From an uncultured Flavobacteriaceae bacterium (lineage in GTDB: Bacteria; Bacteroidota; Bacteroidia; Flavobacteriales; Flavobacteriaceae), in the NCBI GenBank assembly GCA_947494325.1, contig CANLUS010000009.1, forward strand, positions 1 to 60,392: DNA of 60,392 nucleotides, given 5' to 3'. How positions within the stretch are numbered: position 1 is the first letter of the stretch; every line of letters begins with the position of its first letter. The translations under genes and the position numbers were made by a program. Shown here piece after piece: positions 1-60,392 of this stretch. The notes under the pieces were generated by a model. It saw only the letters and a list, made by a program, of their open reading frames with translations, had not been told where the DNA came from and did not search any database.

Positions 1-489
1 ATTTCAATCAACTCAACAAGTGGAAACAACAATATCACCGATTTCGATAATGGAAATAGCAATAGTTACAATCCTCCTGTCGATTTCGATAATGACGATG
101 TGGTAAATATAACTATCACTCCTTACAATGCCACTGGACCTGCAACTGGATGTACAAATGAGAGTTTTACTGTAGAAGAAGAAATCATACCAGAAGATGA
201 CACTAAGTACGGATTTTCTCCAAATGGAGATGGTGTTAGAGATACTTGGAAAATTGCCAATATAGAAAATTATCCAAATAATAGGGTAATCATTTATAAT
301 CGTTGGGGTAATGTTGTTTTTGAAATCGTTGGGTATAACAATACGTCAAGAGTGTTTGATGGAACTGCAAACAAATTAACAGGTTTAGGTGCAGGTGAAC
401 TTCCTTCTGGCACTTACTTTTTCAATATTGAAATTCAAGGTAGTCACAATTTAAAAAAGCTGAAAGGTTTTATAGCACTTAAACGATAA
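1..489 (+). CDS. C-terminal part of a T9SS cargo protein with gliding-motility (type B) sorting domain
   Basis: The reading frame is open from the first base, so the gene begins upstream of the window and only the last 162 residues are visible. The visible N-terminal part is rich in Asn, Asp and Gly. It is followed by the type B sorting domain (CHU_C, gliding-associated C-terminus): the SPNGDG motif near codon 75, then WKI, IYNRWGNVVFE, an FDGTANK-like stretch, LPSGTYFF and a basic end with KGFIALKR. Proteins ending this way are exported by the type IX system and attached to or released from the surface. The PorP/SprF gene starts 6 bases downstream, the usual arrangement for a dedicated partner of a type B cargo. 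A GTG at 100 is not needed as a start. Confidence 0.9.
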   Translation: MSINSTSGNNNITDFDNGNSNSYNPPVDFDNDDVVNITITPYNATGPATGCTNESFTVEEEIIPEDDTKYGFSPNGDGVRDTWKIANIENYPNNRVIIYNRWGNVVFEIVGYNNTSRVFDGTANKLTGLGAGELPSGTYFFNIEIQGSHNLKKLKGFIALKR

Positions 490-495
490 AAGTTC

Positions 496-1422
496 ATGAG
501 AAATTACCCCATAATACTAGTGTTACTAATCTTTTTTGGCCTGTACTCAACTGATATAAATTCCCAGCAGACTCCTAGTTTCTCTGAATATAATTTCAAT
601 CCGTTTATTATTAATTCCGCTTACGCTGGATTTGAAAATTCTGCAGAAATAACAATGAGTACAAACGGAATCGTAAATCAATTTGATGGAAGCCCACGTA
701 GTTTTGTATTTTCTGCAAATGCTCCATTGAATTCCGATAAAATTGGTCTTGGTGGTGGCGTTTTAAGAGACCAAATAGGCGTTACTTCGATTACGAGTGT
801 ATATGGTGCATATTCTTACAAAATACATTTTGACCTTAAAAAAGATAGACCCGCATGGGAAGTATTTACCGAAAATGTTATTTCTTTTGGTATTACAGCT
901 GGTATGCAATTCTACAATGATAATTTATTGGAGTTAGGTATTGATGATGATGAAAATTTCAATCAGAATATACAGGCAGTAATTCCGACAATAGGCGCTG
1001 GATTTTTATGGAATAAGGAACAATTTTACATTGGTATTTCCTCACCTAATTTATTAGGAAGCCGTCTCAGCAACAATGAACAGATTCAACTTAAAAATAC
1101 ATATTATGCGTATACTGGATATCGTTTCTTCACAACCCCATTTCAAAAGGTGTTAGTTAAACCCAGTATTTTAATCAAATATGAACAAGGTGCTCCGTTT
1201 CAAGCCGATTTAAACACCTCAATAACTTACAATAACAAAATTGAATTTGGAATTGGTTTCAGAACGACCTCAACGGTAAATGCACTTATCGGTCTTTATG
1301 CCTTAAAAAACCTTAGATTTATATACAGTTATAATCAAGCAATGGGTAATTCTTTATTGACAAGCACGCATGGTATTGTGCTCAGTTACCGTTTTGGAGA
1401 TGGATTCAAAAATAATAATTGA
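496..1422 (+). CDS. PorP/SprF family type IX secretion system outer-membrane protein
   Basis: A 308-residue protein with a signal peptide (hydrophobic residues about 5-18, cleavage near INSQQ) followed by TPSFSEYNFNPFIINSAYAG, the hallmark start of PorP/SprF proteins (Gln/Pro, Tyr, then N-P-x-x-x-N-P/SAYAG). The rest alternates as an outer-membrane beta-barrel and ends in an aromatic-rich strand near the C-terminus. Family members help type B cargo leave the cell or hold it at the surface. The gene starts 6 bases after a type B cargo gene, so the two are probably co-transcribed and the barrel is likely specific for that cargo. Its length is normal for the family. Confidence 0.93.
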   Translation: MRNYPIILVLLIFFGLYSTDINSQQTPSFSEYNFNPFIINSAYAGFENSAEITMSTNGIVNQFDGSPRSFVFSANAPLNSDKIGLGGGVLRDQIGVTSITSVYGAYSYKIHFDLKKDRPAWEVFTENVISFGITAGMQFYNDNLLELGIDDDENFNQNIQAVIPTIGAGFLWNKEQFYIGISSPNLLGSRLSNNEQIQLKNTYYAYTGYRFFTTPFQKVLVKPSILIKYEQGAPFQADLNTSITYNNKIEFGIGFRTTSTVNALIGLYALKNLRFIYSYNQAMGNSLLTSTHGIVLSYRFGDGFKNNN

Positions 1423-1502
1423 TACTAATTATTCAAGTTTTCAAATTTTTGTGTTACTTTTTTAGGGTTTTTTCGTCTTAAAAGTATCAAATCAATCATA
1501 CC

Positions 1503-2222
1503 ATGAAAAATACGCGTTTTCTCAATATTTTTATTGTTGTTTTTCTCTTAACGGCATTGAGTTGCACTTCTAATTCTAACGATCCTGAATTCTTAAGCAA
1601 AGTAGAAGGGCGTTATTTGTATACCGCTGATGAAGTGGTGAAAGTACATTCTAAAGACAACAAACTATTAATTAATTGGCGCGGGGCAAATGAAATTGCG
1701 CCTTCCAAATTAAATGAGGATACATTTTATGTGAAAGAAATGAACGCAAAAATTCAGTTTCTTACAAACCCGGATGATCAAAATTTATATTTAGTATTCC
1801 TTCCGAAAGACGCAAAAGACAGTATCGAATTTATTCATAAAAAGCTTGAGAATTCCCAAAAAACACCGAACGAATACCTAGAAAATCATGAGTTCGAAAA
1901 AGCACTAGAAGGTTACTTGGCCATTAAGGCGAAAGACTCTACGAGTCCATTGTTAGATTTTTGGTATTTCGACAGAAGAGGTCGAAAGTACTTAGAAAAT
2001 GACAGCTTAGATATTGCAATGAAAATTTTTAAAATGAATGCAAAAATTCACCCGAATACTTCTGACGCCTATGTTAGACTTGGAAGAACGTATTTAAATA
2101 GTAAGGATACGGTCAATGCGTTGACTAATTACAAAAAGGCGCTAAAATTTAATTCGGGAAGTAGACGTCTCAAAGAGAGAATTGCAAAATTAGAAAACAA
2201 AGAAGCCGAAAAGTCCAATTAA
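1503..2222 (+). CDS. Lipoprotein with C-terminal TPR repeats
   Basis: A 239-residue lipoprotein: a hydrophobic N-terminus ends in a lipobox (LTALSC, Cys about 21), so it should be lipid-anchored in the envelope. Residues about 30-115 form a small beta-rich region that I do not recognise. Residues about 125-225 contain tetratricopeptide-type helices; the clearest unit has AYVRLGRTYLNSKDTVNALTN. TPRs normally bind peptides or proteins. The gene is 80 bases after the PorP/SprF gene and its AT-rich upstream region may carry its own promoter. Function and partner are unknown. Confidence 0.8.
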   Translation: MKNTRFLNIFIVVFLLTALSCTSNSNDPEFLSKVEGRYLYTADEVVKVHSKDNKLLINWRGANEIAPSKLNEDTFYVKEMNAKIQFLTNPDDQNLYLVFLPKDAKDSIEFIHKKLENSQKTPNEYLENHEFEKALEGYLAIKAKDSTSPLLDFWYFDRRGRKYLENDSLDIAMKIFKMNAKIHPNTSDAYVRLGRTYLNSKDTVNALTNYKKALKFNSGSRRLKERIAKLENKEAEKSN

Positions 2223-2268
2223 GGCATTATATTTGATGCATATTATAGTTGAGGCTTCAATTATTACT

Positions 2269-2964
2269 ATGAATACATCAAATACTAAAAATAAGGTAAC
2301 GCTACTCTTAATTGTTGTAGGATTTATATGTTCGTTTCATGACACATATGCGCAAAACGATACGATAAAAAAGAAATCAACGACAAAATCCTTGTTAGAT
2401 TCTAGGAAGAAAGCCGATGGTATAACAATTGCCATTCCTACTAAAATAAATCCTTTATTTGATCTTAACAAAAAGAAAGCTCCAGTTTTAAAGCCTCTGA
2501 GTTATTATTTAAATTTAGGAAGTAGTTCATCCTCAAAGCAACCTAGTTTTATGTCTCCTCGTAAAGTAGACTCGGATGTTTATGTACAACGTAATTTTAA
2601 TGGGAAAGACACAAGTAATCCCAAATTAGAGAGTAATGCTGCTTTAGGCACCATAGAAAGTTCAACAAAATTCGTGAAAATTGAGTTTAGAGACCATGGT
2701 TTAGTGGACGGGGATCGTGTGCGAATTTATTTAAATGAAAAAGTTGTTGATGCCAACACTACCTTAAAAGGCTTGTCAGCCTTCATTACGATTCCGCTTC
2801 AAAAAGGTTATAATAGAATTGATTTTAAAGCACTTAATCAAGGTTTAGTGGGTCCCAACACTGCTCAATTTTTTGTTTATGACGATAAAGGAGCCTTAGT
2901 AAAAGCTAAGTCTTGGAATTTAGCTGCAGGAAAGGTCGCAACCTTAGGTATCATCCGTTATTAA
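2269..2964 (+). CDS. Secreted protein of unknown function
   Basis: I place the start at the ATG at 2269 rather than 2233, because this start immediately gives a standard signal peptide (NTSNTKNK, hydrophobic core, cleavage after TYAQ); the earlier start would put 12 unrelated residues before it. The mature protein is about 200 residues. Its first half is low-complexity, rich in Lys and Ser. The second half, about residues 130-231, is beta-rich with a DHGLVDGDRVRIYLNE segment and looks like a compact beta-sandwich. No catalytic motif is seen. It is flanked closely by a TPR lipoprotein gene (46 bases) and a YfiT-like gene (10 bases), so a three-gene transcript is likely. Confidence 0.7.
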   Translation: MNTSNTKNKVTLLLIVVGFICSFHDTYAQNDTIKKKSTTKSLLDSRKKADGITIAIPTKINPLFDLNKKKAPVLKPLSYYLNLGSSSSSKQPSFMSPRKVDSDVYVQRNFNGKDTSNPKLESNAALGTIESSTKFVKIEFRDHGLVDGDRVRIYLNEKVVDANTTLKGLSAFITIPLQKGYNRIDFKALNQGLVGPNTAQFFVYDDKGALVKAKSWNLAAGKVATLGIIRY

Positions 2965-2974
2965 AAAAATTGAA

Positions 2975-3520
2975 TTGAAAGTCCCAACACTAGAACAACT
3001 TAAATATCCTATTGGTCAACCTAATGTTCCTGATACTATTTCTGAAGATCAGATCAAAACTTGGATAACCATCTTAGAAGAGTTCCCAGAAAAGCTGAAA
3101 GCGCTAGTCTTAGATTTAAATGAAGAGCAGTTAAACACCCCTTATAGAAAAGATGGTTGGACTGTAAGACAAGTAATTCATCATTTAGCAGATAGCCATC
3201 ATCACAGTTATATTCGTTTTAAATGGACGTTGACAGAGAAAAACCCAGTTATAAAAGCTTATTTTGAACAAGATTGGGCTGAACTACACGACAGTAAAAT
3301 GGCACCTATAGCACTTTCCTTAAATGCATTGGCATCTACGCATGCAAAATTAGTGTATTTTCTTAGAGGGGTTCCAAAAGAAGATTTAACCCAATATTTT
3401 ATTCATCCAGAAACAAATGCCAATGTAAGGTTAGATACAAATATTGGTATTTATGCTTGGCACTCTCAACATCATTATGCCCATATTGAGAATCTCATGC
3501 TAAGAAAAGGATGGGTTTAG
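2975..3520 (+). CDS. YfiT/BstA-like DinB-superfamily metal-dependent transferase (putative bacillithiol S-transferase)
   Basis: A 181-residue DinB-fold protein. The family's metal-binding histidines are evident: HHLADSHHH around residues 65-73 and WHSQHHYAHI near 165-172. The LKYPIG start and WTVRQVIHHLADS match YfiT/BstA proteins, four-helix-bundle enzymes that transfer bacillithiol to electrophiles; Bacteroidota commonly make bacillithiol. The start is a TTG at 2975: no ATG lies upstream within the gap, and the next Met is far inside the conserved domain. The preceding gene ends 10 bases earlier. A different thiol or a hydrolase activity is possible. Confidence 0.85.
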   Translation: MKVPTLEQLKYPIGQPNVPDTISEDQIKTWITILEEFPEKLKALVLDLNEEQLNTPYRKDGWTVRQVIHHLADSHHHSYIRFKWTLTEKNPVIKAYFEQDWAELHDSKMAPIALSLNALASTHAKLVYFLRGVPKEDLTQYFIHPETNANVRLDTNIGIYAWHSQHHYAHIENLMLRKGWV

Positions 3521-3581
3521 CAAATTACGACACATTCTAATACAACTTATTGAGTCCCTGTTTTTTTTGCTCTAAAAACAA

Positions 3582-3728
3582 TTATTTCGCTTTAGAAAGT
3601 TCAACTTCTTTTTCGGAAGAAGTCAGGTTAGAATTACTTTTAATATTGATCTTAATGGCATTAAACGTATCCTCAATAGCTCTTAAATGTGCTTCGAAAC
3701 CTTTACTATGTAATTTTAATTCTTCCAT
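3582..3728 (-). CDS. Possible 48-residue small protein
   Basis: The minus strand encodes 48 residues starting MEELKLHSKGFEAHLRAIED and ending SEKEVELSKAK. It is highly charged, likely helical, and has no signal or membrane segment. It lies 46 bases downstream of the redoxin gene on the same strand and fills an otherwise empty gap. The opposite-strand 60-codon frame here is less protein-like (Ser/Cys-rich, no context), so I prefer this one. Homologues were not checked and it could be chance. Confidence 0.4.
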   Translation of the reverse strand: MEELKLHSKGFEAHLRAIEDTFNAIKINIKSNSNLTSSEKEVELSKAK

Positions 3729-3774
3729 TTAGATAATTTAAATATACGACCAATCACCACAAAAACGTAATCAA

Positions 3775-4332
3775 TTATACTTTCCATTTAATATTACAAC
3801 CTATACTTGGTTTTTGAACTTCCCCATTCTCTTTGCCTTGGATAAGACAATCTAATGCATGTCTTAAATCTTTGCCCGTAACTGGAATTCCATTTCCAGG
3901 TCGAGAATCATCTAGTTGACCGCGATAAGTCAACCTTAAATTCTTATCAAACATATAAATATCTGGCGTGCAAGCTGCATCATAACTCAATGCAACTTCT
4001 TGAGATTCATCATATAAATACGGAAAAGGGTACGCTAATTGTTCTGCTTTCTTTCGCATTAAATAGGGCGCATCATCGGGATAGTTCTTTACATCATTAG
4101 ATGAAATTGCAATACACTTCACATTCTTACCAGCATAATCATTGGCAATTGCGACCAATTCTTCGTTTACATGGACCACAAACGGACAATGATTACAAAT
4201 AAAAAAAATCACAGTGGCTTGATCACCCCGCAACTCAAATAATGAAAGTTCATCACCTGAAACAGTATCATATAAAGTAAATCCGGGGGCAATTGTACCC
4301 AAAGGAATCATATTCGAAGCTGTTCTTGCCAT
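3775..4332 (-). CDS. Thioredoxin-family/AhpC-TSA redoxin
   Basis: A 185-residue thioredoxin-fold protein without a signal peptide. It begins with a PLGTIAPGFTLYDTVSG peroxiredoxin-style segment, followed by VIFFICNHCPF in which C46 and C49 form the active CxxC (CNHC). A later DIYMFDKNLRLTYRGQLDD stretch is typical of the thioredoxin/redoxin subfamily found in many Bacteroidota. It probably reduces disulfides or peroxides in the cytoplasm; the exact substrate is unknown. It is divergent from the Mpo1-like gene at 4411, and the possible small gene follows it on the same strand. Confidence 0.87.
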   Translation of the reverse strand: MARTASNMIPLGTIAPGFTLYDTVSGDELSLFELRGDQATVIFFICNHCPFVVHVNEELVAIANDYAGKNVKCIAISSNDVKNYPDDAPYLMRKKAEQLAYPFPYLYDESQEVALSYDAACTPDIYMFDKNLRLTYRGQLDDSRPGNGIPVTGKDLRHALDCLIQGKENGEVQKPSIGCNIKWKV

Positions 4333-4410
4333 GTAATATCTTTCTAGTGATACATTAAAGATATAAAAAAATTGTATTTTTAAACGCCAAATTAACTACA
4401 ATTAACATAA

Positions 4411-4869
4411 ATGAGAACACTACAACAATGGTTTGAAGAATACGCCGTCAGTCACCAAAATGAAACAAACATATCGATCCATTACATTTGCGTACCTGCT
4501 ATTTTTTTTAGCCTTGTCGGGGTTATAATGTCTATTCCATCTAGTTCTCTTCAACAATTATTAGGTATTGAAAACCCTATGATTGTAAATTGGGCGTCGG
4601 TAATGCTTATCCTATATTTACTATTTTATCTACGATTGTCATTTTCGATGTTTATAAAGATGCTTATTTTTTCGGCTTTATGTCTTGTGGGTAATTACTA
4701 TTTAGGACAGTACTTGCCATTGCTTTATACATCGATTGTCATTTTTGTGTTAGCTTGGATTGGTCAATTTTATGGCCATAAGATTGAAGGGGCAAAACCT
4801 TCTTTTTTAAAAGATATCCAGTTTTTACTGATTGGCCCGGCTTGGGTAGTTAAAAAAATGTTTGGTTAA
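4411..4869 (+). CDS. Mpo1-like (DUF962) membrane protein, putative 2-hydroxy fatty acid dioxygenase
   Basis: A 152-residue membrane protein with about four hydrophobic segments. Family marks include WFEEYAVSHQNETN with H15, ISIHYICVP with H24, and GHKIEGAKPS near residues 122-130 with H123. These histidines match the iron-binding positions of the DUF962/YGL010w family, whose yeast member Mpo1 is a dioxygenase in alpha-oxidation of 2-hydroxy fatty acids. Its TAA overlaps the ATG of the tRNA-binding gene by one base, and a D-2-hydroxyacid-type dehydrogenase follows, so the three are probably co-translated. The activity is extrapolated from yeast. Confidence 0.85.
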   Translation: MRTLQQWFEEYAVSHQNETNISIHYICVPAIFFSLVGVIMSIPSSSLQQLLGIENPMIVNWASVMLILYLLFYLRLSFSMFIKMLIFSALCLVGNYYLGQYLPLLYTSIVIFVLAWIGQFYGHKIEGAKPSFLKDIQFLLIGPAWVVKKMFG

Positions 4870-5207
4870 TGAGCAAAACTATCTCCTTTGAAGACTTTAC
4901 AAAAGTCGATATTCGTATTGGTACGATCATCGAAGTGTCTGATTTTCCAAAAGCTCGTAAGCCTGCATATCAACTTAAAATTGATTTCGGGGACTTGGGT
5001 ATCAAAAATTCTAGTGCCCAAATAACTGATATTTACTCGAAAAGTGAACTGTTAAATCGCCAGGTAACTGCAATTGTAAATTTTAAATCCAAGCAGATTG
5101 CAAATTTTATGAGTGAATGCTTGGTGCTAGGGGTCGCGAATTCGGTAGGCAAAATTGTATTGTTGAAAGCGAATGGTGCTATTAAAAATGGAGAACAGAT
5201 AAGTTAA
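4869..5207 (+). CDS. csaA: CsaA-like tRNA-binding domain protein
   Basis: A 112-residue single-domain protein of the tRNA-binding (EMAP-II/Trbp111) OB fold: FTKVDIRIGTIIEV at the start, then the RKPAYQLKIDFG segment and NFKSKQIANFMSECLVLG, as in the CsaA family. CsaA dimers bind tRNA and have been described as export-related chaperones in Bacillus. The start codon overlaps the stop of the Mpo1-like gene (TAATG), and the next gene begins one base after this stop, so it sits inside a coupled trio. Family assignment is firm; the cellular role here is not. Confidence 0.9.
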   Translation: MSKTISFEDFTKVDIRIGTIIEVSDFPKARKPAYQLKIDFGDLGIKNSSAQITDIYSKSELLNRQVTAIVNFKSKQIANFMSECLVLGVANSVGKIVLLKANGAIKNGEQIS

Positions 5208-5208
5208 T

Positions 5209-8130
5209 ATGCAACAAGTAGTTACTAAAAATACACTAGTACAGCTTTCCAAAGAATTGAATGGAGAGCTTTTTTTTGATGATTTGCATAAAACTATTTA
5301 TGCAACAGACGCCTCTGTTTATCGCAAAATACCATTAGCAGTTGCCTTTCCTAAAAATACTGATGACATCAAGAAATTGATTTCTTTTGCCAACCTGAAC
5401 ACTATTACGCTAATTCCAAGAGCAGCTGGCACTTCTTTAGCAGGACAATGTGTAGGTGAAGGAATTGTTGTTGATGTGTCTAAGTATTTTACTAAGATTA
5501 TTGGCTTCGATGAAAAAAATAAAACTATTACCGTTGAACCTGGTATTATTAGAGATGAATTAAATGTATTTTTAAAACCGTATGGTTTATTTTTCGGGCC
5601 AAATACCTCAACGAGTAATCGTTGTATGATCGGTGGCATGGTAGGTAACAACTCATCAGGGACTACTTCGATTAAATACGGTGTTACACGAGATAAAGTA
5701 CGCTCTTTAAAAACGATTTTATCAGATGGTTCTGATGCTGTTTTCTCGGCGCTTTCCGCGGAAGAGTTCAAGCAAAAACGATTGAGTCAAGGTTTAGAAG
5801 GAACTATTTATAAAACTATTTATTCTGAACTTTCAATTCCCGAAGCACAAAAAGAAATACAAGAACAATTTCCGAAGAAAAATATTCATCGTCGAAATAC
5901 AGGATATGCCTTAGATTTACTCTTAGATAGTGCTGTTTTTTCTGATACTTCAACAAATATAAATGTCGCGCAATTATTATGTGGTAGTGAAGGTACATTG
6001 GCATTTACAACCGCCATTACATTGCAGCTAGATGAATTACCCCCGGCTCATAAAATAATCGTTGCTTCGCATTTCAATAGTGTTCAAGAAAGTCTGGAGG
6101 CCGTGTTGATTGCAATGCAACATGATTTGTACACCTGTGAACTAATGGATAAAACCATCCTAGATTGCACGAAAAATAATAGAGAACAACAAAAAAATCG
6201 ATTCTTTGTAAACGGTGATCCAGAAGCTATTTTGTTACTAGAAGTAGCAAGTCATTCCATTGAAGAAACCACAGAAAAAGCGGATCGCCTAATCGAAAAT
6301 TTACGACAACTCAATGCTGGTTATGCACATCCCAAACTTAATGGCGATGAGATTAACAAAGCATTGGAGTTAAGAAAAGCAGGTTTAGGGTTATTAGGTA
6401 ATATTGTTGGTGACGCCAAGGCAGTTGCTTGCATAGAAGATACCGCCGTTGATTTACAAGATTTACCTAATTACATTGCAGAATTCACTCAAATGATGGA
6501 TAATTTTGGGCAAAAGGCAGTGTATTATGCTCACGCTGGTGCAGGTGAGATACACCTCCGCCCTATTTTAGACCTGAAAAAAAGTGGAGATGTAGAACTC
6601 TTTCGTAAAATCACGACTGAAACAGCCAAATTAGTTAAGAAGTATAAAGGATCTTTTAGTGGCGAACATGGTGATGGTATTGTTCGTGGCGAGTTTTTAC
6701 CCTTAATGATTGGAGATCGAAATTATCAATTATTAAAACGAATTAAAAATGCTTTTGATCCGAATACAATCTTTAATAAAGGAAAAATTGTGGATGCCTA
6801 TCCTATGGATGCATCATTGCGCTATGAAATTAACCGACAAGAGCCAAGTATCGACACCATATTAGATTTTTCTGATTCTTTAGGAATTTTGCGAGCTTCA
6901 GAAAAATGTAACGGTTCTGGAGATTGTCGAAAATTGCCTAATGCAGGAGGTTCTATGTGCCCAAGTTATAGGGCTACGCGAGACGAAAAAGACACCACAA
7001 GAGCAAGAGCGAATACACTACGTGAATTTTTAACGACTTCCGACAAGGAAAACAAATTCGATCATGCCGAACTTAAAGAAGTTTTTGATCTTTGCTTAAG
7101 CTGTAAAGCTTGTGCTGGTGAATGCCCGAGTAATGTCGATGTGGCAAGCTTTAAGGCCGAATTTTTGTATCAATATCAGAAATCAAACCCGCCCTCTTTT
7201 CGAACGAAAATGTTCGCAAATAATGTAAAGTATAATAAACTGGGAAGCCTCTTTCCCTCATTAGCCAATGCAGTATTAAGCACTTCGGTATCTAAATCTA
7301 TTTTCGGTATTGCAAAACAACGAAGTGTTCCTAAATTGGCCAAGAAAACCCTTAGAAAATGGTATGTTCAACATAAATCTCGACTTGAAAAGACGATCAC
7401 GAACCATGGAGATCTATATTTATTTGTTGATGAGTTTACTAATTTCTATGATGTTCAAATTGGAATTGATACCATAGAATTACTTACAAAACTTGGGTAC
7501 AACGTTATGATTATTGATCATAAAGAAAGTGGTAGAAGTCATTTATCGAAGGGCTTTTTAGATGAAGCAAAAACAATAGCCAATACGAATATTGAAATTT
7601 TCTCATCCTTAGTTTCTGAAGAAATTCCCTTAATCGGGATCGAACCTTCTGCCATTCTATCTTTTAGAGACGAATACATTCGTTTGGCCGATGATCAAGA
7701 AACTGCAAAAAAAATAGCGAAGCATACCTTTACCATTGAAGAGTTCATCAAAAAGGAGTCGGTGAAAGGAAAGATTGATCAAACCAATTTTACGAATCGT
7801 TCGATGACGGTAAAAATCCATGGCCATTGCCATCAAAAAGCGTTGAGTAGTACCGAACCAACCTTCTATATATTGAATCTCCCTAAAAATTATTCGGTAA
7901 GTATTTTAAACACGGGGTGTTGTGGAATGGCAGGTTCTTTCGGATATGAAAAAGAACATTATAAGGTAAGCATGCAAGTCGGTGAAGATACGCTATTCCC
8001 AAAGGTGCGCAAATTGGCTTCATCTGTGCAGATAGCTGCCGCAGGAACAAGTTGTCGTCATCAGGTATTTGACGGTACCAACCGAATTGCAGAACACCCG
8101 ATTTCTCTTCTACGACAAGCACTAAAATAA
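5209..8130 (+). CDS. FAD-linked oxidase fused to Fe-S/CCG domain (YdiJ-type D-2-hydroxyacid dehydrogenase)
   Basis: A 973-residue three-part enzyme. Residues about 1-280 form a PCMH FAD-binding domain (IPRAAGTSLAGQCVG; MVGNNSSGTTSIKYG). Residues about 280-550 are the FAD-oxidase C-terminal domain, including YYAHAGAGEIHLRP and GSFSGEHGDGIVRGEFL. Around residues 567-640 lie two Fe-S cysteine groups, the second being CLSCKACAGECP. The C-terminal part carries CCG motifs (HGHCHQKALSS; NTGCCGMAGSFGYE). This matches YdiJ/D-lactate-dehydrogenase-like enzymes that oxidise D-2-hydroxyacids and pass electrons to a carrier. It starts one base after the tRNA-binding gene. D-2-hydroxyglutarate or D-lactate are likely substrates; the Mpo1-like neighbour makes longer 2-hydroxy acids worth considering. 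Confidence 0.92.
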   Translation: MQQVVTKNTLVQLSKELNGELFFDDLHKTIYATDASVYRKIPLAVAFPKNTDDIKKLISFANLNTITLIPRAAGTSLAGQCVGEGIVVDVSKYFTKIIGFDEKNKTITVEPGIIRDELNVFLKPYGLFFGPNTSTSNRCMIGGMVGNNSSGTTSIKYGVTRDKVRSLKTILSDGSDAVFSALSAEEFKQKRLSQGLEGTIYKTIYSELSIPEAQKEIQEQFPKKNIHRRNTGYALDLLLDSAVFSDTSTNINVAQLLCGSEGTLAFTTAITLQLDELPPAHKIIVASHFNSVQESLEAVLIAMQHDLYTCELMDKTILDCTKNNREQQKNRFFVNGDPEAILLLEVASHSIEETTEKADRLIENLRQLNAGYAHPKLNGDEINKALELRKAGLGLLGNIVGDAKAVACIEDTAVDLQDLPNYIAEFTQMMDNFGQKAVYYAHAGAGEIHLRPILDLKKSGDVELFRKITTETAKLVKKYKGSFSGEHGDGIVRGEFLPLMIGDRNYQLLKRIKNAFDPNTIFNKGKIVDAYPMDASLRYEINRQEPSIDTILDFSDSLGILRASEKCNGSGDCRKLPNAGGSMCPSYRATRDEKDTTRARANTLREFLTTSDKENKFDHAELKEVFDLCLSCKACAGECPSNVDVASFKAEFLYQYQKSNPPSFRTKMFANNVKYNKLGSLFPSLANAVLSTSVSKSIFGIAKQRSVPKLAKKTLRKWYVQHKSRLEKTITNHGDLYLFVDEFTNFYDVQIGIDTIELLTKLGYNVMIIDHKESGRSHLSKGFLDEAKTIANTNIEIFSSLVSEEIPLIGIEPSAILSFRDEYIRLADDQETAKKIAKHTFTIEEFIKKESVKGKIDQTNFTNRSMTVKIHGHCHQKALSSTEPTFYILNLPKNYSVSILNTGCCGMAGSFGYEKEHYKVSMQVGEDTLFPKVRKLASSVQIAAAGTSCRHQVFDGTNRIAEHPISLLRQALK

Positions 8131-8308
8131 CAATTCCTTGGTGAGTGACCTTTGCCTAAAACAAATAAGCATTGCAATTTTAAGTAGTTCTAACCTATAA
8201 TTTTTAACCTGATAAAAATAGATTGGTAATTCTCCAGTCTAATCAAGTTACCGCATATTCGGTTTAAATTCGTAATTTTAGTCTCAACTAATTCAAATAC
8301 TAAACCTT

Positions 8309-9751
8309 ATGAGAATTCAATATGTGTTACTAACGATATGTTTACTTGTCGGCTTATCGACAACTGCCCAAAAAAGAAAAATTTCTAAGAACAAAGCTGC
8401 TATTCTTGCTTCAACGAATAAGCATAAGGCTGAATTGATCAAAATCTCTGACAAGATTTGGGCAAGTGCCGAGACGGCTTTCGAAGAATACAATTCCTCT
8501 GCAATCCTGGCAAGTTATGCCGAGAAAAACGGATTTACAGTAGAACGTGGAGTTGCTGGTATGCCCACAGCATTTGTTGCCACCTATGGTTCAGGCAAAC
8601 CGGTCATCAGTGTTTTAGGCGAGTTTGATGCCTTACCTGGTATTTCTCAAAAAGCGCAGCCAACTAAAGAAGCACTTAAAGAGGGAGCTGGAGGTCATGG
8701 ATGTGGTCATAATTTATTCGGAACAGGAAGTTTAGGTGCTGCAATTGCAGTAAAAGAACTAATAGAGAAAGGTAAATTAAAAGGAACTATCAAGTTTATG
8801 GGAACACCTTCAGAGGAAAAATTCTTTGGTAAAATATGGATGGTTCGCGAAGGAATATGGGATGATGTTGATGTGAACATTAGCTGGCATCCGTCGGCTT
8901 CAACCAAAGCCGATGTGCAAAGCTCTTTGGCCTTGGTAGATTTTAAAATAGAATTTTTTGGTCAAGCGGCTCATGCATCAGCCGATCCTTGGAATGGAAG
9001 AAGTGCTTCTGATGCTTTAGAATTATATACGCAAGGTGTAAATTACTACCGCGAGCATGTAAAACCAACAGTGCGTATGCATTATCATATACAAGATGGC
9101 GGGCAAGTTGTAAACGTGGTGCCTGATTACTCCCGTTTGTGGATGCGCGTACGGGATACCAAACGTGAAGGTATGATGCCCGTATATGAGCGTGTTCAAA
9201 AAATGGCTGAAGGCGCGGCTATTTTAGCGAATGTAGATTATAAAGTTTCGCTCATTTCTGGGATTTACGAAGTTTTAGTGAATCGCGCGGGTGGGGAGAT
9301 CATGCAAAAGAATTTAGAGATTCTAGGCTCAATAAACTATACGCCAGAAGAAATAGCTTTTGGAAAGAAAATACAAGAGGTTACTAATAAAAAACAAGTG
9401 GGGATGGATACTGCCATCAATCCTCTAGAAGCCACTAAAGAGCATCCAGGCGGTGGTTCTACAGATGTTGGAGATGTAAGTTGGAATGTGGCAAATATAA
9501 ACCTCACCGTTACGACCGCTCCTAAGGATACACCTTGGCATTCATGGGCCGTAGTTGCCTGTGGGGGCATGAGTATTGGTCATAAAGGAATGCTATATGC
9601 TTCAAACGCTATGGCAATGACAATGGTTGATCTGTTCGAAAATCCAAAGCTTGTAGCGAAAGTAAAAGCAGAATATAAAGAACGTAAGGGAGATACTGTA
9701 TATAAAGCAATTGTTCCAGATGGTCCACCTCCTATCCCAATGAAAAAATAA
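8309..9751 (+). CDS. Secreted M20-family amidohydrolase (AbgB-like)
   Basis: A 480-residue enzyme with an N-terminal signal peptide (cleavage near STTAQ). The M20D catalytic core is intact: LGEFDALPG with the metal ligand D107, GGHGCGHNLFG with H130 and H134, SEEKFFGK, then a dimerisation domain with QAAHASADPWNG and the late GGGSTDVGDVSW segment. This resembles p-aminobenzoyl-glutamate hydrolase subunit B and related aminoacyl amidases. Export suggests it trims amide-linked amino acids in the periplasm. It stands alone after a 178-base gap; a lipoprotein gene follows 61 bases on. Confidence 0.9.
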   Translation: MRIQYVLLTICLLVGLSTTAQKRKISKNKAAILASTNKHKAELIKISDKIWASAETAFEEYNSSAILASYAEKNGFTVERGVAGMPTAFVATYGSGKPVISVLGEFDALPGISQKAQPTKEALKEGAGGHGCGHNLFGTGSLGAAIAVKELIEKGKLKGTIKFMGTPSEEKFFGKIWMVREGIWDDVDVNISWHPSASTKADVQSSLALVDFKIEFFGQAAHASADPWNGRSASDALELYTQGVNYYREHVKPTVRMHYHIQDGGQVVNVVPDYSRLWMRVRDTKREGMMPVYERVQKMAEGAAILANVDYKVSLISGIYEVLVNRAGGEIMQKNLEILGSINYTPEEIAFGKKIQEVTNKKQVGMDTAINPLEATKEHPGGGSTDVGDVSWNVANINLTVTTAPKDTPWHSWAVVACGGMSIGHKGMLYASNAMAMTMVDLFENPKLVAKVKAEYKERKGDTVYKAIVPDGPPPIPMKK

Positions 9752-9812
9752 TTTTAATCATATTAATTATCTAATTACGAATCTTGTATAATGATAGACT
9801 AATGACCTAATT

Positions 9813-10349
9813 ATGAAACGACTTATGCTTTTAGCAATTTTTCTCTTCATTTCTTGTCAATCATCCAATAATTCGGTTGCCGGATGGCAAAAAGTTTTTC
9901 AAAATGAAGCGGATGGAAGTGTAAAGTTTGGAGATAAATCAAGGCTAATAGATGCGGTAAGACTTGGGTATCCTGTTAGAGTTGGTTGGGGAGGTAATCG
10001 AGTAGAACACGTTGCAGAAGCCGAATTTCTAACCATTTTTCAAGGTGAAGTTTTTGCCCAAATAAAAACTATTGTGGGCCAGGCACCACGAATTGATGGA
10101 GATTCGATAAAAATTAGATTTCGAACAGAAAATCAATGGACCAAAATTGCTGGAACTAACGGGTATTCGACAGCTTTTATGACCGATTATCACAAAGATA
10201 GTGTTGTTGGTGGTGGAACAGATAGATATGCCGCCACTACTTGGTATGTACTCTTTCCAAATCATGACCTAGATACAGAAGCCCGACCATTATGGAGAAA
10301 GGAAGCTCCGAATTGGAAAAAATGGAATAAGGACAATAGCACTCCATAA
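9813..10349 (+). CDS. Lipoprotein of unknown function
   Basis: A 178-residue protein with a short signal ending in a lipobox (LFISC, Cys about 15), so it is probably envelope-anchored. The mature part is rich in Trp, Gly and Asp, with RLGYPVRVGWGGNRVEHVAEA near residues 52-72 and GGGTDRYAATTWYVLFPN near 133-150. It looks like a single beta-rich domain without an obvious catalytic triad or metal site. It precedes a small membrane protein and a DUF4174 protein on the same strand. I do not recognise the family. Confidence 0.72.
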   Translation: MKRLMLLAIFLFISCQSSNNSVAGWQKVFQNEADGSVKFGDKSRLIDAVRLGYPVRVGWGGNRVEHVAEAEFLTIFQGEVFAQIKTIVGQAPRIDGDSIKIRFRTENQWTKIAGTNGYSTAFMTDYHKDSVVGGGTDRYAATTWYVLFPNHDLDTEARPLWRKEAPNWKKWNKDNSTP

Positions 10350-10373
10350 ATTGAATATCCTAAAAACAACGTT

Positions 10374-10541
10374 ATGAATAAGAACAAAGTATTAACCGTT
10401 TCATCTATCGCCATATTTTTATTAGGTATTGTTATGATCTATATTGGCGGTTTTTATGCTCCTAAACCTATGCTTCCTCCTATTATTACTGGTGTTGGAT
10501 TTTTTATCATTGCCTGGGCTCTTAAAGCACTAAGATCATAG
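10374..10541 (+). CDS. Small two-helix membrane protein
   Basis: An uninterrupted ATG-to-TAG frame of 55 codons. The product starts MNKNK, has a first hydrophobic segment (about 6-25), a short GGFYAPKPMLPP loop, a second hydrophobic segment (about 37-50) and a basic tail KALRS. This topology is convincing for a small inner-membrane protein. It lies 24 bases after the lipoprotein gene and 4 bases before the DUF4174 gene, which supports translation as part of one transcript. Function unknown. Confidence 0.7.
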   Translation: MNKNKVLTVSSIAIFLLGIVMIYIGGFYAPKPMLPPIITGVGFFIIAWALKALRS

Positions 10542-10545
10542 AGAC

Positions 10546-10977
10546 ATGTTGTCAAGAAAAAAGGTAATCTTTTATATGATACTCATCTCCTCGATGCATA
10601 GTTTTGGGCAAGAAATAGGAAAGAACCAATGGGAAAATCGTGTACTCATTCTACTAACTAAGGATGCAGAGAACACTGAATACGGGAAACAACTCACTGA
10701 ATTCAATGGTGAGCTTCTTAACTTTAATGAACGGAAATTGGTAGTATATCATGTAACTCCTGCTTCATACAAAGTGGGGTTGAATACAACTACAAAACCT
10801 ATTTCTTCGATACTATACACGAAATATAAAAAAACAAAAAGTGACTTTGAGGTAATTTTAATTGGTTTGGATGGCGGTATCAAATTGCGTCAAGATTCAA
10901 TACTCACGAAACAAAAGTTGTATACACTCATTGATAGTATGCCAATGCGGAAAAATGAACTTAAAAATAACGGCTAA
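10546..10977 (+). CDS. DUF4174 domain secreted protein
   Basis: A 143-residue protein with a signal peptide (hydrophobic 6-20, FGQ cleavage region). The mature part has the thioredoxin-like DUF4174 layout: WENRVLILLTKDAENTEYGK, a central LVVYHVTPASYKV, then EVILIGLDGGIKLRQD. DUF4174 proteins look like degenerate thioredoxins lacking the CxxC, and no CxxC is present here. The gene begins 4 bases after the small membrane protein and is the last of a short plus-strand run facing the minus-strand DUF6122 gene. Confidence 0.75.
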   Translation: MLSRKKVIFYMILISSMHSFGQEIGKNQWENRVLILLTKDAENTEYGKQLTEFNGELLNFNERKLVVYHVTPASYKVGLNTTTKPISSILYTKYKKTKSDFEVILIGLDGGIKLRQDSILTKQKLYTLIDSMPMRKNELKNNG

Positions 10978-11009
10978 TCTAAATCATCTTATTTAATACA
11001 AATTGACAT

Positions 11010-11947
<938 letters not shown>

Positions 11948-12024
11948 GATTATAAGGTTGATATGTTAAATTACCTGAACTTATTAAGTCCACAAAACCA
12001 TTAACCTTTTTAAAATTCAACCTG

Positions 12025-14055
12025 TTATTTACCTAATTTAACTACCACCGATTTTGCAGTAATATCATGAATTGCCTTTTTCTTATTGCCTCCGGAAATA
12101 GTTAAAAGTGAAACCCATCCAAGAATAGCTTTCAGCAAAAATCTAACTATTGCAACAGGAAACGAAATACGTTTATCTAATTCTTTTTCTTTTCTAACTC
12201 CAATTTTAACAAGAGAATGTCCAATTGTTCCACCATTGAAAGAAGTTAACAGAGGATCGTACAGTAAAAAGATGATTACCGAAGCGATAATTTTTACAAC
12301 ATTCGAAACTGAACCATAACTAGCGAAAAGTTGAGATGTAATATACATCACTATTACTAATATGACAGAATCAATAAATACGGCTTTAACTCTATCTTGT
12401 ATTGAAGCATAAGTTGCATTAGAATCTGAAATTTTAGCACTAAATATTGTTTTATTTTTCTTAAACCATTTATTAAAAAGAATAAATCCTATCAACAAAA
12501 CCAAGAACGGAACAAACATTGAAGTTGCCTCTCCAGTACCATCGACCATTGTAAACATACGATCCCAACGAATCTTGTCAGCACCTTTCCCATTGGTTTC
12601 CCAGCTTAACCAAATAAATACAGGCTTTCCAACAACATGATCAAAAGGTACATATCCCCAATATCTTGCGTCTAAAGAATTTTGTCTATTATCGCCCATC
12701 ATCCAATAGTAATCTTGTTTAAAAGTATAACTATTTACTTGTTGTCCGTTGATGAAAATTTCATCACCATTAGCGATTAAATCATTACGTTCATATTCTG
12801 AGATCAATCGTTTATAAAATGGCAGCGTTTCTTTGTTTAATGCTACTGTTGCTCCTTTTTCAGGAATATAAAGTGGCCCATAGTTATCGTTATTCCAATC
12901 TAAATTGGCACTTCTGGGAAAGACATCTCCTGCAACGCCTTTGGGTTGTAATTGCTTCGTAACACTCTTTACGTTCGGATTTTTTCCAATTCTAGCCGCT
13001 TCTTCATCTGTCAATGTCAAATAATAATTACCATCTTGCATTTGTCCACCTTCTCTCACTCCATACCTTTTTACTAAGGAGGCATTATTAATAGTTTTAC
13101 CTTCTGTATTTACGATAAAGTTATATTGTGTTCTCGCTCTATCCGGCAACTCAGAACGCTTCCCATTGATATATACATAACCATCAATTATTTGCAAGGT
13201 ATCCCCGGCAATAGCAACACAGCGTTTCACCAGATTGGTTTTTTTATCAATTGGCTTATAATAATTTCTATCCGGACGAAATTCATTCATATCCTTCAAG
13301 GTATCGGCAGGCTGATTAAATACAACAATGTCATTACGTTTGATTTTTTGGAAACCCGGCATTCGCATATACGGCAACTGAAACTTGTTCCAAAAAGAAG
13401 TTTTCTTCTTAGTTACATCGTCATCGAAAACATATGACTTGAATTTTTTACTTAATTTCTTCTTTGTAAACGGTACTGGTATAGCTGGTATCGTATCGTG
13501 AACCATGGGAGCCGCAATGGTAGTCATTGGAACTCTTGCTCCGTAATGAAATTTACTCACCAACAAAAAGTCACCTACATAAAGAGATTTCTCTAAGGAA
13601 GATGAAGGAATCGTGTAGGGTTGCATAAAATAAGTATGCACCAACGTTGCAGCAATAATGGCAAAAGCAATAGAACTTACCCATTCTCCTAAAGGCGAAC
13701 GTGCCTCTAACTTTCGACCTTCAACATATACTGCATCTGTAGCATAATTGATGTAAAAAAGATAAAACCCTAAGGTGACAATCACCAAAAAACTATCCAA
13801 ACGTTTCGTAAAACCAAAGCTACGAATGGTTTCTATCCAGATTACTGGAAACATCAATAAGTTAATAATTGGTAAGAATAATAAGATAGTCCACCACTTT
13901 GGCCTATTAATGATTTTCATTAATACAATAGCATTATACACCGGTACAATGGCCTCCCAAGCCTTTCTTCCTGCTTTGACATACAATTTCCAAGTACCCA
14001 AAAAGTGAATCACTTGAATAATTAAGAAAAATACTAACCAACCTTTAAATGTCAT
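12025..14055 (-). CDS. lepB: Signal peptidase I with N-terminal DUF5684-like and C-terminal RDD domains
   Basis: A 676-residue inner-membrane protein. Residues about 1-100 form a membrane DUF5684-like region common in Bacteroidota LepB. The peptidase core follows: QPYTIPSSSLEKSL with the nucleophile S153, VKRCVAIAGD with the general base K277, and GDNRQNSLDARYWGYVP later. It cleaves signal peptides at the outer face of the inner membrane. Unusually, residues about 549-676 are a complete RDD membrane domain (DRVKAVFIDS at its start; HDITAKSVVV at its end), separated from the peptidase by one hydrophobic helix. No frame disruption is visible at the junction. It sits between dapB and the WbqC gene. 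Confidence 0.93.
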   Translation of the reverse strand: MTFKGWLVFFLIIQVIHFLGTWKLYVKAGRKAWEAIVPVYNAIVLMKIINRPKWWTILLFLPIINLLMFPVIWIETIRSFGFTKRLDSFLVIVTLGFYLFYINYATDAVYVEGRKLEARSPLGEWVSSIAFAIIAATLVHTYFMQPYTIPSSSLEKSLYVGDFLLVSKFHYGARVPMTTIAAPMVHDTIPAIPVPFTKKKLSKKFKSYVFDDDVTKKKTSFWNKFQLPYMRMPGFQKIKRNDIVVFNQPADTLKDMNEFRPDRNYYKPIDKKTNLVKRCVAIAGDTLQIIDGYVYINGKRSELPDRARTQYNFIVNTEGKTINNASLVKRYGVREGGQMQDGNYYLTLTDEEAARIGKNPNVKSVTKQLQPKGVAGDVFPRSANLDWNNDNYGPLYIPEKGATVALNKETLPFYKRLISEYERNDLIANGDEIFINGQQVNSYTFKQDYYWMMGDNRQNSLDARYWGYVPFDHVVGKPVFIWLSWETNGKGADKIRWDRMFTMVDGTGEATSMFVPFLVLLIGFILFNKWFKKNKTIFSAKISDSNATYASIQDRVKAVFIDSVILVIVMYITSQLFASYGSVSNVVKIIASVIIFLLYDPLLTSFNGGTIGHSLVKIGVRKEKELDKRISFPVAIVRFLLKAILGWVSLLTISGGNKKKAIHDITAKSVVVKLGK

Positions 14056-14126
14056 ATCTATATTTTAAATTCTATTTTTTCTTTTATGCGGATACCAACC
14101 CTAAACAAATCATTTTAATTGTGATT

Positions 14127-14828
14127 TTATAATCCTAGGACGTCCTTCATAGTATACACGCCTCTTTTGTGTTGCAACCATTCTGCCGCTATAATAGCGC
14201 CAAGAGCAAAACCATCTCTGTTTTTTGCTGTATGCTTAATTTCGATTTCATCGACCACAGAATCATACACAACTGAATGTGTGCCGGGCACCTTATCTAA
14301 TCGTTTCGCTACAATAGGTATTTCATTGTTGTCTTTTGTTACATCCAAGGTCCATTTATCTTTTGATGTATTGGCCATAATACCTTCTGCCAAACTTATG
14401 GCGGTACCGCTGGGAGCATCCAATTTTTGCGTATGATGTATCTCCTCCATCTGTACATCATATTCCTTAAAACGTGACATCATCTTTGCTAGCTGCTCAT
14501 TTAATTCAAAAAATAAATTAACACCTAAACTATAATTTGAGGCATAAATAAAAGCGCCATTATTTTTGAAGCAATTCATTTTAGCTTCTTCAAATTTATC
14601 TAGCCAACCTGTTGTTCCTGATACAATTGGAATGTATAAACTAAAGCACTTATTAATATTATTAAAAGCCTCGCTTGGGATACTAAAATCAATAGCTACT
14701 TCTGCATTTTCAATGGTTCCTTCAGTTGTTTCTTTATCAATTTTAGCCACAATCTCATGGCCTCTTTCTATAGCCAATCTTTCAATAGTTTTACCCATTT
14801 TTCCATATCCAAATAACGCAATCTTCAT
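14127..14828 (-). CDS. dapB: 4-hydroxy-tetrahydrodipicolinate reductase
   Basis: A 233-residue enzyme of lysine and diaminopimelate synthesis that reduces 4-hydroxy-tetrahydrodipicolinate with NAD(P)H. The nucleotide-binding GYGKMGKTIE is at residues 7-16. The VSGTTGW segment and the catalytic EEIHHTQKLDAPSGTA motif (His pair, Lys and the PSGTA substrate loop) are intact. It is shorter than the E. coli enzyme (273), as is usual in Flavobacteriia. It begins 3 bases after the DUF5683 gene ends and is followed by lepB. Confidence 0.95.
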   Translation of the reverse strand: MKIALFGYGKMGKTIERLAIERGHEIVAKIDKETTEGTIENAEVAIDFSIPSEAFNNINKCFSLYIPIVSGTTGWLDKFEEAKMNCFKNNGAFIYASNYSLGVNLFFELNEQLAKMMSRFKEYDVQMEEIHHTQKLDAPSGTAISLAEGIMANTSKDKWTLDVTKDNNEIPIVAKRLDKVPGTHSVVYDSVVDEIEIKHTAKNRDGFALGAIIAAEWLQHKRGVYTMKDVLGL

Positions 14829-14831
14829 TTT

Positions 14832-15425
14832 CTAAAAATTAAAGTTTAAGGTAAATCCCATCATGGGCCTATTTGTATACGACTCGGTGAACATTGAAGG
14901 TCTAAATGATAAATTTTTATCTAAAGCTTTATCTGGCAAATGTGCATCGACATTTGCTTCTAATATATTCAGCGCGTATAGCCCAATTGTAATAAATAAG
15001 GATAAATCTCTATTCTTCTTCAATACTTCTTGTGCTCTCACCAAACCATCTTCACTCACTAAAACTGTTCCATCCTCACTGGTGAACTCATCTTGCAGAC
15101 CTGCTCTACGCAGCTTAAAAGCAGTGCGGTATCTCTTAAATTCTTTGTCATTATCTACATAAAAATAGACGCCTGTACCAACTGCTGCCCAAACAATCGG
15201 AGCTTTCCAAAACTTTTTGTTATACAATTGACCTAAGCCAGGCAGAACAGCTGAATAAAAAGCTGCTCGTGATGGTGATAATGGATCAATACCTTTAAAA
15301 TTTGTTATTTTTCGCTGTGCCCGCACAGTCACATCTTTTTCTACAATCAATGAATCTTTTTGCCCACTAACAACCGTAGTAAGCATCAAAAAAAATAGTA
15401 CAAGGTACAATTGCTTCGTATGCAT
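14832..15425 (-). CDS. DUF5683 domain protein
   Basis: A 197-residue envelope protein with a signal peptide (hydrophobic 5-20, VVSGQ). The core matches DUF5683: SPSRAAFYSAVLPGLGQLYNKKFWKAPIVW near residues 50-80, then a hydrophobic stretch and YFYVDNDKEFKRYRTAFKLRR, and another membrane segment near 145. Proteins of this family sit between parB and dapB in Flavobacteriaceae; no function is established. It lies 2 bases after parB and 3 before dapB, inside a compact operon. Confidence 0.85.
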   Translation of the reverse strand: MHTKQLYLVLFFLMLTTVVSGQKDSLIVEKDVTVRAQRKITNFKGIDPLSPSRAAFYSAVLPGLGQLYNKKFWKAPIVWAAVGTGVYFYVDNDKEFKRYRTAFKLRRAGLQDEFTSEDGTVLVSEDGLVRAQEVLKKNRDLSLFITIGLYALNILEANVDAHLPDKALDKNLSFRPSMFTESYTNRPMMGFTLNFNF

Positions 15426-15427
15426 TC

Positions 15428-16330
15428 TTACTGCAATAGCTTAATAATCCTATTAAAATCTTCTTCTGAATGAAAAGGAATCGTAATCTTACCTTTATCT
15501 TTACCTGCTAATTTCACGGCTACTTTATGTCCGAAAAAATCACTAATGTCTTGCATTCCGTTTCTTACAAATGAAGGAAATTCTTCACTTTTCTTAACAG
15601 CTTCAGTACTATTTAATGGTTTTCCTTCCTTTAAGGATTTTACCAATTCTTCCGTTTGACGTACTGACAACTTATTGCGAATAATCTTTTCATAAATATC
15701 TAACTGACTATCCTGGCTATCAATAGTTATCAAGGCTCTACCGTGCCCCATACTCAAAAACCCGTCGCGCATCCCAGTTTGTACTATTGGATCTAACTTT
15801 AGCAAGCGCAAATAATTCGTTACCGTCGAACGATTTTTACCGACACGCGTACTTAGTTGTTCTTGAGTAAGTTGTATTTCCTCAATTAAACGTTGATATG
15901 ACAAAGCTACTTCAATTGGATCTAAATCCTGGCGTTGTATATTCTCTACCAACGCCATTTCAAGCATTTCCTGGTCGTTTGCCAATCTTATATAAGCAGG
16001 AATGGTGTCTAAGCCAATTAGTTTGGAAGCTCTAAAACGTCTTTCTCCCGATACCAATTGAAACTTATTATTATTTAATTTACGAACCGTAATAGGCTGA
16101 ATCACACCAAGTTCTTTTATAGAACTTGCTAGTTCTCGCAATGCCTCTTCATTAAAATAAGTTCTAGGTTGAAACGGATTTACTTCAACCTTATTAATAG
16201 CTATCTCAACAATACTACCTACGACTTTATCGGCGTTTTTATCTTGTATAGAGTTGATATCATCAACCGAATCTTTTAATAAAGCAGATAATCCTCTACC
16301 TAATGCTTGCTTTTTTACTGCTTTGGCCAT
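15428..16330 (-). CDS. parB: Chromosome-partitioning protein ParB
   Basis: A 300-residue ParB. The N-terminus has the QALGRGLSALLKD linker that contacts ParA. The CTPase/ParB-N domain includes EVNPFQPRTYFNEEALRELA and VSGERRFRASKLIG. The central helix-turn-helix has MALVENIQRQDLDPIEVA and VGKNRSTVTNYLRLL, followed by DGFLSMGHGRAL and a basic C-terminal dimerisation domain. It loads at parS and clamps DNA around the origin. The start overlaps the end of parA by 35 bases. A perfect parS was not noticed in the window. Confidence 0.96.
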   Translation of the reverse strand: MAKAVKKQALGRGLSALLKDSVDDINSIQDKNADKVVGSIVEIAINKVEVNPFQPRTYFNEEALRELASSIKELGVIQPITVRKLNNNKFQLVSGERRFRASKLIGLDTIPAYIRLANDQEMLEMALVENIQRQDLDPIEVALSYQRLIEEIQLTQEQLSTRVGKNRSTVTNYLRLLKLDPIVQTGMRDGFLSMGHGRALITIDSQDSQLDIYEKIIRNKLSVRQTEELVKSLKEGKPLNSTEAVKKSEEFPSFVRNGMQDISDFFGHKVAVKLAGKDKGKITIPFHSEEDFNRIIKLLQ

Positions 16331-17093
16331 GTGTATTCTTTTTTAGAATTTCGTGCGCTAAATTAATATAATTTACTGCTCCTTTACTAGTTGCATCATA
16401 TGCAATGATACTTTCTCCATAACTTGGTGCTTCACCAAGTCTTATATTTCTTTGAATAATGGTCTTAAAAACCATAGTGTTAAAATGCTTCTTTACTTCG
16501 GCCACCACTTGATTTGATAAACGTAACCTAGAATCATACATTGTAAGCAACAGACCTTCAATATCTAAATCTGGATTATGTACTTTTTGAACACTCTTTA
16601 TTGTATTCAGCAATTTGCCTAAGCCTTCTAAAGCATAATATTCACACTGTATAGGAATAATTACTGCATTTGCAGCCGTTAAGGCATTTAATGTAATCAA
16701 TCCTAGAGATGGAGCACAATCAATAACAATATAATCGTAGATATGTTGAATGGGCTCTAATGCCTTCCTCAACATATACTCTCTTTCATCTTTATCAACA
16801 AGTTCAATCTCAATTGCAACTAAATCAATGTGCGCTGGAATGATATCAACATTTGGAGAATTTGTTTTAACAATGGCTTCTTTAGCCGCCACTGTATGTT
16901 CTAATATTTGATAAGTTCCATTCGTAACGCTTTCAACATCTATACCTAGACCAGAAGTTGCATTAGCTTGAGGGTCAGCATCTATCAACAGTACACGCTG
17001 CTCTAGAACACCCAGGGCTGCAGCTAAATTTACAGTTGTTGTTGTCTTGCCTACTCCCCCTTTTTGATTAGCTATTGCTATAATTTTCCCCAT
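16296..17093 (-). CDS. parA: Chromosome-partitioning ATPase ParA
   Basis: A 265-residue ParA/Soj. The deviant Walker A is IANQKGGVGKTTTTVNLAAAL (Lys in KGGVGKTT), Walker A' is LLIDADPQANATSGLG, and Walker B is YDYIVIDCAPSLGLITLNAL. It drives ParB-parS separation by ATP-dependent DNA binding. The last 11 codons run over the start of parB, so the two are co-translated; the extra tail is basic and Ser-rich (HGQSSKKASIR). An AT-rich gap of 131 bases separates it from the M16 gene. Confidence 0.96.
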   Translation of the reverse strand: MGKIIAIANQKGGVGKTTTTVNLAAALGVLEQRVLLIDADPQANATSGLGIDVESVTNGTYQILEHTVAAKEAIVKTNSPNVDIIPAHIDLVAIEIELVDKDEREYMLRKALEPIQHIYDYIVIDCAPSLGLITLNALTAANAVIIPIQCEYYALEGLGKLLNTIKSVQKVHNPDLDIEGLLLTMYDSRLRLSNQVVAEVKKHFNTMVFKTIIQRNIRLGEAPSYGESIIAYDATSKGAVNYINLAHEILKKNTHGQSSKKASIR

Positions 17094-17224
17094 TAAAAAA
17101 TGTAATTTTTCAGGATATAAAAATACGATTATTTAGCAGTAATAAAAATGAAGTTTTGAACAAAAGAGAAAGCTGTTAATATCTATGAATTAACAGCTCC
17201 CTTAAAACACTAATAGTGTGATTC

Positions 17225-20071
17225 TTACTTTTTATCTTCTGGATAAAGTACCATTAAGATATGTCCGTTAGAAAGATACTTTTTTGCAACAGCTTGAATA
17301 TCCTTAGCATTAATTGCGTCGATATCCTTTGTAGCGCGCACTATTTTTAACTTATCAGTTTTATTATAGTCTGCGTTTTTCAATCCGTTGATCCAATATC
17401 TATTCTTTTTTAAGTTTTCTTTATAGTCTAAAAGTTGCGCCTCTTTTATTTTAGCGACATCTTTTTCTTCAGGTCCATTATCAATAATCTGCTGTAATTC
17501 TTTTAAGGCAGCATCTTTCAATTTTGTCACATTTTCTGGACCACAAGGGAAAGAAATCGAAAAATTATAAGAACCGTAAGGAATTTTACTCATGCGTCCT
17601 CTCGCACCAGCACCATATACTCCAGCTTCTTCTTCACGTAATTTTTCAATTAATTTTATTGATAAAATTTCACCTAAACTTCTTAACATATGATTCTCTT
17701 TACCGCTATACTCCGCCTCACCTCTAAAGCTAATCACTACATTACTTTTCGGTTCGGTTCCTTTCTTTACTATTTTCTCATGAGATCCAGATTTAGGTCT
17801 AAAACTATGTTCCTTATAGATTTCTCTCGTCTCACTACTTGGCAAACTAGCGATATATAATTTGGCATATTCCTTAATTTTAGCCTCGTCCAAATTTCCA
17901 ACAAAATAAAACTTAAAGTCTCCAGCATTCGCAAAACGCTCTTTATATTTCTCATAAGCTAAGGCATAATCTGCTTTATCTAAAGCCTCTGGCGTTGGAA
18001 ATCCTAAATAACGCTTGTTGCCTTCATTCATGAATTTACCAGTTTCTATTTGAAAAAAGATATTCGGGTTTGATAATACATTCCCCAAAAATGCTTTCTG
18101 CTTCGCAATGAAAGAATTAAAGGCTTTATCATCTTTGTTTAACGATGTAAAGTACAAATGGGTCAATTGAAATAACGTTTCTAAATCTTTTGGTGTCGAC
18201 GATCCGCTAAGGCCCTCACTGTTTTGACCAATAAACGGACGTACCCTCGCAATTTTACCAGACATCATCTTGCCCATTTCTATCTTGTTCATTCCATTAA
18301 TACCAGCCTCCGTCAAACCACCATTAGCCACGCCAATTTTAAGTATATCTGCATCAGAGTACAATGAAGTACCACCATAACTATAAGCTTCCATCAATAC
18401 TTCATCATCTTTAAAATCTGTCTTTTTATAAACAACGGTTGCCCCATTTACTAAAGTCAAAGTCATTGTACCTAGGTCCTTATTTTGAACCTGCTTAACA
18501 ATGGCTCCTGCTTTCGGCAACTCGCTCATTAAAGACTCAGCAACTTCTGTATCTTCATAAGGTTTAATCTCAGCACTTTCTACAGAAGCTAATAAATCGA
18601 GTACTTGCTTTTCTGTTGGTTTTACAACACCCTCCTTTTCTGCACCGGTAAATACTACAACTCTATTATCCTTTCGTAAATAGTCCTTAATTAAAGCATT
18701 CATTTCATTTAATTGGATAGAAGGTACCGCACGTTTCGTAAAGTTATATTCCCATTCAATGCCAGGCATTGCCTCTTGTTGGAAAAAGTTTCGAATATAT
18801 TCTCCCGCGTATCGAGCAGATTGCGTTTTATCCTTATTTTGAAAGGCTTTTTCCATACTCGCTAAAATATCTTTCTTCGCTCTTTTAAATTCACCCTCTT
18901 GAAAACCATAACGTTTTACACGCTCATTTTCTTCCAATAACGCTTTTAGTGCTGTTAATTGTCCTGTACCACTTGTCATGGCAAAAGATTGATAAGCACT
19001 CTTACCTCTTGCAAAAGTTCCACCATGCGATGAAGAGCCAAAAACGAAAGGAGGATTCTCGCTTTCTACTAATTCGCCTAGACGATTATTAATCATCTGA
19101 GAAAATAATCTTTTAACAATTGACTTTCGATACCCTTCTACTGTCGTCGCTGGTTTAGATGATTTTTTATCCTTATACATCAAACGTACTTGATTAAAGG
19201 TAGACTCCTTGTCCGTTTCTATTGACACAAAAGTTTCATCATGATTTGGCACATCAAAAACCTTACGTTCTCTTGGGTTTACTGCCGCTGGCACTTTACC
19301 AAAATGTGCTTTTATTTTTGCTTCTAGCTTGTCAACGTCAACATCTCCAACAGCAACTACGGCCATTAGATCTGGTCGATACCAATCTTTCTTGAATCGG
19401 CGTAAAGCCTCATAACTAAAATTCTCTAGAATTTTCTTTTTCCCAATAGGTAAGCGCTTTGCATATTTTGAGTTGTTCATCATTTTTGGCAAATAATTAG
19501 CCATCATTCTTTTATCAGCACCTAATCCTAGACGATACTCTTCTAAAACAACGCCTCTTTCCTTATCAATCTCTTCATCGGTAAGGTTGGTATTAAAGGC
19601 CCAGTCTTCTAAAATTTGAAACCCTTTGTCTAGTTTTGCTTCGTCTTCACTAGGAATTGGTAAGATATATACAGTTTCATCAAAACCTGTATAGGCATTT
19701 AAATGAGCTCCAAACTTTACACCAATACTCTGAAGATAATCTACAAGTTCGTTTTTCTTAAAGTTTTTAGTACCATTAAAATTCATATGCTCCATAAAAT
19801 GAGCTAATCCTTGTTGATCATCATCTTCCAATATAGAACCTGCATTTACGGCTAAACGCAGCACAACCTTGTTTTCTGGCTTTCCATTATTTCTGATGTA
19901 ATATTTTAATCCGTTTTCTAATGTACCTGTCCGGACATTTGGATCTACCGGAATTAAACCATCTTTTATCTCTATGGCTTTTTCTTTAGCGTCTTTAATG
20001 ACGGTCTCTTGGCTAAAGCCAGCAACAACCAAAAGAAAAGCTGCTGCAACAGTTAAAACTATTTTTTTCAT
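17225..20071 (-). CDS. Periplasmic M16-family zinc metallopeptidase
   Basis: A 948-residue two-lobe pitrilysin-type peptidase with a signal peptide (cleavage near AGFSQ). The inverted zinc motif is HFMEH at residues 91-95 within GLAHFMEHMNFNGT, with the downstream glutamate in EIDKERGVVLEEY. The N-terminal lobe continues with RRFKKDWYRPDLMAVVAVGD. The C-terminal lobe (about 530-948) lacks a second zinc motif, as is normal, and contains the FYFVGNLD and GVYGAGARGRMSKIPYGSYN segments. It probably degrades peptides in the periplasm. It is a single gene, divergent from rpmH across a 240-base gap. Confidence 0.93.
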   Translation of the reverse strand: MKKIVLTVAAAFLLVVAGFSQETVIKDAKEKAIEIKDGLIPVDPNVRTGTLENGLKYYIRNNGKPENKVVLRLAVNAGSILEDDDQQGLAHFMEHMNFNGTKNFKKNELVDYLQSIGVKFGAHLNAYTGFDETVYILPIPSEDEAKLDKGFQILEDWAFNTNLTDEEIDKERGVVLEEYRLGLGADKRMMANYLPKMMNNSKYAKRLPIGKKKILENFSYEALRRFKKDWYRPDLMAVVAVGDVDVDKLEAKIKAHFGKVPAAVNPRERKVFDVPNHDETFVSIETDKESTFNQVRLMYKDKKSSKPATTVEGYRKSIVKRLFSQMINNRLGELVESENPPFVFGSSSHGGTFARGKSAYQSFAMTSGTGQLTALKALLEENERVKRYGFQEGEFKRAKKDILASMEKAFQNKDKTQSARYAGEYIRNFFQQEAMPGIEWEYNFTKRAVPSIQLNEMNALIKDYLRKDNRVVVFTGAEKEGVVKPTEKQVLDLLASVESAEIKPYEDTEVAESLMSELPKAGAIVKQVQNKDLGTMTLTLVNGATVVYKKTDFKDDEVLMEAYSYGGTSLYSDADILKIGVANGGLTEAGINGMNKIEMGKMMSGKIARVRPFIGQNSEGLSGSSTPKDLETLFQLTHLYFTSLNKDDKAFNSFIAKQKAFLGNVLSNPNIFFQIETGKFMNEGNKRYLGFPTPEALDKADYALAYEKYKERFANAGDFKFYFVGNLDEAKIKEYAKLYIASLPSSETREIYKEHSFRPKSGSHEKIVKKGTEPKSNVVISFRGEAEYSGKENHMLRSLGEILSIKLIEKLREEEAGVYGAGARGRMSKIPYGSYNFSISFPCGPENVTKLKDAALKELQQIIDNGPEEKDVAKIKEAQLLDYKENLKKNRYWINGLKNADYNKTDKLKIVRATKDIDAINAKDIQAVAKKYLSNGHILMVLYPEDKK

Positions 20072-20206
20072 GTGAATAGTGATTAATGAATGAATTGATT
20101 GAATTAATTATACTCAAAATCTAGTATAGATTGAGTGTGTTAAAAATATTAAATTTTATCTATTTTCGACTATCAAAAAATAAATTTAATTTTTTAAAAT
20201 ATTCTA

Positions 20207-20236
20207 TTGCCGGACACAAAAGGATTTGTATATTTG
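20207..20236 (+). promoter_or_regulatory. Bacteroidota housekeeping promoter of rpmH
   Basis: TTG at 20207-20209 and TATATTTG at 20229-20236, separated by 19 bases, match the Bacteroidota -33 TTG / -7 TAnnTTTG promoter exactly. It leaves a leader of about 70 bases before rpmH. Confidence 0.75.
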
Positions 20237-20311
20237 CGCACGATTTTAGCGACTACTTTTAGACGTTGTTAAGTCAAAAAGATAGAAATACATTTATTAA
20301 AGATATAAGTA

Positions 20312-20473
20312 ATGAGTAAAAGAACGTTTCAGCCATCGAAGAGAAAGAGAAGAAATAAACACGGCTTTATGGAAAGAATGGCAAGTGTTAATGGTAGAAA
20401 GGTGTTGGCTAGAAGAAGAGCTAAAGGCAGAAAGAGACTGACTGTTTCATCTGATCCAAGACCGAAGAAATAA
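20312..20473 (+). CDS. rpmH: 50S ribosomal protein L34
   Basis: A 53-residue, strongly basic protein: [41 protein letters not shown] and a short VSSDPRPKK tail. This is L34, a component of the large ribosomal subunit; the length is right for Bacteroidota. It stands alone between its own promoter and a strong hairpin terminator, divergent from the M16 gene. rnpA does not follow within this window. Confidence 0.98.
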
Positions 20474-20496
20474 TGATATTCTCATTAATCATATAC

Positions 20497-20529
20497 AAGG
20501 TGTTACTTTTTTAAGTAACACCTTTTTTT
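20497..20529 (+). terminator. Rho-independent terminator of rpmH
   Basis: A perfect 12-bp stem (AAGGTGTTACTT at 20497-20508 with AAGTAACACCTT at 20513-20524), a 4-base loop and a run of T to 20529, 24 bases after the rpmH stop. Confidence 0.88.
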
Positions 20530-20629
20530 ATATCTTTTTAATAAGTTTTTTATCTCTTTTAAGAATTATACTTTGAAATTTAAAATATTTGTAACCCATA
20601 AAAATAACTAGTAAACCTTTTATTTAAAA

Positions 20630-23479
20630 ATGCCGAAAAATAACAACATCAAATCAATTTTAATTATAGGTTCTGGTCCGATCATTATTGGACAGGCATG
20701 TGAATTTGACTATTCTGGCTCTCAGTCATTACGGTCTTTAAGAGAAGAAGGTATTGAAACCATTCTAATCAATTCAAATCCGGCGACAATTATGACCGAT
20801 CCTACCATGGCTGATCATGTATACTTATTACCATTAACTACCAAATCTATCATCCAAATACTGAAAGAACATCCGCAAATTGACGCAGTATTGCCTACAA
20901 TGGGTGGCCAAACGGCCTTGAACTTATGTATAGAAGCAGATAATAAGGGGATTTGGAAAGATTTTGAAGTACAGCTGATTGGTGTTGATATTGATGCAAT
21001 TAACGTTACAGAAGATAGAGAGCAATTTCGAAATTTAATGGGTAAAATTGGAGTAGCCATGGCACCACAAGCTACGGCAACTTCTTTCTTAAAAGGTAAA
21101 GAAATAGCTCAGGAATTCGGATTTCCACTTGTGATTCGCTCTTCCTATACTTTAGGTGGTGCAGGGGCCTCCATTGTATATGAACCGGAAGATTTTGATG
21201 AGTTATTGCGAAGAGGATTAGAAGCGTCTCCTATTCATGAGGTCATGATAGATAAGGCGATGATGGGCTGGAAAGAATATGAATTAGAACTCTTACGTGA
21301 TAGAAACGATAATGTTGTCATCATTTGTGCTATTGAAAATATGGATCCGATGGGTATTCACACTGGTGATTCTATTACTGTCGCACCAGCCATGACCCTA
21401 AGCGACCAAACATATCAACGAATGCGTGATATGGCCATTCATATGATGCGTTCTATTGGGGATTTCGAAGGTGGTTGTAACGTGCAATTCGCTGTGAGTC
21501 CAGATGAGAAAGAAGATATTATTGCAATAGAAATCAATCCGAGAGTATCGCGCTCTTCTGCATTAGCGAGTAAGGCAACAGGATATCCTATTGCTAAAAT
21601 CGCTACGAAATTGGCCATTGGTTATTCACTAGACGAATTAGATAATCAAATTACCAAAACAACCTCAGCGTTATTCGAACCAACACTCGATTATGTCATC
21701 GTAAAGATACCTCGTTGGAACTTCGATAAATTTGAAGGTTCAGATCGTACTTTAGGGCTACAGATGAAAGCTGTTGGAGAAGTAATGGGTATTGGAAGAT
21801 CTTTTCAAGAAGCTTTACATAAAGCGACACAATCACTTGAAATTAAGCGCAATGGAATTGGTGCAGATGGTAAAGGATACAAAGACTATAATCAAATTAT
21901 TGATAAGCTAAAAAACGCGAGCTGGGACCGTGTTTTTGTGATTTATGATGCCATTCAAATGGGAATTCCTTTGAGTAGAATTCATGAGATTACCAAGATA
22001 GATATGTGGTACTTAAAGCAATATGAAGAGCTGCATGCCATAGAAAATGAAATTTCAAGTTACGATCTCGAAACACTTCCAAAGGAATTATTATTAGAGG
22101 CAAAACAAAAAGGGTATGGTGACCGACAGATAGCGCACATGCTGGATTGTTTAGAAAGTGAAGTTTACAACAAGCGTCAAGAACTTGATATCAATAGAGT
22201 CTATAAATTAGTAGATACTTGTGCAGCGGAGTTTAGTGCTCAAACACCTTACTACTACTCTACTTTTGAAAGTAATAGTATTCGTAATGGTGTTGCTTTC
22301 ACGGAAAATGAATCGGTAGTGACGGATAAAAAGAAAATTGTGGTACTTGGTTCTGGACCCAATAGGATCGGTCAAGGAATAGAATTTGATTATTGCTGTG
22401 TACATGGCGTATTGGCAGCTAAAGAAGCTGGTTATGAAACTATTATGATCAATTGTAACCCGGAAACGGTATCGACAGATTTTGATACTGCCGATAAATT
22501 ATATTTTGAACCTGTTTTTTGGGAACATATTTATGACATCATTCAACATGAGAAACCAGAAGGAGTCATAGTTCAGCTTGGAGGGCAAACCGCCTTAAAA
22601 CTATCTGAGAAACTCTCTAAATATGGGATTAAAATCATTGGAACCTCTTTTGAAGCCTTAGATTTAGCGGAAGATCGAGGAAGATTCTCAACACTTTTAA
22701 AAGAATTGGACATTCCATATCCTCAATTTGGAACAGCAACTACTGCCGATGAAGCCCTAGCAATTGCGGACGAATTGGATTTCCCCATTTTGGTGAGGCC
22801 TTCATATGTATTGGGAGGACAAGGAATGAAGATTGTCATTAATAAAGAAGAGTTAGAAGAACATGTGGTGGATTTACTTCGTAAAATACCAAATAATGTC
22901 CTGTTGTTAGATCATTACCTTGATGGCGCTATTGAGGCCGAAGCCGATTCCATTTGTGATGGTGAAGATGTGCAAATTATCGGTATTATGGAACATATAG
23001 AACCTTGCGGAGTACACTCTGGAGATTCGAATGCGACCTTACCTCCATTCAATTTGGGAGAATTCGTGATGCAGCAAATAAAAGATCATACGGTAAAAAT
23101 TGCCAAGGCCTTAAAAACAGTTGGTTTAATCAATATTCAATTTGCCGTGAAAGATGATGTGGTGTATATCATTGAAGCTAATCCAAGAGCCTCGCGTACC
23201 GTACCATTTATTGCCAAGGCTTATAAACAACCCTATGTGAATTATGCGACAAAAGTCATGTTAGGGGAAATGAAAGTGAAAGACATAAAATATGATCCGA
23301 AGTTAGACGGTTATGCGATTAAGCAGCCAGTATTCTCTTTTAATAAGTTTCCAAATGTAGATAAGCGTCTAGGTCCGGAAATGAAATCTACGGGTGAAAG
23401 TATCTTATTCATAGACAGTTTAAAAGATGATCAGTTTTATGAATTGTACTCACGTCGGAAAATGTATTTGAGTAAATAA
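20630..23479 (+). CDS. carB: Carbamoyl-phosphate synthase large subunit (no C-terminal MGS domain)
   Basis: A 949-residue enzyme with the internal duplication of CarB. The first half has GSGPIIIGQACEFDYSGSQ and INSNPATIMTD; the second, from about residue 560, has GSGPNRIGQGIEFDYCC and INCNPETVSTDFDTADKL. Both ATP-grasp modules are present, with EINPRVSRSSALASKATGYP in the first and EANPRASRTVPFIAKAY in the second. It makes carbamoyl phosphate for arginine and pyrimidines using ammonia from CarA. The protein ends soon after the second synthetase unit (GESILFIDSLKDDQFYELY), so the allosteric MGS-like domain of the roughly 1070-residue enzymes is absent, as I recall for Flavobacteriia. carA is not adjacent. 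Confidence 0.96.
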   Translation: MPKNNNIKSILIIGSGPIIIGQACEFDYSGSQSLRSLREEGIETILINSNPATIMTDPTMADHVYLLPLTTKSIIQILKEHPQIDAVLPTMGGQTALNLCIEADNKGIWKDFEVQLIGVDIDAINVTEDREQFRNLMGKIGVAMAPQATATSFLKGKEIAQEFGFPLVIRSSYTLGGAGASIVYEPEDFDELLRRGLEASPIHEVMIDKAMMGWKEYELELLRDRNDNVVIICAIENMDPMGIHTGDSITVAPAMTLSDQTYQRMRDMAIHMMRSIGDFEGGCNVQFAVSPDEKEDIIAIEINPRVSRSSALASKATGYPIAKIATKLAIGYSLDELDNQITKTTSALFEPTLDYVIVKIPRWNFDKFEGSDRTLGLQMKAVGEVMGIGRSFQEALHKATQSLEIKRNGIGADGKGYKDYNQIIDKLKNASWDRVFVIYDAIQMGIPLSRIHEITKIDMWYLKQYEELHAIENEISSYDLETLPKELLLEAKQKGYGDRQIAHMLDCLESEVYNKRQELDINRVYKLVDTCAAEFSAQTPYYYSTFESNSIRNGVAFTENESVVTDKKKIVVLGSGPNRIGQGIEFDYCCVHGVLAAKEAGYETIMINCNPETVSTDFDTADKLYFEPVFWEHIYDIIQHEKPEGVIVQLGGQTALKLSEKLSKYGIKIIGTSFEALDLAEDRGRFSTLLKELDIPYPQFGTATTADEALAIADELDFPILVRPSYVLGGQGMKIVINKEELEEHVVDLLRKIPNNVLLLDHYLDGAIEAEADSICDGEDVQIIGIMEHIEPCGVHSGDSNATLPPFNLGEFVMQQIKDHTVKIAKALKTVGLINIQFAVKDDVVYIIEANPRASRTVPFIAKAYKQPYVNYATKVMLGEMKVKDIKYDPKLDGYAIKQPVFSFNKFPNVDKRLGPEMKSTGESILFIDSLKDDQFYELYSRRKMYLSK

Positions 23480-23513
23480 GACGTATCAAAATAGCATAGA
23501 AAGCAACCATTTA

Positions 23514-23554
23514 AAGGCAGCTGTATCTTTATGATAGAACTGCCTTAAATTTTT
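23514..23554 (+). terminator. Probable terminator of carB
   Basis: A hairpin with a 7-bp outer stem (AAGGCAG / CTGCCTT) and an inner TATC/GATA pairing, followed by a short T run, 34 bases after carB. It ends 3 bases before the next ATG, so it could also act as an attenuator for the lipoprotein gene. Confidence 0.55.
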
Positions 23555-23557
23555 GAC

Positions 23558-24040
23558 ATGGATACCAAAACCAATTTAAAACACCAAGTCCTTTGTTTTT
23601 TATCTATACTAACCTTCATTTTAGTAAGTTGTGATAATAGTGATGATTATACGATAGAAAATGCAAAAACTCTCGATTTTCAAAGTTTCACCTTACAAGT
23701 TCCTCAAGATTGGACAAGCTTTCCCTTGCAAGGAACCGATACTTATTATGGTGGTTTGACTAATCAAATAGATACTTTATACTTCGATTTTGGCTATCTT
23801 TCATTTGGATCGCTAGATAATATTGAAAAAACTGACGAAACGTTATCATTCCAACGCCTGCAAATTAATGGCGTAGATGCTAAAATAGTCAAAGAGAAAA
23901 GAGCCGAAGAACTTGAAGTTCGGTATTCGGTATTTTTAGATAAAAGAGATAATGACCGGCTAAACTGGATTTTTGGCTATGGTTTGAAAGACGAGCGACT
24001 TGTCACTGCCATCTTTTTGAGCCATCAGTTTACTCCTTAA
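23558..24040 (+). CDS. Lipoprotein of unknown function
   Basis: A 160-residue lipoprotein: signal with the lipobox LVSC (Cys about 26), then CDNSDDYTIENAK. The mature part starts with FQSFTLQVPQDWTSFPLQGTD, resembling proteins whose domain begins with a 'lipoprotein, short beta-rich' pattern around QVPQDW, followed by alternating beta strands. No active-site motif is visible. Its 3' end overlaps the 3' end of the convergent haem protein gene by 11 bases. I do not recognise a named family. Confidence 0.7.
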   Translation: MDTKTNLKHQVLCFLSILTFILVSCDNSDDYTIENAKTLDFQSFTLQVPQDWTSFPLQGTDTYYGGLTNQIDTLYFDFGYLSFGSLDNIEKTDETLSFQRLQINGVDAKIVKEKRAEELEVRYSVFLDKRDNDRLNWIFGYGLKDERLVTAIFLSHQFTP

Positions 24041-24377
24041 AACCTCCCGCTTGCCAATCTTTAACAAGTTGCACTTCATCATCTGTTAGCTTTGGCAAAT
24101 TACCCGGAGGCATCGTACCATTTTCTATACGTGAAATGAGGGCACTATTTTCGATTGCACTTTTTACTTCAGTAGCGGTTACCAAAGGAATGGGTGCTCC
24201 ATTAATAGGCGGATCTTGATGACAAGAGAGACAGTAATCTTGCATGATGATTTTAACGGTTCCGTTAAAGGTTACAGAAGCATCTCCAGGTGTCGGTGTT
24301 GGACCGTCATCCTCCGAAGAACAATTTGTTGCCATTAGGGCAACACAAAAAACGAGGAGAGTTGCTGTTTTTTTCAT
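24030..24377 (-). CDS. Cytochrome c-like lipoprotein
   Basis: A 115-residue protein with a lipobox (MATNC, Cys 19) and a single haem-attachment site CLSCH near residue 49-53 in IMQDYCLSCHQDPP. A methionine in NGTMPPGNLPKLTDDE is a plausible distal haem ligand, as in small class I cytochromes. The C-terminal LTDDEVQLVKDWQAGG is the usual final helix. It is probably anchored in the periplasm or outer membrane and carries electrons. It converges on the lipoprotein gene with an 11-base 3' overlap. Confidence 0.85.
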   Translation of the reverse strand: MKKTATLLVFCVALMATNCSSEDDGPTPTPGDASVTFNGTVKIIMQDYCLSCHQDPPINGAPIPLVTATEVKSAIENSALISRIENGTMPPGNLPKLTDDEVQLVKDWQAGGFKE

Positions 24378-24510
24378 AAAGAGGTATATTTAGATTGCAA
24401 AAAATGATACATTATTTAATAATAACTCTGTAAATTCGTATTTAGTATGAAAATATGTTAGTTTCTAGGAACATACACCACTAAATGAATGCCTATACCC
24501 TCTAACTTCT

Positions 24511-24873
24511 ATGGAACTTATATTTGTATATAATGCCAAATCAGATCGCTTAAACGCTATCCTAGACTTTGCACATAAAATTGTGAGTCCGTCAACATAT
24601 GCCTGCGACTTATGCAAGCTCACCCATGGTAATTTTGGAGAACATGAATCTTGGAAAGCTTTTATGAAAACTTCTGATATTCCACTCACTTTTTTTCATA
24701 TTGATGAATTTGAAACGCACTATTCAGAAGCCTTCACGTATCCAATAGTATTAAAAAAGGAGCACGACAAACTGTCAACATTTTTAGATGCAAAGGCCAT
24801 TGTCCGTATTAATACTACCGAAGACTTAATAACGACTGTTAAATCTATTTTACAACAGGCTAAATATATTTGA
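24511..24873 (+). CDS. Conserved-looking small protein of unknown function
   Basis: A 120-residue soluble protein without a signal peptide. It has ELIFVYNAKSDRLNAILDFAHK at the start and a STYACDLCKLTHGNFGEHESWK segment near residues 28-50, where a CxxC and nearby histidines could bind a metal. The rest (PLTFFHIDEFETHYSE; FPIVL-like strand; FLDAKAIVRINTTEDL) suggests an alpha/beta fold. I recall similar proteins in Flavobacteriia carrying loose automatic labels, but I cannot support any function. It stands alone between the cytochrome and SWIM genes. Confidence 0.75.
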   Translation: MELIFVYNAKSDRLNAILDFAHKIVSPSTYACDLCKLTHGNFGEHESWKAFMKTSDIPLTFFHIDEFETHYSEAFTYPIVLKKEHDKLSTFLDAKAIVRINTTEDLITTVKSILQQAKYI

Positions 24874-25026
24874 CAGTCCTCCATTGATATCGCGTCCAGT
24901 CTAATTTCTTTTCACTTCGCTATGATTCCATAAAGTTAACTACCTTTTTTATGTAACCTTGCTTTTTCCCACTGAATTTAATTCAAAAAATGGTATTTTA
25001 GTCCAACAAACACCTGCAATCCGCCC

Positions 25027-26370
25027 ATGTCAAATACCATCACCTACCAATATGCCGCCGCGTCGGGTATTACTAAACAGCAACAGATCGATGAGCTCTT
25101 ACTTGCCAAATACAATGAAGTCACGCGAAAAGAAGCTCCATGCTTTTTTTGGGGCAAATTGACCAACCCATATATCACTGCACGTTGCCTAATTACGCTT
25201 TCTAATATTGTACAGTCGAGCTTTAACCTTTCACCTTTTCAACTCGCCTTACTCAAAGATCCTATTGTTACGGCCGGTAACGAAAAAATACGTTTCGAAG
25301 GCTTTTCACATTGTGCAGGCGTCTATGCCCGCGTTGATGTATTACCAGGTGGTCATGATGGCGAATTTTTAGAAAATGGTACCACCAACGTCGATTTTAA
25401 TCAGGCCATGATTGGTGCCTTGGGTAGCATTCGTAAAAAAGAAAATGTGATACTCTCTGTAGGTAAAAAAGAAGTTGCCATTCATAAAGACGGTGAAAAA
25501 GTGTTAGAACGTAAAGTGCCGCTCCCAACCAAATGGATCAAAGGCCTCACCACCGTACAACTCTACCTCTCCGATACCGAAGAAGTCTTTCGTATGAATA
25601 GAATTCAGGCGCTACAGTTTATGCGAAGCATCCCGAAAGGAAAACCAAAAACCGACTATTACCTCATTATGCGCGGCAATCGCCCCATTTTATCGCCTGT
25701 AAAACAACAACATGGCGTCTGTATTGGTGGCGTACATCGCTTACGTTTACTCGATCAGCTAATTCCGCTAGCAGACGAATTACGGGTCTTTGCCCATAAA
25801 ACGATGCAATCGACTACCTGGCAACTCTATTTTGGTACCATTCGATTTTCGTTTTCACTTTCGCGCGATACCTGGAGAGGCTTTTCGGGTGAAGGTGCTG
25901 CCTTAGAAGCATTGATTGAAGATGTACCAGAGGCTTTGATTACCCGCTTTGATAATTTTAGTTTTGCGAATCAGGAGTTCAATCCTACCATCTTGGCAGT
26001 AGAACAAGATATCGATTTTAAAAAAATGGAAAATCTCTCTGGGCGACTTTCAGCCATGGGGATGCTGGGTTATGACCTCGACGAGAATCATTTCTTTTAC
26101 CGGCGCTTACCCTTTAAACTCGAACGCATCATGAGTTTGAATCCGCGTATGAAAGGAGCCGAAAAACTCTTAGAAGATGGCAAGGTGCAAATCATTAGTA
26201 AAAATGACAATCGTATCGAAGCCCGTGTTGAAGGCAGTGGTGTACAGCATACCGTACTATTAGAACCCAATCGCACCCGATGCACCTGTACCTGGTTTTC
26301 GAAACATCAAGGCGAACGCGGACTCTGCAAACATGTATTGGCGGTTAAAAAATACAGCAGCGAAGTATGA
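25027..26370 (+). CDS. SWIM zinc-finger protein
   Basis: A 447-residue soluble protein. The only clear motif is a C-terminal SWIM zinc finger, RCTCTWFSKHQGERGLCKH near residues 418-436, with CxC and CxH ligands; SWIM fingers bind DNA or protein. The preceding roughly 400 residues are a family-specific region (DELLLAKYNEVTRKEAPCFFWG, GFSHCAGVYARVDVLPGGH). It opens a three-gene unit: its TGA overlaps the next ATG (ATGA). In other bacteria SWIM proteins of this kind sit with MoxR ATPases and VWA proteins, for example the E. coli yehL-yehQ region, but neither is present here. The region is more GC-rich than neighbours. Confidence 0.88.
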   Translation: MSNTITYQYAAASGITKQQQIDELLLAKYNEVTRKEAPCFFWGKLTNPYITARCLITLSNIVQSSFNLSPFQLALLKDPIVTAGNEKIRFEGFSHCAGVYARVDVLPGGHDGEFLENGTTNVDFNQAMIGALGSIRKKENVILSVGKKEVAIHKDGEKVLERKVPLPTKWIKGLTTVQLYLSDTEEVFRMNRIQALQFMRSIPKGKPKTDYYLIMRGNRPILSPVKQQHGVCIGGVHRLRLLDQLIPLADELRVFAHKTMQSTTWQLYFGTIRFSFSLSRDTWRGFSGEGAALEALIEDVPEALITRFDNFSFANQEFNPTILAVEQDIDFKKMENLSGRLSAMGMLGYDLDENHFFYRRLPFKLERIMSLNPRMKGAEKLLEDGKVQIISKNDNRIEARVEGSGVQHTVLLEPNRTRCTCTWFSKHQGERGLCKHVLAVKKYSSEV

Positions 26371-29306
26371 GAGACCTAGCCCAAGAGTTTGAAGCCATCA
26401 TCAAGAAAAAGAAGGTAGATCCTGCCTTATTGTTTTTTAAAGACTTATCGCATAAAGAGCGAAGAAGTCTTGCCCCAAGTATTCGGAAATTCAATACCTA
26501 TTATTCTGAATATATCGAGCGACAAGGTTCCTGGAGATCTCGAGGTACTAACGAGCAAAATGCCATTATTCGTATCGCTGGATTTTTCTGCTTTACGAGA
26601 GTAGAATATCAGAAATGGGATAGCAATTGGTTGGCGAAAAGTTATATCCTTAGAATTTTTAAGATCTATATTCCCGATTGGTTCGGAGAATTTGTCAATG
26701 CCGAAGTTGCCAAAGATGGATTTCCTCCTTTTCAATTAGATTATGAATGGATGATGGACTTAAAATCGCAAGGTGTGATCGAACCTTCGAATACATTAAT
26801 CGTACGAATACTACCCGAATTTTTATTTGACAGGCATGAAATTAAAGATTCTTACCATTTTAAGTATACCAGAAATGACGGTAAATTACTGAGCTATCCA
26901 GAGACCTTAAAAGACCATATTTGGGCTTTTTTCAAAGAAGAATCGAATATTCATTGGACAGATAATTATGCGAATCAAGGCTCTAAAAAAGAACTGTTAT
27001 CCTGGAAACAGGCCTTTAAAAATCATTCAGACAGTGGTGCCATCGATCGATTTCGATTATTAAAAGCGAGTTTGTCGGCGACCAATATGAATTTTAATAA
27101 ACCTTTGACAAGTTGGTTCATCGATCTTTTTGATTTTTTAGCACCCACCACTGCAGAGATGCTCAAATTACAAGACGGTATGTTGGGTGTGTTTAATTGT
27201 CCGCATTCGAAACCTATCAATGTTATTTTAAAGCACTTCAAAAAATTATGCTTAGAGAAAAGCTTCGCCACCGATGATTTTTTAAGCAATACTCCTATTC
27301 TCTTAACCAATGAAACCAAAACAACGGTCGTGAGCACATTGATGATCTTGGCAAAATTAGCCAAGAAACATCCAAAAAAAACTGCAGCTATTTGCAATGC
27401 TGCCACGCAAGCCTTGCTCTCTAATGATACGGCCATTCAAACGCGTGCAGCCAAGATTATTGCTGCCTATGGCGACCCTACAGATACCGACTTAGCCAAT
27501 GAAATTGAAAGCTATACGGATATGTTGTCGAGCGACGCTGGTGACTTACTACACCCTTTTATGAGAGAAACGGCCATCGAAGGTGCCGAAGAAGAACTGG
27601 TACATATGCCAGCTACTCCGCAGTTAGCTATCTTGACTCCAGAAAATGCAGTACAACTGCCCAAAGACTTAGACGATTTGATGTTTATGGCAAGTCAGGT
27701 TTTTGACCATAATGACGAGTTACACTTCGATATTTTTCCTGCAGCACTCCTACAGTTTAGCGATGCGCTCACAGCCGAAAATGTTGATCGTTTTGAACCA
27801 GCTTTACAACGAGCTTATAAACACGTCATGGGCGATTGGCGTTCGGGCATTGGTATTTTAGACCATATGCTCTGTGTATTTTTTATTGATTTTACCGATA
27901 CGCTAATTAAGCGTTTTCCGAAGGGTGCCGCGCAGTTGAAAAAAATTAGAGATGTTTATCATCAAAAAGAGAAAGATAACATCAAACAGTTTCGAAATCA
28001 CGCACGTAACTTATATCCTTTTCGCAATTGGTTCGGAACGAGCGATGCAAAAATCTACAAACCATTTTTTCATAAACTCTTATTTGTACTCAAAGAATTG
28101 GAAAATGCCAATACCCTACCGCTCTTGTCGACTCCGACACATCATCCGTTTTGGATTGACCCTAAAATCCTCATCGGGCGGATTAAATTATGGCAAGACA
28201 GCGACAGCGAAATCGGACATGCAGACTTGCAATTCGCGTTTTCGAGAACCTATTTAAAAGGTGCCGAAAAACACCTATCGACCGTCACAACAGAACTGAA
28301 AGGAGAGCCACAGCGTTTAGTAGCTTTTCTTTTTGACAAAGAAGCATCTCCGCAACAACCTTTTCAAACCATTGCGCATTGGTGGACCACCAGTATGACT
28401 AAGAATCCTGAACAGGTCTATCCTGAATTCAAAAATTTTGTCTATTCAAATGCGCATCGCGCTATCTACACCGGAAATTATACCTGGCGCATAGGAAGTA
28501 CCGCTTTTTCGAATTCTCGATATGATTATAAGAAAAACAAAATGATCAATTTTACAGATTATCGTAAAATGCTAAAACTTAATTTGAATCCGAAATATGA
28601 AGTTAAAAAATGGTTTAACATCATTTTTAGTATCAAAAAGACACCAAAATTAGGACATCAATCCATGATTTATGGAGACATTCAATTTAGAAATCAGTGG
28701 TATGAAACTAATGAGAATGACGTAAAGCGCTTTTATGGGATGGTCCCTAACAACCCCAATAATTTACTAGCCAAAGTAATTGATAAGACCTTGAAATATC
28801 CCGAGTTTTCTGGAGAGACCACCAAGCGTATGTTTATCAATACAGTAGATCAATTGCTAACCAATAGCACACCCATGACCGAAATGACGCATTTACTAAT
28901 GGCTGGAGGTTTGATATGTTCTGATAAAACGGGGCGTTCGCTGTCGGCAGAATTATGGGTACACGGCGTGACAAACGACATGATCCTTATGCCTTTGTTG
29001 GGTAGCTTTATCGGAAAGCACTTCGAAGTAGAATTTTCGCCCCTCAAACGCTTTACCGATCTGATCATAGAAAGTATGATACGAGTGTCAACAAAACACG
29101 ATGCACAACTGTTAATATTGATAAAACATATCTTACTGCATATGAGCGACAAACCCATTCGAGGGCATGGCAAATTACTAGAGATATATCTCGAATTACT
29201 AAAGAAAAACAAACAACAAGCCCCAACAACTGTGCACAGTAAATTAACCGCTTGGAACACCTCCAAAAGCCTGGCGAAAATCTTAAAAAATATTCATGCT
29301 TTATAA
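26367..29306 (+). CDS. Very large DUF6493-type protein
   Basis: A 979-residue protein with no signal or membrane segment. The N-terminus (DLAQEFEAIIKKKKVDPALLFFKDLSHKERRSLAP) resembles DUF6493 proteins that accompany SWIM proteins in many bacteria. A central part around residues 310-400 has repeated helical hairpins (VSTLMILAKLAKKHPKKTAAIC; AIQTRAAKIIAAYGDP) like HEAT/ARM repeats, a likely protein-binding scaffold. Residues about 420-980 are helical and basic without recognisable catalytic residues. It is coupled to the SWIM gene by an ATGA overlap and to the actin-like gene by a 15-base gap. Family naming is from memory and should be treated as likely, not certain. Confidence 0.8.
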   Translation: MRDLAQEFEAIIKKKKVDPALLFFKDLSHKERRSLAPSIRKFNTYYSEYIERQGSWRSRGTNEQNAIIRIAGFFCFTRVEYQKWDSNWLAKSYILRIFKIYIPDWFGEFVNAEVAKDGFPPFQLDYEWMMDLKSQGVIEPSNTLIVRILPEFLFDRHEIKDSYHFKYTRNDGKLLSYPETLKDHIWAFFKEESNIHWTDNYANQGSKKELLSWKQAFKNHSDSGAIDRFRLLKASLSATNMNFNKPLTSWFIDLFDFLAPTTAEMLKLQDGMLGVFNCPHSKPINVILKHFKKLCLEKSFATDDFLSNTPILLTNETKTTVVSTLMILAKLAKKHPKKTAAICNAATQALLSNDTAIQTRAAKIIAAYGDPTDTDLANEIESYTDMLSSDAGDLLHPFMRETAIEGAEEELVHMPATPQLAILTPENAVQLPKDLDDLMFMASQVFDHNDELHFDIFPAALLQFSDALTAENVDRFEPALQRAYKHVMGDWRSGIGILDHMLCVFFIDFTDTLIKRFPKGAAQLKKIRDVYHQKEKDNIKQFRNHARNLYPFRNWFGTSDAKIYKPFFHKLLFVLKELENANTLPLLSTPTHHPFWIDPKILIGRIKLWQDSDSEIGHADLQFAFSRTYLKGAEKHLSTVTTELKGEPQRLVAFLFDKEASPQQPFQTIAHWWTTSMTKNPEQVYPEFKNFVYSNAHRAIYTGNYTWRIGSTAFSNSRYDYKKNKMINFTDYRKMLKLNLNPKYEVKKWFNIIFSIKKTPKLGHQSMIYGDIQFRNQWYETNENDVKRFYGMVPNNPNNLLAKVIDKTLKYPEFSGETTKRMFINTVDQLLTNSTPMTEMTHLLMAGGLICSDKTGRSLSAELWVHGVTNDMILMPLLGSFIGKHFEVEFSPLKRFTDLIIESMIRVSTKHDAQLLILIKHILLHMSDKPIRGHGKLLEIYLELLKKNKQQAPTTVHSKLTAWNTSKSLAKILKNIHAL

Positions 29307-29321
29307 GACATCCAAACATCT

Positions 29322-30284
29322 ATGAGTTTCTTTAATTTTAGTCATATAGTAGGCATCGATATGGGTTCGTATATGCTTCGTATTTTAAAGGATGACCGCG
29401 TTGTTTTCAATGAACGGGCATCCATGGCCAGAGATCGTACAACAAATAAAATGGTTCTTTTAGGGAATAGTGTCTATGAACACAATCATGAAAGTATTGT
29501 CAAATATGAACCCATCGATTATGTTATTGCAGATTTTGAAGGCGCCGAACAGCTCGTGAATTCAGCGGTAAAAAAAACCATTCCGAATCGCTTTTTCTTG
29601 GCAGCTTCATTGATTTCTTATACGACCGTTCCGACAAGCATCACAGAAGTAGAAAAGAGAGCCTATCGTGATTCTTTAGAACATATGAACTCTAAAGCAA
29701 TCTATTTGATTTACAGTCCGGTGGCTATTGCCATTGGTCAACAATTATTATTTGAAAAGAGAGATATCATCATTGTAGATTTTAGCGCTAGTAAAGTTGA
29801 AATTACTGTGTTTCATGATGCTGAAATTATCGCGAAAAATCATGTTCGTTTTGGAGTCATAAAACTGAAAAAGGTGCTCGAAAATCATATCAAACGCAAC
29901 TATAAGGTAGCCCCTAGTGATGATCATTTGACAAGAATTTTACAGAATTATACTGCAGGCGTGAATGAAAAAACGATCAAAATTCAAAATGTTAGCATCC
30001 CCATGTCTGCACTTCAAATAGCGTTAGAACGATACCTCCTAATTGCGGAAGACATGCTCTTAGAATGTCTAGAAAGTATCGATGTTATAATACGTGCTAA
30101 AGTATTGAGAAACGGTCTCTTTTTTAGCGGAGGCGGCGCCTATTATAAACAAATATGTAAGCGATTAGCCAACTCTTTAGAAACAGGATATAGCATGAGT
30201 AGTAGCCCTGAGCTCGATGTCATCAACGGACTCAAACTCATCATTCGCGATCCTAAAAAATATAGTGCACAGTTGATGCAATGA
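29322..30284 (+). CDS. Divergent MreB-like actin-fold protein
   Basis: A 320-residue protein of the MreB/actin ATPase superfamily. GIDMGSYMLRILKDDRVVFNERA at residues 10-32 corresponds to the phosphate-1 loop and first strands of MreB (usually DLGTANT). EPIDYVIADFEGAEQLV matches MreB's region before its connecting helix. The phosphate-2 loop is altered: IIIVDFSASKVEITVF, where MreB has DIGGGTTE. The adenosine motif GLFFSGGGAYYKQICK is kept near residue 262. No mreC, mreD or pbp2 gene is adjacent; it follows a SWIM protein and a giant DUF6493-type protein in one transcript. I infer a dedicated filament or regulatory ATPase, not the shape-determining MreB. Confidence 0.82.
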   Translation: MSFFNFSHIVGIDMGSYMLRILKDDRVVFNERASMARDRTTNKMVLLGNSVYEHNHESIVKYEPIDYVIADFEGAEQLVNSAVKKTIPNRFFLAASLISYTTVPTSITEVEKRAYRDSLEHMNSKAIYLIYSPVAIAIGQQLLFEKRDIIIVDFSASKVEITVFHDAEIIAKNHVRFGVIKLKKVLENHIKRNYKVAPSDDHLTRILQNYTAGVNEKTIKIQNVSIPMSALQIALERYLLIAEDMLLECLESIDVIIRAKVLRNGLFFSGGGAYYKQICKRLANSLETGYSMSSSPELDVINGLKLIIRDPKKYSAQLMQ

Positions 30285-30453
30285 GTTTGGTTATTGGTTG
30301 TTTTCTATTATTATCTTTCATCATTCTGTCCTAGACAAGCAAAAAAGAGAAAGAAAGGAAATAATTTTTTATTACAATTTTTAGCATCAACTAAAAAATA
30401 AACAACAAAACAAAAGAAAGAACGACATCGTAAATTAAATACCGACTAAAACA

Positions 30454-32247
30454 TTATTTAGCTTCTAACCAGGCCCTCCTTTTCTTCTCAATTTTCTTCT
30501 TTACTTTTTCCAGTAATGAAGTTGAATATGAAGGGTTTGCATCAAAGGTTAATTGTGTTTCTTTTTGTTTGCCAAAACGCCTAAAAACGATGGTGACTGT
30601 TTGATTGGGTTTGAATTGCAACAAAAAGTCTGAGGTCTTCGTTTCTGAAGCGATGGCAATGCCATTAACGGAGATCAATTCATCTCCATTCTCTAAGCCT
30701 GCTTTGTAGGCTGCACCTCCTTTAAACGGATTTGATACGAGTTTAAAATCAGCATTCAAACGAACACCCAAACTAGCCTCGGCTAACTTCGTTTGCTCAA
30801 ACGTCACACCCACACTTTCAAATAGGGTTCTATAATCTGGCATTTGGCTATCAAAAATGTACTTTTTAAAGAAATTATTGGCAAATTCTGCACCAGCGTA
30901 ACTAGCTAATGCATCTTGTAAATCACGAACCGTATAGGGTATTTCTAACTTCCCGTAGGTTTGCCATACTTGTTTCATAAAAGCATCGAGATTTTTGCCG
31001 CCCTCTAAATTCCGTAATGACAAATCCAACGCCAAGCCCAACACCGAACCATAGGTATAATAAGAGATAAAGGTATTTTCTCTATTCACAGGATCTACAG
31101 AGCGCGCAGCATCTACAAATGGAGCCTGATAGCTCATTTCAATCGGATTGAAATACTCACGTGCTGGAGAATTCCAAACATAATTAAGTCCACCAGATAA
31201 GCGTTTGATATAATCTTCTTTTGACAACAATCCAGCTCTGCACAAAATCAAATTTGTATAATAGCTCGTGAATCCTTCTGCAAACCATAACTCCCCAGAC
31301 ATATTGGTTGCCGTATAATCGAAAGGTTCTAATGATTTCGGTCGAATACGTTCTACATTCCACGCATGAAAAAACTCATGAGATACTGTTCCCATATTGC
31401 GTTGCATCCCTCCATTTGCTAAGCTGCGCGTACTAGTTAAAATTGTAGAATTGCGATGTTCCATACCGTCACCAGAGGCATTGGGCATATAACAAGCCAA
31501 AAATGTGTATTCGCCAAAATCGAAAGTTGGTAACGCTCCATACACCGCTTTTTGTTGGAGGACCACTTTTTTAACTCCTTCAAAATATTCGTCCAATTCC
31601 GCATCGGTACCTTGATGATGCAAGACAAATTTAACTATCTGTTCCTTGCTATTATCTACCACCTTAAAACTACGTATGGCATGATTACTAATCTCGGTAG
31701 GGGAATCCATAAAATAATGTAAATTAGGAGCAAAATAAGTGTTCTCTGAAATTTTCTTTAATTGTGTTGCAACTTTCCAACCAAGATCTTTGCGCACATC
31801 AAACCTAACAGTGATAGGGCGTTTATCATATGCTGGGGCATAGATAAAAGTTGCGGGTATATTCAAATGTGCATGTGATTCATCTACTTGTGAATAAGTA
31901 CCTCCTCCTCTATTTGCATACAAAATATATGTCACCTTTACCGTTCCATCATGCCCAGAGACATTCCATTGATAAGGGTTGGGTCTAGTTACTATTAATT
32001 TTTTGCCCGAACCATCAACAGCATTTAAATCATAGACATTCTTCGCAAATTCGTGTAAAGCATATCGGCCCGGTGAGGTTCTGCTCATCCTCAGTTCCAA
32101 AACTTTGTTTTCAAGATGTGTAAACTCGGCTGTTATCTGGGCCTCATGATGTACTGCATTTTCGAAAGATATGGTATACCAATTTTTAGTCTGACCAGTA
32201 ATACTAACAGTGAGAAATAATAATAGTATCGATAAAATAGGTTTCAT
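30454..32247 (-). CDS. M61-family peptidase with PDZ domain
   Basis: A 597-residue secreted peptidase with a signal peptide (cleavage near SITGQ). Residues about 30-270 form the beta-rich M61 N-terminal region. The zinc site is HEFFH in GTVSHEFFHAWNVERIRP (about 288-292), with the downstream Glu in WFAEGFTSYYTNL. A C-terminal PDZ domain (about 485-560) contains GVRLNADFKL, GGAAYKAGLENGDELISVNG. M61 enzymes are glycyl aminopeptidases that act on proteins in the periplasm. It is a single gene with flanking AT-rich gaps and convergent with the actin-like unit. Confidence 0.92.
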   Translation of the reverse strand: MKPILSILLLFLTVSITGQTKNWYTISFENAVHHEAQITAEFTHLENKVLELRMSRTSPGRYALHEFAKNVYDLNAVDGSGKKLIVTRPNPYQWNVSGHDGTVKVTYILYANRGGGTYSQVDESHAHLNIPATFIYAPAYDKRPITVRFDVRKDLGWKVATQLKKISENTYFAPNLHYFMDSPTEISNHAIRSFKVVDNSKEQIVKFVLHHQGTDAELDEYFEGVKKVVLQQKAVYGALPTFDFGEYTFLACYMPNASGDGMEHRNSTILTSTRSLANGGMQRNMGTVSHEFFHAWNVERIRPKSLEPFDYTATNMSGELWFAEGFTSYYTNLILCRAGLLSKEDYIKRLSGGLNYVWNSPAREYFNPIEMSYQAPFVDAARSVDPVNRENTFISYYTYGSVLGLALDLSLRNLEGGKNLDAFMKQVWQTYGKLEIPYTVRDLQDALASYAGAEFANNFFKKYIFDSQMPDYRTLFESVGVTFEQTKLAEASLGVRLNADFKLVSNPFKGGAAYKAGLENGDELISVNGIAIASETKTSDFLLQFKPNQTVTIVFRRFGKQKETQLTFDANPSYSTSLLEKVKKKIEKKRRAWLEAK

Positions 32248-32350
32248 ATAGATTGATTTTCGATAAATTTTTTAAAAAGCATATCCTCTTACGCTTACTA
32301 AGAAACAACAGAAGAAAAACGGACACTAAATCGAATTTAGAACGTCACTT

Positions 32351-33064
32351 TTAAGAAATTAAATTCCCCTCATCATCCCACTTCGCGATATCGCCACGTT
32401 TAGTTTGATCGGTGCATTTAGACAACCACTCAGGGTCATAAGCCATTCCGTGTTTATCTAATACTTCTTGCGGCACTCCGTCCCAAACATTGGGTGTGTT
32501 ACCAACATAACCTAAGGCTTCCAAACCCATTTTTGAGGTATAATATCCCGTCAAAGTTAAATTTCGCATTCGGGTAAAGAACTTCTCTCCTTGTTTGAAT
32601 TCGGAAGGTTCGTCTTTCTTAGTTGGATACGCAATTTTATCACATACAGCTAACTGCTCATCATTGGTACAATTTATAAATTCCTTACCATAGGTTTTAT
32701 TGGTATGATTATCTAACCACATGAGCCCACCTCGCAAAGGTGTTTGATGATTCGGCATATCTTTTACAATGAACTCAATAAAATCCTGTACACCAGCATC
32801 TGTAGCAGATCCATGAGTTTCGTTGGCAGGCAATATAATATCGCATAATACCGCTATGGTCGACAATTCATGGTCATTTAAGAATTCTTCCGCATATATT
32901 TCTTCATCATGAGCCAATTCTTCCGGGGTTCTTCCGTAAAATCCTGCTGCAGTATTGGCAACAACTTCGGGAGCTGCTCCATCTTTAGGTGCACAGCCAT
33001 GTAGTGCTAATCCGGTGGCAACCGAACCTAATAATAAGGATTTAATAGTGTCTCTTCTATTCAT
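32351..33064 (-). CDS. Gluconate 2-dehydrogenase subunit 3-like protein
   Basis: A 237-residue protein with a twin-arginine-type leader (NRRDTIKSLLLGSVATGLALHGC) that also contains a lipobox-like cysteine. The mature protein carries the Gluconate_2-dh3 domain: FLNDHELSTIAVLCDIILPANETHGSATDAGVQDFIEFI. Such subunits are the small partner of GMC-type dehydrogenases exported by Tat. It starts 18 bases after the GMC gene on the same strand, so the two form the enzyme. A membrane cytochrome subunit is not adjacent. Confidence 0.88.
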   Translation of the reverse strand: MNRRDTIKSLLLGSVATGLALHGCAPKDGAAPEVVANTAAGFYGRTPEELAHDEEIYAEEFLNDHELSTIAVLCDIILPANETHGSATDAGVQDFIEFIVKDMPNHQTPLRGGLMWLDNHTNKTYGKEFINCTNDEQLAVCDKIAYPTKKDEPSEFKQGEKFFTRMRNLTLTGYYTSKMGLEALGYVGNTPNVWDGVPQEVLDKHGMAYDPEWLSKCTDQTKRGDIAKWDDEGNLIS

Positions 33065-33082
33065 TTTGAAATGTATTAGCTA

Positions 33083-34801
33083 TTAAATATTTTGTTTTTT
33101 TAATTGATCAACGATATAATCACAGGTTCTCCAAGATAATGCTAGGATTGTCCATGTAGGGTTTTTATCTGCTTGTGATACAAAAGGTCCTCCATCTACA
33201 ATAAATACATTTTCAGCATCGTGTAATTGTTGATGACTATTACACACCGAAGTTTTTGGATTATCTCCCATGCGAGTGGTTCCAACTTCATGAATAATTC
33301 GACCAGGAGCCAACAACCCGTATTCTTGTTCTTTACTTGGCGTATCTCCTAATATCTGTGCATCCATTCCATCAAAAATATTCTTAAAGGTTTGTTGCAT
33401 ATGCTTTGTTTGTTCTATCTCGTGATCAGACCACGTATAATTGAAACGCAACACTGGAATACCCCATTCATCTACTACATCTGGATCAATCTCGCAGTAA
33501 TTATCTTCTCTTGCAATACATTCACCTCTTCCAGAAATACCGACAAAAGCACCATAGAATTTCTTTACTTCGTCTCTCAATTTATTTCCATAGCCTCCAA
33601 CTTTACCTCCAATAAACTCATTCATAAAGTTCACATTAAATCCAAAGCCATAAGAAGGCATTCCCATTCCGCCCCATACTTCTAAATGATACCCTCTTGG
33701 AAAGTTAAGTTTACTATGATCTCCCCACCATGGTGAATAAACATGCATACCTCCAACACCATCTTCATTATATATTTTTCGATTCATGAGTTCGGGTACA
33801 AAAGCCATACGGCTGGTACCGGTAGAATCGTGCAAATATTTACCAACAACACCACTGCTGTTTCCTAATCCGTCTGGATGCTCCTTACTTTTAGAATTTA
33901 ATAATATCCGTGCTGAGCTACATGCAGATGCTGCTAAAACAACGACTTTGGCATTGAGTTGATATTCTTTTCTATCTTTTTTATTAACATACACTACACC
34001 AGTCGCCTTACCAGCATCATCAGTTAATACTTCTCTCACCATTGCTTCTGTGAATAATTTAATCTGTCCGCCTGCTTTTTGCGCTGGAAAAATAAGACAT
34101 GTCCCTGAAGAAAAATCTGCATGAACACTGCATCCTCTGCTACATTGACTACAATAAAAACAGACGCCTCTTTCTTCATTTATCGGTTTTGTTAAAATTG
34201 ACAATCGTGAAGGAATTACTGGAATGTTCGCCTTCTTTGCTCCTTTTATATAATATAGTTCGTGTAGGCGCGGTTTTGGAGCTGGTAAAAAGAAACCATC
34301 GGGTTCATTTTCAAATCCTTCTTTACTTCCAAAAACTCCAATCAGCTTATCTACTTTATCGTAATAAGGCTTTACATCGTCGTACGATATGGGCCAATCT
34401 TCTCCCAAACCGTCAGCACTTTTGTGCTTAAAATCCCTTGGGCCGAAACGCAAGGAAATACGCCCCCAGTGATTTGTTCTACCACCTAACATTCGCGAGC
34501 GAAACCAATCAAAGCGTGTTCCAACTTTTCTTGTGTACGGTTCACCTTCTATTTCCCAACCTCCATAAGCTGCATCATAATCCCCAAATGCCCTATTGGT
34601 ACCTGCTCCTCTTCGAGGAGATTCCCATGGCCATTTCAACTGTGTTCGCTGTTTTTCATCGGCCGGATCGAAGAAAGGACCAGCCTCTACTACGGCAACA
34701 TTCAGACCAGCTTCGGATAGTATTTTTGTTGCCATTCCGCCACCAGCGCCAGAGCCAACGATAATAGCATCGAAAACTTCTGGAGATTCTTTTATTTGCA
34801 T
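33083..34801 (-). CDS. GMC-family FAD oxidoreductase
   Basis: A 572-residue flavoprotein. The FAD-binding Rossmann motif is AIIVGSGAGGGMATKILSE (residues 12-30), followed by GGRTNHWGRISLRFG near 106-120. A cysteine cluster CFYCSQCSRGCSVHADF is at about 215-232. The C-terminal half has GRIIHEVGTTRMGDNPKTSV and NPTWTILALSWRTCDYI, carrying the His and Asn of the active site. The enzyme oxidises an alcohol or sugar and probably works with the subunit 3-like protein downstream, which bears the export signal; this chain itself has none and would be piggybacked through Tat. The substrate is unknown. Confidence 0.93.
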   Translation of the reverse strand: MQIKESPEVFDAIIVGSGAGGGMATKILSEAGLNVAVVEAGPFFDPADEKQRTQLKWPWESPRRGAGTNRAFGDYDAAYGGWEIEGEPYTRKVGTRFDWFRSRMLGGRTNHWGRISLRFGPRDFKHKSADGLGEDWPISYDDVKPYYDKVDKLIGVFGSKEGFENEPDGFFLPAPKPRLHELYYIKGAKKANIPVIPSRLSILTKPINEERGVCFYCSQCSRGCSVHADFSSGTCLIFPAQKAGGQIKLFTEAMVREVLTDDAGKATGVVYVNKKDRKEYQLNAKVVVLAASACSSARILLNSKSKEHPDGLGNSSGVVGKYLHDSTGTSRMAFVPELMNRKIYNEDGVGGMHVYSPWWGDHSKLNFPRGYHLEVWGGMGMPSYGFGFNVNFMNEFIGGKVGGYGNKLRDEVKKFYGAFVGISGRGECIAREDNYCEIDPDVVDEWGIPVLRFNYTWSDHEIEQTKHMQQTFKNIFDGMDAQILGDTPSKEQEYGLLAPGRIIHEVGTTRMGDNPKTSVCNSHQQLHDAENVFIVDGGPFVSQADKNPTWTILALSWRTCDYIVDQLKKQNI

Positions 34802-34894
34802 ATCTTAATTAATTGAGTATTTGTTTTCATCCAAATATAGTAAATTATTTTACCAATAATATAGTATCTTGAGCCCTCCAAAAAGAGCTATTTT

Positions 34895-36070
34895 ATGAAC
34901 TATATTTTATTCGATGGAGCTGTTCGAAACAGCCTGTTGCCATTTACATATACGAGACCCGTAGCCGATATACGAATTGGCATTCTCACTATTCGTGAAA
35001 AATGGGAAAAATACTTAGGCTTTACCACCACTACTTTAACGGAAGATTATCTAGAAGAAAAATATCCAATGGTAGAGTTAGAAGAAAATATAATGATTAG
35101 TGGTGCTGTATTACCTACTGCAGAACTAGTTAGTCAAATAAAAGACTTGAAAGAAAATCAAGCTATTTCAAAAGATGAAGAAATCATTGCCTTCTATACA
35201 ACGGACGCTCAAGACGAAGTAAATTTCGACACTTATGACGTCCAACCTTTTGAAAGTGATCTGATACAGCTTAAACATACATGGGATATATTTTCCTTGA
35301 ATAACGTAGCCATCGAAGCAGATTTTGAATTTTTAACTAGAGGGCGAACATCACAACCCATTCCAAGTACTGTAAACTGCATTAATAGAGAACAGATTTT
35401 TTTTGAAGAGGGTGTAGATATTTCGTTTGCTACTTTGAATGCCAGCACAGGCCCCATTTATATTGGTAAAAACGCCATCATAATGGAAGGAACACTAGTT
35501 AGGGGGCCGTTTTCTCTAGGAGATGATTCTGTGTTAAAAATGGGCGCAAAAATTTACGGAGCGACTACCGTAGGCCCCATGTGTAAAGTCGGTGGAGAGG
35601 TTAATAATTCTGTAATTTTCGGATACTCAAGTAAAGGTCATGAAGGATATCTAGGCAATGCTGTTCTGGGAGAATGGTGTAATTTAGGTGCCGATACGAA
35701 CAATTCGAATTTAAAAAACAACTATGCCGAAGTGAAATTGTGGAGTTACGAAACCAATCGTTTCGCTAAGACCGGTTTACAATTTTGTGGACTCATGATG
35801 GGAGATCATTCTAAATGTGGCATCAATACAATGTTTAATACAGGAACTGTTGTAGGGGTGAATGCAAATATTTTTGGAGGTAATTTTCCAAGAAACTTTA
35901 TTCCTTCGTTTTCTTGGGGTGGCTCAGCGGGCTTTACCGTTTATAAAATGGATAAAGTAAATGAAGTCGCAAAAGCCGTTTATAAAAGAAAACATTTGGA
36001 ATATGATGAACGTGAGCAGAATATCTTAATGCATATCTTCGAAATGACGGAAAAATATAGAAATTTCTAA
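34895..36070 (+). CDS. GlmU-family sugar nucleotidyltransferase-like protein
   Basis: A 391-residue protein of the Bacteroidota GlmU-like family: it begins NYILFDGAVRNSLLPFTYTRPVADIRIGILTI, a degenerate nucleotidyltransferase domain, and from about residue 160 has hexapeptide repeats of a left-handed beta-helix (IYIGKNAIIMEGTLVRGPFSLGDDSVLKMGAKIYG). The GxGxRxxxK signature of true nucleotidyltransferases is absent at the start, so activity is uncertain. It is divergent from the GMC gene and ends at a shared hairpin terminator. Confidence 0.88.
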   Translation: MNYILFDGAVRNSLLPFTYTRPVADIRIGILTIREKWEKYLGFTTTTLTEDYLEEKYPMVELEENIMISGAVLPTAELVSQIKDLKENQAISKDEEIIAFYTTDAQDEVNFDTYDVQPFESDLIQLKHTWDIFSLNNVAIEADFEFLTRGRTSQPIPSTVNCINREQIFFEEGVDISFATLNASTGPIYIGKNAIIMEGTLVRGPFSLGDDSVLKMGAKIYGATTVGPMCKVGGEVNNSVIFGYSSKGHEGYLGNAVLGEWCNLGADTNNSNLKNNYAEVKLWSYETNRFAKTGLQFCGLMMGDHSKCGINTMFNTGTVVGVNANIFGGNFPRNFIPSFSWGGSAGFTVYKMDKVNEVAKAVYKRKHLEYDEREQNILMHIFEMTEKYRNF

Positions 36071-36073
36071 CTA

Positions 36074-36105
36074 AAAAATGGGCCATCGAAGATGACCCAT
36101 TTTTC
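36074..36105. terminator. Hairpin terminator between convergent genes
   Basis: Stem AAAATGGG..CATC with GATG..CCCATTTT (one mismatch), loop GAA, A-run on the left and T-run on the right, so it can work in both directions between the GlmU-like gene and the acidic-repeat gene. Confidence 0.75.
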
Positions 36106-36119
36106 AAATTAAAATCACA

Positions 36120-36815
36120 TTAAATGGAAGGAAATGTGATACAATTCAAATAATATATATTGCTTACAGCTACACTTGGTTCTTTTAACTCAAAATCTTT
36201 TGGTAAATATGCCATGGTATCAAATTCAAATGCTTCATCTTCTTCTTCAATATTGATGTCAACAATACTATCGTATAATGATCCATCTGCCGAAAACCCA
36301 ACAGGTAAGTAATCTGAAGTATCAAAGCTAAAAGGTTCATCCTCTTCAATAGTCGCTACTTCGTATAGACTATCAACATTAATCGTTGCATTAAAACCAA
36401 TTGGTAAATAGGTATTGGTATCGAAATCGAATGTTTCATCTTCTTCAATAGTTGCCAATTCATAATCAGCATTGTATGTGATTGATGCATTAAAACCAAC
36501 TGGTAAATAGGCAAATGTGTCAAAATCAAAAGATTCATCTTCTTCTTCATTTGCGATATCAAACATCTCAAACAAACCATCAAAGGCGTTAAAGCTTGAA
36601 GGCAAATACTTCGAAATATCAAAATCAAATGCTTCATCAGCTTCTTCTATTTCAATTTCTTCTATAGTATTATTAAATAATATGCTAGATACAAAACTAG
36701 TTGCTTTGATAAAAGTACTTTTACTAGCTTGGGAGTTGTTAGTTTGGTAATCTGTTGCTTGTGCCGTAGTACTGAATCCGATCAATAAACAAAGGCTGTA
36801 AAATAAGTTTTTCAT
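36120..36815 (-). CDS. Secreted acidic five-repeat protein (FDFDT/YLP-GF repeats)
   Basis: A 231-residue protein with a signal peptide (cleavage near TTAQA). The mature protein consists largely of five copies of a roughly 33-residue repeat whose core reads acidic-x-E-F-D-F-D-x3-Y-L-P-x-x-F. Cores are DEAFDFDISKYLPSSF, DESFDFDTFAYLPVGF, DETFDFDTNTYLPIGF, DEPFSFDTSDYLPVGF and DEAFEFDTMAYLPKDF. Each is preceded by an acidic strand such as TIEE. Two shorter paralogues follow upstream. A promoter resembling that of the sigma operon lies 58-84 bases upstream. No known domain is recognised; repeated acid clusters could bind Ca2+ or partners. Confidence 0.85.
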   Translation of the reverse strand: MKNLFYSLCLLIGFSTTAQATDYQTNNSQASKSTFIKATSFVSSILFNNTIEEIEIEEADEAFDFDISKYLPSSFNAFDGLFEMFDIANEEEDESFDFDTFAYLPVGFNASITYNADYELATIEEDETFDFDTNTYLPIGFNATINVDSLYEVATIEEDEPFSFDTSDYLPVGFSADGSLYDSIVDINIEEEDEAFEFDTMAYLPKDFELKEPSVAVSNIYYLNCITFPSI

Positions 36816-36872
36816 TTTCGGTATGCTTTTTGAATATATTAGTTTATATAAGTTTTTTTAGTCTTTCTTATA

Positions 36873-36899
36873 GAACGCTTTTGACTAGTAATCGTTACA
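36873..36899 (-). promoter_or_regulatory. ECF-type promoter of the five-repeat gene
   Basis: On the minus strand, TGTAAC (36899-36894), 16 bases, then CGTTC (36877-36873). It matches the elements before the two paralogues and the sigma gene. Distance from the -10 to the start codon is about 58 bases. Confidence 0.65.
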
Positions 36900-37011
36900 G
36901 AATTTTTAATTAGTTGTGAATACTTTAACAGTTGTTTATGCCTTTCGTTAAAATTGTGTGAACACATATTTTAATTAAACACCCTACGGTGTGCGAAGGG
37001 TGTGTTAAATT

Positions 37012-37470
37012 TTAGATTTCAGAATTTACGACTATCGAATTTGTTGCGTTAAACTCTTTTGGTAAATACATTTTTGTGTCAAAATCAAAAGCTTCATCTT
37101 CTTCTTCTACCGCGATTTCAACGATTGAATTTAGAATGTTCGAATTCACATTAAAACCTACCGGTAAATAAGAGGTTGTATTGAATTCAAAAGGAGCATC
37201 TTCTTCTTCTAGTACCACTTCATATTCTAATCCATATTTTTCTTCGAAAGATACATAGGCATCAAAACCTATTGGTAAGTATGTTGCTGTATCAAAATCG
37301 AAAGCCTCATCTACTTCTTCTGTAACTATGCTATATTCGATTGTTGGAAGCGTTAACTCTTTTGAAGCAACAGTATCATCAATACTAGTTACTGTATGAG
37401 CTGGTAATTGGGCTGCTGTGGCTGTCATTAAACTGATGACTAACAAACATGGTAATAATAAATTTTTCAT
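37012..37470 (-). CDS. Secreted acidic three-repeat protein
   Basis: A 152-residue secreted protein with a signal peptide (cleavage near TATAAQ) and three copies of the acidic repeat: DEAFDFDTATYLPIGF, DAPFEFNTTSYLPVGF and DEAFDFDTKMYLPKEF. Between the first two is a YVSFEEKYGLEYEV linker also found in the paralogue upstream. About two-thirds of residues match that paralogue, so the pair is a fairly recent duplication. It has its own ECF-type promoter 81 bases before the start, so it is not simply read through from upstream. Confidence 0.85.
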   Translation of the reverse strand: MKNLLLPCLLVISLMTATAAQLPAHTVTSIDDTVASKELTLPTIEYSIVTEEVDEAFDFDTATYLPIGFDAYVSFEEKYGLEYEVVLEEEDAPFEFNTTSYLPVGFNVNSNILNSIVEIAVEEEDEAFDFDTKMYLPKEFNATNSIVVNSEI

Positions 37471-37550
37471 TGTGTTGAGATTTTTTTAGTTGTTTTCTGT
37501 TGTTTTAGTTTTTTTAAAGGTACTATGTTAAACAAAGTACTTTACAATAA

Positions 37551-37576
37551 GACGATGCTTCTTTTTAATTGTTACA
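37551..37576 (-). promoter_or_regulatory. ECF-type promoter of the first three-repeat gene
   Basis: On the minus strand, TGTAAC (37576-37571), 16 bases, then CGTC (37554-37551). The same geometry occurs at 38424-38399, where nearly all 26 positions are conserved. Confidence 0.7.
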
Positions 37577-37771
37577 CTTATTTTAAAATATTTTTTAAAA
37601 AAGCTCTGCATCGCTTGTTATTATTGACATACAAATATTTCTAAAATTTAGAATGAAAAAGAAATGAACCTAACCGAACTGTTAATTTTTAGGTATAAAC
37701 TGTTGTATAATCTCCCTAAAGCAAAAAAACACAAAGAAGATTTGGTCTAATAACAATAACATGTATTCATA

Positions 37772-37801
37772 AAAAAAGAGCAGTTACAACTGCTCTTTTT
37801 T
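37772..37801 (-). terminator. Terminator of the second three-repeat gene
   Basis: On the minus strand, a hairpin with a 13-bp stem (GAGCAGT core paired with ACTGCTC, A/T flanks) and a short loop, ending in a run of T. It lies 54 bases after the stop of the 37855-38319 gene. Confidence 0.8.
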
Positions 37802-37854
37802 AAAACGTATTAAGATATTTAGGTAAATGAGAACAACTGTTCTACAACAATGGT

Positions 37855-38319
37855 TTACTGAATTTCAGTAGAAGCTGTTGTGGTTTTAGTTGCCTTAAAA
37901 CCTTTTGGTAAATACATTTTTGTGTCAAATTCGAAAGCCTCATCCTCTTCTTCGATATTAATCTCTACAATTGAATCGAGCAAGGTCTTGCTTAAACCAA
38001 AACCTATTGGTAAATACTTTTTTGTGTCGAAATCAAAAGGAGCATCTTCTTCTTCGATGATTACTTCATATACCAATCCATATTTTTCTTCAAAAGACAT
38101 GAAAGGATCGAAACCAATTGGTAAATATGCTGCTGTGTCGAAATCGAAAGCTTCATCTTCTTCTTCTTCTGCAACTTCCGTGAATTCGATAGTTGGCATT
38201 TTTAATTCTTTCTTTATGATGGTATCGTTGATACTATTTAAAATACTCGCTGGTAATTGGGCTGCTGTAGCGGTCATTAAGCTTATGACTAACATACATG
38301 GGAATAGAAATTTTTTCAT
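37855..38319 (-). CDS. Secreted acidic three-repeat protein (paralogue)
   Basis: A 154-residue secreted protein, closest to the 152-residue neighbour. The signal peptide ends near TATAAQ. Repeat cores are DEAFDFDTAAYLPIGF, DAPFDFDTKKYLPIGF and DEAFEFDTKMYLPKGF. The run of acids before the first core is longer (EEEEDEAF) than in its paralogue. It has its own ECF-type promoter 80 bases upstream and a hairpin terminator downstream. Function unknown; likely exported by Sec and released to the periplasm or surface. Confidence 0.85.
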   Translation of the reverse strand: MKKFLFPCMLVISLMTATAAQLPASILNSINDTIIKKELKMPTIEFTEVAEEEEDEAFDFDTAAYLPIGFDPFMSFEEKYGLVYEVIIEEEDAPFDFDTKKYLPIGFGLSKTLLDSIVEINIEEEDEAFEFDTKMYLPKGFKATKTTTASTEIQ

Positions 38320-38398
38320 TGTTGTAAGATTTTTTAGTTGTTTTCTGTTGTTTTATTTTTTTAAAAGGTACTATGCTAAACAAAGTACTTTACAATAA

Positions 38399-38424
38399 GA
38401 CGATACTTCTTTTTAATTGTTACA
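38399..38424 (-). promoter_or_regulatory. ECF-type promoter of the second three-repeat gene
   Basis: On the minus strand, TGTAAC (38424-38419), 16 bases, then CGTC (38402-38399). Compare 37576-37551; only the base at the 15th spacer position differs by eye. Confidence 0.7.
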
Positions 38425-38613
38425 CTCTACTTAAATAATTTTCTCAAAATGCGCTGTATCGCTTGTTATTACTGACATACAAATATTTCTAAAATTTAAA
38501 GTAAAAAAGAAATGTACCTGACCGAACTGTTAAATTTCAGGTGTAAACTGTCATTTAAAGCTTCTAAAATCGAAAAAAGAATGGTAAATAAAGTACACTT
38601 TAACATCATCGCA

Positions 38614-38642
38614 TAAAAAAAAGAGCAGTTTTCACTGCTCTT
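38614..38642 (-). terminator. Terminator of the sigma operon
   Basis: On the minus strand, AAGAGCAGT (38642-38634), a GAAA loop and ACTGCTCTT (38629-38621), followed by a T run. It ends the operon 26 bases after the DUF2807 stop. Confidence 0.85.
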
Positions 38643-38667
38643 CTAATAATGGTTGTCGGATTGTAAT

Positions 38668-39393
38668 TTATCGCGAGCTCACATTTCCTGATCCGCTCAC
38701 TTTTACGTCTTGTTTTTTAGGATTTCCTTTATAGTAAACATCTCCTGATCCAGAAACTTTTGCTGTTAAGTTGTTTTTTACACTTATTCTAATCGTCCCT
38801 GATCCCGCAATCTTTACATCTGCATCATTCGACTGTAATTCATAAGCCTTGATATCACCGGAACCCGAAATCGCACATTTGAAAGTATTGGCGTTTCCTG
38901 TCAACGAAATATCACCTGAACCTGCTATGGATGATGATACATTGCTAGCATCAACTGCCAACTTAATATCTCCTGAGCCTGCTAAGGCTGTTTTAAAATT
39001 GCTCGACTTAATAACATCAGATGAATAAACATCTCCCGATCCAGCTAAAGAAACTGCATCTATATCTTTAAATGGGACTGTTACTAGAACTTTACTTCTA
39101 TGTGATACATTTGTACCTTTTTTCCACTTAATTTTAAGTTTACCATTATCGACTTCGGTGATTAAGTAATCTAACAGGTTTTCATCTACGGTTACTTTGA
39201 TACTTCCCTCCTTACCTGCATATAATTGTACATCAAATGACCCACCTACTGATACCTTATCGTATTCACCTACAGATCTTGTTTTGGTAACCATATCTCC
39301 GTTACCTCTTACTCTTTTGTACCATTGAGCGTGCAAACTAGAGCTAAACGCTACCAAAATGGCTATTGCTACTATTTTCTTTAAAAAGTTCAT
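38668..39393 (-). CDS. DUF2807 (GIN-domain) secreted protein
   Basis: A 241-residue secreted protein with a signal peptide (cleavage near SLHAQ). The DUF2807 head is visible: KVSVGGSFDVQLYAGKEGSIKV, then repeated GSGD turns, roughly every 15-20 residues (LAGSGDVY, LAGSGDIK, IAGSGDIS, ISGSGDIK, IAGSGTI, VSGSGDVY, VSGSGNV). This is a beta-solenoid-like fold called putative autotransporter adhesin head (GIN). It is the last gene of the sigma operon, 27 bases after the DUF4097-like gene. Confidence 0.9.
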   Translation of the reverse strand: MNFLKKIVAIAILVAFSSSLHAQWYKRVRGNGDMVTKTRSVGEYDKVSVGGSFDVQLYAGKEGSIKVTVDENLLDYLITEVDNGKLKIKWKKGTNVSHRSKVLVTVPFKDIDAVSLAGSGDVYSSDVIKSSNFKTALAGSGDIKLAVDASNVSSSIAGSGDISLTGNANTFKCAISGSGDIKAYELQSNDADVKIAGSGTIRISVKNNLTAKVSGSGDVYYKGNPKKQDVKVSGSGNVSSR

Positions 39394-39420
39394 AATATTA
39401 AGTTTTTAGTTTATTGGTTA

Positions 39421-40506
39421 TTATTCATAGAAGGTTACACTTCCATATTCTGAATCGATTGTTATTTTAGATTTTGTACTTCCATTTTTATAGGTGCCTT
39501 CATAATATTTCGAGGATGATTTTACAATTTTCTTAGTAAAATCATAACCACTATCTCCTCTTTTGAAGCCTCCATAGCCTAATTTTAATTCGAAATTAAA
39601 AGGAGCATCCGGTGTTCCGATCTTAATGCCACAATACTCTCCATTAATATTAACCGAATCAAAACCTTCTTTTAGATCTTCTATCCTAATCGAACCGTAA
39701 TCAGAAGTGATCTCAACTTTTTTAGAAATTTTTCCTAATCTAGTTGTTAAATAATCCCCATCTCCAATGACACTCGTTGCACTATTGGCTTTTAAACTAC
39801 CATAGTCACAATTGTAACTTAGATTTTTTAAGTTTTCGAAAACTGACGTTGAATAATCAGCATTCAATCGAATGTCGCCGGCATCCTCAACTGTAAACTT
39901 TGAATAATCAGCATTAATAGAGCCACCATTCATTTTACCAATGGTTGAAGAACTACAATAATCAAGATTAATTTTATTTCTAGTACTATATAAGTCGCCT
40001 ATTATAATCTTCCCATAATCACAGTTAATAGAAGCCTCTCCTTTTAATTCATTTAAGTAAATATTACCATAATCGTTATTTAACTGAGCATCATTCGTAG
40101 ACGGTACCTTTATTTTATAATTTATTTGATAATGAACATTACTCTTTTTACCCCACCATGATGACCAGTTAGACGAATTTTTGCCAATAACGGTTTTTGC
40201 ATACACTTCATTACTGTTTGCGTCAAATTTAACGTCTATCATACTTAAGCGTTTAATAACTTTCTCTTCATTATTACCACTCACTGTGATTTTCACTTCA
40301 ATCACGACTTGGTTTTTATCCCAAGAAGTTACATCCACGTTACCGTAACGATTATCTATTCTCAATAAAGCGTCACTGTTTACTGAATATTCTTTCTTAA
40401 TCGATTTCGATTTTTCGTATTTACCTTTCCCTTTGTCGGTCGCAAAGCTCATTGCTGGTACTAGCAGCAAAATGAAAAGCATTTTATGTAAGTAATTATA
40501 TTTCAT
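39421..40506 (-). CDS. DUF4097-like secreted beta-repeat protein
   Basis: A 361-residue protein with a signal peptide (cleavage near SFATD). The mature part has repeated DYG/DYS turns (LNNDYGNIYL, INCDYGKIII, INADYSKFTV, LNADYSTSV, YNCDYGSLK, ITSDYGSIRI, IDSEYGSVTF) spaced about 20 residues apart. This is typical of DUF4097/adhesin-like beta-solenoids. Such genes commonly sit with ECF sigma/anti-sigma genes in Bacteroidota. It lies 24 bases after the anti-sigma gene and 27 before the DUF2807 gene. Confidence 0.82.
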   Translation of the reverse strand: MKYNYLHKMLFILLLVPAMSFATDKGKGKYEKSKSIKKEYSVNSDALLRIDNRYGNVDVTSWDKNQVVIEVKITVSGNNEEKVIKRLSMIDVKFDANSNEVYAKTVIGKNSSNWSSWWGKKSNVHYQINYKIKVPSTNDAQLNNDYGNIYLNELKGEASINCDYGKIIIGDLYSTRNKINLDYCSSSTIGKMNGGSINADYSKFTVEDAGDIRLNADYSTSVFENLKNLSYNCDYGSLKANSATSVIGDGDYLTTRLGKISKKVEITSDYGSIRIEDLKEGFDSVNINGEYCGIKIGTPDAPFNFELKLGYGGFKRGDSGYDFTKKIVKSSSKYYEGTYKNGSTKSKITIDSEYGSVTFYE

Positions 40507-40530
40507 AATAATATGGTTAAGTTGTTTCTT

Positions 40531-41070
40531 TTATGCAGCGTTTAATTCGCTGTTTATAATTTTTATTTCTTCTAATTGTTCTAATAAATGTTCCAATACT
40601 TCAATACGTTGCTGAAAATTCGCAATCATCGCATATATGATTCGTTTATCTTCACTGGTATCTTCTAATTCAATTGTCAACTCATCATATTTCGATTCTA
40701 GTGTTTTTAATTGAGCGAAGGCATCATCAATAATTTCAGCATTATTCTCATTGCGTTGCAAATTAATTTTCTCTACCTCTTTTTGAATACTAGCCATGAA
40801 AAAGGTTTGCGTTTCTTCCATTTCCGGAGAAATATCTGCCAATTCCATCCCGGCCTTCGCTGAATAATTACCAAACCAGAATCCTACCAGTAATAACACA
40901 GATGCTGCCACCGTTAGCCATTTCCAAGTATTTGGATTCCATTGAATGACTTTTCTATCTTCTTTTTGCGAAAGCTTTGCCTCAAAACGATCGAAATGGC
41001 CGATACTTGGCTCAGCTATATCGAACTGATTTGCTAACTCTTTAATTCTATTTTCTAAATTATCCTTCAT
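40531..41070 (-). CDS. Putative membrane anti-sigma factor
   Basis: A 179-residue protein: a cytoplasmic N-terminus of about 45 residues (IKELANQFDIAEPSIGHFDRFEAKL), one transmembrane helix at about 49-67, and a periplasmic part of about 110 residues that looks like a long coiled coil (residues 90-175, rich in Glu, Leu and Lys). No known anti-sigma zinc motif is present. Its start overlaps the end of the sigma gene by 11 bases, a coupling usual for sigma/anti-sigma pairs. The role is inferred from position and topology. Confidence 0.78.
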   Translation of the reverse strand: MKDNLENRIKELANQFDIAEPSIGHFDRFEAKLSQKEDRKVIQWNPNTWKWLTVAASVLLLVGFWFGNYSAKAGMELADISPEMEETQTFFMASIQKEVEKINLQRNENNAEIIDDAFAQLKTLESKYDELTIELEDTSEDKRIIYAMIANFQQRIEVLEHLLEQLEEIKIINSELNAA

Positions 41071-41611
41071 AACTCACTACTAATAATTGACGTAATTTAT
41101 TTTTTGCTCTAGAGATTGTTGTTCTGCTATTTTGATAGGTTATATCCATAATCTCAGCAATCTCTTCATAATCATATCCTTCTATAAGGTTTAAAGTTAA
41201 AGCGACTCTATAATTATCTTTTAATTGATTAATACTGTTTGTAATATCGTTTACACTTAACATTGTATATTCTGTTTCAGAGATATCTTGATCGGCCTGC
41301 TCGGGCACTACGTCTAATCCTACCTCTTTAACTTTATTGTTTTTTCTATACTGTGTAATACTCTTATTAATTACAATTCTCTTTAACCATGCTCCAAAAG
41401 CAACTTCTCCTTTAAAAGTGCCCAATTTGGTGAATGCTGTTAGAAACGACTCTTGCATAACATCCTCAGCCTCAAAGCTGTCTTTTAGAATTCTAAGGGC
41501 TGTATTATACATTGCTTTATAATACAATTTATAGATTTCGAATTGGGCACTATGTTCTCCTTTTAGGCAGCGCTCCAGCAATTTGGCTATATGTTGATTA
41601 TTGTTCGGCAA
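41060..41611 (-). CDS. ECF RNA polymerase sigma factor
   Basis: A 183-residue sigma-70 family ECF factor. Region 2 includes KAMYNTALRILKDSFEAEDVMQESFLTAF (the core-binding and -10 helix), with FGAWLKRIVINKSI after it. Region 4 has YRVALTLNLIEGYDYEEIAEIMDITYQNSRTTISRAKNKLRQLL, the helix-turn-helix that reads the -35. The start is TTG at 41611, since no other Met precedes region 2. A TGTAAC promoter lies 21-46 bases upstream, so the leader is only about 14 bases. It opens a four-gene operon: anti-sigma, DUF4097-like, DUF2807. Confidence 0.93.
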   Translation of the reverse strand: MPNNNQHIAKLLERCLKGEHSAQFEIYKLYYKAMYNTALRILKDSFEAEDVMQESFLTAFTKLGTFKGEVAFGAWLKRIVINKSITQYRKNNKVKEVGLDVVPEQADQDISETEYTMLSVNDITNSINQLKDNYRVALTLNLIEGYDYEEIAEIMDITYQNSRTTISRAKNKLRQLLVVSYEG

Positions 41612-41631
41612 GGGATCGTTTCTGTTAAAAA

Positions 41632-41657
41632 GACTAAAGGGTTTTTAAACTGTTACA
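41632..41657 (-). promoter_or_regulatory. ECF-type promoter of the sigma operon
   Basis: On the minus strand, TGTAAC (41657-41652), 16 bases, then AGTC (41635-41632). The -35 and spacing equal those of the three acidic-repeat genes, with A in place of C at the first -10 base. The likely start is about 14 bases before the TTG. Confidence 0.65.
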
Positions 41658-41859
41658 CTTTTTAGAAAATAAATGTACAAATTTGATAGCATCAATTCTT
41701 TCTAATAGAAAATAGTCTTGGCATAACAATTGAACTTGTAGTAATGAAAAAATAGTTTTCTATACATAAAATACTTATAAACAGTGTTTTAAATATTTTA
41801 AAAAACTATATGATAATAGAGAAATGAACGTTTAATGTCATATTGACTTAATATAACTT

Positions 41860-44298
41860 ATGAGTAACCCAAAATTTTTAAATATTGACAGTTTGTCACT
41901 TCACAATATACTGGATGAAGATTCGGAACTAATTCCGTTAATGACCCCTGAGGATGAAGAAGAAATTCGCAAAGAAGAAGTTCCAGAAATACTACCAATA
42001 CTTCCTTTACGGAATACAGTATTGTTTCCTGGCGTGGTGATACCTATAACTGCAGGTAGAGATGCATCTATTAAGTTAATAAAAGATGCCAATGGTGGTA
42101 ATAAAACAATTGGTGTTGTCGCTCAAAACAGTGAAACCGTTGAAGATCCTACAATTGATGATATTCATAGAATTGGAACCGTAGCTCGAATACTACGAAT
42201 TCTAAAAATGCCAGATGGCAATACTATGGTAGTCATTCAAGGAAAAAAACGATTTGAAGTTGGTGAATTTGTACAGACAGAACCCTACATAAAGGCTACT
42301 GCCAAAGAAGTTGTTGAAGAACAACCTACTATTGATAATACCGAATTTAATGCGATTATTGATTCTATTAGAGATCTGTCTCTAAAAATAATAAAAGAGA
42401 ATCCAAATCTTCCAACGGAGGCTTCATTTGCTATTAAGAATATTCAAAGTAACTCGTTCTTAGTAAATTTTGTATCTTCTAACATGCCGTTAGATGTTGC
42501 CGAAAAGCAAGAACTTTTGAATATTAACAGCTTAAAAAAGAGAGCTTTAGCGACGCTCAAGAAAATGAACACTGAGTTTCAACGACTAGAGCTACGTAAC
42601 GATATTCAATCAAAGGTACGTGAAGATATGGATCAGCAGCAGCGTGAATACTACCTCCATCAACAAATGAAAACCATTCAGGAAGAACTTGGAGGCGTTT
42701 CATATGATGAAGAGTTAGATGAAATGCGTAAGAAAGCTAAGACAAAAAAATGGGATTCTACAGTAGCAGAGACTTTTGAAAAAGAAATTGGACGATTACA
42801 GCGTATGAATCCGCAAGTAGCGGAGTATTCAGTACAACGTAATTATCTAGACTTATTATTAGAATTGCCTTGGAATGAATACTCGAAAGATAAATTCGAT
42901 CTTAAAAAGGCGCAAAAAATATTAAATAGGGACCATTTTGGATTAGATAAAGTGAAGGAACGTATTATTGAACACCTAGCCGTGCTCAAATTAAAAGGCG
43001 ATATGAAATCACCTATTATTTGTTTATATGGTCCTCCTGGTGTAGGTAAGACCTCTTTAGGAAAATCGGTTGCTGAATCGTTAGGGCGAAAGTATGTTCG
43101 TATGTCTTTAGGTGGTTTAAGAGATGAGGCAGAAATTAGAGGGCATCGTAAAACGTATATTGGAGCAATGCCAGGTAGATTGATTCAAAATCTTAAAAAA
43201 GCGGGTACATCGAATCCTGTATTTGTATTAGATGAAATAGATAAATTATCGAGTAGTCATCAGGGCGATCCTTCATCGGCAATGTTAGAAGTTTTAGATC
43301 CAGAACAAAACAACGCTTTTTATGATAATTATTTAGAAATTGGTTATGATCTTTCGAAAATATTATTCATTGCAACTGCGAATAGTTTGGCTACCATACC
43401 TTGGGCTTTGCGCGATCGTATGGAAATCATTAATGTAAATGGTTATATTATTGAAGAAAAAATCGAGATTGCAAAAAAGCATTTATTACCGAAGCAATTA
43501 AAAGAACACGGTTTGACTGCTAAAGATATTCTAATAGGGAAACCACAATTGGAAAAAATTGTAGAAGGTTACACACGTGAATCTGGTGTTAGAGGCCTTG
43601 ATAAAATGATTGCAAAAGTTGTGCGATTTGCGGCAAAATCTATCGCCATGGAACAAGAATACAACGTTAAAATAACGAGTGAAGATATTGAGTCTATTTT
43701 AGGTCCGGCTCGTTTAGAACGTGATAAATATGAGAATAATGAAGTTGCAGGTGTTGTTACTGGATTAGCATGGACAAGCGTGGGAGGAGATATTCTGTTT
43801 ATCGAATCCATCTTATCGAAAGGTAAAGGTAGTTTGAGTATTACTGGAAATTTAGGGAAGGTAATGAAAGAATCTGCCACCATCGCGATGGAATTTATCA
43901 AAGCAAATGCTGAAGAATTTGGCATTAACATGGATGACCTAGAGAAAAACAATGTACATATTCACGTGCCAGAGGGTGCAACACCTAAAGATGGTCCGAG
44001 TGCTGGTATCACCATGTTAACATCATTAGTTTCTGTCTTTACCAAACGTAAGGTAAAGTCGAAACTAGCAATGACCGGGGAAATTACCTTGCGTGGTAAG
44101 GTACTTCCAGTAGGCGGAATTCAAGAAAAGATATTAGCTGCAAAAAGAGCGAATATAAAAGAGATAATTTTGTGTAAAGACAATGAAAGAGACATTAATG
44201 AAATTAAGCCCCAATATTTAAAAGGATTAAAGTTTCATTTTGTTGATACCATGAAAGAAGTTATTGATATCGCATTGTTAAAACAAAAAGTAAAATAA
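41860..44298 (+). CDS. lon: ATP-dependent protease Lon
   Basis: An 812-residue LonA. The N-terminal substrate-binding domain starts at [22 protein letters not shown]. The AAA+ module has [20 protein letters not shown] (Walker A) and [10 protein letters not shown] (Walker B). The protease domain has the catalytic dyad: Ser in [12 protein letters not shown] and Lys in [17 protein letters not shown]. It forms a cytoplasmic hexamer that degrades damaged and regulatory proteins. It is a single gene divergent from the sigma operon across 248 bases. Confidence 0.97.
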
Positions 44299-44318
44299 GT
44301 TTCAGAATAGTACTAACA

Positions 44319-44352
44319 AAAAAAGTTCCGAGTTTTCACTCGGAACTTTTTT
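44319..44352. terminator. Bidirectional terminator between lon and the exporter adaptor
   Basis: A perfect 15-bp stem (A-run then AGTTCCGAGT paired with ACTCGGAACT and a T-run), loop TTTC. The A and T runs make it usable from both strands. Confidence 0.88.
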
Positions 44353-44372
44353 ATCTCTAATATTCTTTTTAA

Positions 44373-45506
44373 TTAGTCTTCAGCTTCGCTTTCTTCTTCT
44401 TCACCCTCTTCAGGTGTTTCTTCTTTCTTAAACTTTTTATTCCAAATTTTTATTTTATCATCTTTCGTTACCCCTTCTAATATTTCCACATTTATACCGT
44501 CTGAGATACCTAATTTAAGATCCCTTTTTTCGAAGGTATTATCTCCAGTTTGAATTTCAACAAAAGGTTTTTCTGTCTTTTTGTCAAATTGTAATAATGC
44601 TTCTTGAATAGATAAAACACTATCCTTTTTCTCAAGTACAATTTCTGCATTAGCACTGTAGCCAGCTCTTAAAAAATAGTCATCATCTAAAGTAACATCT
44701 GCTTTTATGGTAAACTGCACGGCGCCACTTTCTTCAGTTCCTTTCGGTGCAATGAAGTTTAATTTAGCTGGAAATTTCTTATCAGACACTGCCCCTAGCG
44801 TAATTTCTAAATCAATATCTTTTCGAATTTTACCTACTTCAGCTTCATCTACTTTTCCTTCAAAAATCATTTTTGTCATATCGGCGATAGAAGCAATCGT
44901 AGTTCCTGCATTAAAATTGTTACTCTGAATAACTTGATCACCTTCTTTTACTGGGATCTCTAACACCGTACCTGAAATTTGTGCTCTAATATTAGTGTTT
45001 GCTCCACCACCACCTACAGAACCTCTGCGGATTATTTGATAATCATTTTGCGCATTTTGTAAATCTTGTTTTGCTTGACTGTACGTCAATTCAATATTTT
45101 CAAATTCTGACCTTGAGATTACTCCTTTATCAAATAATGCTTTATTTCTATCATAGGCAATCTTAGCATTATTCAATTGAATCTGGATACTATTCACTCT
45201 ACCTCTTGCGCTCGTTAATGATTGCTCATTTGGTACCACACGTACCTTCGCGATAAGATCTCCTTTTTTCACTTTAGTTCCTTCTTCCAAATAGATTTTA
45301 TCAATAATACCTGAAATTTGAGGTTTGATCTCTATTTCCTCGAGTGGTGTTACTTTTCCAGTAGCAACCGTTTTCTTAACAATAGTTGTTCTAAAGGCGG
45401 TTTCAGTTTCATAGGTCTCAGGGGATTTACTATTCATTTTACCGAACCATATCAAAACAGCTATAAAAGCTATCGCAATTATACCAAATATGATTTTTTT
45501 CTTCAT
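44373..45506 (-). CDS. MacA-like periplasmic adaptor of an ABC exporter
   Basis: A 377-residue membrane-fusion protein. It has an N-terminal membrane anchor (about 4-22), a lipoyl-like domain (TGKVTPLEEIEIKPQISGIIDKIYLEEG), a coiled-coil hairpin with many Asn/Gln/Lys, a beta-barrel domain, and an acidic C-terminal tail (EETPEEGEEEESEAED). The organisation is that of MacA/HlyD adaptors that connect an inner-membrane MacB exporter to an outer-membrane TolC. It follows the two permease genes and ATPase on the minus strand. The acidic tail is unusual and has no known role. Confidence 0.9.
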   Translation of the reverse strand: MKKKIIFGIIAIAFIAVLIWFGKMNSKSPETYETETAFRTTIVKKTVATGKVTPLEEIEIKPQISGIIDKIYLEEGTKVKKGDLIAKVRVVPNEQSLTSARGRVNSIQIQLNNAKIAYDRNKALFDKGVISRSEFENIELTYSQAKQDLQNAQNDYQIIRRGSVGGGGANTNIRAQISGTVLEIPVKEGDQVIQSNNFNAGTTIASIADMTKMIFEGKVDEAEVGKIRKDIDLEITLGAVSDKKFPAKLNFIAPKGTEESGAVQFTIKADVTLDDDYFLRAGYSANAEIVLEKKDSVLSIQEALLQFDKKTEKPFVEIQTGDNTFEKRDLKLGISDGINVEILEGVTKDDKIKIWNKKFKKEETPEEGEEEESEAED

Positions 45507-45546
45507 CTTGTTTATTTTTCTGTTAGTTGATTAATTATATAGTTGT

Positions 45547-46809
45547 TTATTCTTCTCTTAATGCTTCTATAGGACGAATGCTAACTGCTCTTTGTGCCGG
45601 AATCATTCCTATAAGTGTGCCAAATGTTACCAGCGCGAACACCGCTCCAATGGCAATTGGGATATTAACTGTTGGGTTTACGAAAGGAAAATTATCATTA
45701 TCGCCGAAGGCATTATTCAATCCCCATAAGACGAGGCCTCCAAAAATAATTCCTAAGATTCCAGCGATTAATGTTAAGAATACCGATTCTAATACGATTT
45801 GCCCTTTGATTTTTCTTGGGGTAGCTCCTAATGCTCTACGAATTCCTATTTCCTTGGTTCTCTCTTTTACGGTAATCAACAAAATACTACCGATGGCAAT
45901 AACACCAGCAATCAATGTAGAAATTCCAACAAACCATGTTAAGAATTTCAAGCCTGTGACAAAACCTTTAATTCTGGAAATCATTTCTCCAAAATTAGCC
46001 GAGCCAAAAGCGCGCTCATCTTCAAACGAAACATTGTGTCTTCTTTGTAAAACCGTTTTTACATCTTTTTCCACTTTCACAATATCGGCATCATCATCAG
46101 CAGCAATGACCATCCAGCCAATATTATCGGCCATATTATATATTTTTCTATAGGTAGAAAACGGAATTAAAATTGAATCATCCGCCTCAAACCAATTCGT
46201 ACTGCTTTGTTTGTAAGTACCAATAATTTGAAAGAAACTACCGTTTATTTCTAAATAATCACCTACTGGTTCTTCACCCTTTTCAAATAATTCATCAACA
46301 ATTTGTTCACCAATCACGCACACTTTTTTCTCTTCCTGTATATCAGTATTATTGATAAACCTACCATTAAATAATTTCACTTTATTGACATTATCAAGAA
46401 TTGGATAATCTCCAAAAAGCTTATATGTTTTCGAATTGGTTTTTCTTTTTACTCTTGCCGGAGCGTCACCAAACACACCACTTACATTTCTTGGAGCCAC
46501 AAAAGCTATTTCTGGTACTTCCCTTTGTATTGCCAATGCGTCTTGTTCTTTTAATTGTAAGCGTCTACCTCTTTGAAAACCTTTATTGGGCATACTTGTT
46601 CTTTGTGCCCATAAAAAAATACTATTGGTCGCCATGTTTCTGAAATTCTTTTCAAAACCATTTTCCATACCTCTGGCAGAACCAAGCAAGGTGATAAATA
46701 GAAAGATCCCCCATAAAACTCCTATAACCGTAATGGCCGTACGCAATTTACTTTTCTTTATCGAACCGAAAATTTCTTGCCATGAATCGCTATCAAAAAT
46801 AAATTTCAT
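45547..46809 (-). CDS. FtsX/MacB-type ABC transporter permease
   Basis: I choose the start at 46809 (MKFIFDSDSWQEIF) because it aligns with the upstream paralogue [11 protein letters not shown] and avoids overlapping that gene's stop; an upstream ATG at 46836 is possible. The protein has an N-terminal transmembrane segment, a MacB periplasmic core (about 50-240) and a C-terminal FtsX domain with three membrane helices; the ERTKEIGIRRALGATPRKI motif is clear. It works with the ATPase and adaptor as a type VII ABC exporter. It follows its paralogue by 16 bases. Confidence 0.92.
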   Translation of the reverse strand: MKFIFDSDSWQEIFGSIKKSKLRTAITVIGVLWGIFLFITLLGSARGMENGFEKNFRNMATNSIFLWAQRTSMPNKGFQRGRRLQLKEQDALAIQREVPEIAFVAPRNVSGVFGDAPARVKRKTNSKTYKLFGDYPILDNVNKVKLFNGRFINNTDIQEEKKVCVIGEQIVDELFEKGEEPVGDYLEINGSFFQIIGTYKQSSTNWFEADDSILIPFSTYRKIYNMADNIGWMVIAADDDADIVKVEKDVKTVLQRRHNVSFEDERAFGSANFGEMISRIKGFVTGLKFLTWFVGISTLIAGVIAIGSILLITVKERTKEIGIRRALGATPRKIKGQIVLESVFLTLIAGILGIIFGGLVLWGLNNAFGDNDNFPFVNPTVNIPIAIGAVFALVTFGTLIGMIPAQRAVSIRPIEALREE

Positions 46810-46825
46810 TTCTCTTGTTTTATAA

Positions 46826-48055
46826 TTAATCTTCACTTAATGCCACCACTGGCTTAATACTCGCTGCTCTTTTAGCGGGTATATATCCGGCCAAGGCTCC
46901 AACAAATATTAAAATAATTGTTGCCCAAATTATAGTACTCGTATTTACTTCTGGATTTGTAATAAAATAGTCTTCTAAGCTATTTCCCATTTGGCTCAAT
47001 GCAAACATTGCTATTAAAATTCCTACATAGCCAGCAATAGCTGTAATAAAAATAGATTCTTGTAAAATTAGCCCAACGATGGATCCAGGTGTTGCTCCTA
47101 AAGCCTTACGAATTCCTAATTCTTTCGTACGCTCCTTCACCACAAACACCATAATGTTTCCAATTGAAATGGCTCCCGCGAAAAGCGTACCAATTCCAAT
47201 CCATAAAACAATCATTTGGAGCACGTTAGCTAATTGCATATTTTGTTCATAATCTTCTGCAACTGAACGAATAAATAAAGCGCTTCTATCATCTCTTGCA
47301 ATAAAATGCTTTTCCTTTAAAATCTTAGTGATATCTGATACCATTTTCTGAGCTCCAGACATTCCAATATCTTTGTTAAACGTCATTGCAATTTGATCGA
47401 TATCACTTGTGTTTTTATAGATCAACTGAATGGTCGAAACTGGCGCATAAATATTACGCTCTTCCCGATCACCTCCGGCATCACTAAAAACGCCAACCAC
47501 CTTATAGACAACATTATCCAGTTCTAAAAATTTACCTAACGCATTCCCATTCTTGAATAGATCTTTCTCTACCAATCTACCTATACAAATGACTCTAGTT
47601 TTATTTCTGATATCATTTTCATCGACAAATCGTCCTTTATCAATTATTGTTTTTTCAATAAATTGATGCTGTGGGTGTACAGATCTAACTGTGTATGTTC
47701 CAGATTCATCTTGATATCTTGCTTGTACACCTTTATATACTCTTGCAGATAAGTACTCGATTCTAGTACCCAGCTCTTTTTTTAACAATTCTAAATCTTC
47801 GTTTTCGAATTGAATTCTTCTACCTTCTTTAAATCCTTTATAGGCCTTAGAAGTATTACCGGCTCTTACAAAAATAGTATTGGTAGCATCGTCAGAAAAG
47901 AACTTATCGAACGTATTCTTCAAACCATTTCCCATTCCAAAAAGTACAGTAAAAATAAAAATACCCAAAGCAACAGTAAAAGCACCCAAAAAGGTTCTGA
48001 GTTTATTTTTACCTATCGATTGAAAAATTTCTTGCCAGCGACCAATATCAAACAT
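46826..48055 (-). CDS. FtsX/MacB-type ABC transporter permease (paralogue)
   Basis: A 409-residue permease with the same architecture as its neighbour: one N-terminal helix, a periplasmic MacB-type core and a C-terminal FtsX domain. The motif [19 protein letters not shown] is present. The two permeases are similar but not identical, so they likely form a heterodimer. It follows the ATPase gene by 3 bases. Confidence 0.92.
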
Positions 48056-48058
48056 TTC

Positions 48059-48751
48059 TTATGCGTTTACAGTTTTCTTTACCAATTCATCACTTATAAT
48101 AACACCATCTTTTAAGCGTACTATTCGATCTGTTTGCTCTGCAATATCTTCTTCGTGCGTGATTACAAATACCGTCATTCCTTCTGCATTAATTTCTTTT
48201 AACATTTCCATAACCGAATGTGAAGTTGTTGAATCCAAGGCTCCTGTAGGCTCATCGGCCAATATAACTTTTGGTTTTGTCACCAGCGCCCTAGCAATCG
48301 CTACACGTTGTTTTTGTCCACCCGAAAGTTCACTTGGCAAATGATTCGCCCATTCTTTCAATCCTACTTTTTCAAGATATTCAAGTGCTGTCACCTGACG
48401 TTCTTTTCTGCTTACACCTTTATAGTACAATGGCATTGCAACATTCTCTAAGGCAGTTTTGTAAGTAATTAAATTAAAAGACTGAAAAACGAAGCCTAAA
48501 AATTTATTTCGTAAGACTGCCGCTTTCTTTTCATTTAAGTTTTGAATTAACTCATTGTTTAGATAATATTCCCCTTCATCATGGATATCTAATAAGCCCA
48601 CAATATTTAAGAGTGTCGATTTACCAGATCCAGATGACCCCATAATGGATACGAATTCACCTTCTTTAATCAATAAATCAAGTCCTTTTAATACATGAAG
48701 AGATTCTTTACCCATTGGGTAAGATTTGTGGAGATTTTTTATTTCTATCAT
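48059..48751 (-). CDS. LolD/MacB-type ABC transporter ATPase
   Basis: A 230-residue ATPase. Walker A is [14 protein letters not shown] (residues about 37-50), the signature is [15 protein letters not shown], Walker B is [14 protein letters not shown], and the switch histidine is in [13 protein letters not shown]. The subfamily is that of MacB/LolD. It heads a four-gene operon with two FtsX-type permeases and an adaptor, all on the minus strand. It is divergent from the DCC-family gene. Confidence 0.95.
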
Positions 48752-48839
48752 TTGGTTAATTATTTAGCTTTAAAATTATGAATTGAGCAGTACAGCCATT
48801 CACAATATTATGTTAAAACACGAATCAAAGTCAATTTTG

Positions 48840-48847
48840 TAACTTTG
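48840..48847 (+). promoter_or_regulatory. Possible -7 element close to the DCC gene start
   Basis: TAACTTTG matches TAnnTTTG and ends 4 bases before the ATG at 48852, so transcription may begin at or near the start codon. A clear -33 TTG is lacking. Confidence 0.35.
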
Positions 48848-48851
48848 TAAT

Positions 48852-49262
48852 ATGAAAAAAATTCAAGATAATCCTATAATTTTTTTTGATGGTGTCTGCA
48901 ATCTTTGCAATTCATCAGTACAATTTATCTTGAAAAGAGATAAAAATGAACTCTTTTTATTTTCTTCTTTACAATCTGACGCCTCCAAAGAGATTTTGTT
49001 ACAGTATAAGTTGGAAAATTTAGACTTAAGAAGTATTATTTTGTTAGAAAATGGAAAGGTGTATCAAAAATCGACTGCTATTTTAAGAATTGCAAAGAGA
49101 TTATCTGGTCTTTACAAATATACATATGGATTCATTATTATACCTACATTCATAAGAGACTTTCTCTACTCTTTCGTCGCCAAGCGAAGATATAAATGGT
49201 TTGGAAAACGCACGTCTTGTGTTATTCCTACTGCGGATTTAAAACTGCGGTTTTTAGAATGA
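48852..49262 (+). CDS. DCC-family thiol-disulfide oxidoreductase-like protein (DUF393)
   Basis: A 136-residue protein with the DxxCxxC signature FFDGVCNLCN (D13, C16, C19) that defines DUF393/DCC proteins, followed by the LFLFSSLQSDASKE segment and YGFIIIPTFIRDFLYSFVA with a hydrophobic stretch. The fold is thioredoxin-like and redox use of the cysteines is presumed. It is a single gene on the plus strand, divergent from the exporter operon and ending at a small hairpin. Confidence 0.9.
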   Translation: MKKIQDNPIIFFDGVCNLCNSSVQFILKRDKNELFLFSSLQSDASKEILLQYKLENLDLRSIILLENGKVYQKSTAILRIAKRLSGLYKYTYGFIIIPTFIRDFLYSFVAKRRYKWFGKRTSCVIPTADLKLRFLE

Positions 49263-49267
49263 CAAAA

Positions 49268-49291
49268 AGCCTAAAATTAACAATTTAGGCT
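49268..49291. terminator. Weak hairpin after the DCC gene
   Basis: Stem AGCCTAAA / TTTAGGCT with an AT-rich loop, without a strong T run on the plus strand but with AAAAA at its left side, so the minus-strand reading (end of the 49323 gene) looks better. Confidence 0.5.
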
Positions 49292-49322
49292 AGCTATGTC
49301 TGATTCATGTTTTTATTTATTC

Positions 49323-49721
49323 TTAATCAATTACTGCTATTGCGTCTTGATTCATTGCATTTATTAATTTTCTTGTTGCGGAAACCTTAATTTTAGAGGT
49401 AATTACAAAATTTCGTGTGAACAATCTGATATCGTACGTACCTGCGGCAATTTTTGTTTTTGCGATTTCACAAACTTTACCACGATTCCAAGCGGTTAAA
49501 ACAGGTTGATTTGTTTTAGGGTCTATAATTTGATATTTGTAAAAAGAACTCGCCGATGTTAATTTCATTGTATTGGCTCGACTATCATCTACTATCGTCA
49601 TTGAGATAGTTCCATTTGGGGCTCTCGTTACATACTTCAATAACTTCGGAACTTCTTTTGACTGCGCGGAAACTGTTACCGCTACTAAACTAAATACTAA
49701 GGTTAAAATTAATTTTTTCAT
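49323..49721 (-). CDS. Secreted 132-residue protein, divergent member of a tandem family
   Basis: A small secreted protein with a signal peptide (cleavage near TVSAQ). It shares the family plan with the three copies at 50701-52070: KLLKYVTRAPNGTISMTI, SFYKYQIIDPKTNQPVLTA, KIAAGTYDIRLFTRNFVITSKI. The final 15 residues differ (NAMNQDAIAVID). The beta-rich pattern suggests a small Ig-like or beta-sandwich domain. No family is recognised. It is separated from the rest of the array by the DUF2911 gene. Confidence 0.82.
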   Translation of the reverse strand: MKKLILTLVFSLVAVTVSAQSKEVPKLLKYVTRAPNGTISMTIVDDSRANTMKLTSASSFYKYQIIDPKTNQPVLTAWNRGKVCEIAKTKIAAGTYDIRLFTRNFVITSKIKVSATRKLINAMNQDAIAVID

Positions 49722-50085
49722 GACTTAAAATTTTAAATGGTTACTTGTTTGATTTCTTGTTAAAAATCTCCTTCGGAGTAGGAAAAATACTTTTAACATG
49801 TACGAAGTTATCCTGATTCCTACCTTCAACTATCGATTTTCGTTAGAATAACAAAGTCTATCGACGAATGGAAGAAATCGAGGTTTGAGCACTTTTTTTA
49901 TATAGTCTTAATTTTTTGATACCTTCAAAAGTATTGAGCAAAAAAATAGCCTAAACCGGGCGGCTTAGGCTATTCAAAACAAGAAATATCAAACTTGTTA
50001 TCTTCGTTGTCGAAGTCTAGTGTATTTCGGTAGTTTCATTTTGATATTAATCAAAATACGATACTTCTTCTTTTGATTTTTATTT
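49722..50085. other. 364-base intergenic region
   Basis: No gene seen. It contains a terminator at 49940-49974 for the DUF2911 gene, a small CTCC/GGAG hairpin about 60 bases before the 49721 start, and AT-rich DNA that should hold that gene's promoter. Confidence 0.6.
49940..49974 (-). terminator. Terminator of the DUF2911 gene
   Basis: On the minus strand, stem AATAGCCTAA / TTAGGCTATT with a 10-base GC-rich loop, followed by seven T. It lies about 110 bases after the DUF2911 stop. Confidence 0.75.
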
Positions 50086-50661
50086 TTACAAGCCAGCTAG
50101 CTGCTCATATTTTTTTATCTCCAAAGGAATTTTCACTCTTGTAGATCCCCATCCTAATACCATAAGCGTTTGTTTTTGTGCTGCTTTTTTAAATACGATC
50201 GAAAACGTTTCTAGATTCTCCGCGCGACTTACAGGTACTTTAATTCTGGCAACATCTGCTTTCGGATCATATTGAAAAGCACCCCAAACATCTAAGTTTG
50301 AACTTAAAATAATTTCCCATTCTTTCTCTCCCGGAATAGTCACCAATGTATACGTTCCGGCCTTTACGAAAGTACTACCAAACTTTGTGTCTTTATATAG
50401 CTTTACCTCTGTAGCTTCATTGGCACCTGTTCTCCATACTTCTCCGAACGGAATCTTACTTCCGAAGACCTGATTAGTTTTCGCTTTTGGTCGACCATAG
50501 ATTACTTTCACTAATGGTGGAGTGACCATGGTTTCACGCAAATAAGAAATATCGTGTGATACAGCATCCAAATTTTTAAAACTTTGTGCATTCGTATTCA
50601 AAGTGTATAATAGAATAGTATAAAGAGTAATAATTATTTTAATGTATGTTGACTTTTTCAT
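50086..50661 (-). CDS. DUF2911 secreted protein
   Basis: A 191-residue protein with a signal peptide (cleavage near NTNAQ). The DUF2911 pattern is clear: VKVIYGRPKAKTNQVFG, PFGEVWRTGANEATEVKLYKD, VKAGTYTLVTIPGEKEWEIILSS. It is a secreted beta-sandwich domain of unknown role in Bacteroidota. It sits between members of the 131-residue family and is 39 bases downstream of the nearest copy on the same strand. Confidence 0.92.
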   Translation of the reverse strand: MKKSTYIKIIITLYTILLYTLNTNAQSFKNLDAVSHDISYLRETMVTPPLVKVIYGRPKAKTNQVFGSKIPFGEVWRTGANEATEVKLYKDTKFGSTFVKAGTYTLVTIPGEKEWEIILSSNLDVWGAFQYDPKADVARIKVPVSRAENLETFSIVFKKAAQKQTLMVLGWGSTRVKIPLEIKKYEQLAGL

Positions 50662-50700
50662 GATATGATATTTTAAATTATAGTAAATTAAGAATGATGG

Positions 50701-51096
50701 TTATTCATTCATTGCGACAGCCTCTTGACCTGCTTGTGTCAGTTGCCTTGCTGCAGATACTTTGATCTTGCTTGTAATCACAAAACTTCTAGTGAATAAT
50801 CTGATATCATAGGTACCTGCTGCTATTTTCGATTTTGCAATTTCACATGCTTTACCACTATTACTTGCGGTTAAGATTGGTTGATTTGTCTTTGGATCTA
50901 TAATCTGATACTTATAAAAAGAATTTGCCGATTCTAATTTCATGGTATTATCTCTGCTATCATCTAATATGGTCATTGAAACAGTACCGTCTGGTGCTTG
51001 TGTTACATACTTCAATAACTTTGGTGCTGCTTTCGATTGTGCAAACATTGTTACTGCTACTAAACTAAATACTAAGGTTAAAACTACTTTCTTCAT
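50701..51096 (-). CDS. Secreted 131-residue tandem-family protein, copy 1
   Basis: A small secreted protein, signal peptide to about MFAQ, then SKAAPKLLKYVTQAPDGTVSMTI, a SFYKYQIIDPKTNQPILTA strand pair and IAAGTYDIRLFTRSF. Its 131 residues appear identical to those of the copy at 51191-51586, although the DNA differs at many third positions. It begins 94 bases downstream of that copy. Family and function are unknown. Confidence 0.88.
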   Translation of the reverse strand: MKKVVLTLVFSLVAVTMFAQSKAAPKLLKYVTQAPDGTVSMTILDDSRDNTMKLESANSFYKYQIIDPKTNQPILTASNSGKACEIAKSKIAAGTYDIRLFTRSFVITSKIKVSAARQLTQAGQEAVAMNE

Positions 51097-51190
51097 GATA
51101 AAAATTTTATATGGTTATTAATTTTTATGTGATTCTAAAAAGAATCTACTTTAGGGGAAGAAATGATTAATTTGGAATGATTATTTTGAA

Positions 51191-51586
51191 TTATTCATTC
51201 ATTGCTACTGCTTCTTGACCTGCTTGTGTCAGTTGTCTTGCTGCCGATACTTTGATCTTGCTTGTAATCACAAAACTTCTTGTAAATAATCTGATATCGT
51301 AGGTACCTGCTGCTATTTTTGATTTTGCAATTTCACATGCTTTACCACTATTACTTGCGGTTAAGATTGGTTGATTCGTCTTCGGATCTATGATCTGATA
51401 CTTATAAAAAGAATTCGCTGATTCTAATTTCATGGTATTGTCCCTGCTATCATCTAATATGGTCATTGAGACAGTACCATCAGGTGCTTGTGTTACATAC
51501 TTCAATAACTTTGGTGCTGCTTTCGATTGTGCAAACATTGTTACTGCTACTAAACTAAATACTAAGGTTAAAACTACTTTCTTCAT
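51191..51586 (-). CDS. Secreted 131-residue tandem-family protein, copy 2
   Basis: The start at 51586 gives the MKKVVLTLVFSLVAVT signal shared with the other copies. An upstream ATG at 51628 would add 14 non-conserved residues and lies within the conserved leader, so I reject it. The protein is identical to copy 1 by eye. The leader upstream holds a GATTC/GAATC hairpin at 51621-51638. Confidence 0.88.
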   Translation of the reverse strand: MKKVVLTLVFSLVAVTMFAQSKAAPKLLKYVTQAPDGTVSMTILDDSRDNTMKLESANSFYKYQIIDPKTNQPILTASNSGKACEIAKSKIAAGTYDIRLFTRSFVITSKIKVSAARQLTQAGQEAVAMNE

Positions 51587-51674
51587 GATATAAAATTTTA
51601 AATGGTTATTATTTTTATGCGATTCCATTCTTAGAATCTTTTCTCAGGGAAGAAAGGATGTACGTTTCTATTTT

Positions 51675-52070
51675 TTATTCATTCATTGCTACTGCTTCTT
51701 GACCTGCTTGTGTCAGTTGTCTTGCTGCAGACACTTTTATTTTACTTGTGATCACAAAACTTCTTGTAAATAATCTGATATCGTAGGTGCCTGCTGCAAC
51801 TTTCGACTTTGCGATTTCACATACTTTACCACTATTACTTGCAGTTAAGATTGGCTGATTCGTCTTCGGATCTATGATCTGATACTTGTAAAAAGAATTC
51901 GCCGATTCTAATTTCATGGTATTATCTCTGCTATCATCTAATATGGTCATTGAGACAGTACCATCAGGTGCTTGTGTTACATACTTCAATAACTTTGGTG
52001 CTGCTTTCGATTGTGCAAACATTGTTACTGCTACTAAACTAAATACTAAGGTTAAAACTACTTTCTTCAT
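51675..52070 (-). CDS. Secreted 131-residue tandem-family protein, copy 3
   Basis: It differs from copies 1 and 2 at two residues by eye (Ala to Val in GKVCEIA and Ile to Val in SKVAAG). The signal peptide and length are the same. It is the first copy in the direction of transcription; its leader has a hairpin at 52106-52123, and the longer AT-rich region beyond may hold the main promoter. Confidence 0.88.
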   Translation of the reverse strand: MKKVVLTLVFSLVAVTMFAQSKAAPKLLKYVTQAPDGTVSMTILDDSRDNTMKLESANSFYKYQIIDPKTNQPILTASNSGKVCEIAKSKVAAGTYDIRLFTRSFVITSKIKVSAARQLTQAGQEAVAMNE

Positions 52071-52657
52071 GATATAAAATTTTAAATTGTTATTAATTTT
52101 TATGTGATTCCTTTATTAGAATCTTTTTTAGGGAAGAAGTGATTTTGAGTTCAAATTTGACAATATTTTTCTTTTAAAACATTGATTATCAATATTTTAT
52201 GTAAATTTTATCAATTTGAATTAAGATGTACGTTTCCTATGTTATTTTTTGTTTGGAAAATAACATCTTAATGAGTGATCAAAGCGTTTCAAAAAAGCTA
52301 TAAGAATTCTTGATAAGCTTTACGATAAATTAAAAATGAGTGTAATCATTTATAATACCATAGGCATACAATTTTAGTTAAACAATAATTTTAAAAATAA
52401 TAATGATGTTGAGGAGGATAATGCAAAACACGAAGGAAATAAGGTGTGCGTTGCATTCAAAGAATAACATCCGAAATACAAGTCTAAAGTATATATAAAG
52501 ATGATATAAGTCAATAGAGGAAGTGGGTGTTTTTAAAATTCATGGAAAACCGCTAGAAATCGAAGTTTTCGATACAAGCTATTTAAAATGTTGAAAATAA
52601 ATACATTACGAATAATTAACTATAGAGAAGATTATCAAAACTTCTCTTTTAAGTAAG
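52071..52657. other. 587-base gene-free region with possible decayed coding fragments
   Basis: No intact gene. It includes the leader of copy 3 and then AT-rich sequence. Two short plus-strand stretches look protein-like but lie in different frames and are interrupted by stops: about 52402-52467 (NDVEEDNAKHEGNK then VCVAFKE) and about 52514-52594 (VGVFKIHGKPLEIEVFDTSY). They may be remains of a small gene. Confidence 0.35.
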
Positions 52658-53815
52658 TTATTTTAGACTATGAAGAATAAAATCAATGGTCTTATTCAAA
52701 TTATTATTAGTTGAAAAGGCTGTTGTAACATGTTTTGCCTCAACTGCGTATCCCTTTGTGATCATGTCTTTAATAGTCTCTATGTATTCTAATGAGACCT
52801 TACCTGTTAATAGTAAAGTCAAATCTTGACCTTGCTTATAATAGTCATATATCTTCTTAAGACCTGTTAAATACAAATAGTCTTTAGTAAAGCCTCCTCC
52901 TCTATGCACACGAACTGTAATATAAAAGGCAGTGTCGCGATCAAGGTCATATGTATTATGCAAGAGTCTAAATGTTTTGGAAAAAGAATAGCCCTTTGCC
53001 AAACTATCTACAGCCAAAACGCGATAGGCTAACTCTTTTAATCGCTTTACCGTTAAACTACCCGACATATATTCACTAAACACGGCCAGTCCTTCTTGTG
53101 ATTCTACATTATTTGGAAAGCCATGCGAAAATATTTTTAGCGGATGTAATAATCCATTCATGGTTGTCACCATATGCACACCAATTTCATGATTGGTCAA
53201 TACTGCCATTTCATTGTCGGAAAATGTATGATTCTCATTGAGTACTAAGGTTTGTTTGTTATTTAAAACCATAGCAATAGCTCCCATTTTTTTCGAAAAT
53301 TCTATCTGATAGGTGAAATCGTATTGTTTCGAAAAGTCTCTAAATTGAGCTTCAGACTCTTTAGCCGAATATTTCGGCTCAAAAATAGCTGCATCGTCCT
53401 CCTCCTCATCAAAATGCAAAATAAACTTTGCATTTTCCACATCTTGCTCTGTAGGTGTACCAAATGAATGCAAACTATTGTAGTAGAATTTTTTTCCTTC
53501 TCCAACGGTTTCTATACAACGTACTAAACCTGAATAAAAATAAATAATTTCTTCATAAAGACATTTCAATTCTTCATCGTCAATCAACTCAATCGCTTGT
53601 GTAAAAAATTCTCGATGCAATTTAAACTTATCAAAATCTAATGCGGGGTATGAAAATATAGGGTCTGAAAGGTATTTAGAAGCAAAAAATCTAGATTTTT
53701 CTTCTTCTATATTTGTAGGATTCACATAACTTAATAACTCAATACGTTTTACTAATTGATCTATATATGTATCTATTTGAAAAAGCGCCTTAGAAGCTAC
53801 ATTACTATCATTCAT
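52658..53815 (-). CDS. DUF1704 / QEGLA-motif metallopeptidase (MATCAP-like)
   Basis: A 385-residue soluble protein of the 'flavohemoglobin expression-modulating QEGLA motif' family (DUF1704). The zinc-peptidase motif HEIGVH is at residues 209-214, and SQEGLAVFSEYM follows at 239-250. Those features define the family of eukaryotic MATCAP/KIAA0895L carboxypeptidases that remove C-terminal tyrosine from tubulin. No signal peptide. It is the last gene of an apparent six-gene operon, 27 bases after the amidohydrolase gene. A carboxypeptidase acting on a peptide or protein tail is the best guess; no bacterial substrate is known to me. Confidence 0.9.
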   Translation of the reverse strand: MNDSNVASKALFQIDTYIDQLVKRIELLSYVNPTNIEEEKSRFFASKYLSDPIFSYPALDFDKFKLHREFFTQAIELIDDEELKCLYEEIIYFYSGLVRCIETVGEGKKFYYNSLHSFGTPTEQDVENAKFILHFDEEEDDAAIFEPKYSAKESEAQFRDFSKQYDFTYQIEFSKKMGAIAMVLNNKQTLVLNENHTFSDNEMAVLTNHEIGVHMVTTMNGLLHPLKIFSHGFPNNVESQEGLAVFSEYMSGSLTVKRLKELAYRVLAVDSLAKGYSFSKTFRLLHNTYDLDRDTAFYITVRVHRGGGFTKDYLYLTGLKKIYDYYKQGQDLTLLLTGKVSLEYIETIKDMITKGYAVEAKHVTTAFSTNNNLNKTIDFILHSLK

Positions 53816-53842
53816 CCTATCTATACTTGTAGTACGGCAAAT

Positions 53843-54685
53843 TTACACTTTATGCGCATTATAAAAAGCCTCTGCATGATTTTTTAAATCTGTTCGCAAG
53901 GTTTTCTCAATACTGGCAACAACTTCTGGATATAAGATTTGATTGAGTTCATCACAGTAGATCTTTTTCACTTCAGTTGCCAAGACTAAAGTATTCTTAA
54001 AATATGAGGTAATGTATTTAAGAAAATATCCATTACCTTGAAAAGTATCGTTGATTTTTGAAGTAGGTGCAATTCCGTTTGGTAATTTCATTGCTCCAAG
54101 TAGTTCTCTCCAAGATTCAATTTCATTCTTAAAACGTTCAGAATCTATATTCGCTGTTCCCAAATTCCAAGTCGGAACTTCCCGGGTCCATCTTCTCCAA
54201 TTATAACTATGCATATCGTAGACAATAGAAACACCAAATTTTTCTTCCAACTTCTCAATTAATGCATGTACTACTTTATAAAAATTTGCATGTTTCTGTA
54301 GGCTTTTAGTTTTCATTTCATCCGATAAGGGCTCACGCCACAATTGTTTCCCCCAAGCATCTGAATAAATTGCAGTTTCTGGAGCTCTATTTAGATCATA
54401 TTCAAAACGAGAATCCATACCAGCAATCACAATCGGATGTGATTTCACCATTTCTTTGGTTTTAGGATCCTCTTCGAACCAACGATCATATTCGGAATGC
54501 AAACAGTTATCCCATAATTCCCTTCTAAATTGATGCCCATCATGCACGGCTCCACAGGCATAGTGCACATACTCATCAATTTTTATAGTGAACGAATAAT
54601 CTTCAGATACGGCCTCAAAGATTTCTTCATTTCTTATTTTTTGTATAATATCTTTAATTGATAATCGTAGCATCTTTCTCATCAA
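53843..54685 (-). CDS. N-formylglutamate amidohydrolase-like protein
   Basis: A 280-residue enzyme of the N-formylglutamate amidohydrolase (FGase) family: VHYACGAVHDGHQFRREL with His/Asp, SRFEYDLNRAPETAIY, VSIVYDMHSYNWRR and the YILYPE-like late segment. True FGases hydrolyse N-formylglutamate in histidine degradation; no hut gene is nearby, so this member may hydrolyse another acyl-amino acid. The start codon overlaps the rhodanese stop by 4 bases. The DUF1704 gene follows. Confidence 0.87.
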   Translation of the reverse strand: MMRKMLRLSIKDIIQKIRNEEIFEAVSEDYSFTIKIDEYVHYACGAVHDGHQFRRELWDNCLHSEYDRWFEEDPKTKEMVKSHPIVIAGMDSRFEYDLNRAPETAIYSDAWGKQLWREPLSDEMKTKSLQKHANFYKVVHALIEKLEEKFGVSIVYDMHSYNWRRWTREVPTWNLGTANIDSERFKNEIESWRELLGAMKLPNGIAPTSKINDTFQGNGYFLKYITSYFKNTLVLATEVKKIYCDELNQILYPEVVASIEKTLRTDLKNHAEAFYNAHKV

Positions 54686-55524
54686 TTTTCAATTGGAAGC
54701 TCATGGTTTCCGCCCCAATCTGTCCATGATCCATCATAAACAGTCAAATTCTTAATCTCACTTATATCTGCCGCTAAGGCTAGGATACAGGCGGTAATTC
54801 CAGAGCCACAAGAAAAGATTAGCTGCTCTTTATCTTTCGTAAAATCTTTAAATGTATTCATCAATTCTTCCTTATGGATCATTCTGCCTTCTTTTTGTAA
54901 TGTAGAAAATGGTATGTTTTTAGAAGAAGGTATATGACCACTTCGTATTTCTTTTCGCGGTTCTAATTCCACTCCATCAAACCTTCCTTTAGAGCGTGCG
55001 TCAAAAATGGCCTTGCTTGATTCACCTGTGGCCTGTAATACGGTATCAGAATTACAGAACATCTCGCTCCTATAATTGGCTTTGAAGTTTCCAGTTTCGA
55101 TTGAACGATATGTTGGCTTTTCAACTGGGTAATGAGCTTCGCTCCAAGCTGGAAATCCTCCATCTAAAACAGCGATGTTTGTATGCCCCATACTTCTAAA
55201 CATCCACCAAACTCTTGGTGCAGAATATATTCCAAGATCATCATAAACGACGATAGCTGTATCGTTATTAATTCCTAGTGCCTGCGCTTTCTTTTCAAAT
55301 TCACTTTCAGAGAGCATTGTATTTGGAAGTGTTGAATTCTGATTACTAAACTCATATTTAATATCGACAAACCGAGCATTCTTAATTTGTTTTTTCTCCG
55401 ATCGTTTTTCGACATTAGACGTGACTTTTAGCATGGTAGCATCTAAAACAACTAAATTAGAAGCATTTAAATTTTCCATGAGCCATTGTGGCGAAACCAA
55501 CGGTGTATCTAATTGTAATCGCAT
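54682..55524 (-). CDS. 3-mercaptopyruvate-type sulfurtransferase (tandem rhodanese)
   Basis: A 280-residue two-domain rhodanese. The N-terminal domain begins LVSPQWLMENLNASNLVVLDATM and lacks the catalytic cysteine, as usual. The C-terminal domain carries SCGSGITAC with the nucleophile C239; the CGSGxTA loop is the 3-mercaptopyruvate sulfurtransferase type rather than the thiosulfate type (CRxGx(R/T)). It would move sulfur to a thiol or cyanide. It lies 18 bases after the ATP-grasp gene and overlaps the next start. Confidence 0.93.
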   Translation of the reverse strand: MRLQLDTPLVSPQWLMENLNASNLVVLDATMLKVTSNVEKRSEKKQIKNARFVDIKYEFSNQNSTLPNTMLSESEFEKKAQALGINNDTAIVVYDDLGIYSAPRVWWMFRSMGHTNIAVLDGGFPAWSEAHYPVEKPTYRSIETGNFKANYRSEMFCNSDTVLQATGESSKAIFDARSKGRFDGVELEPRKEIRSGHIPSSKNIPFSTLQKEGRMIHKEELMNTFKDFTKDKEQLIFSCGSGITACILALAADISEIKNLTVYDGSWTDWGGNHELPIEN

Positions 55525-55542
55525 TGAAAATCACTTTATAAA

Positions 55543-56583
55543 TTAAGCTTCTTCTACTTGACGTCTCAAATCTGCCTTACGCCTAAACGCAGCACTTTTC
55601 TCTAATACCTTACTTTCAACAAAATCAACTACTTTTTCCTGTAGCTTAACCTTGTAAACTTTATTGATATATGTAATTCCTCCTGGACTCATCACATTCA
55701 CTTCGACGAGCTTACCTCCAATAACATCAATACCCACGAAATAAAGTCCATCTCGTACTAATCTTGGTCCGATTTTTTTACAAAGTAATTTTTCTTGAGC
55801 CGTCAATTTATGTTTTGCAATGGTTCCACCTGCCGAAACATTAGAACGATGATCTTTATCTCCTGGAATTCGCCTCATAGCTCCTATTGGCAATCCATTT
55901 AACAATAAAATGCGAACGTCTCCTTTATCTGCTCCTTCTATATATTCTTGTAAAATTACATAATCAGAAGATCCATCACTTTTATTGATATAAAAATCTA
56001 ATAATGAATTGATATTACCCATCGCCGCCTTTTCAATTAGAATTACTCCAGATCCCCCGAAACCATTTAATGGTTTTAAAATCATTTTATCAGATGGCGA
56101 TTCTTCAATCATTCTAATCAGATAATTCTTATTCTTCGATACGTGTGTTACAGGTATTATTTCATTTTCTGGATCTTCAAAAACGGCCGTGTACAATTTA
56201 TTATTCGCTTCGCGCATTCCTTGTAAAGAATTACAGATGAAGACATCATCTTTTACAGAATCTAAAAAATTTAACATTAAGGGATCTAATGGAGGCTCAG
56301 CTCTAAAGAAAAGCGCATCAAAACCGGCCAGAGGAAGCATTTCTTCTCTTGTCGTAGTATTTCTGTAAAAAGATTTAATCGAATTCGAAACTTTATCAGA
56401 TCGGTTTAATACTGTACAAAAAGCATTGGTCACACTATTTCGGATGGTCAAATTAGCAGGGGTACAAATAGCAACACCATGACCTCTTTTTACACATTCA
56501 TGTATTAGTGTTAATGAAGTATCGTTTTCGGGAGATTTAATGTCTTCCCATGGATACATTAAAAAACAGATATTCATAAGCAT
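55543..56583 (-). CDS. ATP-grasp ligase related to glutathione synthetase
   Basis: A 346-residue ATP-grasp enzyme resembling GshB: NICFLMYPWEDI at the start, ILKPLNGFGGSGVILIEK (the nucleotide-binding Lys and glycine loop), YVILQEYIEGADKGDVRILLLNG, AMRRIPG and LVEVNVMSPGGITYIN with the Mg-binding Glu/Asn. It should join a carboxylate to an amine using ATP. Canonical gshA is not next to it. In this operon a DUF1704 peptidase and an amidohydrolase follow, so it may ligate an amino acid to a peptide or protein. It is 4 bases after the GyrI-like gene. Confidence 0.9.
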   Translation of the reverse strand: MLMNICFLMYPWEDIKSPENDTSLTLIHECVKRGHGVAICTPANLTIRNSVTNAFCTVLNRSDKVSNSIKSFYRNTTTREEMLPLAGFDALFFRAEPPLDPLMLNFLDSVKDDVFICNSLQGMREANNKLYTAVFEDPENEIIPVTHVSKNKNYLIRMIEESPSDKMILKPLNGFGGSGVILIEKAAMGNINSLLDFYINKSDGSSDYVILQEYIEGADKGDVRILLLNGLPIGAMRRIPGDKDHRSNVSAGGTIAKHKLTAQEKLLCKKIGPRLVRDGLYFVGIDVIGGKLVEVNVMSPGGITYINKVYKVKLQEKVVDFVESKVLEKSAAFRRKADLRRQVEEA

Positions 56584-56587
56584 AATT

Positions 56588-57037
56588 TTAGTTAATTGAT
56601 AAATATGTTTTTACGTTGGCATTTTCTGGATGCATTGTATTAGGATCGTATACGTCAAAATCGGCACCATAATTTCTATCAAATTTTAAGTTCCAAATTG
56701 TTTTCCATGTCTCAACAACACAATCTGGAAGTTTACCGGTAGAAATGAATTCTTTATATTTATTCTCAGCAATTTCCTTACCTGTCAATCCCTTTGGTAT
56801 GCTAGCTAAGGTGCTTACCTCATAGCCTAAAATGGTTGTGTAAAACCCATTTTCATCTGTCTCGTAATCTGTGTACATATTATACAAATTTTCAGAAACA
56901 GTATTCGGTATTCTTGTGGCAATATTTTCGTTATACCATTGATTCCACAACGCATTAATATCCATCTGAGCCTGATTATTGGCATTCGTCGTTCGAACCG
57001 AAATTCCTATTATTTTAAAAGAAGGTATTGTTATCAT
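56588..57037 (-). CDS. GyrI/AraC-effector-binding domain-like protein
   Basis: A 149-residue protein beginning FKIIGISVRTTNANNQAQMDINALWNQW, then YTDYETDENGFYTTILGYEVS, VVETWKTIWN and a C-terminal DFDVYDPN. This is the layout of the GyrI-like/effector-binding domain (the SRPBCC-unrelated beta-barrel of Cass2 and BmrR), here as a single domain without DNA-binding parts. Such modules bind hydrophobic or peptide-like ligands. Its ATG overlaps the symporter stop (ATGA) and the ATP-grasp gene follows in 4 bases. Confidence 0.8.
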   Translation of the reverse strand: MITIPSFKIIGISVRTTNANNQAQMDINALWNQWYNENIATRIPNTVSENLYNMYTDYETDENGFYTTILGYEVSTLASIPKGLTGKEIAENKYKEFISTGKLPDCVVETWKTIWNLKFDRNYGADFDVYDPNTMHPENANVKTYLSIN

Positions 57038-58359
57038 TTTACTTCTTCATAATGATCATCCCATTCTTTAGGTTTTGGTTTTCCTAATTTACCTACAGAC
57101 TTTGCAACCAACATTGAAACGGTTGCATCACCGGTTACGTTAATTACAGTTCTACACATATCTAGCGGTCTATCGACTGCAAAAATCAACGCTAATCCAA
57201 TTGCCAATTTATCGGCTGGAAATCCAACTGATTCCAACACGATAACTAACATAACCATTCCAGCTCCTGGCACTGCAGCAGATCCTATTGAGGCCAATAA
57301 CGCTGTTAAAATGATGGTTAATTGATCTGCGAAGGTTAGATCAAAACCTAAAGCTTGAGCAATGAAAACAGCGGCCACAGCTTGATATAAGCTTGTACCA
57401 TCCATATTTATTGTCGCTCCAACCGGCAAAACAAAACTAGATACTTCTTTATCTACTCCTATATGCTCCTCTACGCGTTCCATAGTAACTGGTAGTGTCG
57501 CAGCGCTGCTGCTTGTGGAAAAAGCCAATAATTGAGCCGGACTAATTTCTTTCAAGAACCAAAACGGATTCTTCTTCGTTATCGTTGCCACTAAAATGCT
57601 ATAGAACACAACCATTAAAAATAGGCCCAACACTACAACACCAGCATACTTTAGCAAAGCATATAGCAAATCTGGATCTCCTGAAGATACAACAACGTTA
57701 GCTAATAATGCAAAAACCGCAAAAGGAGCAGAAAGCATTATTAGGTCCACCATTTTTAACACTACATCATTTAATGAATCAAAAAAATCTTTTAAAGGTT
57801 TTGCTTTTTCTTCTCCAATAAGTAACATCGAGATACCTAGAAATATGGCAAAAAATATCACCTGAAGCATTAACTTATTGTTGCTGAGAGCCGCAACAGC
57901 ATTATCAGGAACCATATCAACTATAAAATCAAGTGGTCCACTTTCTTTTTGTCGCGAAGCCTCTGATATTTTTGATTGAACACCACTATCTCCTGCATAA
58001 GTTTCCGTTAATTTCGCGATTGTTTCATCCGAAACGCCATCTCCAGGCTGTATAACATTTACCAAAACGAGTCCAATTGAAATCGCAATAACGGTGGTTA
58101 AAACATAGATCCCTATTGTTCTTAGACCAATATTCGCAAATTTAGAGATATCCTTAAGATCAGAAATTCCTTTAATAAGGGATGCCAAAATAAGTGGAAT
58201 TGCAATTAATTTTAATAATTTGACGAACACAGTTCCTAACCATTTTATCCATTTTCCAACAAATTCAGGACCTCCATCTATTTGAAGCATAATGAACCCA
58301 AAAACCAGTCCAAATAACATGCCTATAAGAATTTGCCAATGCAATGCTAATTTTTTCAT
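57034..58359 (-). CDS. Dicarboxylate/amino acid:cation symporter (DAACS family)
   Basis: A 441-residue membrane protein of the GltP/DctA family. It contains TSSSAATLPVTMERVEEHIGV (the serine-rich hairpin), VLPVGATINMDGTSLYQAVAAVFIAQALG with NMDGT, and the late AVDRPLDMCRTVINVTGDA substrate-binding region. It takes up glutamate, aspartate or C4-dicarboxylates with Na+ or H+. An insert of about 45 residues after the fourth helix (GDGVSDETIAKLTETYAGDSGV) is typical of one Bacteroidota subgroup. It heads the six-gene unit running to 52658. Confidence 0.93.
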   Translation of the reverse strand: MKKLALHWQILIGMLFGLVFGFIMLQIDGGPEFVGKWIKWLGTVFVKLLKLIAIPLILASLIKGISDLKDISKFANIGLRTIGIYVLTTVIAISIGLVLVNVIQPGDGVSDETIAKLTETYAGDSGVQSKISEASRQKESGPLDFIVDMVPDNAVAALSNNKLMLQVIFFAIFLGISMLLIGEEKAKPLKDFFDSLNDVVLKMVDLIMLSAPFAVFALLANVVVSSGDPDLLYALLKYAGVVVLGLFLMVVFYSILVATITKKNPFWFLKEISPAQLLAFSTSSSAATLPVTMERVEEHIGVDKEVSSFVLPVGATINMDGTSLYQAVAAVFIAQALGFDLTFADQLTIILTALLASIGSAAVPGAGMVMLVIVLESVGFPADKLAIGLALIFAVDRPLDMCRTVINVTGDATVSMLVAKSVGKLGKPKPKEWDDHYEEVK

Positions 58360-58521
58360 CTATTCAATTTAAAATGTCTTGAAAGGTAAAAAAATATAGC
58401 TAAATAAAAGACAAACTATTTCTGAATTTTAAACAAATAAAAAGGGAACAATTAATATTTTTTCTAATTCGTTGAGATATTGTACCTTGTAACCATTAAA
58501 AAACCAAAAAAAACAGACAAA

Positions 58522-59172
58522 ATGGCAAGTATTTTAGATTTATTAAATAGTGATATTGGTAAAACATTAATTAGTGGCGCAAGTCAACAATTAGGCCAAG
58601 ACAAAGCAAAAACAACCTCAGCAATGAGCGCTGCACTACCGTTAATTTTAGGTGCAATGAAAAATAATGCAAAAACTCCAGAAGGTGCTGCAGGATTGCT
58701 AAGTGCTTTAGGTAATGAAAAGCATGGTGGTGGTATTTTAGATAATTTAGGAAGCATCCTTGGTGGGGGTGGTATTGATGATAATGTAATGCAAGATGGT
58801 GCTGGAATATTAGGACATGTTTTTGGCGGCAAAGAACAAAATGTTGCAAGTGCCTTAAGTAAATCCAATGGAATAGACATGGGCTCGGCTATGAATATAT
58901 TAAAGGTTGCGGCTCCTGTAATAATGGGCTTTTTAGGTAAACAATCTCGTCAACAAGGTATATCAGACCAAAATGGTATTGGCAATTTATTGGGTGGAAT
59001 GCTCGGTAGTGGCGGAGGCCAAAAAGAACAAAGTATGGTTGAACGCTTATTAGATTCTGATGGTGACGGAAGTATTATTGATGACGTTGCTGGTATGTTA
59101 CTTGGCGGAGGAGGCTCTCAAAAGAAGAGTGGCCTTGGAGGCTTATTAGGTGGTCTTTTCGGAAAAAAATAA
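58522..59172 (+). CDS. DUF937 family protein
   Basis: I choose ATG 58522 because MASILDLLNSDIGKTLISGASQQLG is the normal DUF937 start; the frame extends to 58480 without conserved sequence. The 216-residue protein has glycine-rich runs (GGGIDDNVMQDGAGILGHVFGG; LLGGMLGSGGG), a DSDGDGSIIDDVAG calcium-type acidic loop near 195-205 and ends in GLFGKK. DUF937 proteins are cytoplasmic or surface proteins of unknown function. Single gene with a strong terminator. Confidence 0.9.
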   Translation: MASILDLLNSDIGKTLISGASQQLGQDKAKTTSAMSAALPLILGAMKNNAKTPEGAAGLLSALGNEKHGGGILDNLGSILGGGGIDDNVMQDGAGILGHVFGGKEQNVASALSKSNGIDMGSAMNILKVAAPVIMGFLGKQSRQQGISDQNGIGNLLGGMLGSGGGQKEQSMVERLLDSDGDGSIIDDVAGMLLGGGGSQKKSGLGGLLGGLFGKK

Positions 59173-59194
59173 TCATTTCAAATTTATAAAAACA

Positions 59195-59227
59195 AAAAGA
59201 GTCTTCAACTAAGTTGAAGACTCTTTT
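59195..59227. terminator. Terminator after the DUF937 gene
   Basis: A perfect 16-bp inverted repeat (AAAAGAGTCTTCAACT / AGTTGAAGACTCTTTT) with T-rich sequence after it; usable in both directions for the convergent T9SS gene. Confidence 0.87.
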
Positions 59228-59249
59228 CTTTTTGAAACATAAACTATAA

Positions 59250-60392
59250 CTATCGTATTACAACTTTTTTGGTAAATGATTTTCCTTTACCATCATTGAC
59301 CTTCATTAAATAAATTCCTTGAGGTAATGATTTTAAATTAAATACTATGTCACTTTCAGTATTTGTGCGTTGCATTCTATGTGTAATATTATTTCCTGAA
59401 AAATCGAATAAGGAAATATTCATTTTATTACTATCCATTTGATTCATTGATACCTTTATCATATCTGAAGCAGGATTAGGATAAACTGTAAGTGTATTTT
59501 TCATTTCTTCATCACTCTGACGAACTACCTTTATCGGGTTAGATAGGTCAAAACATCCTTCAAGGTCATTAGCGTTTTTCCCTTTCTCTGCTCCCACTAA
59601 GCCATCTTCATAACGTAAATACCAAATCAAGCATATACCTACTCCTGCTTCGTCAAAGTCTACGCCTTCTACAGCTTCTAATGTTGGTGGCAATCCTAAA
59701 ATAGTACCGTCTTCATCTGTGATTATCCAAGTGCTATTGCTACCAACACCTGTTCCATCCAAGGTAATACCCGATACATTATCAACTTCTCCATCAACTA
59801 CGAACTCAAACGGACCTCCAGTAATTTCTCCAGCCTCTGGTTGATTTCTATACACATGGATATTATTTGAAAAGTCATACGTACCAAATAAATCAGTTAA
59901 AGCATTGTTACCAACTTCTAATCCTACCAACCCATTATCATAACTCAAATGCCAAATCAAGCATACACCTGGGCCCGCACCATCAAAATCAACTGCTTCC
60001 GGTGTTGGAGGTAATCCTAAGATCTTTCCTGTATCATCTGTTATAACCCATTGAGAATTCGCACCACTGTCCCAGGTTAGTTCAACTCCAGACACATTAT
60101 CTGCTATTCCATCACCAACGCAAAATTCAAATGGTCCTCCAGTAATTTCTCCACCGTTCACATGAATTTTTCTAACCACTGTCAACGGATTCGATAAATC
60201 AAAACATCCCTCCAAGTCATTCGCATTCTTACCCATTTCTGCACCTTCTAATCCATCTTCATATCGTAAGTACCATATTAAACAAGTACCTGCTCCTGCT
60301 CCATCGAAGTCTACGCCTTCTACTGCTGCCAACGTTGGTGGTAAGCCTAAGATCTTTCCTGTATCATCCGTAATAACCCAAGTACTGTTGCT
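59250..60392 (-). CDS. C-terminal part of a repeat-rich T9SS cargo protein (type A sorting domain)
   Basis: The frame is open through the end of the window, so the N-terminus is missing; a TTG at 60332 is internal, not the start. The visible 380 residues contain repeats of about 115 residues: GGPFEF with CVGDGIADNVSGV, WVITDDTGKILGLPPT, then DFDGAGPGVCLIWHLSYDNGL and a GCFDLSN-type end. Two nearly whole repeats and the last part of an earlier one are visible. The final 75 residues are the type A sorting domain: LTVYPNPASDMIKV, LFDFSGNNITHRMQ, LPQGIYLMKV, KSFTKKVVIR. It would be secreted by T9SS and held at the surface. Confidence 0.9.
   Translation of the reverse strand, partial: SNSTWVITDDTGKILGLPPTLAAVEGVDFDGAGAGTCLIWYLRYEDGLEGAEMGKNANDLEGCFDLSNPLTVVRKIHVNGGEITGGPFEFCVGDGIADNVSGVELTWDSGANSQWVITDDTGKILGLPPTPEAVDFDGAGPGVCLIWHLSYDNGLVGLEVGNNALTDLFGTYDFSNNIHVYRNQPEAGEITGGPFEFVVDGEVDNVSGITLDGTGVGSNSTWIITDEDGTILGLPPTLEAVEGVDFDEAGVGICLIWYLRYEDGLVGAEKGKNANDLEGCFDLSNPIKVVRQSDEEMKNTLTVYPNPASDMIKVSMNQMDSNKMNISLFDFSGNNITHRMQRTNTESDIVFNLKSLPQGIYLMKVNDGKGKSFTKKVVIR

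Follow-up and report, generated by a model that had tools for sequence, protein, structure and literature searches.

Organization of the locus

The analyzed DNA, from now on referred to as the window, is a stretch of 60,392 nucleotides from an uncultured Flavobacteriaceae bacterium (GCA_947494325.1, contig CANLUS010000009.1). It contains a block, delimited by comparison with two sister genomes, in which three open and intact ORFs follow one another on the same strand:

24874..30453, no strand: accessory block, 5580 bp between a 120-aa ORF and an M61 peptidase gene (comparison with sister genomes G003 and G004)
25027..26370, + strand: SWIM zinc-finger protein gene, 447 aa, open and intact ORF, SWIM finger at residues 408-441
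26367..29306, + strand: DUF6493-DUF7824-DUF7825 protein gene, 979 aa, open and intact ORF
29322..30284, + strand: gene for an actin-like protein, a putative degenerate MreB paralogue (pseudo-MreB), 320 aa, open and intact ORF

The SWIM and DUF6493 genes are joined by an ATGA overlap at 26367-26370, which spans the SWIM stop codon, and 15 bases separate the DUF6493 gene from the third gene. The three genes are thus coupled in the positional sense, in agreement with the initial annotation, which had described the overlap and the gap. Pfam searches assigned a SWIM finger to the first protein (E 7.6e-6), three consecutive domains to the large protein (DUF6493, E 8.3e-90; DUF7824, E 1.8e-65; DUF7825, E 5.2e-62) and MreB_Mbl to the third protein (residues 9-313, E 4.1e-29, 101.9 bits against a cut-off of 27). 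These assignments are far beyond chance.

The two closest sister genomes, whose CarB proteins are 97-98% identical, share the flanking gene order with the window: carB, a 160-aa-type ORF, a cytochrome-like ORF and a 120-aa-type ORF, then the M61 peptidase. In place of the 5580-bp block, G004 has 121 bp and G003 a different 157-aa ORF. Neither genome contains a DUF6493 match anywhere, and the sole match to the third protein in each lies at mreB identity, i.e. is its mreB. Because both sister genomes keep the two flanks and lack all three genes, the latter form one presence/absence block, i.e. an accessory island. In the remaining five genus loci examined, the M61 side is shared and the carB side is absent within the stretch. 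GC content at third codon positions (GC3) is 0.413 for the SWIM gene, 0.389 for the DUF6493 gene and 0.340 for the third gene, compared with 0.262-0.329 for the four flanking genes measured; these values fit a foreign pair and a more host-like third gene, it being understood that conserved protein sequence also shapes GC3.

Two further features of the window lie outside this block. At 36120-38319, three neighboring secreted-looking proteins consist of repeated acidic EEDEAFDFDTxxYLPxGF-like segments, and at 49323-52070 there is a run of small secreted-looking ORFs with near-alike N-termini starting MKK(V/L)(V/I)LTLVFSLVAVT.

The SWIM-DUF6493 pair is the conserved unit

Scanning genome contigs with a six-row SWIM alignment revealed 283 places encoding a relative, of which the best 80 (62-79% identity) were analyzed. 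A DUF6493 relative is present in 79 of these 80 loci by tblastn and, based on ORF order, the SWIM gene directly adjoins a DUF6493 gene in 77, leaving three SWIM genes that have no contiguous DUF6493 partner. The gene orders found, with S for SWIM and D for DUF6493, are SD (37 loci), DDS (24), DS (11), SDD (3), DDDS (1) and DSD (1). Tandemly duplicated DUF6493 genes upstream of SWIM, in the order DDS, are seen in L099, L102, L105 and other Chryseobacterium loci, at about 4780-11350.

The best 80 loci come from Flavobacteriaceae, Chryseobacterium, Bacteroides, Mucilaginibacter, Pedobacter, Pontibacter, Chitinophaga and others. Further, a SWIM gene followed by a DUF6493 gene is found on annotated plasmids of Asticcacaulis, Diaphorobacter and a Streptomyces, so that the pair occurs in Bacteroidota, Pseudomonadota and Actinomycetota. 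A second Streptomyces plasmid record has no annotated DUF6493 adjoining SWIM, and no annotated SWIM adjoins DUF6493 in the stretch displayed of a Hymenobacter plasmid. In the phylum sample, 10 of 380 genomes encode SWIM (E ≤ 1e-60) and 11 of 395 encode DUF7824, the genome of the window being included in both counts, which makes the pair an accessory trait of patchy distribution. Among the 16 other genus genomes, three (G006, G007 and G009) encode a distant pair elsewhere (SWIM 49%, DUF6493 about 23% identity), where tblastn found no actin-like gene alongside.

The closest relative of the pair is L064, with identities of 79% for SWIM and 55% for DUF6493; mobile-element-looking genes (ATPase-like, replication- and RteC-like by eye) lie near it at L064:8226-11407. 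An integrase gene adjoins the pair in the plasmid-borne locus L175, a hint of mobility. No SWIM protein was found in phage records at E ≤ 1e-5, and viral contigs contain no relative of the DUF6493 protein or of the third protein. A search of the open-licence literature found no mention of DUF6493, DUF7824 or DUF7825, an absence that is weak evidence, and neither SWIM nor MreB nor DUF6493 is mentioned in the main text of PMC7159879.

The neighborhoods of these pairs were surveyed for an MreB-like partner by tblastn, with the third protein and the genome's true 343-aa MreB as queries. None of the best 80 SWIM loci, some of which are short or end at a contig edge, yielded an MreB- or actin-like gene, and neither did any of 13 further loci (17-20 kb each) that surround genus and phylum matches. 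A co-directional ORF begins within 60 nt downstream of the pair in 10 of 78 loci, and only two of these ten, L086 and L089, encode mutually related proteins. Comparing five of the ten with Pfam gave a NUDIX regulator, a sub-threshold SUKH-like match, DUF695, a nucleotidyltransferase protein and, for L064, sub-threshold matches only; the unrelated protein encoded downstream in L064 has the look of a membrane protein when inspected by eye. A conserved third gene behind DUF6493 was thus rejected, none being common to the loci compared. The same applies, within the samples, to a conserved three-gene operon, as the third protein has no close relative and its best checked matches are ordinary MreBs. 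The conserved unit is the two-gene pair of SWIM and DUF6493 rather than three genes, and the initial proposal of a conserved three-gene unit does not hold. That proposal was to fall if the three genes were not conserved together in any relative; within the samples they are indeed not, but their joint absence from the two closest sister genomes still marks them as one presence/absence block.

The third gene is a diverged MreB paralogue

The third protein falls below all NCBIfam cut-offs for MreB, scoring 112.7 of 293, 88.4 of 515 and 83.5 of 365.75 bits. As it is so far below them, we class it from its sequence as a diverged member of the MreB family, other than ordinary MreB. It was compared with an alignment of 51 MreBs, namely the genome's own and 50 others that are 66-99% identical to it. 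Of the 176 columns conserved at ≥95% in these MreBs, 119 are altered in the third protein. The phosphate-2 segment, DIGGGTTEI in MreB, reads DFSASKVEI, i.e. GGGTT is replaced by SASKV, and Ser at residue 132 stands in place of the (H/Y)EP-motif Glu. The DIGGGTT and Glu motif strings are each found in 50 of the 51 MreBs. Asp and Gly of the phosphate-1 motif are kept, as is the GGG in the adenosine motif. We take the (H/Y)EP Glu to be the catalytic residue of MreB and assume the roles of the phosphate-1, phosphate-2 and adenosine motifs likewise. Because the phosphate-2 glycines and the catalytic-motif Glu are lost, the third protein is probably a pseudo-ATPase.

Elements which presumably bind the membrane in MreB, the N-terminus and a hydrophobic loop, are retained: the third protein starts with MSFFNF (MGFFDF in the genome's own MreB) and has RFFL where the latter has RFLF. 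Identity to this MreB amounts to 63 of 150 positions in residues 1-150 and 34 of 193 beyond.

The best other match to the third protein is 31% identical in 296 order genomes, 33% in 397 family genomes and 31% in 380 phylum genomes, while in 17 genus genomes it is the mreB of each that matches, with 40-42% identity over residues 1-174; the order, family, genus and phylum samples overlap and include the genome of the window itself. Among the genomes sampled, the third gene was found only in its own genome. The three best phylum matches (L217-L219) share 57-69% identity with the genome's own MreB; two of them, L217 and L218, do not carry the exact motif strings. In plasmid and phage records, the MreB-like matches to the third protein are all below 30% identity among the matches listed.

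A signature, HMN(A/S)K, is shared by the third protein (HMNSK), the 15 genus MreBs compared and L145 and is absent from the other 35 MreBs of the alignment, a biased set in that the MreBs compared are mostly best matches to the query. Together with the identity ranking, this signature suggests that the third gene descends from the mreB of the genus clade. Tree placement of the third gene was set aside, its branch being saturated with 10 changes per column. The third protein also matches the PADLOC model Dsr2 weakly (E 0.00064, 15.8 bits), with its residues 116-158 aligned to a 1222-position profile, and we took this as chance.

The genome has its own ordinary mreB at C3, where the next two ORFs are mreC/mreD-like by position. 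No mreC lies beside the third gene, whose neighbors are DUF6493 and the M61 peptidase. An ordinary mreB of rod shape was thus rejected as the identity of the third gene, since the genome has one at C3 and the ATP-site motifs are lost; the earlier view that the actin-like gene is distinct from ordinary mreB stands. The third protein resembles the MreB of rod-shape mreBCD systems in its full-length homology, its MSFFNF N-terminus and its hydrophobic loop but differs in having neither the phosphate-2 motif nor the catalytic-motif Glu, in the absence of an adjoining mreC and in an identity of at most 33% over its length.

MreB genes in odd contexts were also encountered elsewhere. L179:6983-8008, on a plasmid of Spirosoma rhododendri, is an orphan MreB with 61% identity to that of the window genome and with no mreC or mreD listed alongside. 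L184:3338-4366 and L185:3376-4404, from two genomes of the same family, are MreB copies with an intact GGGTT whose neighbors look unlike mreC by eye, and G126 has a usual mreB copy (L183) in addition to the odd-context one.

Predicted folds of the pair

The AlphaFold2 (AF2) model of the SWIM protein was built from 26 close sequences; the best of five models has a mean pLDDT of 77.5 and a pTM of 0.77, while the mean pLDDT of the five ranges from 55.5 to 77.5 and residues 1-35 lie below 50. Foldseek comparison of this model with the PDB yielded 471 matches at E ≤ 0.001 (best 1.6e-9, probability 1.00), and the 50 listed are all PCNA or DnaN entries. TM-scores against clamps reach 0.71 by target length and at most 0.41 by query length, with rmsd values mostly of 5-7 Å for PCNA (some near 11 Å) and of about 20-25 Å for DnaN. 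In the BFVD viral library there are 77 matches at E ≤ 0.001, and the named ones listed are mostly PCNA or DnaN. In our reading of the model, residues about 38-280 follow an order of elements resembling two processivity domains. Of the four candidate inner helices, three carry conserved basic residues (R53, K169, K172, R238 and R240, in ≥80% of sequences) and the fourth has none.

Sequence profiles do not mirror this likeness. An hhalign comparison of 35 SWIM proteins with 28 DnaN proteins (28 of 31 rows, three having been dropped for want of an ORF match) gave a probability of 0.1%, no better than unrelated control pairs, and a search of PDB sequences with the SWIM profile gave no match at E ≤ 10. 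The main body of the SWIM protein is therefore predicted to adopt a sliding-clamp-like (PCNA/DnaN) processivity fold as a structure-level match only. Unlike DNA sliding clamps, the protein shows no sequence-profile kinship to DnaN and PCNA, carries an extra C-terminal SWIM finger and is separate from the genome's own dnaN. The terms 'SWIM zinc finger' and 'sliding clamp' were not found together in the open-licence literature, which is weak evidence.

The AF2 model of the DUF6493 protein, based on 46 sequences, is nearly all helix and has a mean pLDDT of 89.0. Its eight Foldseek matches to HEAT/ARM proteins at E ≤ 0.001 include U2 snRNP/SF3b, karyopherin-β2, CAND1 and Pds5. As judged from this model, the DUF6493/7824/7825 protein is an α-helical HEAT/ARM-like solenoid, which names a fold class and no specific relative because TM-scores are only about 0.1-0.2. 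The zinc-finger protein and helical scaffold of the initial annotation are both recovered here.

Relationship to retrons and MoxR systems

The SWIM protein of the window matches the PADLOC model SWIM_XIII (PDLC02972), which we take to describe the SWIM protein found in type XIII retrons, with an E-value of 4.6e-60. All five SWIM proteins scanned, i.e. that of the window and the plasmid-borne L174-L177, match this model (E 4.6e-60 to 5.6e-30). Based on this match, shared by four plasmid-borne relatives, a conflict role is our leading guess for the SWIM-DUF6493 pair. SWIM and ARM-repeat proteins accompany type XIII retrons, and the pair resembles these systems in belonging to the same SWIM family by profile and in having a helical-repeat partner gene beside SWIM, predicted here to be a HEAT/ARM-like solenoid. 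The pair could thus represent the effector part of a system akin to type XIII retrons, working here without a reverse transcriptase and being either orphaned or RT-independent. However, the genome (99.39% complete) contains no RVT_1 reverse transcriptase, in a search whose control was positive in 3 of 14 genomes, and for this reason we keep the pair apart from retrons. Further, there is no Rfam match in 23400-32400, although Rfam lacks models for many retron RNAs. A scan for the [YF]ADD motif in the ORFs of the 80 neighborhoods gave five, none convincing as a reverse transcriptase by eye, and the six DUF6493 proteins searched against PADLOC matched no partner model, with one stray GajB hit (E 0.0056) as the only match. 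On balance, we consider such a retron-like effector unlikely.

A second comparison concerns MoxR-vWA-β-propeller ternary systems (bpMoxR and bpX0-bpX4 in Pfam). The initial annotation had held that SWIM proteins of this kind occur with MoxR ATPases and that an MreB-like protein here takes the place of the ATPase, giving a three-part machine. The first statement is true of one locus: in L031:482-11655, of Flavobacteriaceae type like the window, DUF6493-like and SWIM genes run on into bpX4, bpMoxR, bpX2, bpX0 and bpX3 in a co-directional array, with the pair directly upstream of the ternary genes. bpMoxR, the only MoxR type covered by this count, is nevertheless found in just 2 of 98 loci, the second being L024, where it lies on the opposite strand about 10 kb from the pair. 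The window itself contains no bpMoxR or bpX homologue (tblastn, E ≤ 1e-3). Gene order and spacing, together with L031, would accord with an actin-fold ATPase replacing the MoxR ATPase of SWIM-MoxR-vWA systems, but the third protein has lost its ATP-site motifs and is probably no ATPase, bpMoxR is rare and the three-gene set was not found elsewhere in the samples. The replacement idea is therefore not upheld, and we regard it as highly improbable. Because L031 carries the pair within a MoxR-vWA-β-propeller array, the pair may be plugged into different regulators.

Proposed role of the island

A further alternative is that the pseudo-MreB is a passenger, i.e. a local mreB duplicate which landed behind the pair and plays no part in its function. 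The lack of an MreB-like gene in the 80 and 13 SWIM or DUF6493 loci argues for this, as does the variability of the third-gene slot, in which a closely following co-directional ORF is infrequent and the proteins found are, with two exceptions, unrelated. The GC3 of the third gene is nearer to that of the flanks than to that of the SWIM gene, and the HMNSK signature suggests an origin from the mreB lineage of the genus. Against it stand the 15-base spacing on the same strand and the joint absence of all three genes from the two closest sister genomes. Further, the 320-aa frame is full-length and free of stops despite an identity to MreB of about 30%, and a dead copy would hardly keep such a frame. 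We see a passenger as a possible but somewhat doubtful explanation.

The reading we prefer, if tentatively and at slightly less than even odds, is that the island comprises a clamp-like SWIM protein and a solenoid as one module, probably of the conflict type, to which a pseudo-MreB was added in this lineage. The clamp-like body and the SWIM finger would engage nucleic acid, the DUF6493 solenoid would hold or position the SWIM protein, and the pair would act as a sensor or effector in conflicts involving phages or mobile DNA. A duplicated mreB would, in this lineage, have settled directly behind the pair and then decayed at its ATP site. If it works at all, the pseudo-MreB would be a non-hydrolyzing adaptor or decoy, either tying the module to the MreB/membrane system or baiting an attacker of MreB. 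It may be a plug-in, serving as tether or decoy, or a passenger. A bolder version would see SWIM-DUF6493 as a bacteria-wide conflict system, in which a dedicated sliding-clamp-like protein encircles or grips invader nucleic acid under the control of a HEAT scaffold and into which, in this lineage, a catalytically dead MreB is integrated as a decoy or membrane tether that senses attackers of the cytoskeleton; in this full form we consider it quite unlikely.

If the predicted clamp fold is true, a widespread and so far unexplained SWIM family, encountered at 283 places in one scan and already represented by one model in the defense database PADLOC, gains a concrete activity, the clamping of nucleic acid. 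A pseudo-MreB within an accessory island would, in turn, exemplify, for bacteria, the retention of a decayed core protein next to a module of the conflict type.
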